Shown: piece by piece, positions 1 through 33,755 of the stretch
Position numbering within the stretch: the first letter of the stretch is position 1
Layout: every line of letters starts with the position of its first letter
Assembly (NCBI GenBank): GCA_027460465.1
Contig: JAPZAV010000108.1
Span: 1 to 33,755 of the forward strand
Source of the DNA: Candidatus Methanoperedens sp.
Lineage (GTDB): Archaea; Halobacteriota; Methanosarcinia; Methanosarcinales; Methanoperedenaceae
Direction: 5' to 3'
Length of the DNA stretch: 33,755 nt
Notes under the pieces: generated by a model
Told to the model about the DNA's origin: nothing
What the model saw: only the letters and a program-made list of their open reading frames with translations
The model's database searches: none
Position numbers and translations under genes: made by a program

Positions 1-321
1 GGTTTCAAAGACCTTGTGTACGGTAGCTGGCACAATATCGCCCACGTCCACTGTCACCTTGAAATTGCCGCCGAACCAGAACGGGCGGTCGTGCTCTGGA
101 TTGGCAGGCGGGAGTCCGCTCCTGTACAATCCCTGAGCTCCTGCAAAGGTGCTGCTGTAGTCAGGCCCGAAGAGCTGATCCGGGTCAGGTGCCAGACTGC
201 CCCCACCCAGTACATTGAAGACCTTGCTCTCTCCCCAGTGCGCTGTCATCGAATAGGCTTCCGGGTGTCCATCAGAATCGGTTGCCTTGAAGTGAATGGT
301 CAGGGTATCACCTGCTTGCAT
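1..321 (-). CDS. Partial beta-rich surface-type protein, 3' end beyond window
   Basis: An open frame runs from an ATG at 321 leftward off the window, giving 107 residues without a stop. The translation is protein-like: it opens with GDTLTIHFKATDSDGHPE, contains AYSMTAHWGESKVFNVLGGG, and is rich in Gly, Asp and aromatic residues, as in extracellular beta-sandwich domains. I do not recognise the family. The start is doubtful: an in-frame TAG lies directly before the ATG, no Shine-Dalgarno sequence precedes it, and the protein begins as if inside a domain. A better start signal lies at 389 in another frame (see next entry), so the true 5' end may be shifted out of frame here. The product is probably a secreted or S-layer-associated protein; this is inference from composition only. 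Confidence 0.5.
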   Translation of the reverse strand, partial: MQAGDTLTIHFKATDSDGHPEAYSMTAHWGESKVFNVLGGGSLAPDPDQLFGPDYSSTFAGAQGLYRSGLPPANPEHDRPFWFGGNFKVTVDVGDIVPATVHKVFET

Positions 322-389
322 CTATTTTTTTCTTGATAGCTCTGTCTTTCATACTCATTAAATTTCTTTTCTAACTTCCTGTTCTCCAT
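300..389 (-). other. Short ORF with strong RBS, possible 5' end of the left-edge gene
   Basis: An ATG at 389 is preceded four bases upstream by GGAGAGGAG (394-402), one of the strongest ribosome-binding sites in the window. It opens a 29-residue charged peptide starting MENRKLEKKFNEYERQ and ends at a TGA at 300. It overlaps the start of the left-edge gene in a different frame; one added base near 321 would join the two. It may be the real start of that gene, now frameshifted, or a separate micro-ORF. I cannot decide between these. Confidence 0.35.
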
Positions 390-636
390 AAATCTCCTCT
401 CCCGAACATATCAAAAAAGGTTCAGTTAATCTCCCGTAACCGGCCTTACCTTTTAGTATGGAAATTCTAGCCCAAGAGCACTAAGAAATATTTTTTCTTA
501 ATATACCCCTTAAACGCGTATTCCCAATTATTCATATTCATTATCATGTATAAATTTTTCGATGCGTGTTATAATGTAGAGTGCCAAAAACTATTATTAG
601 GTAAAAAAACGATTCAGGGCAAAAGCTGGAAAAACA
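322..636. other. Intergenic region upstream of sat
   Basis: A+T-rich spacer of 315 bases. It holds the short ORF noted above, an imperfect hairpin with TAAGAAA/TTTCTTA arms around 482-500, and the TATA box for sat. I see no RNA gene here. Confidence 0.5.
549..558 (+). promoter_or_regulatory. TATA box for sat
   Basis: TATAAATTTT matches an archaeal TATA box. Initiation about 25 bases downstream would leave a 5' leader of roughly 60 bases before the ATG at 637. There is no other good candidate in the spacer. Confidence 0.45.
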
Positions 637-900
637 ATGACACAGATAAAACCTCATGGTGGAAATCTCATCAACAGAGTACTGACCGAGCAGAAGAAAA
701 AAAAGATCATCGAGGGAGCTTCTGAATATCAGAGCGTTCCCATCAGCTCCGACCTGATGAAAGATGTAGAGAACATTGCATCAGGATTGTTCAGCCCGCT
801 TGAAGTGAAGACTATGAGAGCATTCTCTACAATAAGAGACTTTCAAACGGCCTTCCCTGGACGCTCCCTGTTGTGCTTGACGCAGATAACATGGATATAA
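637..900 (+). pseudogene. sat: Sulfate adenylyltransferase, N-terminal fragment (frame broken at ~805)
   Basis: Residues 1-56 match the start of ATP sulfurylase: IKPHGG near the N-terminus, then ASGLFSPLE. Sat catalyses ATP + sulfate to adenylyl sulfate + PPi, the first step of sulfate activation. After SPLE (codon GAA at 802-804) the frame becomes nonsense ([10 protein letters not shown] and onward) and stops at 900. The proper continuation, [19 protein letters not shown], is found two bases further on in another frame beginning at 807. Family members have a short Gly-Phe-containing linker between SPLE and the EDYES-like helix; it is missing here, so about 10-13 bases have been lost. This is either a real inactivating deletion or an assembly error. 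Confidence 0.85.
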
Positions 901-1760
901 AAGAAGGCGATGATATCCTTCTGAAGAACAATTCTCATATTGTTGCAGTGATGCAGGTGGAAGAAATCTTCGGCTATGACAAAAGGGTATTCGCAGAGCA
1001 GGTCTTCGGAACGAACGATGCTGCTCATCCTGGAGTTGCAAAGACGTATTCTATGAAGGATAAGCTCCTCGGCGGGAAAATAAGTCTGGTGAATGAGTCA
1101 GGAACCCCTTACTACAGGTATGCTTTAAAGCCGGCTGAAACGAGGAACCTCTTCAGAGAAAAGGGCTGGGAGAAAGTCGTGGGATTCCAGACAAGAAACG
1201 TGGCGCACCTCGGCCACGAGTACCTGCAGAAAACCGCGCTCGCGATGGTGGACGGTCTTTTCATAAATCCTGTGATAGGCAAGAAAAAGAAAGGCGATTT
1301 CAGGGATGAAGTGATACTTGAAAGCTACGAGGTGCTCATTGATAATTACTATCCCAAGGACAGGGTTGTTCTCGGTATCTTCCAGACAGAGATGCGGTAC
1401 GCAGGACCCAGGGAAGCGATTTTCCATGCCATAGTAAGAAAGAACTATGGGTGCACGCATTTCATAATCGGGAGGGACCATGCGGGCGTGGGAAGTTTTT
1501 ACCATCCATATGCGGCGCAGGAGATATTCAAGGAATTCCCGGATATCGGGATAGAACCCATGTTCTTCATGTCTTTTTTCCACTGCAACAGGTGCGGCGG
1601 GATAACGAATGATAAGGTATGCCCTCACAATGACAGGATAGATTTCAGCGGTACAAAGATGAGGCAGATGATCGAGAGTGGAAAGCGGCCGCCGTCTGAT
1701 TCCATGAGACCAGAGGTTGCAGATGTGATACTGAAATCGGGAAATCCGTTCGTGGATTAA
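807..1760 (+). pseudogene. sat: Sulfate adenylyltransferase, main catalytic part (frame-shifted from its start)
   Basis: The frame opens after a stop at 801-803 and carries the rest of Sat to a TAA at 1758-1760. It shows the nucleotide-binding QTRNVAHLGHEYLQK motif, GRDHAGVG, a four-residue zinc site (HCNRCGG then VCPH) typical of bacterial and archaeal single-domain ATP sulfurylases, and the C-terminal FSGTKMRQMIESGKRPP. A start-like GTG at 873 is only the Val of the PVVLDAD segment and has no ribosome-binding site, so it is not an independent gene. Joined to the N-terminal fragment the product would be about 373 residues, slightly short of the usual 380-390. No APS reductase or APS kinase lies next to it. 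If the shift is a sequence error, the enzyme is otherwise intact. Confidence 0.88.
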
Positions 1761-1808
1761 GATCCCTGCGTGCGCCCTGCGGACAATAAAATATATCTTC
1801 ACAAATAC

Positions 1809-1816
1809 TATATAAA
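1809..1816 (+). promoter_or_regulatory. TATA box for the membrane-anchored coiled-coil protein
   Basis: TATATAAA lies about 27 bases upstream of the ATG at 1839, the spacing expected for a leaderless archaeal mRNA. It therefore favours the start at 1839 over the in-frame GTG at 1770, which lies upstream of the promoter. Confidence 0.55.
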
Positions 1817-1838
1817 CAGATGTGAATATATGATCAAG

Positions 1839-2924
1839 ATGAAACAATATATAATGCTATTATTCCTGCTGTTCATTTCAGTCAGCACTGTTTCTGGATT
1901 TCCTGGCATGGCAGTGAACAGTTCAAATACATCCGCAACAATGACGCCGCAGAACCTGACCAACGTCACAGAGTCTGACGAGGATATCGTATTGCTGCAG
2001 CATCTCATAGTTGTTGATTCCACAGCGCTCGGATCCGAAAACAAAATTTACGTGCAAGAGACCCTGATCTACAGGAACGCTGGAACAAGAAATTTTTCTG
2101 GAACGCTTCGAACATGGGTGCAGGATGGGTTTGAAGGAATACGCGTCTCAAAAGCAGAAATGATGACAGGCGCCGTGGTCGATCAGCTTCAGGTTGTTCA
2201 GAACGGGAACATCATCAGCTGGCGGGATTCTATACCTGTCAATGATCCCCTGCCTCCTCTATATTCTGTAGAATATGTGCTTCCTGCAGATCCAGCACTA
2301 TCCAGAGAAAAGCATTATTCAAAAAATTTGTTCTATCCAACGCTTGTGACAAAACAGCCGGGTGTGTTCACGATCAAGATAACAAAAGGCGAGACAGAAA
2401 GCGTGGCAATCACAGATGAAAAGGGCAGCAGCATTACAGCCTCAGGAAATGTGGGTGATGACAGATATGAATGGGCGATGCCGCAATTCAAAGAGGTAAA
2501 CATAGTCATCACACAACCTGCAGTTTCGCCACAGGGTGTCGGGATTTATGCGATCATCGGGATTCTGATATTGGCTGCGCTTTCCTATCCAATCATGAGG
2601 AAGAAAAGCAGGAAACTTCAGGAATTCGAAGAAAAAATAAAAAGCTCTTTCAGGCGAAAGCAGAAGGCAGTGGAAGAACCCGGGGAAATCGAAGAAGAAG
2701 CTGTTGAAGATCTGCCTGCGGGATTTGGAGAGAAAGTTGTTGATGAAAAAGATGACTCCGGGAAAACAAAGGAAGAGCTTGAGACCGAGAGGAAAGAGAT
2801 AATATCAAGACTGGATGAACTTGAGAAAGACTATTCTGCAGGAAATCTGCTGGATGAAGAATACGAGGAACTCAAGAAAACATACAAAGAAAGGGTGGAT
2901 GAGATCACCGGACGCATTGAATAA
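1839..2924 (+). CDS. Secreted/membrane-anchored protein with C-terminal cytoplasmic coiled coil
   Basis: The start ATG at 1839 gives a clean signal sequence (MKQYIMLLFLLFISVSTVSG); an ATG three codons upstream (1830) is equally possible. An extracellular beta-type domain of about 200 residues follows, with several N-x-S/T sequons near its start. A single membrane helix (IYAIIGILILAALSYPI, about residue 240-260) is followed by basic residues and a highly charged tail ending in a predicted coiled coil (KEELETERKEIISRLDELEK and onward). This topology, with a small domain outside and a coiled coil inside, suggests an envelope protein that contacts cytoplasmic partners. No family is recognised. 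Its stop codon lies two bases from that of the convergent pdxT. Confidence 0.8.
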   Translation: MKQYIMLLFLLFISVSTVSGFPGMAVNSSNTSATMTPQNLTNVTESDEDIVLLQHLIVVDSTALGSENKIYVQETLIYRNAGTRNFSGTLRTWVQDGFEGIRVSKAEMMTGAVVDQLQVVQNGNIISWRDSIPVNDPLPPLYSVEYVLPADPALSREKHYSKNLFYPTLVTKQPGVFTIKITKGETESVAITDEKGSSITASGNVGDDRYEWAMPQFKEVNIVITQPAVSPQGVGIYAIIGILILAALSYPIMRKKSRKLQEFEEKIKSSFRRKQKAVEEPGEIEEEAVEDLPAGFGEKVVDEKDDSGKTKEELETERKEIISRLDELEKDYSAGNLLDEEYEELKKTYKERVDEITGRIE

Positions 2925-2925
2925 T

Positions 2926-3519
2926 CTAACCCTTCATGTTTAAAAAATATTCATGTATGCGCAGATCATCAGTCAACTCAGGATGGAACGCAAGAGCGAG
3001 CAGGTTCTTCTGTCTTGCAGCAACAATGGAGCCATTGTGTTTTGAGAGGATCTCAACATCCTTTCCAGTCTCGGTGATGCATGGCGCACGGATGAACACA
3101 GCATTGAAAGGTGAATCAAAACCATTGAAATCCACAGGGCACTCGAATGATTCTCGCTGACGTCCGAATGCGTTCCTGTTGACTTTTATATCCATCAGTC
3201 CAAGCAGCGGCTGGCGTGTCTGTTCCACCTGCCTGTCCCCCTGCTTTGCGAGCAGCACAAGTCCTGCGCATGTTCCCATTATCGGAATACCGAAATTGGC
3301 TTCTTTTTTAATCTCCGGAGAAATCCCTTCCCGCTCCATCAGCCTTCCAAGCGTCGTGCTTTCTCCACCTGGAACTACCAGAGCATCACAGGTAGGAACT
3401 ATTCCTTTATGCTTTATCCCGACCACCTCTGCATCAAGATTCTTTAGCTTCAATGCCCTGTATAAAGCAATGACGTGCTCTTCCACGTTTCCCTGAAGTG
3501 CGATGACTCCTATGCGCAT
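2926..3519 (-). CDS. pdxT: Pyridoxal 5'-phosphate synthase glutaminase subunit PdxT
   Basis: At 197 residues it is the usual length for PdxT. The class-I amidotransferase landmarks are visible: VPGGESTTLGRLM near residue 50, the nucleophile Cys in GTCAGLVLLA near residue 84, and the catalytic His-Glu pair in FHPELTDD near the C-terminus. PdxT hydrolyses glutamine and passes ammonia to PdxS, which builds PLP from ribose 5-phosphate and glyceraldehyde 3-phosphate. No pdxS lies in this window. PLP is the cofactor of the serine hydroxymethyltransferase encoded at 9-10 kb. A TATA-like TTTATATC (3541-3548) lies about 25 bases upstream, so the transcript is probably leaderless. Confidence 0.93.
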   Translation of the reverse strand: MRIGVIALQGNVEEHVIALYRALKLKNLDAEVVGIKHKGIVPTCDALVVPGGESTTLGRLMEREGISPEIKKEANFGIPIMGTCAGLVLLAKQGDRQVEQTRQPLLGLMDIKVNRNAFGRQRESFECPVDFNGFDSPFNAVFIRAPCITETGKDVEILSKHNGSIVAARQKNLLALAFHPELTDDLRIHEYFLNMKG

Positions 3520-3540
3520 GCATCATACTTACCGAACAGG

Positions 3541-3606
3541 GATATAAAGTATTCTCTGCCGATTACTTTCTTTCAGGTTCGAAATTATTGATAATATATT
3601 TATATC
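3541..3606. promoter_or_regulatory. Divergent pdxT / ftsZ promoter region
   Basis: Two TATA boxes point outward: TTTATATC on the minus strand (3541-3548), about 25 bases before the pdxT ATG at 3519, and TTTATATC on the plus strand (3599-3606), about 30 bases before the ATG at 3635. Both distances fit leaderless transcripts. Confidence 0.55.
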
Positions 3607-3634
3607 AATAGTAATGTATTAATACGCTGAGACG

Positions 3635-4597
3635 ATGGCAGATCTAACTGAGGTCATGAGGGCATCAAGACCAACTATTGCGGTTATCGGTCTTGGCGGC
3701 GCAGGGTGCAATATTACCACCTATCTTTCAGAAAAGGGTGTTGCAGGTGCCAGAATCATCGCGGCAAATGCTGATATAAACCATCTTGTTCTGCAGAGAG
3801 CTGACAGGTTCCTGCTCCTGGGAAAAGAGACGAGCAGAGGTAAAGGATGCGGAGGGTTCCCTGAGGTCGGTATGCAGTGTGCGCGGGAGAGCGAAGATGA
3901 CATCAAGAAGGAACTTGAAGGGTGCAATATCCTGTTCATTGTTGCAGGACTCGGAGGAGGAACAGGTACAGGTTCTGCTCCGGCCGTTGCAAAGATTGCT
4001 GATTCCATGGGGATACTTACCATCGCATGCCTGACCATGCCTTTTGAGATCGAGTACATGCGGCGCGAGAATGCCAAATCAGCGGTTCGCGACCTTGAAG
4101 AGAACTGCGATTCCGTGGTTTTGATCGATAACACCAGGCTCCGGAAGGTCGCAGGCAATCTGCCTCTTAAGACTGCGTTTGCGGTTGCAAATGGGTTGAT
4201 CGGGTCATTGATAAAGAGCATCACAGAAACGATCACCGTGCCGAGCCTGATGAACCTTGATTTTGCGGATTTAAAGACCGTGCTTGAAGAAGGCGGCATC
4301 TCCTCTTTCGGGGTCGGGGAAGCAGAAGGGAATGATCGCGTTGAGAAAGGCGTCATGCGCGCGATATCAACCCCTCTCCTCGATACTCCGGACATATCTT
4401 CACCCTATGGTCTGCTTGTGAGCATTACCGGAGGAGGGGATATGACGCTCGATGAAGTTGCAAAAGTGGGCGAGCTGATGGCACAGCATGTCCCGAACAC
4501 AAAAAGAATAATATGGGGAGCAAAAGTTGATGATAACATGACAGGGCGCATCAGGATAATAACGCTATTTTCCAGTATCGGCAACCCTTTTGATTAG
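3635..4597 (+). CDS. ftsZ: FtsZ-family tubulin-like GTPase (short form)
   Basis: The 320-residue protein has an FtsZ core. The first nucleotide-binding loop is VIGLGGAGCN (about residue 18), the tubulin signature GLGGGTGTGSAPAVA is near residue 107, and the T7 synergy loop reads NLDFADLKTVL (about residue 208), with the acidic residues needed to activate GTP hydrolysis of the next subunit. FtsZ polymerises at mid-cell in division. It is shorter than a typical archaeal FtsZ (about 360-390 residues): the N-terminal extension is minimal and the protein ends at IGNPFD, with no linker or conserved C-terminal peptide. The usual NTD segment of loop T3 reads NADINHL. It could be a paralogue with a regulatory role rather than the main division protein. 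Confidence 0.8.
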   Translation: MADLTEVMRASRPTIAVIGLGGAGCNITTYLSEKGVAGARIIAANADINHLVLQRADRFLLLGKETSRGKGCGGFPEVGMQCARESEDDIKKELEGCNILFIVAGLGGGTGTGSAPAVAKIADSMGILTIACLTMPFEIEYMRRENAKSAVRDLEENCDSVVLIDNTRLRKVAGNLPLKTAFAVANGLIGSLIKSITETITVPSLMNLDFADLKTVLEEGGISSFGVGEAEGNDRVEKGVMRAISTPLLDTPDISSPYGLLVSITGGGDMTLDEVAKVGELMAQHVPNTKRIIWGAKVDDNMTGRIRIITLFSSIGNPFD

Positions 4598-4617
4598 TTA
4601 GAGTCGTGCTTCTGAGG

Positions 4618-5322
4618 TCATAAGACTGATTTCGCTTGCTGCGATAGTAGAAAGAGGCAGTTCTCAAGCGTGCCATCTCCAACTATGTCTGGAATTACCC
4701 CATGTTTTCGCATAGCTTCTGCTGTCTTATGTCCGATGGCGACCACCTTTACCTTTTTTGCATGGTCCTGATCGAAACCGGATGATCCAAATGACATGGC
4801 GCTTGTGAAAATCACAGCATCCACCTCATTCAATGCACCTGCGATGCTGTTACCTGCAGGTTCCAGCCTGTATGCTGGAGCTTCAACCACAGTGGCTCCC
4901 CTCGATGCGAGGGATTTCACCAGTTCAGGGTTCGGCACCTCAGCCCGTGCTATTCCTATGGTTTTTCCCTTTATATCGCCAAGATAATCTGCAAAATGCT
5001 CTGATGAGAACTTAGCTATGACCTCGCTTTTCATGCCATATTCTTCAACTTTCTTTGCTGTTTTTGGACCGACGCTCACTATTCTTATGTTTTTTGCAGG
5101 TCTTGCTCTATCAAAGAGCTTCTCAACTCCGAGCGCACTTGTGAAGATGAGGATGTCAATTTCGCCTCCTTCGACCATCTTTGCCAGGCGGGAGAGGGGC
5201 GCTGGATCTCGGGGATCGGTCGGGCGCACGGTTGAGATTATAAGCGCTTCATGGCCGTATTTCTGGAACAGCGCAGGAATGCCCCGGGATTTTTCCTGAA
5301 GTTTTGTGACCGCAATTTTCAT
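4618..5322 (-). CDS. hemD: Uroporphyrinogen-III synthase
   Basis: The 234-residue protein matches HemD in length and layout: two alternating alpha/beta halves, with IDILIFTSALGVEKLF (about residue 55) and the equivalent VDAVIFTSAMSFGSS (about residue 165), plus IRIVSVGPKTAKKVEEYG and VVAIGHKTAEAMRKHG. HemD closes hydroxymethylbilane with inversion of ring D to give uroporphyrinogen III, the branch point to haem, sirohaem, cobalamin and F430. All four are likely in demand in a cytochrome-rich methane oxidiser. The family is poorly conserved, so the call rests on the paired motifs and length. It converges on the ftsZ-family gene with 20 bases between them. Confidence 0.88.
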   Translation of the reverse strand: MKIAVTKLQEKSRGIPALFQKYGHEALIISTVRPTDPRDPAPLSRLAKMVEGGEIDILIFTSALGVEKLFDRARPAKNIRIVSVGPKTAKKVEEYGMKSEVIAKFSSEHFADYLGDIKGKTIGIARAEVPNPELVKSLASRGATVVEAPAYRLEPAGNSIAGALNEVDAVIFTSAMSFGSSGFDQDHAKKVKVVAIGHKTAEAMRKHGVIPDIVGDGTLENCLFLLSQQAKSVL

Positions 5323-5340
5323 GCGATCTTAAAAAAGCAC

Positions 5341-5362
5341 ATCAAACCATAATGGTTTTGAT
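5341..5362. promoter_or_regulatory. Palindrome upstream of hemD
   Basis: AAACCAT-A-ATGGTTT (5344-5358) is a perfect seven-base inverted repeat that extends, with one bulged base, to ATCAAA/TTTGAT. It ends about 20 bases upstream of the hemD start. It could be an operator or the loop of a terminator for the gene upstream; the position cannot separate these. Confidence 0.35.
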
Positions 5363-5367
5363 CAAGA

Positions 5368-5391
5368 GAAAAAAAAGAATGAAAAAAAAAA
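5368..5391 (-). terminator. Oligo-T transcription stop after the 183-residue secreted protein gene
   Basis: Two A-tracts of eight and ten on the plus strand read as T-tracts on the minus strand, 23-46 bases past the stop codon at 5414. T-rich stretches are the usual archaeal intrinsic termination signal. Only a weak stem precedes them. Confidence 0.5.
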
Positions 5392-5413
5392 GAAAGAAGC
5401 AGGCTTACTGCGC

Positions 5414-5965
5414 TTACTTCTTCATTTCCATGGATGCTGACTTGAACGCAATCAGCTGAGCGGAATTACTTGTTCCAAGATCATCGTCATTTATTGATCC
5501 TGTAGCTGTAGCCTCCCTCATTGTTGAACTGGCACTGAACTTTGCCACAAACTCACCGGATTTTGACATGAATCTAAAGCTGTTTCGTATCAGGTCACCT
5601 TTACCCGTCCATTGGGCCTGTACTGTTATGGTCTCGACCTCGCCAGTATTATAGTCGAACAAATCCAGCTCTACAGGAGATAGAGTTGCTGTTGTAAGCT
5701 TTTTGTTTATGCTGAAAACATCCTCTTGTGTAGATGTGGAACCGAACTTAAAGGTCGTCGGTGTGCTGATAAACACGAAGATGTCGGTTCCATCTTTAGT
5801 CTTAACTGCCTGCAGGCCAGTAAAGGTCGACCCATCAGGCGTAGACCAGCTCGCAACCGCAGCCTCACCATTTTCTCGAGTTATTATCTTTTCAAACGCT
5901 GCTGCACTCATGATCATCGAAAGCATGACCACAAGGGCAAGTGCTATTGTATATAGTTTCTTCAT
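5414..5965 (-). CDS. Secreted small protein, function unknown
   Basis: The 183-residue product starts with a textbook signal peptide (MKKLYTIALALVVMLSMIMS, cleavage likely after AAAFE). The mature part is rich in Ser, Thr and Phe, and reads as a single beta-rich domain (TDIFVFISTPTTFKFGS, ETITVQAQWTGKGDL). There are no cysteines, haem motifs or membrane helices. A strong GGAGGAT ribosome-binding site sits eight bases upstream of the ATG, in contrast to the leaderless genes around it, so this gene has a real 5' leader. I do not recognise a family. The pattern suggests a highly expressed envelope or exported protein. Confidence 0.8.
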   Translation of the reverse strand: MKKLYTIALALVVMLSMIMSAAAFEKIITRENGEAAVASWSTPDGSTFTGLQAVKTKDGTDIFVFISTPTTFKFGSTSTQEDVFSINKKLTTATLSPVELDLFDYNTGEVETITVQAQWTGKGDLIRNSFRFMSKSGEFVAKFSASSTMREATATGSINDDDLGTSNSAQLIAFKSASMEMKK

Positions 5966-6237
5966 ATTTTATCCTCCGTTTCTAATGTTAATGCCCACAA
6001 ACCCCTTGATGCAGATCATTCAGCAATGATTCTAGGAAGCTGAATCTTTGCATATTTGCCAATCAAGATCTCTGGACACCACCAGTGCGTACTGTAAGTA
6101 GCGCACATTTCATTAATGAAATCATAACCTACATAGAATTATTTACCACGAAAGTATTACGAAACCATTATCTAAGTATTACTTACAAAATTAATTTGTA
6201 TTAACCGTAATACCTTTAATCTCACAGGAGAATTATT
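5966..6237. promoter_or_regulatory. Divergent control region with 16-bp palindrome and 22-bp phased GTATTA sites
   Basis: Two motifs stand out. ATTTCATTAATGAAAT (6107-6122) is a perfect 16-base palindrome. Further on, GTATTA occurs at 6154, 6176 and 6198, exactly 22 bases apart (two helical turns), the first two within AAGTATTAC. The third copy forms an inverted repeat with TAATAC at 6208-6213 across four bases. The array ends 14 bases before the ribosome-binding site (GGAG, 6227-6230) of the ribbon-helix-helix gene, which fits an autoregulatory operator. Confidence 0.6.
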
Positions 6238-7804
<1,567 letters not shown>

Positions 7805-7812
7805 TAAAATCC

Positions 7813-8121
7813 ATGGTTGAAATCATAACTTTGAAAAATCATATCGAATACAGCCCTGGGTCTGTGGTCAGCAGGACACTGAAAGAAAGTAAAACCGGTA
7901 CCATAACCCTGTTTGCATTCGATGCTGGACAGGGGTTGAGCGAACATTCAGCGCCTTTTGATGCTGTTGTTCAGGTCATCGATGGCGAAGGTCTGTTCGT
8001 CATCGGAGGTGAAGAACACATCCTGAAAACAGGGGAGTTGATCATAATGCCAGCCAGTGTACCGCATTCTGTAAAGGCTGTAAAGAAATTCAAAATGCTG
8101 CTCACGATGCTGCGGGCATGA
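7813..8121 (+). CDS. Small cupin-fold protein
   Basis: A 102-residue single-domain cupin. The first cupin motif region is LSEHSAPFDAVVQVIDGEG, then a Gly-rich turn (IGGEEHILKTGELIIMP), and the second motif ends in SVPHSVKAVKKF. It probably binds a metal through the two His residues and the Glu. Cupins of this type act as small sensors, isomerases or dioxygenase-like enzymes; the substrate cannot be told from sequence. I chose the ATG at 7813 because AAGGTGA (7798-7804) lies eight bases upstream; the GTG at 7801 would sit inside that site. The gene abuts folD tail to tail. Confidence 0.8.
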   Translation: MVEIITLKNHIEYSPGSVVSRTLKESKTGTITLFAFDAGQGLSEHSAPFDAVVQVIDGEGLFVIGGEEHILKTGELIIMPASVPHSVKAVKKFKMLLTMLRA

Positions 8122-8122
8122 A

Positions 8123-9004
8123 TCAGTGCTTATAAGATACCTGCATCTTCGCAGCCATCAGCGTATGCTCCATCAGGATCGCTATGGTCATGGGACCTAC
8201 GCCTCCAGGCACAGGCGATATCAATTTCACCTTTGGCAGAACATTTTCGAAATCCACATCTCCGTATACCCTTTCGTCCATCCATGTTATCCCTACATCG
8301 AACACTATCGCACCCTGCTTGACCATTTCGGCTTTTATCAGCCCTCGCACCCCTGTTGCAACGATGAGGATGTCAGCCTCTTTTGTGTGGCTCCTGAGGT
8401 CTCTGGTATATACATGGCATACTTTCACAGTGGCGTTGCGGTTCAGGAGCATGATGGCAGCGGGCTTTCCAACAACATTGCTGTGACCTACCACGACCAC
8501 TTCCATGCCCTGCGGGTCTATATCGAAATGCTCAAGGGCAAGGATAATACCTTTTGGCGTGCATGGCACAAGCCCTTCACGGCCGATCAGCATTTTTCCC
8601 ATGTTGAGAGGATTAAAGCCGTCCACGTCTTTCTCAGGTGCGATGTGCATCATCACTTCGCGCTCGTCGATATGCTTTGGCAGGGGTAACTGCACCAGGA
8701 TCCCGTGTATCTCAGTTCTCTTGTTGAGCCTCTCGATCAATTCAATTATCTCTTCCTGCCCTGTCTCCTGCGGGAACTTGTGATCCTCAGATACTATGCC
8801 CACACGTTTGCATGCCCAGTGCTTGAGCTTGACATAGAGTTTTGAGGGAGGATGCTCTCCCACGAGTATAGTTGCTAGAGCAGGCTTGATATCATGCTCT
8901 TTCACGAAATTTTCGACATCTTTCCTTACATCTGCCTCGATATCCTGCGCGATTTTCCTGCCGTCTATTACTCGAGGATCTGTGACCTCGGGAAGCTCCT
9001 GCAT
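8123..9004 (-). CDS. folD: Methylenetetrahydrofolate dehydrogenase/methenyl-cyclohydrolase FolD
   Basis: The 293-residue protein has the bifunctional FolD layout. The catalytic SKLYVKLKHWACKRVGI near residue 54 contains the Tyr and Lys of the active site, EIHGILVQLPLPKH follows, EKDVDGFNPLNMGKM comes next, the NADP-binding turn is VVVGHSNVVGKP, and the C-terminal PVPGGVGPMT closes the site. It interconverts methylene-, methenyl- and formyl-folate. It is the last gene of purN-glyA-folD. Its ribosome-binding GAGG overlaps the glyA stop codon, which indicates translational coupling. Members of the Methanosarcinales keep a tetrahydrofolate-based biosynthetic C1 pool beside the methanopterin pathway, and this operon fits that. 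Confidence 0.94.
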   Translation of the reverse strand: MQELPEVTDPRVIDGRKIAQDIEADVRKDVENFVKEHDIKPALATILVGEHPPSKLYVKLKHWACKRVGIVSEDHKFPQETGQEEIIELIERLNKRTEIHGILVQLPLPKHIDEREVMMHIAPEKDVDGFNPLNMGKMLIGREGLVPCTPKGIILALEHFDIDPQGMEVVVVGHSNVVGKPAAIMLLNRNATVKVCHVYTRDLRSHTKEADILIVATGVRGLIKAEMVKQGAIVFDVGITWMDERVYGDVDFENVLPKVKLISPVPGGVGPMTIAILMEHTLMAAKMQVSYKH

Positions 9005-9013
9005 CAGGTAACC

Positions 9014-10249
9014 TCACTCGTACGGGATCGAGAACTGCCCGCACAGCTCAAGGATGGTTCTCTTTACTTCCTTTATTTTTTCTGCATCTTCCATGTTACG
9101 GAGAGTTTCATCAATAGCAGACGCGATAACTACCATTTCTTTGGCTTTCATTCCGCGTGTTGTGGCAGCAGGGGTGCCGATGCGGATGCCGCTCGTGATG
9201 AACGGGCTCCTTGTCTCGAAAGGAATGGTGTTCTTGTTCACTATTATTCCAGCCTCGCCGAGTTTAGCCTCTGCATCCTTTCCTGTGATGCCAAGAGGCG
9301 TGAGGTCAACGAGCATCAGGTGGTTGTCCGTGCCTCCTGAGACTATCTCGTACCCGCGCGAAATGAGCTCTGATGCCATTTTCTTTGCATTTACGACGAT
9401 CTGCTTCTGGTAATCGTTGAATTCCCTGCTCATCGCTTCTTTGAAAGCCACAGCTTTTGCAGCGATGACGTGCATGAGGGGGCCGCCCTGTATTCCGGGG
9501 AATACAGTCCTGTCTATCTCTTTTGCGTACTCTGATCTGCACATTATCATCCCGCCGCGCGGTCCCCTCAATGTCTTATGCGTTGTCGAAGTGACAAAAT
9601 CAGCATACTGCACAGGGTCGCTGTGTATCTTTGCAACAACAAGCCCTGCTATATGCGCGATATCAGCAAGCAGCAGCGCATCAACCTCATCAGCGATCTC
9701 CCTGAATCTGCTGAAATCAATCTCTCGGGGATATGCGCTCGCTCCTGAGACGATGAGCCTGGGCTTATGCTTTTTAGCAAGCTCCATGAGCGAATCATAG
9801 TCTATCGTCTTTGTCTCCATTGAAACTCCATAAGGAATGATATTGAACAGCTTACCTGAGAAATTCACAGGGCTCCCATGCGAGAGATGACCCCCGTGCG
9901 ATAGATCCATGCTCATAATGGTATCCCCGCATTTGAGCACGGCAAGATATACTGCCATGTTAGCCTGAGAACCTGAATGCGGCTGCACATTGACATGCTC
10001 GGCACCAAAGAGGTTTTTTGCCCTCTCTATCGCAAGGTTCTCTGCCTCGTCCACAAACTCGCATCCGCCATAATACCTCTTTCCAGGGTAACCTTCGGCG
10101 TATTTATTTGTCATTACAGATCCCATTGCCTGAAGTACAGCACGGCTTGCGTAATTTTCTGAAGCTATCAGGTTCAGTTTGTTCCTCTGCCGTTCAGTTT
10201 CACGTTTCATTATTTCGTAGATTTCCGGATCGATGGTTTTTAATGGCAT
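9014..10249 (-). CDS. glyA: Serine hydroxymethyltransferase GlyA
   Basis: At 411 residues it is full length. The PLP-binding lysine is in [14 protein letters not shown] (about residue 223), with [10 protein letters not shown] near the N-terminus, [14 protein letters not shown], and [13 protein letters not shown] carrying the Asp-His of the cofactor pocket. It transfers the serine hydroxymethyl group to a folate or pterin carrier, making glycine and the C1 unit processed by FolD. In archaea the carrier may be tetrahydrofolate or tetrahydromethanopterin; the adjacent folD and purN favour folate. It lies 13 bases after purN and nine before folD in one operon. A modest AAGGA precedes the ATG. Confidence 0.95.
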
Positions 10250-10262
10250 ATTTTTTCCTTTT

Positions 10263-10868
10263 TCAGCTAATGATTCTGACTTTCCGTCCTTCTATACATA
10301 GCCGGTTTTCGACAAACAATTTCACAGCTTCGGGATAAATCTTGTGCTCCTGTTCAAGTATCCTGTCTGCAAGCGTTTCAGCGGTGTCATCCTCTTTCAC
10401 CTCGACGCATCTCTGCAGTATGATCGGACCTCCATCCAGCGATTCATCCACGAAATGCACGGTGCACCCTGCCACCTTAACGCCGTGGCCGAATGCCTGC
10501 TTCTGCGCATGGAGCCCGGGAAAAGCAGGAAGCAGCGCGGGATGGATGTTGAGTATGCGGTTTCTGTATGCCTCAAGCAGCGTTTTTCCGAGTATCCTCA
10601 TGTATCCCGCGAGCAGAACGAGTTCGACATCATTGTCTATTAAGACTTTCAGAACCTCCTGTTCATACAGTTCCCTGGAAGGGAATTTCCTGGGATCAAT
10701 AAAAAAAGCTTTTATCCCGTGTTTTCTTGCCCTTTCCAGTGCGTATGCCTTCTCCACATCGCTTATCACAGCCGAAATCTCTGCTTTCAGGTACCCATTT
10801 TCTATACTATCTATGATGGCCTGAAGGTTTGAGCCTCTTCCTGAAACAAGCACTGCTATGCTGGACAC
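10263..10868 (-). CDS. purN: Phosphoribosylglycinamide formyltransferase PurN
   Basis: The 201-residue protein has the PurN landmarks: [17 protein letters not shown] at the N-terminus for phosphate binding, [16 protein letters not shown], the catalytic [12 protein letters not shown] with its Asn and His, [16 protein letters not shown] with the catalytic Asp, and IYPEAVKLF. It uses 10-formyl-tetrahydrofolate to formylate glycinamide ribonucleotide in purine synthesis, so it consumes what FolD makes. The start is a GTG at 10868; no ATG lies nearby in frame. It heads the purN-glyA-folD operon, although the small gene ending at 10909, 40 bases upstream, could be co-transcribed. Confidence 0.93.
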
Positions 10869-10908
10869 GGAGCGCCTTTATGCGTTCAGGAATATAATAG
10901 ATTTTGGT

Positions 10909-11142
10909 TTATCTTACTTTATAGAACTCAGTTAACAGGTCGCTGGTGCTGTTGATCTGCGCTTTTGCCATTCCCACAGGGCAGTCATGCCTGTGTTTAT
11001 CGCCGCAATTCAAGCACGCCCCCTCTACAGCTCGCAAAAAATCAATTTCATACGATGGAATATATCTTGTCACTCTGTTCACCTCATCTCCTGATATAGC
11101 GTGAAAAACGATAAAGTTTTTGCTCCGATGATCATAGATCAT
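10909..11142 (-). CDS. Small Cys-containing protein, function unknown
   Basis: A 77-residue protein from an ATG at 11142. It contains the sequence VTRYIPSYEIDFLRAVEGA followed by CLNCGDKHRHDCPVGMAKAQ, a C-x2-C-x7-C cluster with two His residues nearby that could bind zinc or another metal, and ends in STSDLLTEFYKV. The frame stays open much further upstream (to 11478), but that part overlaps the divergent zinc-ribbon gene and its composition is not protein-like, so I use the shorter form. A TATA-like stretch about 25 bases upstream supports a leaderless start. Function is unknown; it stands just before purN and could share its transcript. Confidence 0.6.
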   Translation of the reverse strand: MIYDHRSKNFIVFHAISGDEVNRVTRYIPSYEIDFLRAVEGACLNCGDKHRHDCPVGMAKAQINSTSDLLTEFYKVR

Positions 11143-11190
11143 TGAATCAATAAAATTAATATACCCCCTGCTTATTAAGTTGGATTGAAT

Positions 11191-11502
11191 ATGCCTGATA
11201 ATTCGATAAGCGACGACGAATACAAATTGTCCGCTATAAATACCAGGAATGAGGCCATAGAGATCGTGGTCTGCAAATGTCATCATTGCAATGAGAACGT
11301 TCCAAAGGTGGGGGTATGTCCCGACTGCAAAACTGAGTATGCGCATGTGAAAACGGTGGAGAACCCTGAAACAGGTTTCATACATTTCATTTACGAGTGC
11401 TCGGGATGTCCTCCAGAAAAAAGGAAAGCTCAGAAGATCATCAAGATCAATGACGGCACAGAAAGCTCCAGAAAGCACGACCTGGCGAAGGGATTCTTTT
11501 AA
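11191..11502 (+). CDS. Zinc-ribbon protein, function unknown
   Basis: A 103-residue protein with a clear zinc ribbon: CKCHHCNENVPKVGVCPDC (about residues 28-46), and a second C-x2-C pair in YECSGCPPEKRK. The ends are polar and charged; there is no signal peptide or membrane helix. Such small proteins are common in Methanosarcinales, often as nucleic-acid-binding or protein-interaction factors, but none is recognised here. The ATG at 11191 lies about 25-30 bases after an A+T-rich TATA-like element shared with the divergent small gene. A TTG two codons upstream is a less likely start. Confidence 0.72.
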   Translation: MPDNSISDDEYKLSAINTRNEAIEIVVCKCHHCNENVPKVGVCPDCKTEYAHVKTVENPETGFIHFIYECSGCPPEKRKAQKIIKINDGTESSRKHDLAKGFF

Positions 11503-11568
11503 TGCAGTCTTTTAATACATGATAAGGTTTATATTTGATGTCTGCATTAAATGGTATGAGGAGGGATT

Positions 11569-11727
11569 ATGCCAAAAATTACACACGTCGTTGTCAATGA
11601 CCTTGCGTACGATGTCTCGCATCTCACAGCAGATACGCAGGCTGAACTTGTGAAAGATCTGCCCAGATACGACCTGAACGCAGTTATGAAGAAATACAAT
11701 GTCACAAAGACAAAAAAGTGTGCATGA
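11569..11727 (+). CDS. 52-residue small protein
   Basis: A short gene read directly from the sequence: MPKITHVVVNDLAYDVSHL at the start, then a helical segment (QAELVKDLPRYDLNAVMKKY) and a basic end (KTKKCA). A GAGGAGGG ribosome-binding site lies immediately upstream at ideal spacing, and a TATA box (TTTATATT, 11528-11535) stands about 40 bases before the ATG. The strong start signals argue that it is expressed. The family is unknown. A single C-terminal Cys and the basic tail are its only notable features. Confidence 0.62.
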   Translation: MPKITHVVVNDLAYDVSHLTADTQAELVKDLPRYDLNAVMKKYNVTKTKKCA

Positions 11728-11789
11728 ACCCGATAAGGTTCGATTTCTTTGTGAATAATACAAATTTTATATCATTTTTGATTTTTTGA

Positions 11790-13085
11790 TGATGTGATGG
11801 ATTTTGTCTCATTTTCCAGTTGTTTCGCTGTATCCGGGTCCATCTCTCCAACTTTTTCGAGCAGCCGTCTTATAGCCTCAGGGTCTGAGCTTGCTTTGAT
11901 ATTCTTTACCAGATCCTTCTTTGTTTCATTGATCAGTGCTTTCGCAGCATCTTTGTCTATCCTTCCTACACTGCCGAGCAGCCATCTTATTGCCCCGAGG
12001 TCTAAACTTGCTTTGATCTTATCTGTATAAGTATTCATTGTTTCATAGATGAGTGCTTTCGCAGCATCTTTGTCTATCACCCTCACATAGTCTAGTAACG
12101 ATCCTATTGCTCCAGGGTCTGAACTTGCTTTGATCTTCTCTACCAGATCCTTCTTTGTTTCATTGATGAGTGCTTTCGCTGCATCATTATCTATCCGTCC
12201 TACATCGTCAAGCAGCGATCCTATTGCTCCAGGGTCTGAGCTTGCTTTGATATTATCTGCATAAGTATTCTTTATTTCATTGATGAGTGCTTTCGCTGTA
12301 TCACTGTCTATCCCTTTCACTTCGTCGAGCAGCCACTTTCCTGCATATGGATATGAACTTGGTTTTATCTTGTCTGCATAAGTATTCATTGTTTCATTGA
12401 TGAGTGCTTTCGCTGCATCTTTGTCTATCCTTCCCACACTGCCGAGTAGCGATCGTATCGCCAAAAAATCTGAACTTGCTTTGATCTTATCTGCATAAGT
12501 ATTCTTTGTTTCATTGATGAGTACTTTCGCTGCATCTTTGTCTATCCTTCCCACTCTTTCGAGCAGCCATCCTATCCATCCTATTGCTCCAGGGTCTGAA
12601 CTTGCTTTGATCTTGTCTGCATAAGTATTCACTGTTTCATTGATGAGTGCTTTCATTGCATCTTTGTCAATCCCTTCCACTCTTTCGAGCAGCCATCCTA
12701 CTGTTCTAGGGTCTGAACTTGCTTTGATCTTATCTGCCAGATCCTTCTTTGTTTCATTGATGAGTGCTTTCGCTGCATCTTTGTCTATCCGGTTCACATA
12801 GTCTAGCAGCGATCCTATTGTCCATGGGTCTGAGCTTGTTTTGATCTTGTCTGCATAAGTATTCTTTGTTTCATTGATGAGTGCTTTCGCTGCATCTTTG
12901 TCTATCCCGCTCACATCGTCAAGCAGCCATCCTACTGCCAATGGGTCTGAACTTGCCTTGATCTTGTCTGCCAGAGCTTTCTTTGTTTCATTGATGAGTG
13001 CTTTCGCTGCATCACTATATATCACATTCACAAAGTAGAGCCACCATCCTATTACTCCAGGGTCTGAGCTTGCTTTGATCTTGTC
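11790..13085 (-). repeat. Eleven tandem 117-bp in-frame repeats
   Basis: The repeats encode 39-residue units of the form DKIKASSDPxxIGWLLDxV followed by IDKDAAKALINETKNTYA. Nine of the first ten units are 39 residues; one (about 12,600) is 42 because GW-I-GW is locally duplicated, and the last, degenerate unit begins at 11906. DNA identity is high, especially over the ALINET part, so the array expanded recently or is kept uniform by recombination. Each unit probably makes two helices. Confidence 0.9.
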
Positions 13086-13499
13086 TTCAATGTTCTTCAA
13101 ATACTTTCGATCATACAAGTATTCTATTAGATTATCATAACCCAGAGCGCTTATTACTTCAACAAAGAAATAATAAGAGTTCAAATCACTCTCCCAATCC
13201 ATATGTTTTATTTTTTCCTCAATGATTTTTTCATTAACTTTTCCTTTATTAATGCGTTCAAATACAAGATAGCGATTGAAAATATTGTCAGGCAGCTTCT
13301 CAGGTTCTGCATATTCAAGAGATATGCCTGCTTCTGGTGAAGAGATTTCGAGCAAAGTGAGATATGTTATTAAGTCTTCCTCACCAAAGAATACTGGTGG
13401 GTCTTCCAAAAATATACGCAGGTTCTTTTCTGGCTCTTCTAATTTTCTTCCTTTTTCTTCGATTGCATCCAGCAATTCAGAATCAGGTTCATAGTTTGC

Positions 13500-13754
13500 A
13501 TATATCTTTAGCTTACCACCTTCTGCCCTGACTTTAAATTCCTCAGTTCTGTTTTTATCGGGTTCTATATTTACCTTGGTTTTTTCATTGTTGAGGGCGA
13601 TTGAAAGATGGCTCTTTCCGGAAGATACATTTATAGTTTTACCGTTGTTGATTTTATCAATTTCTGCTGTTTCTGCCCAATCAATATTAAAATTCTGTTT
13701 AACAAATTTTATGAGCCTTGATTGATCTTTTCCTGGAACATCATCCCAGCTAAA
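13500..13754 (-). repeat. Copy 1 of an 85-residue module shared with the 31-kb membrane protein
   Basis: The module runs from FSWDDVPG to GGKLKIY and aligns without gaps over 85 residues with FSWDEIPG...DKLNIY at 31153-31407; I count 38 identities. Over 13642-13710 versus 31295-31363 the DNA matches at 57 of 69 bases. The core FNIDWAETAEIDKINNGKT is best conserved. It sits between unrelated sequences in the two hosts, so it behaves as a transferable coding unit. Confidence 0.75.
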
Positions 13755-14470
13755 AGCATAAGCATCTTGCAGAGCGATCAAAGCTCTCTGCAATTTTCCT
13801 TCGCTTAAAATTCGTTCATAAAGTCTGGGCCATCGCTCCCTGATGCATACTAACTTGAACAGCACTTTCTTATCAAATAAGATATCAAATACTTTTTCTG
13901 GAGTAAAAATACGTGTGATTTCCTTCTTCAAAGCCGCTGGTTCTTCAATTTCTTCTCTGCCTCTACCTTCAATTCTTTTCCCTGGTTTAGGTCTTTCAAA
14001 TTCCTTTAAAATCGATTCAACTTTCATCTCGAATATGCTTTTGATCAGCTTTGTCGCATTCACTGCCCTCTTGATTTTCCTCGGATTGCCACCGATGCTG
14101 TGAAGAACCAGCTTCGTGCATTCCTCGATCCCCTCGCTGCCTGTCAGGGACTTCAGATACCCTTCTATAGCTTTTTCGCTTATTCTTGGAATATAAAATT
14201 CAGCCTGAACTATTTTATCAAAATAATTTTCATAGATTTCCTCTTCATATCTCTTTTTAAGTGCACTATCCAGTATCTTGTAGTCGCATCCCAGGATGAA
14301 AACGCAGCCTTTGATATCAAGGAAGATCTTCAGACTGTTCAGGAAATCGATCAATTTTTCAGGTATCCTATCCAGATCGTCAATAAAAATGACTATCTTC
14401 TTTTTTTGTGTCCCCTCTGTCTCTTCCCTGATCTTTTTCTTGAATTCTTCGATCTTGGTCACCCGCTCGA

Positions 14471-14773
14471 TCACTGCTTTCGTATCCTCATCTGACCATT
14501 CCTTAAATGGACTTGCTTTCCTGCTCTTCTTAAACAAATCCAGAATGAATTGAAAAATATGGTCTTATAGCCTTTTTCTTTCAGCTTTTCCTCCATGATC
14601 TTCATGAGACTTGTCTTTCCAGAGCCCCAGCCTCCAAAAATACCGATGGTGAACGGGGTATCTTCCCAGTGTATGCGCTCGATGGTGGAGATCATGCCAC
14701 CTGCATACTCTCCAAAACCGAGTTTATCCTCCCCTGAACTCACAACCGCAACATCAGAGAATCTCGATACCAT
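14471..14773 (-). pseudogene. KAP-family P-loop NTPase, N-terminal part with Walker A
   Basis: From the ATG at 14773 the protein begins MVSRFSDVAVVSSGEDKLGF, then FGEYAGGMISTIERIHWEDTP and a Walker A loop, FTIGIFGGWGSGKTSLMK (about residues 42-59), followed by MEEKLKEKGYKTIFFN. After FFN the family normally has a conserved Trp-containing segment and a long helical stretch. Here the frame instead yields WICLRRAGKQVHLRN and stops at 14471, while the sensible continuation (LDLFKKSRKASPFKEW) is in another frame. The missing middle suggests a deletion near 14550 rather than a single lost base. Its start overlaps the end of a small upstream remnant. Confidence 0.75.
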
Positions 14774-14959
14774 ATATCAGAGTGAACTTTTCTCCTTCAT
14801 AAAGTTTCTTTCGAAATTCCGGGAGATGCTCCGCCATAAATCTGCGTTCATTTTCTTCGGCCCTGGACTGGACACAAATTTTGCACCGTTCGGCGCCGAA
14901 AAAGATGAGAAAGACTCACGCAGCATCTCGAATCCTGAACCCTCATATAATAAGATATC
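14754..14959 (-). pseudogene. Small CxxC protein remnant, likely one-base frameshift
   Basis: Two open frames join if one T is added in a T5 run (plus-strand A5 at 14899-14903). The upstream frame reads LLYEGSGFEMLRESFSSF; the downstream frame reads FGAERCKICVQSRAEENERR, then FMAEHLPEFRKKLYEGEKF, and stops at 14754, overlapping the KAP start. The composite looks like a genuine small C-x2-C protein, but it has no good start codon or ribosome-binding site and I do not recognise a family. It lies between the antitoxin and the KAP gene and may be a cut-down companion of either. Confidence 0.35.
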
Positions 14960-14964
14960 TCAGC

Positions 14965-15207
14965 TTACGACCTTGACTTCCAATTTATTTTTGTAACAGA
15001 TACCTTTCGCTCAAGTCCGAAAATATTCCTCTTTTTAACTTCGGTTTCAATCTCTTTCATTGTATCTTGATCCAGATATTCTGAGCCACACAAAGTACAA
15101 ACTTCCGCGTCTTTCAATCCAAAATTAATCCCAAAAAACTCTACTTCAACTCTTGATCTTTTTAAATCGCCTCCGCAGGAACATTTATACGGAATTTCTT
15201 TATTCAT
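14965..15207 (-). CDS. YgiT-type zinc-finger antitoxin-like protein
   Basis: An 80-residue protein with a YgiT/MqsA-type N-terminal zinc finger: YKCSCGGDLKRSRV, and then AEVCTLCGSEYLDQDTM, giving four metal-ligand cysteines around a short beta domain. Proteins with this finger are commonly antitoxins encoded directly after a DUF4258 or MqsR-type toxin. No helix-turn-helix domain follows, so it may neutralise by binding the toxin and use another factor for repression. It begins four bases after the upstream toxin-like gene, in one operon. Confidence 0.75.
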   Translation of the reverse strand: MNKEIPYKCSCGGDLKRSRVEVEFFGINFGLKDAEVCTLCGSEYLDQDTMKEIETEVKKRNIFGLERKVSVTKINWKSRS

Positions 15208-15211
15208 GTTA

Positions 15212-15451
15212 TCACCACAATTTTACAGTAACAGTATATATCTTTCTCATTTCTTTATTTTTCAGTATTTGCTCGTCGTACACCACGCTGAAGAACCCAT
15301 AGAATGCTTCAATTAAACCTGTTTCCATTTGCTTTGATTTTTTACCTTTGATAATAGCATCTTTTACTTCGTCCATCGAAACTCCTCGTAGCCACATTCG
15401 CTCAATCGCATGCTTGCATCTTTTATGATTCCAATTAATCTTAAGTTCCAT
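15212..15451 (-). CDS. DUF4258-type toxin-like protein (RelE/MqsR-related)
   Basis: A 79-residue protein: MELKINWNHKRCKHAIERM, a helix-turn with WLRGVSMDEVKDAIIKGKK, and strands in EAFYGFFSVVYDE and RKIYTVTVKLW. The HA-x2-R-M...GVS-x2-EV pattern is typical of DUF4258 proteins, which share a fold with RelE/MqsR-type ribonuclease toxins. The N-terminal His and the basic residues could form the RNase site. It precedes the YgiT-type antitoxin, an order also seen in mqsR-mqsA. The pair sits next to the frameshifted KAP gene in an A+T-rich, accessory-looking stretch. Confidence 0.75.
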   Translation of the reverse strand: MELKINWNHKRCKHAIERMWLRGVSMDEVKDAIIKGKKSKQMETGLIEAFYGFFSVVYDEQILKNKEMRKIYTVTVKLW

Positions 15452-15766
15452 TTGTAATATTAGTATTCTTTGTATTATTAATATTTTCTGGTTCTTTCAG
15501 CTATAAAATTGAAGGGGCAAAGGTAGATACCGAAAAGAGTAAGCGAAAACGACATCTGGCAAGATCGTGAAGATTGTCGAACAGATGCTGGAGACTATAT
15601 CTGGAGGGATTGTCTGTATGATAATTCCGCTTCCTGCTACGGGATATGCCGGATGAAAGCCGAATACAGGAAATCGGTTCGTTCGGTTTGATGAGAAATT
15701 GCAGGGGCTGCAATGCTTTGAGCTGCGCCTCACGGTGCAGTCCGCACAATTAGCATGAATAATAAT
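15452..15766. other. Intergenic region, no convincing gene
   Basis: About 315 bases between the toxin start and the mqnD stop. Several frames are open for 60-80 codons, but none has a ribosome-binding site or a recognisable composition. A plus-strand segment around 15550-15655 reads as a short protein-like stretch (GKIVKIVEQMLETISGGIV) with no start, so it may be a gene remnant. The toxin promoter must lie near the left side, where the sequence is A+T-rich. Confidence 0.4.
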
Positions 15767-16594
15767 CTATTCAATAAATACAGGTTTTTCTGAAGCAGGG
15801 ATCAGATGCAATTCTTCTGCTGTCTTCAATAATCTTTCAACTGCAGCGATCCCATCTCCTATTTCCAGCGTAAAGTCGTTCACATACGTGGATATATGCT
15901 GATCGATCACCGCATCGTCCAGTTCTCTTGCATATCTCTTTACATATTCGCGTGCAAGAGTAGGATTCTCAAATGCATACTCTATGCTCTTCCTGAGCAT
16001 CCTGTCTATCTCTTTTACTGCGGCTCTTCCCAGATCCCTCCTTGCAAGGATACCTCCGAGAGGAACGGGGAGACCGGTCTCTTCTTCCCACCATTCTCCA
16101 AGATCAACGAGCTGAACAAGACCATACGCAGGATAGGTGAATCTCCCTTCGTGAATGATCAATCCCGCATCAACCGTGCCAAGGCTCACAGAATTCATGA
16201 TGCGATCAAAAGGCATTATGATGATTTTCTTAATACCGGGATCAAAAAGCTGCAAAAGCAGGTAAGCGGTCGTCAATTCTCCCGGGATCGCCACTGTTTT
16301 ATCTGCAAGCTCTGAGACCGGTATCTGCTCTCTTGCCACTATCAGAGGTCCGCATCCCCTTCCAAGAGCGCTTCCTGAACTGAGCAGGCAGTAGTCGTCT
16401 CTGAGATGACCGAAAGCGTGGAAAGAGACCTTGGTAACATCCAGCTCTTTCTTGAGCGCCATTCTGTTCAATGTTTCTACGTCTTTCAGGATCTCAGAGA
16501 AATCCATGTCCCCTTTTATTTTCCTGTGGACCAGAGCATAGAATATGAAAGTATCGTTCGGGCAGGGAGAATAGCCAAGAGAAATTGTTTTCAT
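15767..16594 (-). CDS. mqnD: 1,4-dihydroxy-6-naphthoate synthase MqnD
   Basis: The 275-residue protein has the MqnD signature at its start (ISLGYSPCPNDTFIFYALV), then LDVTKVSFHAFGHLRDDYCL, SGSALGRGCGPLIVA, and VDAGLIIHEGRFTYP with the catalytic-site His. It has the periplasmic-binding-protein-like fold typical of MqnA/MqnD. It converts cyclic dehypoxanthine futalosine to 1,4-dihydroxy-6-naphthoate in the futalosine route to menaquinone. Its ATG overlaps the stop codon of mqnB (ATGA), so the two are translated as a unit. Menaquinone rather than methanophenazine as the membrane carrier is a hallmark of Methanoperedens-type archaea. Confidence 0.93.
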   Translation of the reverse strand: MKTISLGYSPCPNDTFIFYALVHRKIKGDMDFSEILKDVETLNRMALKKELDVTKVSFHAFGHLRDDYCLLSSGSALGRGCGPLIVAREQIPVSELADKTVAIPGELTTAYLLLQLFDPGIKKIIIMPFDRIMNSVSLGTVDAGLIIHEGRFTYPAYGLVQLVDLGEWWEEETGLPVPLGGILARRDLGRAAVKEIDRMLRKSIEYAFENPTLAREYVKRYARELDDAVIDQHISTYVNDFTLEIGDGIAAVERLLKTAEELHLIPASEKPVFIE

Positions 16595-17289
16595 AATGCT
16601 CTGACCAGTTCAATCACAGCTCGATTGCAGTTTGAAGCTGCTTTTTCTATATCCCATTTTTTCATATCTCTATCCTCGATCATATTGCTTATTCCCCTGA
16701 TCTCGATCATCGGGATGCTGTAAAGGGCGGCGATATGAGCCACAGCAGCACCTTCCATGTTCTCGCATATGCCATTCCACCTTTTTCTCAGGATCTCCCC
16801 GCTCTCAAGCGTGCCGGAGCACTGGGATACAGTGATGAAATTTCCCGAGTTCACCACAAAATCGCAGCTTCTTGAAACCTGAACCGCAAGCCTTGCCATT
16901 TCCATATCCAGGGGAAAGGTATTGTAATATTCCCTATCATCTTTTAATAATGGAAAACCTGTGAATTCCATTGAATGCCAGCCGTCTTTCGTCAGCACCC
17001 CTTCCTCACCATAGTTTTCACTTTCCGCAACAGCAATATCGCATGCTGTGCCTGGATATGCGCCTCCTGTGCCTGAAAGTATCATTAGATCTATATCGTA
17101 GTTCTCCAGGATCAGAGTTGCGGAATGTGCTGCATTGACCTTACCTGCGCCGCAGTGGGTAAAGATAATGGATTTCCCGTACAGTTCCCCTTCAGATATG
17201 ATCTTCAACTCCTCTCCTGGTCTGGGGCTGATGATGCTTCTTAATCCTTTTGATTCAAGAGGTGTTGGCACAATAAGTGCAATGTCCAT
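16591..17289 (-). CDS. mqnB: Futalosine hydrolase MqnB
   Basis: A 232-residue nucleoside phosphorylase-family protein. The N-terminal IALIVPTPLESKGLRS, the Gly-rich FTHCGAGKVNAAHSATL, LMILSGTGGAYPG, and NMEGAAVAHIAALYSIPMIEIRGISN (the base-binding and ribose-binding region) match futalosine hydrolase. It removes hypoxanthine from futalosine, leaving dehypoxanthine futalosine for MqnC. Related nucleosidases (MTA/SAH) share the fold, but overlap with mqnD settles the role. The histidine kinase gene ends 60 bases upstream on the same strand. Confidence 0.92.
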   Translation of the reverse strand: MDIALIVPTPLESKGLRSIISPRPGEELKIISEGELYGKSIIFTHCGAGKVNAAHSATLILENYDIDLMILSGTGGAYPGTACDIAVAESENYGEEGVLTKDGWHSMEFTGFPLLKDDREYYNTFPLDMEMARLAVQVSRSCDFVVNSGNFITVSQCSGTLESGEILRKRWNGICENMEGAAVAHIAALYSIPMIEIRGISNMIEDRDMKKWDIEKAASNCNRAVIELVRAL

Positions 17290-17349
17290 ACGGTCTGATA
17301 TTGTTCCTCATGAAATAAAACCCTGACCTGTACTTGTTCTGGGTTTCAC

Positions 17350-19230
17350 TTACCTGATCGCATTTACAGGGATCCAGAATGTAAAGGTGCTCCCTTCGCC
17401 GTGCTTGCTCTCGACCGTGATACTGCCCCCATGCAGTTCAACAAGTTTCTTTGAAATCGCAAGCCCGAGCCCAGTACCTCCATATCTCCTTGATATACCT
17501 GAATCTATCTGCTCGAATTCCATGAACAGTTTGCCTATATCTTCTTCTTTGATCCCGATACCTGTATCAGCTACGGAGATCCTTGCCATATCTCCGTCCT
17601 TCTTCGCTGTTATTGTAATACTTCCTCCTCCACGCTTACTGAATTTCACAGCATTGCTGAGAAGGTTGAAAAGCACCTGCTTGAACCTCTGCTGGTCTGC
17701 TTCAATGAAATCAAGTTGAGGATCAAGTTCAGTTTTAAGTTCGATATTCTGCTTTGCTGCCTTTTCTTTGATAAGACTGATGGTCTCGTTTATGACTCCA
17801 GGCACATGCAGCTTTTCGATTATAAGTTCAATTTTTCCAGCCTCTACCTTGGAGATATCGAGAATATCGTTGATGAGATTGAGCAGAAATCTGCTGCTTG
17901 TAAGAATGTTATTCAGATAGTGCTCCTGCTTTATGTTCAGTTCTCCGATTTTCTTTTGCTTCATGAGCTCTGAAAAGCCAATTATCGAGTTCAGCGGGGT
18001 TCGAAGTTCATGGCTCATGTTTGCCAGGAACTCTGATTTCGCTTTGCTTACATATGCAAGGCGCTCATTTTCATTTCGCACTTCCTCTCCTTTTTTGCGT
18101 TCTGAGATATCACGTAGGAAGCCGCTGTAGAAAGTCTCATTCCCGCTCTTCCATGTTCCAAGTGAAAGCTCAAATGGGAACTCACTGCCGTCCTTCCTGA
18201 GTCCGTGCAGTTCTATCATTTTTCCAATGATGTGTTTCTCGCCATTCGAAAGTAATCTCTCCAGACCTTTTTTATGAGCATCTCTGTACCGCTCAGGCAT
18301 CAACAGAGCTACTGGCCTGCCGCGTACATCTTCATTTTCATAGCCAAACATGTTCTGTGCACGTTTATTCCAGAAAACGATGCGTCCGTTCAGGTCAGAG
18401 GTGATGATCGCCTCATTGGCTGACTGCGCAACCGAACGGAAGCGCTCCTCTGCCTGAGAAAGCTTTTCATAGGGCAGCTCAATCGCAGACCTGTACATGC
18501 CAAGATACATGAACAGGAAACCAGTAATTATCAGTAGATGTCCTGAAAGTTCATAATAGAAATAGATCAAGTCACTGACGACAACACAAATTGAACCGTA
18601 AATAAGAAAAATCAGATTCTTCTGGTTTGTTCTCCTGAACCGTCTTGCATACAGGTAGGTCGCACATAAAATGACCCCTGTGGATATTGACATTGCGGTT
18701 CTTATTTCAGAAGTACCCATTAAGGGCAGATAAACAGGATAATTGAGCCCGGTAATAAAGGAGACTGATGATAAAAAGATAATCAAAGCGAGCAGGACAG
18801 GTTTTCTGGTTAACCGCGGACATGTATCTTTATAAACAAATGCACTTGCAAGAAGCAATGGAGCCAGAATGAGCCTGGACATGATAAAGAAAATAGCTGA
18901 TTTCTGATGTGTGTTCTTTGTGATGAAATCAGGCATAAAAGGGTAAGAGAATGTATGGAGCAGAATTAAAAAACCCACAACAAAGAAAGTCCCGCCTATG
19001 AAAAGAGAATGATTATCCCTGCTTTTATCGTATGCGTGCCATGTGATTGTAAATATTGAAAAAGAAACGAAAATAGCTAAAAATTCGGGTGCAACCTCAA
19101 GATAACCTTCCAGTGCCTCCTGATTTGTGATCAGTGAATCTATCGCTTCTTCAAGAAAATATCCAGTAAGAAACACTGCAGTAATAATGAGCATCAATTT
19201 CAATATGTGTTTCACGTTTTCACTGATCAT
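17350..19230 (-). CDS. MASE3-PAS sensor histidine kinase
   Basis: The 626-residue protein starts with about 240 residues of hydrophobic segments, probably seven helices, with the look of a MASE3 membrane sensor (for example TITWHAYDKSRD and GGTFFVVGFLILLHTFSYPF). A PAS domain follows (about 265-385: ANEAIITSDLNGRIVFWNK, GRPVALLMPERYRD, then SGFLRDISERKK). The kinase core has the H-box MSHELRTPLNSIIGFSE (His near residue 406), N-box QVLFNLLSNAVKFSKRGG, G1 VADTGIGIKEED and G2 YGGTGLGLAISKKLVE. It has no receiver domain and no regulator gene beside it. It is divergent from the 12-haem cytochrome across a shared 85-base promoter region, so it may respond to respiratory state. Confidence 0.9.
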   Translation of the reverse strand: MISENVKHILKLMLIITAVFLTGYFLEEAIDSLITNQEALEGYLEVAPEFLAIFVSFSIFTITWHAYDKSRDNHSLFIGGTFFVVGFLILLHTFSYPFMPDFITKNTHQKSAIFFIMSRLILAPLLLASAFVYKDTCPRLTRKPVLLALIIFLSSVSFITGLNYPVYLPLMGTSEIRTAMSISTGVILCATYLYARRFRRTNQKNLIFLIYGSICVVVSDLIYFYYELSGHLLIITGFLFMYLGMYRSAIELPYEKLSQAEERFRSVAQSANEAIITSDLNGRIVFWNKRAQNMFGYENEDVRGRPVALLMPERYRDAHKKGLERLLSNGEKHIIGKMIELHGLRKDGSEFPFELSLGTWKSGNETFYSGFLRDISERKKGEEVRNENERLAYVSKAKSEFLANMSHELRTPLNSIIGFSELMKQKKIGELNIKQEHYLNNILTSSRFLLNLINDILDISKVEAGKIELIIEKLHVPGVINETISLIKEKAAKQNIELKTELDPQLDFIEADQQRFKQVLFNLLSNAVKFSKRGGGSITITAKKDGDMARISVADTGIGIKEEDIGKLFMEFEQIDSGISRRYGGTGLGLAISKKLVELHGGSITVESKHGEGSTFTFWIPVNAIR

Positions 19231-19254
19231 ATCAGAAGGTTATTTCTCTCAGTA

Positions 19255-19291
19255 AGATTTATTAATGATTATCATAATAATGATATTTATA
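19255..19291. promoter_or_regulatory. Divergent promoters for histidine kinase and 12-haem cytochrome
   Basis: Between the start codons at 19230 (-) and 19316 (+) lie a minus-strand TATA-like TTAATAAAT (19255-19263) and a plus-strand TATTTATA (19284-19291). Each is 25-32 bases from its start codon, so both transcripts would be leaderless. ATGATTATCAT (19265-19275) is a perfect palindrome between them and could bind a common regulator. Confidence 0.5.
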
Positions 19292-19315
19292 GTTATCCTA
19301 TATCTCACCACATAT

Positions 19316-20251
19316 ATGAAAAAAATGATCCTGGTTTCAATAATAGCTCTTTTACTGTCCCTGGTTGCTTCTATGCAGGTGGTGAATTCAATAAGTAAGC
19401 CCTCTGCGTGTCTGAATTGCCATGATCTAAAGCACCAGAATAATTCGCTGTTTCAGGATCATTCCGACAGGGGCATCAATTGCATAGACTGTCATTCCGG
19501 TCAGGGCATCAGAGGGTATGTCGAATCGAGAGAAATGTTGATAAACGCTATTGTGCTGGAAAAATCCAGTCCAGTCCTGCGCTATTTATATCAGAACAAC
19601 TCCTATAATTCAAGTTTTATTCACCTGAAGCCAGACTGTATGAAATGTCATGAGGGTGTAAAAAGCCTTTATTTCAATCACTCAGATGCAGCAAACTGCA
19701 CCCGGTGCCACAAAGTTTTTGGAGCGCAGGTGCAGCCTGAGACAGGTTTCTGGAAAAAAATGGGAACTGGAGGCCACAGGAACAAGACCTGCGAGGACTG
19801 CCATACCACAGGCTTCAGGATCCCTGCGTGCACAGACTGCCACATTCCCCACAGAGAGGGAGCGAACTGGGATAACGGTGTTTGCCTGGCATGCCATAGC
19901 AGCCCCCACATACCTGTAAAGAGCGGAAGCTTCAATGGGATTATTCCAAAAGAGAACTGCGGTGCATGTCATAATAGCGCCTATGAAACCCTTACGTTCT
20001 ATAACAGCAAGCACAATCAATTGAGCTCATGTACTTACTGCCATGCTTCTCACGATGAGAAGAAAAAATGCTTTGACTGCCATCTTGGACAGCATCTCTC
20101 CCATCCGTTTGCCAGGGAAAACTGTGCGGCATGCCACGGAAAAGCTGCGTGCAAGGACTGCCATACAGAGCCGCATGCACCGTTGCGCCTTCCCAAAATA
20201 ACCACGAAAGATCAGTTCAATAACTATGCGGCCACAAGGAAAGGTCACTGA
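19316..20251 (+). CDS. Dodecahaem c-type cytochrome, secreted or membrane-anchored
   Basis: From the ATG at 19316 the 311-residue product begins with a signal anchor (MKKMILVSIIALLLSLVASM) and has twelve CxxCH sites: CLNCH, CIDCH, CMKCH, CTRCH, CEDCH, CTDCH, CLACH, CGACH, CTYCH, CFDCH, CAACH and CKDCH. Many extra His residues could be distal ligands. Upstream in-frame codons from 19265 would add a second hydrophobic stretch but lie over the promoter, so I use 19316. The arrangement resembles NapC/NrfH-like or octahaem-type electron-transfer proteins, but I recognise no enzymatic signature. It is divergent from the histidine kinase, and its last seven bases overlap the end of the convergent small cytochrome gene. 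Confidence 0.9.
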   Translation: MKKMILVSIIALLLSLVASMQVVNSISKPSACLNCHDLKHQNNSLFQDHSDRGINCIDCHSGQGIRGYVESREMLINAIVLEKSSPVLRYLYQNNSYNSSFIHLKPDCMKCHEGVKSLYFNHSDAANCTRCHKVFGAQVQPETGFWKKMGTGGHRNKTCEDCHTTGFRIPACTDCHIPHREGANWDNGVCLACHSSPHIPVKSGSFNGIIPKENCGACHNSAYETLTFYNSKHNQLSSCTYCHASHDEKKKCFDCHLGQHLSHPFARENCAACHGKAACKDCHTEPHAPLRLPKITTKDQFNNYAATRKGH

Positions 20252-21036
20252 TACCTTCCTTTCTTCATACTGATATTGTCATGCTCATAGGTCGGGGGAA
20301 GGATCAGGTTGATATCCACATTGACATCAGAATGGCATCCCATGCATGTGTAATAGCCCCTGGATATGTAAGAGCCATTGACATTTCCGTGCGTGTATCC
20401 GAAGAGCGGGTATGCATCATACGGGGATGACTGGTTACTTGTGGTGAGATAATACTCGCTGTGGATATTATCCACGCTTATATTGTATCCCGCAGCCGTG
20501 ATATTTGAGTTGATGCCAAGCAGCGAGGGATCATTGTACATATATATCCTGTTTCCATGACATCTATCGTCATCGCATGAGCTCACTATCGCGGTACCTG
20601 CATGCGCCTCGATGCCGAGCAGAGAGCGGCTGTGGCACAGCATGCAGATCTCATCACCATCCATGGCCCCGTTCCCGTTCTTATCAAGGGATTCGTTCAT
20701 GTACTGACCTGTATTGCTGCTGTTGATCCACACGCTTCCGTTCCAGTTCCATATATGACCTCCGTTTACGGTTATATTTCTGCTGCTTTTGTCGTACGAT
20801 ATGCCGCCGATCGTGAAATAGGTGGTGTAATTGTAATTCAATCCTGCCTCTTTATGTTTTAAATTGACGTAATTGGGAAGCTCAAGCTGGTTCTTGATAT
20901 CAGAGTGACAGGTCAGGCAGCTGATGTTGGCAGAACTGTAAAAAGTATGCTGGTTCGCAAACAGGGTTGCCACGTTCGGTATGGCTGATACTGCAAGCGC
21001 AATCAATGCAATATAGATCAGCGTAATTCTGTTCAT
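20245..21036 (-). CDS. Small multihaem cytochrome, four putative haem sites
   Basis: The ATG at 21036 has GGAGGT four bases upstream, which falls inside the last codons of the preceding gene, so the two are coupled. An ATG at 21087 would lie within that gene and is rejected. The 263-residue product has a signal segment (MNRITLIYIALIALAVSAIP) and the haem sites CLTCH, CMLCH and CMGCH, with an unusual CDDDRCH (C-x4-CH) between them. Its N-terminus (LFANQHTFYSSANISCLTCH) resembles that of the tetrahaem protein at 32 kb (LFSGQHSFDKAGNGTICTKC). Several N-glycosylation sequons are present, so the protein faces outside. It is the last gene of the giant cytochrome operon. Confidence 0.87.
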   Translation of the reverse strand: MNRITLIYIALIALAVSAIPNVATLFANQHTFYSSANISCLTCHSDIKNQLELPNYVNLKHKEAGLNYNYTTYFTIGGISYDKSSRNITVNGGHIWNWNGSVWINSSNTGQYMNESLDKNGNGAMDGDEICMLCHSRSLLGIEAHAGTAIVSSCDDDRCHGNRIYMYNDPSLLGINSNITAAGYNISVDNIHSEYYLTTSNQSSPYDAYPLFGYTHGNVNGSYISRGYYTCMGCHSDVNVDINLILPPTYEHDNISMKKGRYQ

Positions 21037-21037
21037 G

Positions 21038-21481
21038 CTACCTCCTGCTGTTGTTAAAGAACTCCTTAGCCCTCTGATATATGGCATTCCTGTTCGAACT
21101 GTTGATCAGATAATGGGCAGACTGGCTGTTCGCCACGATCTCGCCGTTATGGATCGTGATATTCCCTGTGGTAAGATTGTAGTTCGTGTGGCAGTCTGTG
21201 CAGTAGATGTTCTTGGTAAGATTGTGAGCCGCATTGATATTGTACACCTCTGTTGCATTTGGATTGTAGCCGTGACAGGCGCATCCAATGTTCTTATGCG
21301 CGTTTGATGCAATGTTGATGGTCGCTACCTTTTCAGGATGGCATTTATTGCAAAAATCCGCTGCAGTGGTCTTGTTCTCGTATAAAATATGGCTTCCAGA
21401 GAAAAGTCCAGAGACGCTGATCATCAGGAAGACCATTATCACACCAATGCCCGCTAAAATCAGGATAATTCTTCTGTTCAT
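21038..21481 (-). CDS. Small multihaem cytochrome with a CxCH site
   Basis: A 147-residue protein with an N-terminal anchor (IILILAGIGVIMVFLMISVS), two CxxCH sites (CNKCH, CTDCH) and a contracted site, CACH, in NIGCACHGYN. The sequence GLFSGSHILYENKT before the first haem relates it to the two other small cytochromes in this window. The start at 21481 has AGGTGA upstream, and that site overlaps the stop codon of the giant cytochrome (21485-21487), so the two genes are coupled. It is probably an accessory electron carrier partner of the giant protein. The CACH site may bind haem by unusual attachment or may be vestigial. Confidence 0.85.
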   Translation of the reverse strand: MNRRIILILAGIGVIMVFLMISVSGLFSGSHILYENKTTAADFCNKCHPEKVATINIASNAHKNIGCACHGYNPNATEVYNINAAHNLTKNIYCTDCHTNYNLTTGNITIHNGEIVANSQSAHYLINSSNRNAIYQRAKEFFNNSRR

Positions 21482-21484
21482 AGC

Positions 21485-24400
21485 TCACCTGTAATATTTA
21501 TCAGGGTATGTGTGGCAGTAATCGCAGTCCTTTTCTTTCCAGTAGCCGTAGGTCGTGATCGCTTTGTTATAGAGCGCTGCGCTGTGGCATGTGGTGCAGT
21601 CCGTGATGTTGACCACATTTGTTCCGTTGTAGAAATACGTGCTCGGTTTCGCTGTGATATTGTGCCTGTCCTTATCTGGTATCGGGTCAGCCTGCACTGC
21701 ATGGCAGTCCTCACATGCCTTTCGCGCTTCTATGTTCTTATGCCCTTTTGTATGGCAGATCGTGCAGGATAACGAGTTATGCAGGCTCAGGTCATACCTG
21801 CCAGGGTCCACGTACCTGTCAGGTCTGTACGTGGTGTTCATAGCCTCGAAGGAATAGTGGCAGCCAGTACATGAGCCCCAGGTAACGTTGTGCAGGAATG
21901 GGGTTACCGTCGTGTTCGAGGACAGATTGATCCCGTGACACAGCCTGCATGCGGCATCGCTGTAATCCTTCAGCGAATGGTTATAATACGTCGAACGGTT
22001 GTAGATGCTGGCTGCGTATGTCCCGTTCGTGATCTCAGGAGGAACAGAGAGATTGGCTTTCGTGAATGTCTGGGTCATATCGGTGTAGTTCTTCCCTCCG
22101 CCTGAGTAGCCCTGATAATGGCATGAAGAGCACCACGAGCTTCCGCTGATGCTTGAGTTCACGATATTGTTCCCTCTCCAGCTCGCAGGTCTCCCCAGGG
22201 CAGTGGCATTGTGTTTTGTATCGTTGTGGCAGTATGTACATGCTGTCAGAGCAGAATTCCAGTAGCTTGAGTTCCACACACTCCCGTTCGAGGTATTATC
22301 GCTGTGCGCCAGAGGCGAGGGGATCTTTGGCGGGACTTTTGAGAGCTTTGAGTCAACGTTTGCTGTCTGGTGGCAGGTGGTGCAGTTTACAGCAGTGGTA
22401 TTATTTGTGCTATAGGTGGCATTGGGCTGGAGATATTTCTCAGGATGTATATCCCTGCCTGTGTTCTGGTGGCATTCGGTGCAGTTCACTGAATTGTTAT
22501 GCTTTTCTTTAGATTCTGTAACAGCGCTGCTGTAGTTTGTGCCTCCGCTTCCGTTATTCCCATGGCAGACAAGGCAGTAACTTGAGTTTGGCAGGCTCAA
22601 ATCCGGCTTAAAGAGCGTTGAGTTGTGCATCCAGCCAGTATTGTGGCACTGCGAAGTGATACATGTCGGGTTCGAGGAATTGTAGCGCAGGCTGTGGTTT
22701 GAGATACTGGTGTTATAAGCAGGATCTATCATTGCCGGGGCAAAAGCAGAGCTTGTGTTCTGGTGGCAGTAGGAGCAGTTGGCGCTTGAGCCTATCCTGA
22801 GATCTGCTCTCTTCTTTCCGTAATGGCTCGAGCTGTTATTACCGCCGTTTGCTCCACCGTACACAGCGCCGCTCCCTGAGTCAGGGTCGTTTGCAAAGAT
22901 CATCATCTCGCTTAAATTATGGCATTTGTAGCAGACTGCGGCACTGGGTGTCCTTATATCCGAACCATTCCAGTAATGCTCCGTGACATTGAGTACGGCA
23001 GAAGGCGTATAGTTGAAGTTCTGCGCAGCGCCCGGAACATGGCAGTCTGTGCAGTTGTACGGGATCTTATATTTCGTTGGATGCGCATAAGGTGTCTGCG
23101 GTTCACTGCCGTTGCTGTGGCATGCCCAGCACCGCCTGTTGTTTGAATAATAAGCTGTGGCATTTGAAGCTGATGTGCCGTTGTTGAGGTTCCTGTGCAG
23201 TGCATTCGTATCATTGGTTGAGGTCACATTGATACGTGAGAGCAGAACGATACCATTCAGATCGTGGCAGTCCACGCAGTTGGCTCCCCCGACTCTTGTC
23301 AGGTTGTGCATGAGCTGCGTTATTCTTGTGAAGCCGTACGGGTATCCGTGGCAGCGGTTGCATGAGGAGTCGTTCATGTTTGGATAATACTTGGTGTAAC
23401 CTGAGTGGTTGGTGTACTCGTATATGCTGGTATTGGCTCCATACTGCGAATTGCCACTGATTTCAGGAGGAACTGGCACGTTGAAAAAAACATTAACCAT
23501 ATCGTTATAGTTATCCGTGCCGTTGGCGTAGCCCTGCCAGTGACATGATGCACACCAGGTGGTATTGCCTAAAGTGGAGTTAACAGTATTGTTCCCCTTA
23601 AACAGACCGACATTGCCCAGTATGTTAACATTATGTATCTCATTAGAATGGCAGTACTCGCACCATGTAAGCTGGTTGCTGTTGTTCCAGTACCCAGGCG
23701 TCTGGTTCCATTTCGCACCAGCCGTCGGGTCATTGCTGTGCTCAAGAGGTACGGCGACCTGTGGCGCGCCTTTGCCAGTATAGTTCCCTGCCTTGATCCT
23801 GGAAAGGAGAGTATTTAAAAAGCTTGAATTCTGATGGCAGTTGGTGCAGTTGCCTGTTGCTGGATTATGGTTGTTATGGTTTAATGTTACATACGTGGCG
23901 TTCTGTGCAACGACCTGTATCACGTGCACATCGTCGCTGTGGCAGACGGTGCAGCCCACACTGTTATTATGTTTTGAATAATCCTGATGGCAGGTTGTAC
24001 ACTGAGTGCTTTCAGTATCACTATTTCTGATAAATCTTTGTGCAGTATCTGGTTTGGTTATGGCATGCATCGGACCATGGCAGATGAAACAGGGCACAGT
24101 GGAGTTGGGCGTATGGAACGTGGCATTGAATGACGAGCCGTTGTTGTTGGAATAAAGGCTGAGAGCAGTCGAGACAGTGGCACTGCTCAGTGTGGACTTA
24201 TTTGAGATGTCCTTCCTGTCCCAGCTTGACCAGTTTCCATGGCATCCTGAGTTGTAGCATGAGTAAATGAGCTGGTTACTGTTGTGCGTTGTATAGCTGC
24301 CGTGGCAGTTAGAATTGCTGCATGAGATGTTCCTGTGAACATCAGCCGGTTTATTCCAGTGATTGATGTTGGAATTCGTCCCCCCGGGTCTGCCGTCAAA

Positions 24401-27400
24401 TGACTGGTGGCAGAGCGTGCAGTTAAAGTTCTGGTGTTCACCCTTTTTGCCTGTTGTCGGATCCCTCCCCGAGAGATAAGGGGAATTGGCTGTCGCACCG
24501 GTAGAAGGGTTTTTTTCTCCATGCCCGGTACATGAGCCTGATGCAAAGGTGCATCCCCACCAGTTGTAGATAAAGGTTGTGTTCACACCCAGACTTCCAT
24601 TTGTGGCCCTGATCTTCCAGCTTCCAAAATAGTTCCTTGCATTCAGGTCAAAGCTGAAATTGGCAAGACCCCGGGAGTTCGTGGTATCGTTCACAATTGT
24701 TAAAGCCGTCCCATTGGGGAAATATAACGTAAAGCTGACCACCTTCCCTGATACAGGTTCCCCGTATCTATTTAAATAAAGCGCAGTGGCGTTTATCTTG
24801 GTGTTCTTACCTGTCCAGTAATTCGAATTCCAGTCTCTATCTGGAATAGCGAAGCCAGCCATAGTGTCAGCTTTTGCTCCAGTGCGCCTGGGGTCGTCCA
24901 GGATTACATACCTGTTGGCGGCAGCAAGTATTTTACCCTCACCTGCATAGTAAAGAGACTCATTGTGAAAGTCAGGCGGCAGGATGGCTCCTGCTCCCTC
25001 TATATGGCATAAATAGCACTGGTTGTTCTTGGTTTCAGTATGAGGTCTTACTGGATCGAGTCTTGGGTCGCGAGCTTGACCCCATATTGAAGCATTTGTA
25101 GCATTTAAATGGCAGTAAATGCACCCCTCTGGCTTGACGTTCCCTATAGTCTCTACAAGTGACGAGGTAGAACCGTAATGAGAGATGCTCTCAGCAGCCG
25201 AAATATTTCTTGGATCTGTGATATTTGCAATACCAAGATTTACACTGTTGTTATGGCATGTAATGCATGTAGCATTAAAGGTCAGTATTCTGGTTTGAGA
25301 AGTAGATATATCTATATGATTGATAACTGTGGCTGCATTGTCTGCATTTGGATACGGTTTCGTATCAGTACTGTGGCAGCTATAGCACGTATACGGGCGG
25401 CTAAAGATATCGCCCATGCTGCTATTTCCTGGCTGGGAGCCATCTGATTGATGACAGCCCCAGCACTTCTTGTTATCCGCTGGCGCATATGAGGAGTTAG
25501 CAGCATTGCTGTTCAGATTTGCATGGACTGAGAGCTTCATGGCAGTATTATTGACATGGATCTCTGTTCTGCTGCTGCCGATATCATGGCATCCCAGGCA
25601 GTCAGGTCCGCCTCCGCCCACAGAGACACCGTGCATGAACTGGGTGATTCCGGTGTAGGATCTGGAGCCATTATGACATGAGTAACAGACGCTGTCAATG
25701 AAGGTCGCAGTAGTGGAATGGTCGCGCCCTCCCCTGAAGTAAGTTGAATCCCGAATATTAGAAGGCGGTTCAAGCGAGCCATCAGCAGTGAATGCAGAAA
25801 TCATATCTGAGTAATTGGCGTAGCCAGGATAGTGGCACGAGGGGCACCATGTTGTATTTCCTATGGTGGAATTCTTTGTATTGGTTCCCATGAACCGCGC
25901 GGGTCTGCCAAAGGCACTTTGTTTATGACTGGTATCACTGTGGCAGTATCTGCAGGCTGAGCCCGGATCCTGCGGAGTCCAGAAGTTGTCCCAGACAGTC
26001 CCTGCAATGTTATTATCGCTGTGCAGAAGGGGAACTGCAATCTGGGGGGGATTCCCGCCTGTCTGGTTTCCTGCAAGACTTTGAGCCTTAAGGCTGCTAT
26101 AAAAAGTGCTGTTCTGATGGCAGTTTGAACAGTTGCCTCTTGCAGGATTTGGGTTATATCTATCTGAGGTTATATATGTGGCATTCGTTGCAAAAACCCG
26201 TATGACATGCACATCATCGCTGTGGCACAGGGTGCAGTTTACGGTATTGTTATGCTTACTGTACGTCGTATGGCAGACCGTACATTGCTCGTTCTCTGTT
26301 ATGTTATTTTTAATAAACCGCTGGGATTCAACCGGCTTGGTTATATTGTGCATCGGACCGTGGCAGGTGAAACACGGCACTGTGGAGTTGGGAGTATGGA
26401 ATGTGGCGTTGAAGGATGAGCCGTTGTTATAGGAATAAAGGCTCGTGGCGGTTGAGACTGTGGCGCTGCTGAGCGTGGATTTGCTTGAGATGTCTGCCCT
26501 GCTCGTGTGGCAGCCTGAATTATAACAGGAGTTAATAACAGCATTTGTTCGATGAGAATTACCTGACTGATGACAATTTGTATTACTGCAGGATATACTC
26601 CTGTGAACATCTAATGGGTTATTTGTATGATTGATGGCTGGATTCTGGCTGCCAGGAAGACCATCGTAGGATTGATGACAGAAGGTGCAATTAGTAGCTG
26701 CAGCATAGTGATTGGATATTCCATCTACAGTTGTATCCCGTCCGGATAGATACGGCGAATTTACATTGGCACTGTTGACGTTATCTGGAGGTCTGTTGTT
26801 TGATTGATGATTAAAATTACATGATCCTGCATTATACGCGCACCCCCACCAGTTATAGATGAAGGTTGTGTTCGCGCCCAGAGTTCTGTTCGATGCACCG
26901 ATCTTCCAGTTTCCGTAGTAGTTCCTTGCGTTCAGATCGAAGCTGAAATTAGCCAGTCCCAGCAAATTAGTAGTATCATTGATTGATGCGAGAGCAGTTC
27001 CATTCGGCAGGTATAATGTAAAATTTATGACCATATTCGGAACAGGTGCTCCGCCCGCATCAATATAAAGCGCTGTAGCATTTATTATCGTATTCCTTCC
27101 TGTCCAGTAGTTCCAGCTATTGTAGTCATAAGCTGGATTCACAAAACCAGAACCAGTGTCCGCTGTTCCTGTTCTCGGATCATCCAGTATCACGAATCTG
27201 CTTGTTGCTACCCATATTTTACTCCCTGTAAATTCTGGTGTAAGTTTAATATCTGCATTCAGCACATCTGCATCACTTACCGTTACTGTAGTTGAATTAT
27301 CGGTGTAGTTCGCTTTGCTGGCTGTTAGAATATAAACCCCGTTGTATATTGTGAAGTTATAGAATCCTGTTGCATCTGTGGTTGTGTTCAGACTGGTGTT

Positions 27401-30400
27401 CGTTGTAACATTGGCACCGCTGATCGGAAGTCCGCTTGATTCATTGGTAACGTAACCCGACAAAACATAGGTCGGCATAGGTGATAGCGAAATGTTGGCT
27501 TCAGTAACATTCGAACCACTGATCGTCACGGTCGTGGAGTTTGTATCATATCCAGTGAGATTGGCGGATATGATATAAGTACTGTTGAGCAGACCCGTGA
27601 AGTTATAAAACCCGCTGGCGTTCGTGATCGTGGATAGACTGGTGTTCGTAGTAACAGTAGCGCCGCTCAACGGAAGACCGCTGGATGTGTCGGTCACGTA
27701 TCCAGATAATGAGTATTTCGTAATATTACTTTCTTCTTCAGTTAAAGTAGAAAGAGAAGGTTCAGGCTCTGTGTATCTTCTTATAATAATATTTCTTATG
27801 CGTCCTGCGTCCTGCTGCAGCCATATCCCGAACTGGCCCGGGTTCTCGTTGTCGCTTGCGGCCGCATGAGTTCCTGAGAATCTTGAGCCTCCCCATCCGC
27901 CGCTGGAGTTATTGTAGTATGCCTTAAGATTTGTGGGGTTTATTCCCCATGATGCTATTCCAATCCTTGTCCAGGTTGTCGCAGGAAAAGCGCCCAGAAG
28001 ACCGTTTGTCACAACCACGATTCCTCTGTCGTCTGCTGTTATGTCGTCGTGTGAAGCGTAAGATCCTGCCAGATAAGTGGAATCCGCCATCTCATAGTAA
28101 TACCAGTGGCTGCTGTCCTCTGTTCCCCCGCTTCCTGTCCCGTTCCACCTTGAAAGAGGGCCGCTTGTCATGTCAGTTAGATAGGCGTTTGTCTGGTATT
28201 CTTCGTACTCTACATAGGCATCCCGCTCCCCAAGATTTGTCGGCCTCATGCTGTCTGCGAAGTTGTCTCCTGTATCAAAAGTATAGTAACCTGCAGCATT
28301 CCATGCGATGCTGTTAGCCCACACCCCCCCCTGGGCAGTCAAGTCGACTCTTCCCTGGGTGTACTCGCTCTCACGGTCACTTGATGCGTTGTCATACCAG
28401 AGATACACCTTTGTCCTGTTATTCGGTCCTGCGTCTGCTGTGGGGTTTCCGTAGTAGAGGTAGTAATTGTTGTCGTAAGACGATGCCGATATGTTTGCCT
28501 GCAGCATGAAGGTAATGTTTGTTGCTGTGCTGTTAGGATTGAGTATCTCCCGGTCAAGTTCTGTATTGCCCGTGCCGTTCCAGTAGACTATTCTTGTGTC
28601 GTTCCCGTTGCCCATGAACTTTGTGCCTGTTGTGTTTGTTGTGAGGCGCACGGTGTAATTCTTGTATCCTTTATAAGGGGAGTTGGCGCCTGTTGTCACG
28701 TTTATCTGTTTCCTGTATGTCCAGGATGCATTCCACCAGGATCCAGCCGGATCAACCGCTATGTACCACGGGCGGGCTTCGGTGAAGGTCTTAGCGGAGC
28801 CTCTGTTCTGGTAATCTATTTCCAGTGGTCCCAGAGCATAAAGGTACGGCCATTTATGCGGAACTGAGTAAGAGTATATTACGGGTGTTTTTCTTTCGGT
28901 TAAGTTTATTTTCCATGTGAGGATCTTTGCGTCTTCATCAAAGCTTATTTCTGCGTCTGTTTTGATATTGAATTCGAGCGGAACATATTCCCTGACTATG
29001 ATGGGATCCAGACCTGTGAATGATTCTATTTCGATTTTTACATCAAACCAGTCCTGCTTTGTGGGGTCTATCTTGCTTTGAGCCGTTCTAACTATGTCGA
29101 ACTCGCAGTCCTGTTGAACCAGGAAATGAGTGTTGAAGGAAACTACAATATCATCAACCAGAGCAGTAATATTGATTTCATGAACTCCTTCTAATTCTGC
29201 CGGATATATTGCATTGAAAATTCCGCATTCACCACTTGAAGCAATTGTTCCATTGCCAGTGGAATAAGTTGTTTTTTCTCCATTTGGATTATTAACCAGG
29301 AGAGAGATATCAGAGTTACAAACAGGATGCCCATACCTGTCCAGGACAACTATAATCAATTCAACAGGTTCGCCAGGTTTGTAAATACTCTTTCTTGTAT
29401 TCAAAGAGACTAAACCCCATTGAAACTCCTGTTCCTGAGCATAGGTTATGCCGTCCTTAACTAATTCTACCTTCAATGTGTATATTCCAGGCTTAATCGC
29501 TCTACTCCCTGGCAACTTGAGAGAGATCTTTCCTTCTCTTAACTCTTCAACATCAGGCTCAATATCGGTTAATTCTCCATTATTATAAACAAAAGATTTT
29601 ATCTCTTTCTTTATTGCCTGTGCATTAAGAGCGTTCTCTCTTACATCACGAACACCAGGGCCTGAACTCTTAGATTTAAATTCGTCCTCACCTATATATT
29701 CGAATATGAACTCAGGATTTTCATCCAGACTGAAATGCTTTTTCTTTGCTTCCAAAAAAGGCAATGCACCAGATCTAAGATTATTCTTTCCTTTAAACTG
29801 CTTGACTTCGTTAATTCCTGCGCCCACTGCAAATATGCTCAAAGAGCCCGCTGTTGTGCTCACCATATTGTTTGTTGCATTGATTTTAGTGGGTAAATCA
29901 TTCCATGTCGCATTTGAGATATCATAGCGATAAATAGCCAATTCTTCTTCATCCAGACCTTTCAGTTCCTCATCTGTGTACTGTATGACTATATCGGCTT
30001 CTGCGAACGAAACATTGACATCTCTGATCTGCACGTATTTCACAGGTATACCAGGCGCTGAGGTATTCACAGGCATATCAGTGCCGTAATTTTCAAGCAC
30101 CACGTTGCTGTTGTGAGAGTCTCCTGAGATCCTGAGACTGATCGAGATGTTCTTTGTTTCAAGGGCATCAAAGGATATCCGTGCATTTGGGACGTCTTTC
30201 CAGCTTATGGAGCTGACATTTGAACTCTGATTGCTGGAAGAGTCAGCTATTATTATTTCTATCGTACCGTTCAGGAGATTGCCCGTGCCGTCCAGAAATA
30301 CAAGATCCCCGCTCGTCCTCTTTTCCTGGGTGAGCGAGGGCAGGGGGTGAAGCATCAATAAAGCTACCGCTGCACCTGAGAGTAGGATCAGGGCAAATAT

Positions 30401-30451
30401 CAGCAGTCTTATGATGCCCTGCTTTGACAGTTTTTCCCGTCGGGTTATCAT
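21485..30451 (-). CDS. Giant extracellular multihaem cytochrome, 43 putative haem sites
   Basis: The 2988-residue protein has a membrane segment at about residues 13-34 and then about 1,200 residues without haem. These include an MG2-like region (about 320-560), a DUF2341 domain (about 571-900, starting SWWNASWTYRKQINVTTG), and two carboxypeptidase-regulatory-like domains (about 912-994 and 994-1075, each starting LSGYVT). From residue 1250 onward I count 38 CxxCH and five C-x4-CH sites (CSNTNCH, CYNSGCH twice, CSNSNCH, CITSQCH). The haem part repeats: unit 1 (about 1082-1840, 16 haems) and unit 2 (from about 1843) each start with an Ig-like VILDDPR...FIYNWWGC domain, and a degenerate third heme unit follows. 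N-x-S/T sequons are dense throughout. The likely role is extracellular electron transfer through the S-layer. It heads a coupled three-gene operon. Confidence 0.92.
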   Translation of the reverse strand: MITRREKLSKQGIIRLLIFALILLSGAAVALLMLHPLPSLTQEKRTSGDLVFLDGTGNLLNGTIEIIIADSSSNQSSNVSSISWKDVPNARISFDALETKNISISLRISGDSHNSNVVLENYGTDMPVNTSAPGIPVKYVQIRDVNVSFAEADIVIQYTDEELKGLDEEELAIYRYDISNATWNDLPTKINATNNMVSTTAGSLSIFAVGAGINEVKQFKGKNNLRSGALPFLEAKKKHFSLDENPEFIFEYIGEDEFKSKSSGPGVRDVRENALNAQAIKKEIKSFVYNNGELTDIEPDVEELREGKISLKLPGSRAIKPGIYTLKVELVKDGITYAQEQEFQWGLVSLNTRKSIYKPGEPVELIIVVLDRYGHPVCNSDISLLVNNPNGEKTTYSTGNGTIASSGECGIFNAIYPAELEGVHEINITALVDDIVVSFNTHFLVQQDCEFDIVRTAQSKIDPTKQDWFDVKIEIESFTGLDPIIVREYVPLEFNIKTDAEISFDEDAKILTWKINLTERKTPVIYSYSVPHKWPYLYALGPLEIDYQNRGSAKTFTEARPWYIAVDPAGSWWNASWTYRKQINVTTGANSPYKGYKNYTVRLTTNTTGTKFMGNGNDTRIVYWNGTGNTELDREILNPNSTATNITFMLQANISASSYDNNYYLYYGNPTADAGPNNRTKVYLWYDNASSDRESEYTQGRVDLTAQGGVWANSIAWNAAGYYTFDTGDNFADSMRPTNLGERDAYVEYEEYQTNAYLTDMTSGPLSRWNGTGSGGTEDSSHWYYYEMADSTYLAGSYASHDDITADDRGIVVVTNGLLGAFPATTWTRIGIASWGINPTNLKAYYNNSSGGWGGSRFSGTHAAASDNENPGQFGIWLQQDAGRIRNIIIRRYTEPEPSLSTLTEEESNITKYSLSGYVTDTSSGLPLSGATVTTNTSLSTITNASGFYNFTGLLNSTYIISANLTGYDTNSTTVTISGSNVTEANISLSPMPTYVLSGYVTNESSGLPISGANVTTNTSLNTTTDATGFYNFTIYNGVYILTASKANYTDNSTTVTVSDADVLNADIKLTPEFTGSKIWVATSRFVILDDPRTGTADTGSGFVNPAYDYNSWNYWTGRNTIINATALYIDAGGAPVPNMVINFTLYLPNGTALASINDTTNLLGLANFSFDLNARNYYGNWKIGASNRTLGANTTFIYNWWGCAYNAGSCNFNHQSNNRPPDNVNSANVNSPYLSGRDTTVDGISNHYAAATNCTFCHQSYDGLPGSQNPAINHTNNPLDVHRSISCSNTNCHQSGNSHRTNAVINSCYNSGCHTSRADISSKSTLSSATVSTATSLYSYNNGSSFNATFHTPNSTVPCFTCHGPMHNITKPVESQRFIKNNITENEQCTVCHTTYSKHNNTVNCTLCHSDDVHVIRVFATNATYITSDRYNPNPARGNCSNCHQNSTFYSSLKAQSLAGNQTGGNPPQIAVPLLHSDNNIAGTVWDNFWTPQDPGSACRYCHSDTSHKQSAFGRPARFMGTNTKNSTIGNTTWCPSCHYPGYANYSDMISAFTADGSLEPPSNIRDSTYFRGGRDHSTTATFIDSVCYSCHNGSRSYTGITQFMHGVSVGGGGPDCLGCHDIGSSRTEIHVNNTAMKLSVHANLNSNAANSSYAPADNKKCWGCHQSDGSQPGNSSMGDIFSRPYTCYSCHSTDTKPYPNADNAATVINHIDISTSQTRILTFNATCITCHNNSVNLGIANITDPRNISAAESISHYGSTSSLVETIGNVKPEGCIYCHLNATNASIWGQARDPRLDPVRPHTETKNNQCYLCHIEGAGAILPPDFHNESLYYAGEGKILAAANRYVILDDPRRTGAKADTMAGFAIPDRDWNSNYWTGKNTKINATALYLNRYGEPVSGKVVSFTLYFPNGTALTIVNDTTNSRGLANFSFDLNARNYFGSWKIRATNGSLGVNTTFIYNWWGCTFASGSCTGHGEKNPSTGATANSPYLSGRDPTTGKKGEHQNFNCTLCHQSFDGRPGGTNSNINHWNKPADVHRNISCSNSNCHGSYTTHNSNQLIYSCYNSGCHGNWSSWDRKDISNKSTLSSATVSTALSLYSNNNGSSFNATFHTPNSTVPCFICHGPMHAITKPDTAQRFIRNSDTESTQCTTCHQDYSKHNNSVGCTVCHSDDVHVIQVVAQNATYVTLNHNNHNPATGNCTNCHQNSSFLNTLLSRIKAGNYTGKGAPQVAVPLEHSNDPTAGAKWNQTPGYWNNSNQLTWCEYCHSNEIHNVNILGNVGLFKGNNTVNSTLGNTTWCASCHWQGYANGTDNYNDMVNVFFNVPVPPEISGNSQYGANTSIYEYTNHSGYTKYYPNMNDSSCNRCHGYPYGFTRITQLMHNLTRVGGANCVDCHDLNGIVLLSRINVTSTNDTNALHRNLNNGTSASNATAYYSNNRRCWACHSNGSEPQTPYAHPTKYKIPYNCTDCHVPGAAQNFNYTPSAVLNVTEHYWNGSDIRTPSAAVCYKCHNLSEMMIFANDPDSGSGAVYGGANGGNNSSSHYGKKRADLRIGSSANCSYCHQNTSSAFAPAMIDPAYNTSISNHSLRYNSSNPTCITSQCHNTGWMHNSTLFKPDLSLPNSSYCLVCHGNNGSGGTNYSSAVTESKEKHNNSVNCTECHQNTGRDIHPEKYLQPNATYSTNNTTAVNCTTCHQTANVDSKLSKVPPKIPSPLAHSDNTSNGSVWNSSYWNSALTACTYCHNDTKHNATALGRPASWRGNNIVNSSISGSSWCSSCHYQGYSGGGKNYTDMTQTFTKANLSVPPEITNGTYAASIYNRSTYYNHSLKDYSDAACRLCHGINLSSNTTVTPFLHNVTWGSCTGCHYSFEAMNTTYRPDRYVDPGRYDLSLHNSLSCTICHTKGHKNIEARKACEDCHAVQADPIPDKDRHNITAKPSTYFYNGTNVVNITDCTTCHSAALYNKAITTYGYWKEKDCDYCHTYPDKYYR
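21850..27220 (-). repeat. Internal duplication of the haem-array unit (period ~2.29 kb)
   Basis: Comparable landmarks recur with an offset of 2,289 bases (for example the CAGTT of the NWWGC region at 24561 and 26850). Unit 1 spans about 24,930-27,210, unit 2 starts near 24,925. Order and spacing of haem motifs match in both: CTxCHQS, C-x4-CH, CYNSGCH, the TVPCFxCHGPMH segment, CTxCH, and so on. A third, diverged heme stretch (about 21,850-22,680: TTCHQ, then TACTYCH, SWCSSCHYQGY, CRLCHG) aligns with unit 2 but lacks the Ig-like opening. Confidence 0.75.
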
Positions 30452-30518
30452 TTTTCTCGTTATTTATTAAAGATGCCCGATTTAACAAATAGTTTTTGGT
30501 GAGCATAAGCATTATGAT

Positions 30519-30528
30519 GATATAAATA
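30519..30528 (-). promoter_or_regulatory. TATA box for the giant cytochrome operon
   Basis: On the minus strand TATTTATATC (30519-30528) lies about 70 bases before the ATG at 30451, giving a leader of some 40 bases. A second A+T-rich element (30463-30472) is too near the start codon to serve. Confidence 0.4.
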
Positions 30529-30561
30529 GACGGGGTTTGCGTTTTATAGCCTGCGTTCTAA

Positions 30562-30617
30562 AAACACAGAGGAAACAGAGAAAAACACTATCTCTGTGAT
30601 CTCTGTGCCCTCTGTGG
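30562..30617. repeat. Palindromic CACAGAG repeat element 1
   Basis: Arms at 30563-30581 (ACACAGAGGAAACAGAGAA) and 30591-30617 (built of CTCTGTG units) are imperfect complements across a short loop. Such CACAGAG/CTCTGTG hairpins are found in the intergenic DNA of many prokaryotes. Confidence 0.65.
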
Positions 30618-30670
30618 CTGATTTCCTCTGCCATTACAGATTTATCCAGAACACTCATCTCCAAATAGCT

Positions 30671-30741
30671 CACCGCAGAGAACGCAAAGAGCGCAAAGGT
30701 CATAAAAATCGTTCTTTGCGTACTTTGCGCCCATTGCGGTG
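30671..30741. repeat. Palindromic CGCAAAG repeat element 2
   Basis: Two 28-base arms (30671-30698 and 30714-30741) begin and end with the perfect pair CACCGCA/TGCGGTG, and each holds two CGCAAAG units. The complement matches except at a five-base and a two-base block. The loop is 15 bases. The family resemblance to element 1 is clear. Confidence 0.7.
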
Positions 30742-30889
30742 TTTTAACATCTATGTAAAGTCATAATCCACTTTAATCGAGATATTAGTTGAGCCAAAAG
30801 CAATTTTTATGATAAGGCTTTAAAACCTGAAATAAATACTAATAATACCCTGATTGTTAAAATATTTTATTTTTCGTTCAATAATTTAG

Positions 30890-30951
30890 CCACAGAGACG
30901 CAGAGGCGCAGAGCGCGAAAACAAAGGAATATTTCAGGTTTCTGCGCTGCA
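30890..30951. repeat. Partial CGCAGAG repeat element 3
   Basis: CCACAGAGACGCAGAGGCGC at 30890-30909 repeats the same unit; a short complementary stretch TCTGCGCTGC follows at 30941-30950. It seems a decayed copy of the element family. Confidence 0.5.
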
Positions 30952-31002
30952 TTTTCATGTAAAGATCTGTTTCATCCATGTAATCCGTATTCAGTCACCC
31001 TG

Positions 31003-31707
31003 TCACGATAATTTGACCGTGGTCACCTTTACGCTCACTTCGTTCCCGGCAGGATCCAGCACTCTTGTCAGTATCCTGACAGGCTTTTCCAGATCGAGCT
31101 TTCCAGAAAGCTTCAGGGTTATGGGGTATGTGCCATAGATACCCTTATAATCGTAGATGTTTAGCTTGTCGGCTTCATTTTTCGCAGTTAATTCATCAGT
31201 CCTACCATCATCGATCTTAATATTTATCCCTGTTTTTTTCTCGTTAAGTGTTAACGTAAGATAATTTTTTTCATCAAATAATCTTACAGTATTACCATTA
31301 TCGATTTTTTCAATTTTTGCTGTTTTTACCCAATCAATACCAAATTTCTGTTTAAGAAATTCTTTGACTTTCTCATCATAGCTTCCTGGAATTTCATCCC
31401 AACTAAATAAATTCTTTTTAGCATCCGGTATTCGCACAGAATACCACCCGCTCATCTCCTGCTTTTCCTGCAATACCAGCACAGTTATTCCAGGGCTCAT
31501 CAGAGGCGTATCATCAGGCACCTCCATCCTTTTAGTATAGGAAAGAGATGCGTTCACCTGGGATATGATCCTGGAGATGTCGTTATCAGGCGGCGGTGCC
31601 AGGGTAACATCTACCACCAGGACATCAGTATTTTTTTGCATGGTGATATAAAAAATCGCGCCTATCACAAGTACCAGTATTGCTATGATAATTATTATGT
31701 TTCTCAT
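31003..31707 (-). CDS. Membrane-anchored protein interrupted by the 85-residue shared module
   Basis: The 234-residue protein has one N-terminal helix (IIIIIAILVLVIGAIFYI), an extracellular-type segment to about residue 100 (ending SGWYSVRIPDAKKN), then the shared module (residues 101-185), and a beta-type end (IYGTYPITLKLSGKL and RILTRVLDPAGNEVSV). The parts before and after the module look like halves of one small beta domain. The module in the KAP protein is exactly as long. There are no haem motifs or cysteines. It lies downstream of the tetrahaem cytochrome, beyond a terminator, so it probably has its own promoter (TATTTATTATG near 31730). Function is unknown. Confidence 0.75.
   Translation of the reverse strand: MRNIIIIIAILVLVIGAIFYITMQKNTDVLVVDVTLAPPPDNDISRIISQVNASLSYTKRMEVPDDTPLMSPGITVLVLQEKQEMSGWYSVRIPDAKKNLFSWDEIPGSYDEKVKEFLKQKFGIDWVKTAKIEKIDNGNTVRLFDEKNYLTLTLNEKKTGINIKIDDGRTDELTAKNEADKLNIYDYKGIYGTYPITLKLSGKLDLEKPVRILTRVLDPAGNEVSVKVTTVKLS
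31153..31407 (-). repeat. Copy 2 of the 85-residue shared module
   Basis: Runs from FSWDEIPG to KLNIY and includes FGIDWVKTAKIEKIDNGNT. It aligns without gaps to 13500-13754, with 38 of 85 residues identical and DNA identity of about 83% over the best 69 bases. Confidence 0.75.
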
Positions 31708-31751
31708 CGCAATGAGATTGAATTAGAACATAATAAATATTGCTGAAAAAG

Positions 31752-31787
31752 AAAAAAAAATTAACTACTGATTCTTCATCAGTAGTT
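31752..31787 (-). terminator. Hairpin plus T-tract after the tetrahaem cytochrome gene
   Basis: Perfect ten-base arms AACTACTGAT (31763-31772) and ATCAGTAGTT (31778-31787), a five-base loop, and then nine Ts on the minus strand (31752-31760). The stop codon of the tetrahaem gene lies in the upstream arm. It looks just like a bacterial intrinsic terminator. Confidence 0.75.
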
Positions 31788-32405
31788 GGTAGTGTTGGTA
31801 GTGACATTCGTAGCGTTGAACGTCATTGTGCCTGATCTGTTGTAGACATCGTACTCATAGCTGTAGCCGCCCTTCCTTACCCAGGTCATCTCCACTCTGG
31901 CTTTGGTGTGGCAGCCCACGCATGCTTCGTTTGCACCCTTCAACCAGGGCTGCTGTGTGGCATTGTCTGCGAAGATCCTGTGTGCATCGTCTGTGAAGTT
32001 CACTGCATAATGGCAGCTCACACACTCCACTGTCACTGCGGCATGGAGGGTATAAGTCACATTGGTACCATTGGCATACGTGAAGTTCCCTGTCAGGAGA
32101 TTGAGTCCAGCGTTAATACCGCTGCTTCCGTTGGTCTGGTTGCCTGTGGGTATGAGGCCGGCATTGATCGTGCCAGCGCTGTGGCATGCTTTACACTGAT
32201 AGCCATTAGCGTCATTTATCATTGTGGTATGGTAGGCACTGCCTGCTAATTCTGCTGCAACATCTGAGTGGCATTTGGTACAGATCGTACCGTTACCTGC
32301 TTTGTCGAAAGAGTGCTGACCTGAGAACAGTGACAGCGCATTGGGTAATGCAAATAGACCCAGCATTATTACTGCTATCAACAGCACTAAAGTCCTGTTC
32401 TTCAT
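31779..32405 (-). CDS. Tetrahaem c-type cytochrome, secreted
   Basis: A 208-residue product from the ATG at 32405, which has GAGGTGA a few bases upstream; the GTG three codons earlier falls in that site. After a signal segment (LVLLIAVIMLGLFALPNALS) come four haem sites: CTKCH, CKACH, CVSCH and CVGCH. N-glycosylation sequons and a Thr/Asn-rich end (TNVTTNTTNY) suggest an exterior position. Its N-terminal region resembles that of the two small cytochromes after the giant gene. It has its own operator-flanked promoter and an intrinsic-like terminator, so it is probably a monocistronic, regulated unit, possibly an electron shuttle to the giant protein. Confidence 0.88.
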   Translation of the reverse strand: MKNRTLVLLIAVIMLGLFALPNALSLFSGQHSFDKAGNGTICTKCHSDVAAELAGSAYHTTMINDANGYQCKACHSAGTINAGLIPTGNQTNGSSGINAGLNLLTGNFTYANGTNVTYTLHAAVTVECVSCHYAVNFTDDAHRIFADNATQQPWLKGANEACVGCHTKARVEMTWVRKGGYSYEYDVYNRSGTMTFNATNVTTNTTNY

Positions 32406-32443
32406 AAGATTCACCTCTTTAACTTTTCTTTGATCATTATTTT

Positions 32444-32480
32444 CATCACAATAGATATATATCTTGTCATCATTGTGATG
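32444..32480 (-). promoter_or_regulatory. TATA box enclosed by a 9-bp inverted repeat
   Basis: CATCACAAT (32444-32452) and ATTGTGATG (32472-32480) are perfect inverted repeats 19 bases apart. Between them lies the 12-base palindrome AGATATATATCT (32453-32464), a good TATA box on either strand. It lies 48-59 bases before the tetrahaem ATG at 32405. A dimeric regulator bound here would cover the TATA box and repress the gene. Confidence 0.6.
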
Positions 32481-32487
32481 CTCATTA

Positions 32488-33078
32488 TCATATAATACCA
32501 GGGGCTTTCTTATAAGCCGTGATCAATGTATCGAAATGATCTGTCCTTTTTTTCCATTTTTCACTGTCCTGGATCTCTTCATGGCATCTTGCACAGTTCG
32601 TATGGCATGAGATACAGTTTACACCCCTGGGTCTGTGGATCGTTATGAGATTTCCACCGCTCGGAAGAAGTGGATCTGGATATGCATGGCACCTGCCGCA
32701 CGCCTCATCCCCGATGGATGGAATCTTCGGGATTTTATCCCCGTGGCATTTTGCGCATGTCACGTTATCGTTCACTGGATGCTTTTCATGGGAAATCCTA
32801 TGGCATTTCAGGCAGTAGGCTCCTCCTCTTGCATGTTCATTGATCGATTCCGCCTGTGGGATGAACTTTTTTCCTGATAGATGGCATTCCTCGCAGATGT
32901 TCTCTTTCATGGTAACCAGCAATGTAAAATTGGTATAATTGACGACAGTGCTCTCTTTCTGTACAATTTCCTTCTCCTGCGGCTGCTTATCTGCTGTGAT
33001 AGCAGGCACGACGAATCCAAGGGATATGCCGATAACCACACTGAATATAAGTATCAGAAATACGGTTTCCTTTTCCAT
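32488..33078 (-). CDS. Membrane-anchored hexahaem c-type cytochrome
   Basis: A 196-residue protein with an N-terminal helix (VFLILIFSVVIGISLGFVVPA) and six CxxCH sites: CEECH, CLKCH, CAKCH, CGRCH, CISCH and CARCH, the last two only three residues apart (CISCHTNCARCH). Several His residues between motifs could supply distal ligands, as in NapC/NrfH-like quinol dehydrogenases, a resemblance I cannot confirm. It starts six bases after the stop of the partial surface protein upstream, so they form an operon. A membrane quinol-linked role would match the menaquinone genes in this window. Confidence 0.88.
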   Translation of the reverse strand: MEKETVFLILIFSVVIGISLGFVVPAITADKQPQEKEIVQKESTVVNYTNFTLLVTMKENICEECHLSGKKFIPQAESINEHARGGAYCLKCHRISHEKHPVNDNVTCAKCHGDKIPKIPSIGDEACGRCHAYPDPLLPSGGNLITIHRPRGVNCISCHTNCARCHEEIQDSEKWKKRTDHFDTLITAYKKAPGII

Positions 33079-33084
33079 AATGAT

Positions 33085-33755
33085 CTATGCTATTTTTTTA
33101 TTAAACGTAAGAATCAGAAATATTGCAAATAGAAACGTGGTTATTGTTACCGCACCCTCAAGCCAGGGCAGCCTTTCATTGATCATCTGGACAAGTCCCT
33201 GTTCAGACACTTTCTCAGGCGTATTCACCGGTGCAGGAGCAGTTACTGCGATCCCGGCTTTTGACTCATGCGAAAGAACCTGCAGTTTCTTAACCGGAAG
33301 CTGGGCATACCACTCAAATCCCTGATTTTTCGAACTCATCTCTGGTGCCTTAAATTCCAGTGTTCCTGGAGCAGGAGCAGAGATGTTATAGATGATGTTC
33401 GCAGTCTCCCCCGGGTTCAGGAACCCTGAGAAAGACATCGCTCCCGAGAGAAACGTGGCATTCCTGGGCACTGTCTCTTTAACCGTGATATTGGTCGGGA
33501 TGTCGCCGTTGTTTATTATTGAAAGTGTTACCTGCAGAACATTTCCTGGATATGGACTGGTATTATTGAAGCTCCTCTCCATGCCTGTATAGGGGCCTGA
33601 TACAGCTGTCCTTGGCGATTCCGATTCTTTATGCACTTCTTCCCCCCATTCGTTCCAGATAAGCTCTGCCTTTGGAAGATTGTAAACTCCCTGTCTTTTT
33701 GCCGCGAGTGTATATCTGAATTCCTTATATTCTCCTGCATTGATGTCAAAATCCC
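33085..33755 (-). CDS. Partial surface protein with C-terminal membrane helix (5' end beyond window)
   Basis: The frame is open to the right edge; 222 residues are visible up to the stop at 33085. It shows beta-sandwich repeats with a conserved-repeat (DUF11-like) look: VLQVTLSIINNGDIPTNITV and FLNPGETANIIYNISAPAPG, and an earlier DINAGEYKEFRYTLAAKRQG. A stalk of Pro/Ala residues (TAPAPVNTPEKVS) leads to a membrane helix (VTITTFLFAIFLILTF) and a short cytoplasmic KKIA tail. The protein is thus an extracellular domain anchored at its C-terminus. It lies directly upstream of the hexahaem cytochrome and may hold or present electron-transfer partners. Confidence 0.8.
   Translation of the reverse strand, partial: DFDINAGEYKEFRYTLAAKRQGVYNLPKAELIWNEWGEEVHKESESPRTAVSGPYTGMERSFNNTSPYPGNVLQVTLSIINNGDIPTNITVKETVPRNATFLSGAMSFSGFLNPGETANIIYNISAPAPGTLEFKAPEMSSKNQGFEWYAQLPVKKLQVLSHESKAGIAVTAPAPVNTPEKVSEQGLVQMINERLPWLEGAVTITTFLFAIFLILTFNKKIA

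What the first reader, a model, noticed from the sequence alone, without database searches (positions are those of the whole stretch)
21485..30451. Giant 43-haem cytochrome with adhesin-like N-terminal half
Seen: one frame of 2988 codons with 38 CxxCH and five C-x4-CH sites, a DUF2341 domain, two carboxypeptidase-regulatory-like domains, dense sequons and one N-terminal membrane segment. Established: large multihaem cytochromes of ANME archaea are linked to electron transfer across the S-layer. Inference: fusing surface-adhesive domains to a long haem array could tether a conductive protein to a mineral, partner cell or polysaccharide.
Basis: partly seen in the sequence, partly recalled or inferred. 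Interest (0 to 1): 0.8.

Follow-up and report, generated by a model that had tools for sequence, protein, structure and literature searches.

The report
Mosaic 43-haem archaeal surface cytochrome
A methane-oxidising archaeon encodes a giant electron-carrying protein whose conserved 43-haem tail is joined to an exchangeable, binding-protein-like front half, which suggests that these archaea re-equip the same molecular wire with different attachment or spacer modules.

Summary
One open frame on the MINUS strand (30451→21485, 2988 aa) carries 38 CxxCH + 5 Cx4CH = 43 haem sites. A composition shuffle gives a mean of 0.4 and a maximum of 3. In a syntenic orthologue (Methanoperedenaceae MAG FeB_1) all 43 motifs align and 46 of 49 other histidines are kept, at 60% aa identity, with purifying selection. 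The array is real: three modules of 16, 15 and 12 haems, two of them headed by an MG2-like domain.

The gene sits in a conserved locus with four small cytochromes and a convergent 12-haem NapC/NrfH-like protein. The best reading is an electron-export pathway whose terminal conduit is the giant.

The new part is mosaicism. Residues 216-912 (macroglobulin-like domains, DUF2341, lectin-like domain) have no match in the other 33 family genomes. The closest paralogue in the same genome has an FG-GAP β-propeller there instead. It nevertheless shares tracts of 93-98% nucleotide identity in the head and the C-terminal haem module, against 50-60% elsewhere.

Giant MHCs of ANME, up to 113 haems and some with putative sugar-binding N-termini, are published. 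This is a new variant of a known kind. Adhesion is plausible but undemonstrated; a stalk role is a serious rival.

The parts
21485..30451 (-). giant multihaem cytochrome, 2988 aa, 43 haem sites
30347..30415 (-). N-terminal hydrophobic segment (aa 13-35), signal anchor or signal peptide
   Evidence: no clean AxA site, crude scan not decisive
29807..30346 (-). head domain (aa 36-215), PGF-pre-PGF-like, shared by many giant cytochromes of the genus
28751..29806 (-). tandem macroglobulin/Ig-like domains (aa 216-567); first part of the exchangeable cassette
   Evidence: PF17789 weak; AlphaFold2 pLDDT 70-95 over most of aa ~281-560 and Foldseek to CD109/alpha2M/TEP1; relatives
28376..28750 (-). divergent DUF2341 domain (aa 568-692)
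27716..28375 (-). putative concanavalin/LamG-like segment following DUF2341 (aa 693-912); model poor
   Evidence: partial relatives and shared C-terminal motif; not resolved by structure or PDB profile search
27200..27715 (-). two CarboxypepD_reg-like domains (aa 913-1084)
   Evidence: relatives
26807..27199 (-). first MG2-like domain (aa 1085-1215)
24962..26806 (-). haem module 1 (aa 1216-1830), 16 haem sites
24530..24934 (-). second MG2-like domain (aa 1840-1974)
22712..24529 (-). haem module 2 (aa 1975-2580), 15 haem sites; MG2+start of module 60% identical to module 1
21488..22711 (-). haem module 3 (aa 2581-2988), 12 haem sites; most conserved part of the protein
30092..30226 (-). tract in the head (aa 76-120) 93-98% identical at nucleotide level to the paralogue on contig C9 of the same genome
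21812..22351 (-). tract in haem module 3 (aa 2701-2880) 94-98% identical at nucleotide level to the same paralogue
21038..21481 (-). 147-aa small cytochrome (2 CxxCH + 1 CxCH), 3 nt downstream of the giant
   Evidence: orthologues
20245..21087 (-). 280-aa small cytochrome (3 CxxCH + 1 longer motif)
19265..20251 (+). convergent 12-haem cytochrome with NapC/NrfH-like N-terminus
   Evidence: NrfH model E=4.4e-11 below cut-off; profile match to NrfH 2j7a; 6 of 8 homologues match PF03264
31003..31707 (-). 234-aa membrane-anchored protein without haem, conserved position
31779..32414 (-). 211-aa 4-haem cytochrome
32488..33078 (-). 196-aa 6-haem cytochrome
33085..33753 (-). DUF11/BatD-like membrane protein, cut by the contig end; full-length 658-aa orthologue in FeB_1

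Best explanation
The giant is the terminal, cell-surface conduit of an electron-export gene cluster in a Methanoperedens-type methane oxidiser. Proposed path, inferred: menaquinol -> membrane NapC/NrfH-like 12-haem protein -> small membrane-anchored 3- to 6-haem cytochromes -> the 43-haem array, probably with bis-histidine haems -> an extracellular acceptor (metal oxide, electrode or partner cell). The array is three related modules. The front half (PGF-pre-PGF-like head, macroglobulin-like domains, DUF2341/ConA-like, CarboxypepD_reg) is an exchangeable cassette that sets where the array sits or what it touches. Shown: the haem sites, their conservation, the modules, the conserved cluster, and unrelated cassettes between matching flanks in paralogues. 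Inferred: electron path, topology, binding.
For: 43 of 43 haem motifs and 46 of 49 other His conserved with FeB_1; codon-position identity 0.72/0.74/0.42. Module repeats. Same gene order around the giant in FeB_1 (L039/L048) and RBG_16 (L070); the two small cytochromes immediately downstream of a large MHC in many more loci. NapC/NrfH-like partner. Cassette absent from the other 33 family genomes, parts of it present in haem-free and haem-bearing giants of other families. Paralogue with FG-GAP cassette and shared tracts. Literature for MHC-based export in this family: PMC10542353, PMC10874420, PMC7327174.
Against: No expression, haem or localisation data. AlphaFold2 failed on the haem array (pLDDT 39), so haem spacing and wire continuity are untested. 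If the N-terminal helix is an uncleaved anchor, a distal adhesive tip is unlikely. The NapC/NrfH match is below curated cut-offs. The 12-haem protein in this window lacks the CxxCHxM signature seen in some relatives.
Confidence: 0.6

Rival explanations
1. The N-half is a passive stalk or spacer that lifts the haem array through the pseudoperiplasm and S-layer; it binds nothing specific, and cassettes vary in length and kind because only reach matters.
For: N-terminal hydrophobic core of 18-20 residues followed by a proline-rich sequence in many head-bearing giants; chain of Ig/macroglobulin-like domains; front parts of relatives range from about 530 to 2180 aa.
Against: DUF2341-ConA-like and FG-GAP modules are more elaborate than spacers need to be; signal-peptide evidence is indecisive.
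Confidence: 0.3
2. A released, matrix-embedded conductive protein: the signal is cleaved and the cytochrome sits in the extracellular matrix between cells, tethered by its lectin-like and Ig domains.
For: No C-terminal membrane helix or sorting motif, dense sequons, ConA-like segment.
Against: No clean AxA cleavage site in this or close head-bearing relatives.
Confidence: 0.2
3. Haem-based electron store or capacitor rather than a directional conduit.
For: Very many haems per chain.
Against: Every haem site is conserved in order inside an apparent electron-export cluster; storage would not require it.
Confidence: 0.07
4. Assembly chimera or pseudogene: the cassette was joined to the haem array by mis-assembly between paralogues.
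For: Longest exact match between the giant and its paralogue is 81 nt in the head and 71 nt in module 3, so a short-k assembler could in principle cross over there.
Against: The frame is open throughout. The cassette-to-haem junction lies far from those tracts. The independent FeB_1 assembly shows the same three-module array and locus. A crossover would exchange only the outer ends, not create the fusion.
Confidence: 0.03

Closest known systems
ANME MHC types A, B and C (Chadwick et al. 2022, PMC9012536)
   Same: Very large multihaem cytochromes of ANME archaea with haem-free N-terminal domains; type C lacks S-layer and C-terminal membrane helix, as here
   Different: No S-layer domain (A, B), no M6-like (B) and no pectin-lyase/beta-helix domain (C); instead MG-like/DUF2341/ConA/CarboxypepD_reg plus MG2-headed haem modules
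113-haem MHC of Methanoperedenaceae Mn-2 (Leu et al. 2020, PMC7327174)
   Same: An MnB_21 ORF with 113 CxxCH plus 7 Cx4CH has the same head, MG2 and haem modules; presumed to be this protein
   Different: 5599 aa, more module copies, C-terminal membrane segment, no DUF2341/ConA cassette
43-haem syntenic orthologue in Methanoperedenaceae MAG FeB_1 (PQAS01000033, L039)
   Same: Same locus, same three haem modules, 43 haems
   Different: Second head copy and an unassigned stretch in place of the MG/DUF2341/ConA cassette
OmcZ-type cluster of Ca. Methanoperedens (PMC10874420)
   Same: Cluster with a large (37-haem) and smaller MHCs implicated in electron export
   Different: No OmcZ or OzpA-like gene recognised in this window; no PDB profile match to OmcZ

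Membership tests
c7/c3-type multihaem cytochromes c | CxxCH/Cx4CH motifs and c7, c3 or MtrC-like domain matches over cut-off | tested here: met
   PF14522 122.8 bits, PF22113 114.4, PF14537 73.4; 43 motifs
ANME MHC type A/B | S-layer (PF07752) domain | tested here: not met
   no match in the giant; present elsewhere in the genome
ANME MHC type A/B | C-terminal transmembrane helix | tested here: not met
   hydropathy scan
[quoted passage not shown]
   no beta-helix family match, whereas the second giant in L103 has one
ANME MHC type C | no S-layer domain and no C-terminal transmembrane helix | tested here: met
DUF2341 (PF10102) | score above gathering cut-off | tested here: not met
   14.7 against 23.4 bits; intermediate homologue L106 is over it
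NapC/NrfH quinol dehydrogenases (12-haem neighbour) | match over curated cut-off and CxxCHxM first-haem signature | tested here: inconclusive
   NrfH model E=4.4e-11, 43 bits against 134.2; CHEM present in L082/L083/L087, CHDL in the window; 2j7a profile match
Adhesins | demonstrated binding to a surface or ligand | not testable with these tools
   domain types only
Extracellular electron-transfer conduit | surface location and electron transfer to an external acceptor | not testable with these tools
   inference from cluster and literature
Cytochrome nanowires (OmcS/OmcZ) | sequence relation to polymerising cytochromes or polymer formation | tested here: inconclusive
   no OmcS/OmcZ match for the array profile; polymerisation untested

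The most novel reading that the evidence does not exclude
Methanoperedens keeps a set of giant cytochrome genes that exchange recognition cassettes by homologous recombination between conserved flanks (head and C-terminal haem module), in effect re-targeting one conserved conductive array to different minerals, polymers or partner cells.
Probability: 0.25. Interest if true: 0.8.

Novelty: new variant of a known kind. Interest (0 to 1): 0.57.

Why it matters
How ANME archaea pass electrons through and beyond a proteinaceous cell wall to solids or partners is an open question. Published lists count haems and note poor conservation of MHCs. This locus suggests a reason: the haem array and its partner genes are conserved while the front half is swapped. 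That makes target specificity directly testable by expressing the cassettes alone. It also offers a defined gene set (NapC/NrfH-like 12-haem, 3-, 4-, 4- and 6-haem proteins, giant) for transcriptomic and reconstitution work.

Tried and rejected
AlphaFold2 on the haem modules with a 28-sequence alignment gave pLDDT 39, so no haem-spacing claim is made. AlphaFold2 on the cassette resolved only the MG-like part; the DUF2341/ConA part was mostly below 50. Profile searches of the DUF2341/ConA and head alignments against PDB sequences gave nothing credible. An AxA signal-peptidase scan did not separate head-bearing from headless giants, so topology is left open. The S-layer conduit reading was rejected for this protein. 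Chimeric assembly was considered and judged unlikely. A viral-contig (Borg-like) search found no relatives.

Full report
OBSERVATION. The window is the whole of contig C108 (33,755 bp) of a 2.87-Mb genome of a Methanoperedens-type archaeon. Relatives found by protein search are titled Candidatus Methanoperedens or Methanoperedenaceae. The frame is real and lies on the minus strand, 30451→21485, 2988 aa, with no internal stop. It has 38 CxxCH and 5 Cx4CH, with no unassigned CH; 86 of 93 cysteines lie in motifs. Shuffling the haem half gives 0.44 motifs on average, maximum 3.

ANATOMY. From the N-terminus: a hydrophobic segment; a head domain (aa 36-215) that in two of 13 homologues matches the PGF-pre-PGF domain of archaeal surface proteins; macroglobulin/Ig-like domains (aa 216-567, Foldseek to CD109, TEP1 and alpha2-macroglobulin); a divergent DUF2341 and probable ConA-like segment (aa 568-912); two CarboxypepD_reg domains; then three haem modules with 16, 15 and 12 sites. 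The first two are preceded by an MG2-like domain and are 60% identical over MG2 and the first part of the array; module 3 is about 30% identical and lacks MG2.

REALITY OF THE ARRAY. A syntenic orthologue in MAG FeB_1 (L039, 2662 aa) also has 43 haem sites. All 43 align, 46 of the 49 non-motif histidines of the array are conserved, amino-acid identity is 60%, and identity at codon positions 1/2/3 is 0.72/0.74/0.42. This is purifying selection on a haem array. The number of conserved extra histidines is enough for bis-His ligation of every haem; the ligation itself is inferred.

THE LOCUS. On the minus strand the order is DUF11 protein, 6-haem, 4-haem, 234-aa protein, giant, 3-haem, 4-haem, with a 12-haem gene converging from the plus strand. 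FeB_1 has the same order; RBG_16 and KR11 show large parts of it. The 147- and 280-aa cytochromes occur side by side in about 18 loci across the family, directly behind a large MHC wherever the upstream gene is complete enough to see it, with a few loci not resolved. The 12-haem protein has a NapC/NrfH-like N-terminus: NrfH model E=4.4e-11 but below cut-off; six of eight homologues match PF03264; the profile matches NrfH 2j7a; and relatives carry CxxCHEM. The paper that describes five menaquinone:cytochrome c oxidoreductase groups for this family does not mention NapC or NrfH, so this would be an additional route. That is inference.

MOSAICISM. Giant MHCs across the genus reuse the same parts in different combinations. 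Between head and haem array they carry different domains: CarboxypepD_reg in 0-5 copies, PKD (L047), FG-GAP β-propeller (L028). The cassette of this protein (aa 215-912) has no match in the other 33 family genomes. Its MG-like part is found at 54-59% identity in a haem-free 1491-aa protein of another family, and at about 40-44% in two giant cytochromes of other families. The nearest relative of the haem module is a paralogue in the same genome (L028, contig C9; module-3 identity 87%, sister with 100/100 support), whose middle is an FG-GAP propeller. Nucleotide identity between the two is 50-60% over the MG2 domain and most of the head, 93-98% over aa 76-120 and 94-98% over aa 2701-2880. Such tracts flanking unrelated middles are what recombination or gene conversion between paralogues would leave. 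The direction, the rate, and whether cassettes are actively exchanged are not shown.

MECHANISM. Best-supported reading: the surface end of an electron-export chain. Literature support for MHC-based export in this family is experimental at the level of cells and transcripts (PMC10542353, PMC10874420), not for this protein. What the cassette does is open. Recognition fits the lectin-like, propeller and PKD types and their exchange; a stalk fits the probable N-terminal anchor. The S-layer hypothesis does not apply to this chain, which has no PF07752. The genome has a separate 28-haem S-layer fusion.

COMPARISON. Chadwick et al. (PMC9012536) define ANME MHC A and B by S-layer domains and C-terminal helices, and C by a pectin-lyase-like N-terminus for which partner recognition is suggested. 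This protein fails the positive criteria of all three and shares only the absences with C. Leu et al. (PMC7327174) report 82 poorly conserved MHC families and a 113-haem record. An MnB_21 ORF with exactly 113 CxxCH (plus 7 Cx4CH) belongs to the same modular family; the identity with the published protein is presumed from the count. Hence: new variant of a known kind.

LIMITS. No expression data; one assembly of this genome; haem geometry not modelled; exact shared stretches of 81 and 71 nt with the paralogue leave a small chance of mis-joined ends. Text searches for papers combining these terms found none, but the library is open-access only.

Noticed in passing
L037, L038, L040, L082, L134, L147, L153 (C-termini of MHC ORFs): Ten multihaem ORFs end at the very C-terminus in a CarboxypepD_reg-type ending plus an extra first strand 'KPTG(T/I)ISGTVT', which looks like a donor strand for a following domain.
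   Followed up: no
L131:6542-23341: 5599-aa ORF with 113 CxxCH plus 7 Cx4CH sites; CxxCH-only counts underestimate haem number in these proteins.
   Followed up: partly
L164:2849-7378 (own genome, contig C149): 1509-aa, 28-haem cytochrome with split S-layer domain, a classical S-layer/MHC fusion in the same genome.
   Followed up: partly
L028:9863-16777 (own genome, contig C9): 26-haem paralogue with FG-GAP beta-propeller cassette, without the small-cytochrome genes beside it.
   Followed up: partly
L087:1153-4620 (own genome, contig C170): A second, diverged copy of the small-cytochrome cluster (2- to 3-haem, 4-haem, convergent 12-haem, 4-haem) near a contig end.
   Followed up: partly
window 11772-14537: 921-aa KAP-type NTPase with many repeats of an 'ADKIKASSDP' unit.
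   Followed up: no
window 17350-19230: MASE3-PAS histidine kinase next to the cytochrome locus; possible regulator.
   Followed up: no
window 21038-21481: The 147-aa small cytochrome has an unusual CxCH (CACH) site besides two CxxCH.
   Followed up: no
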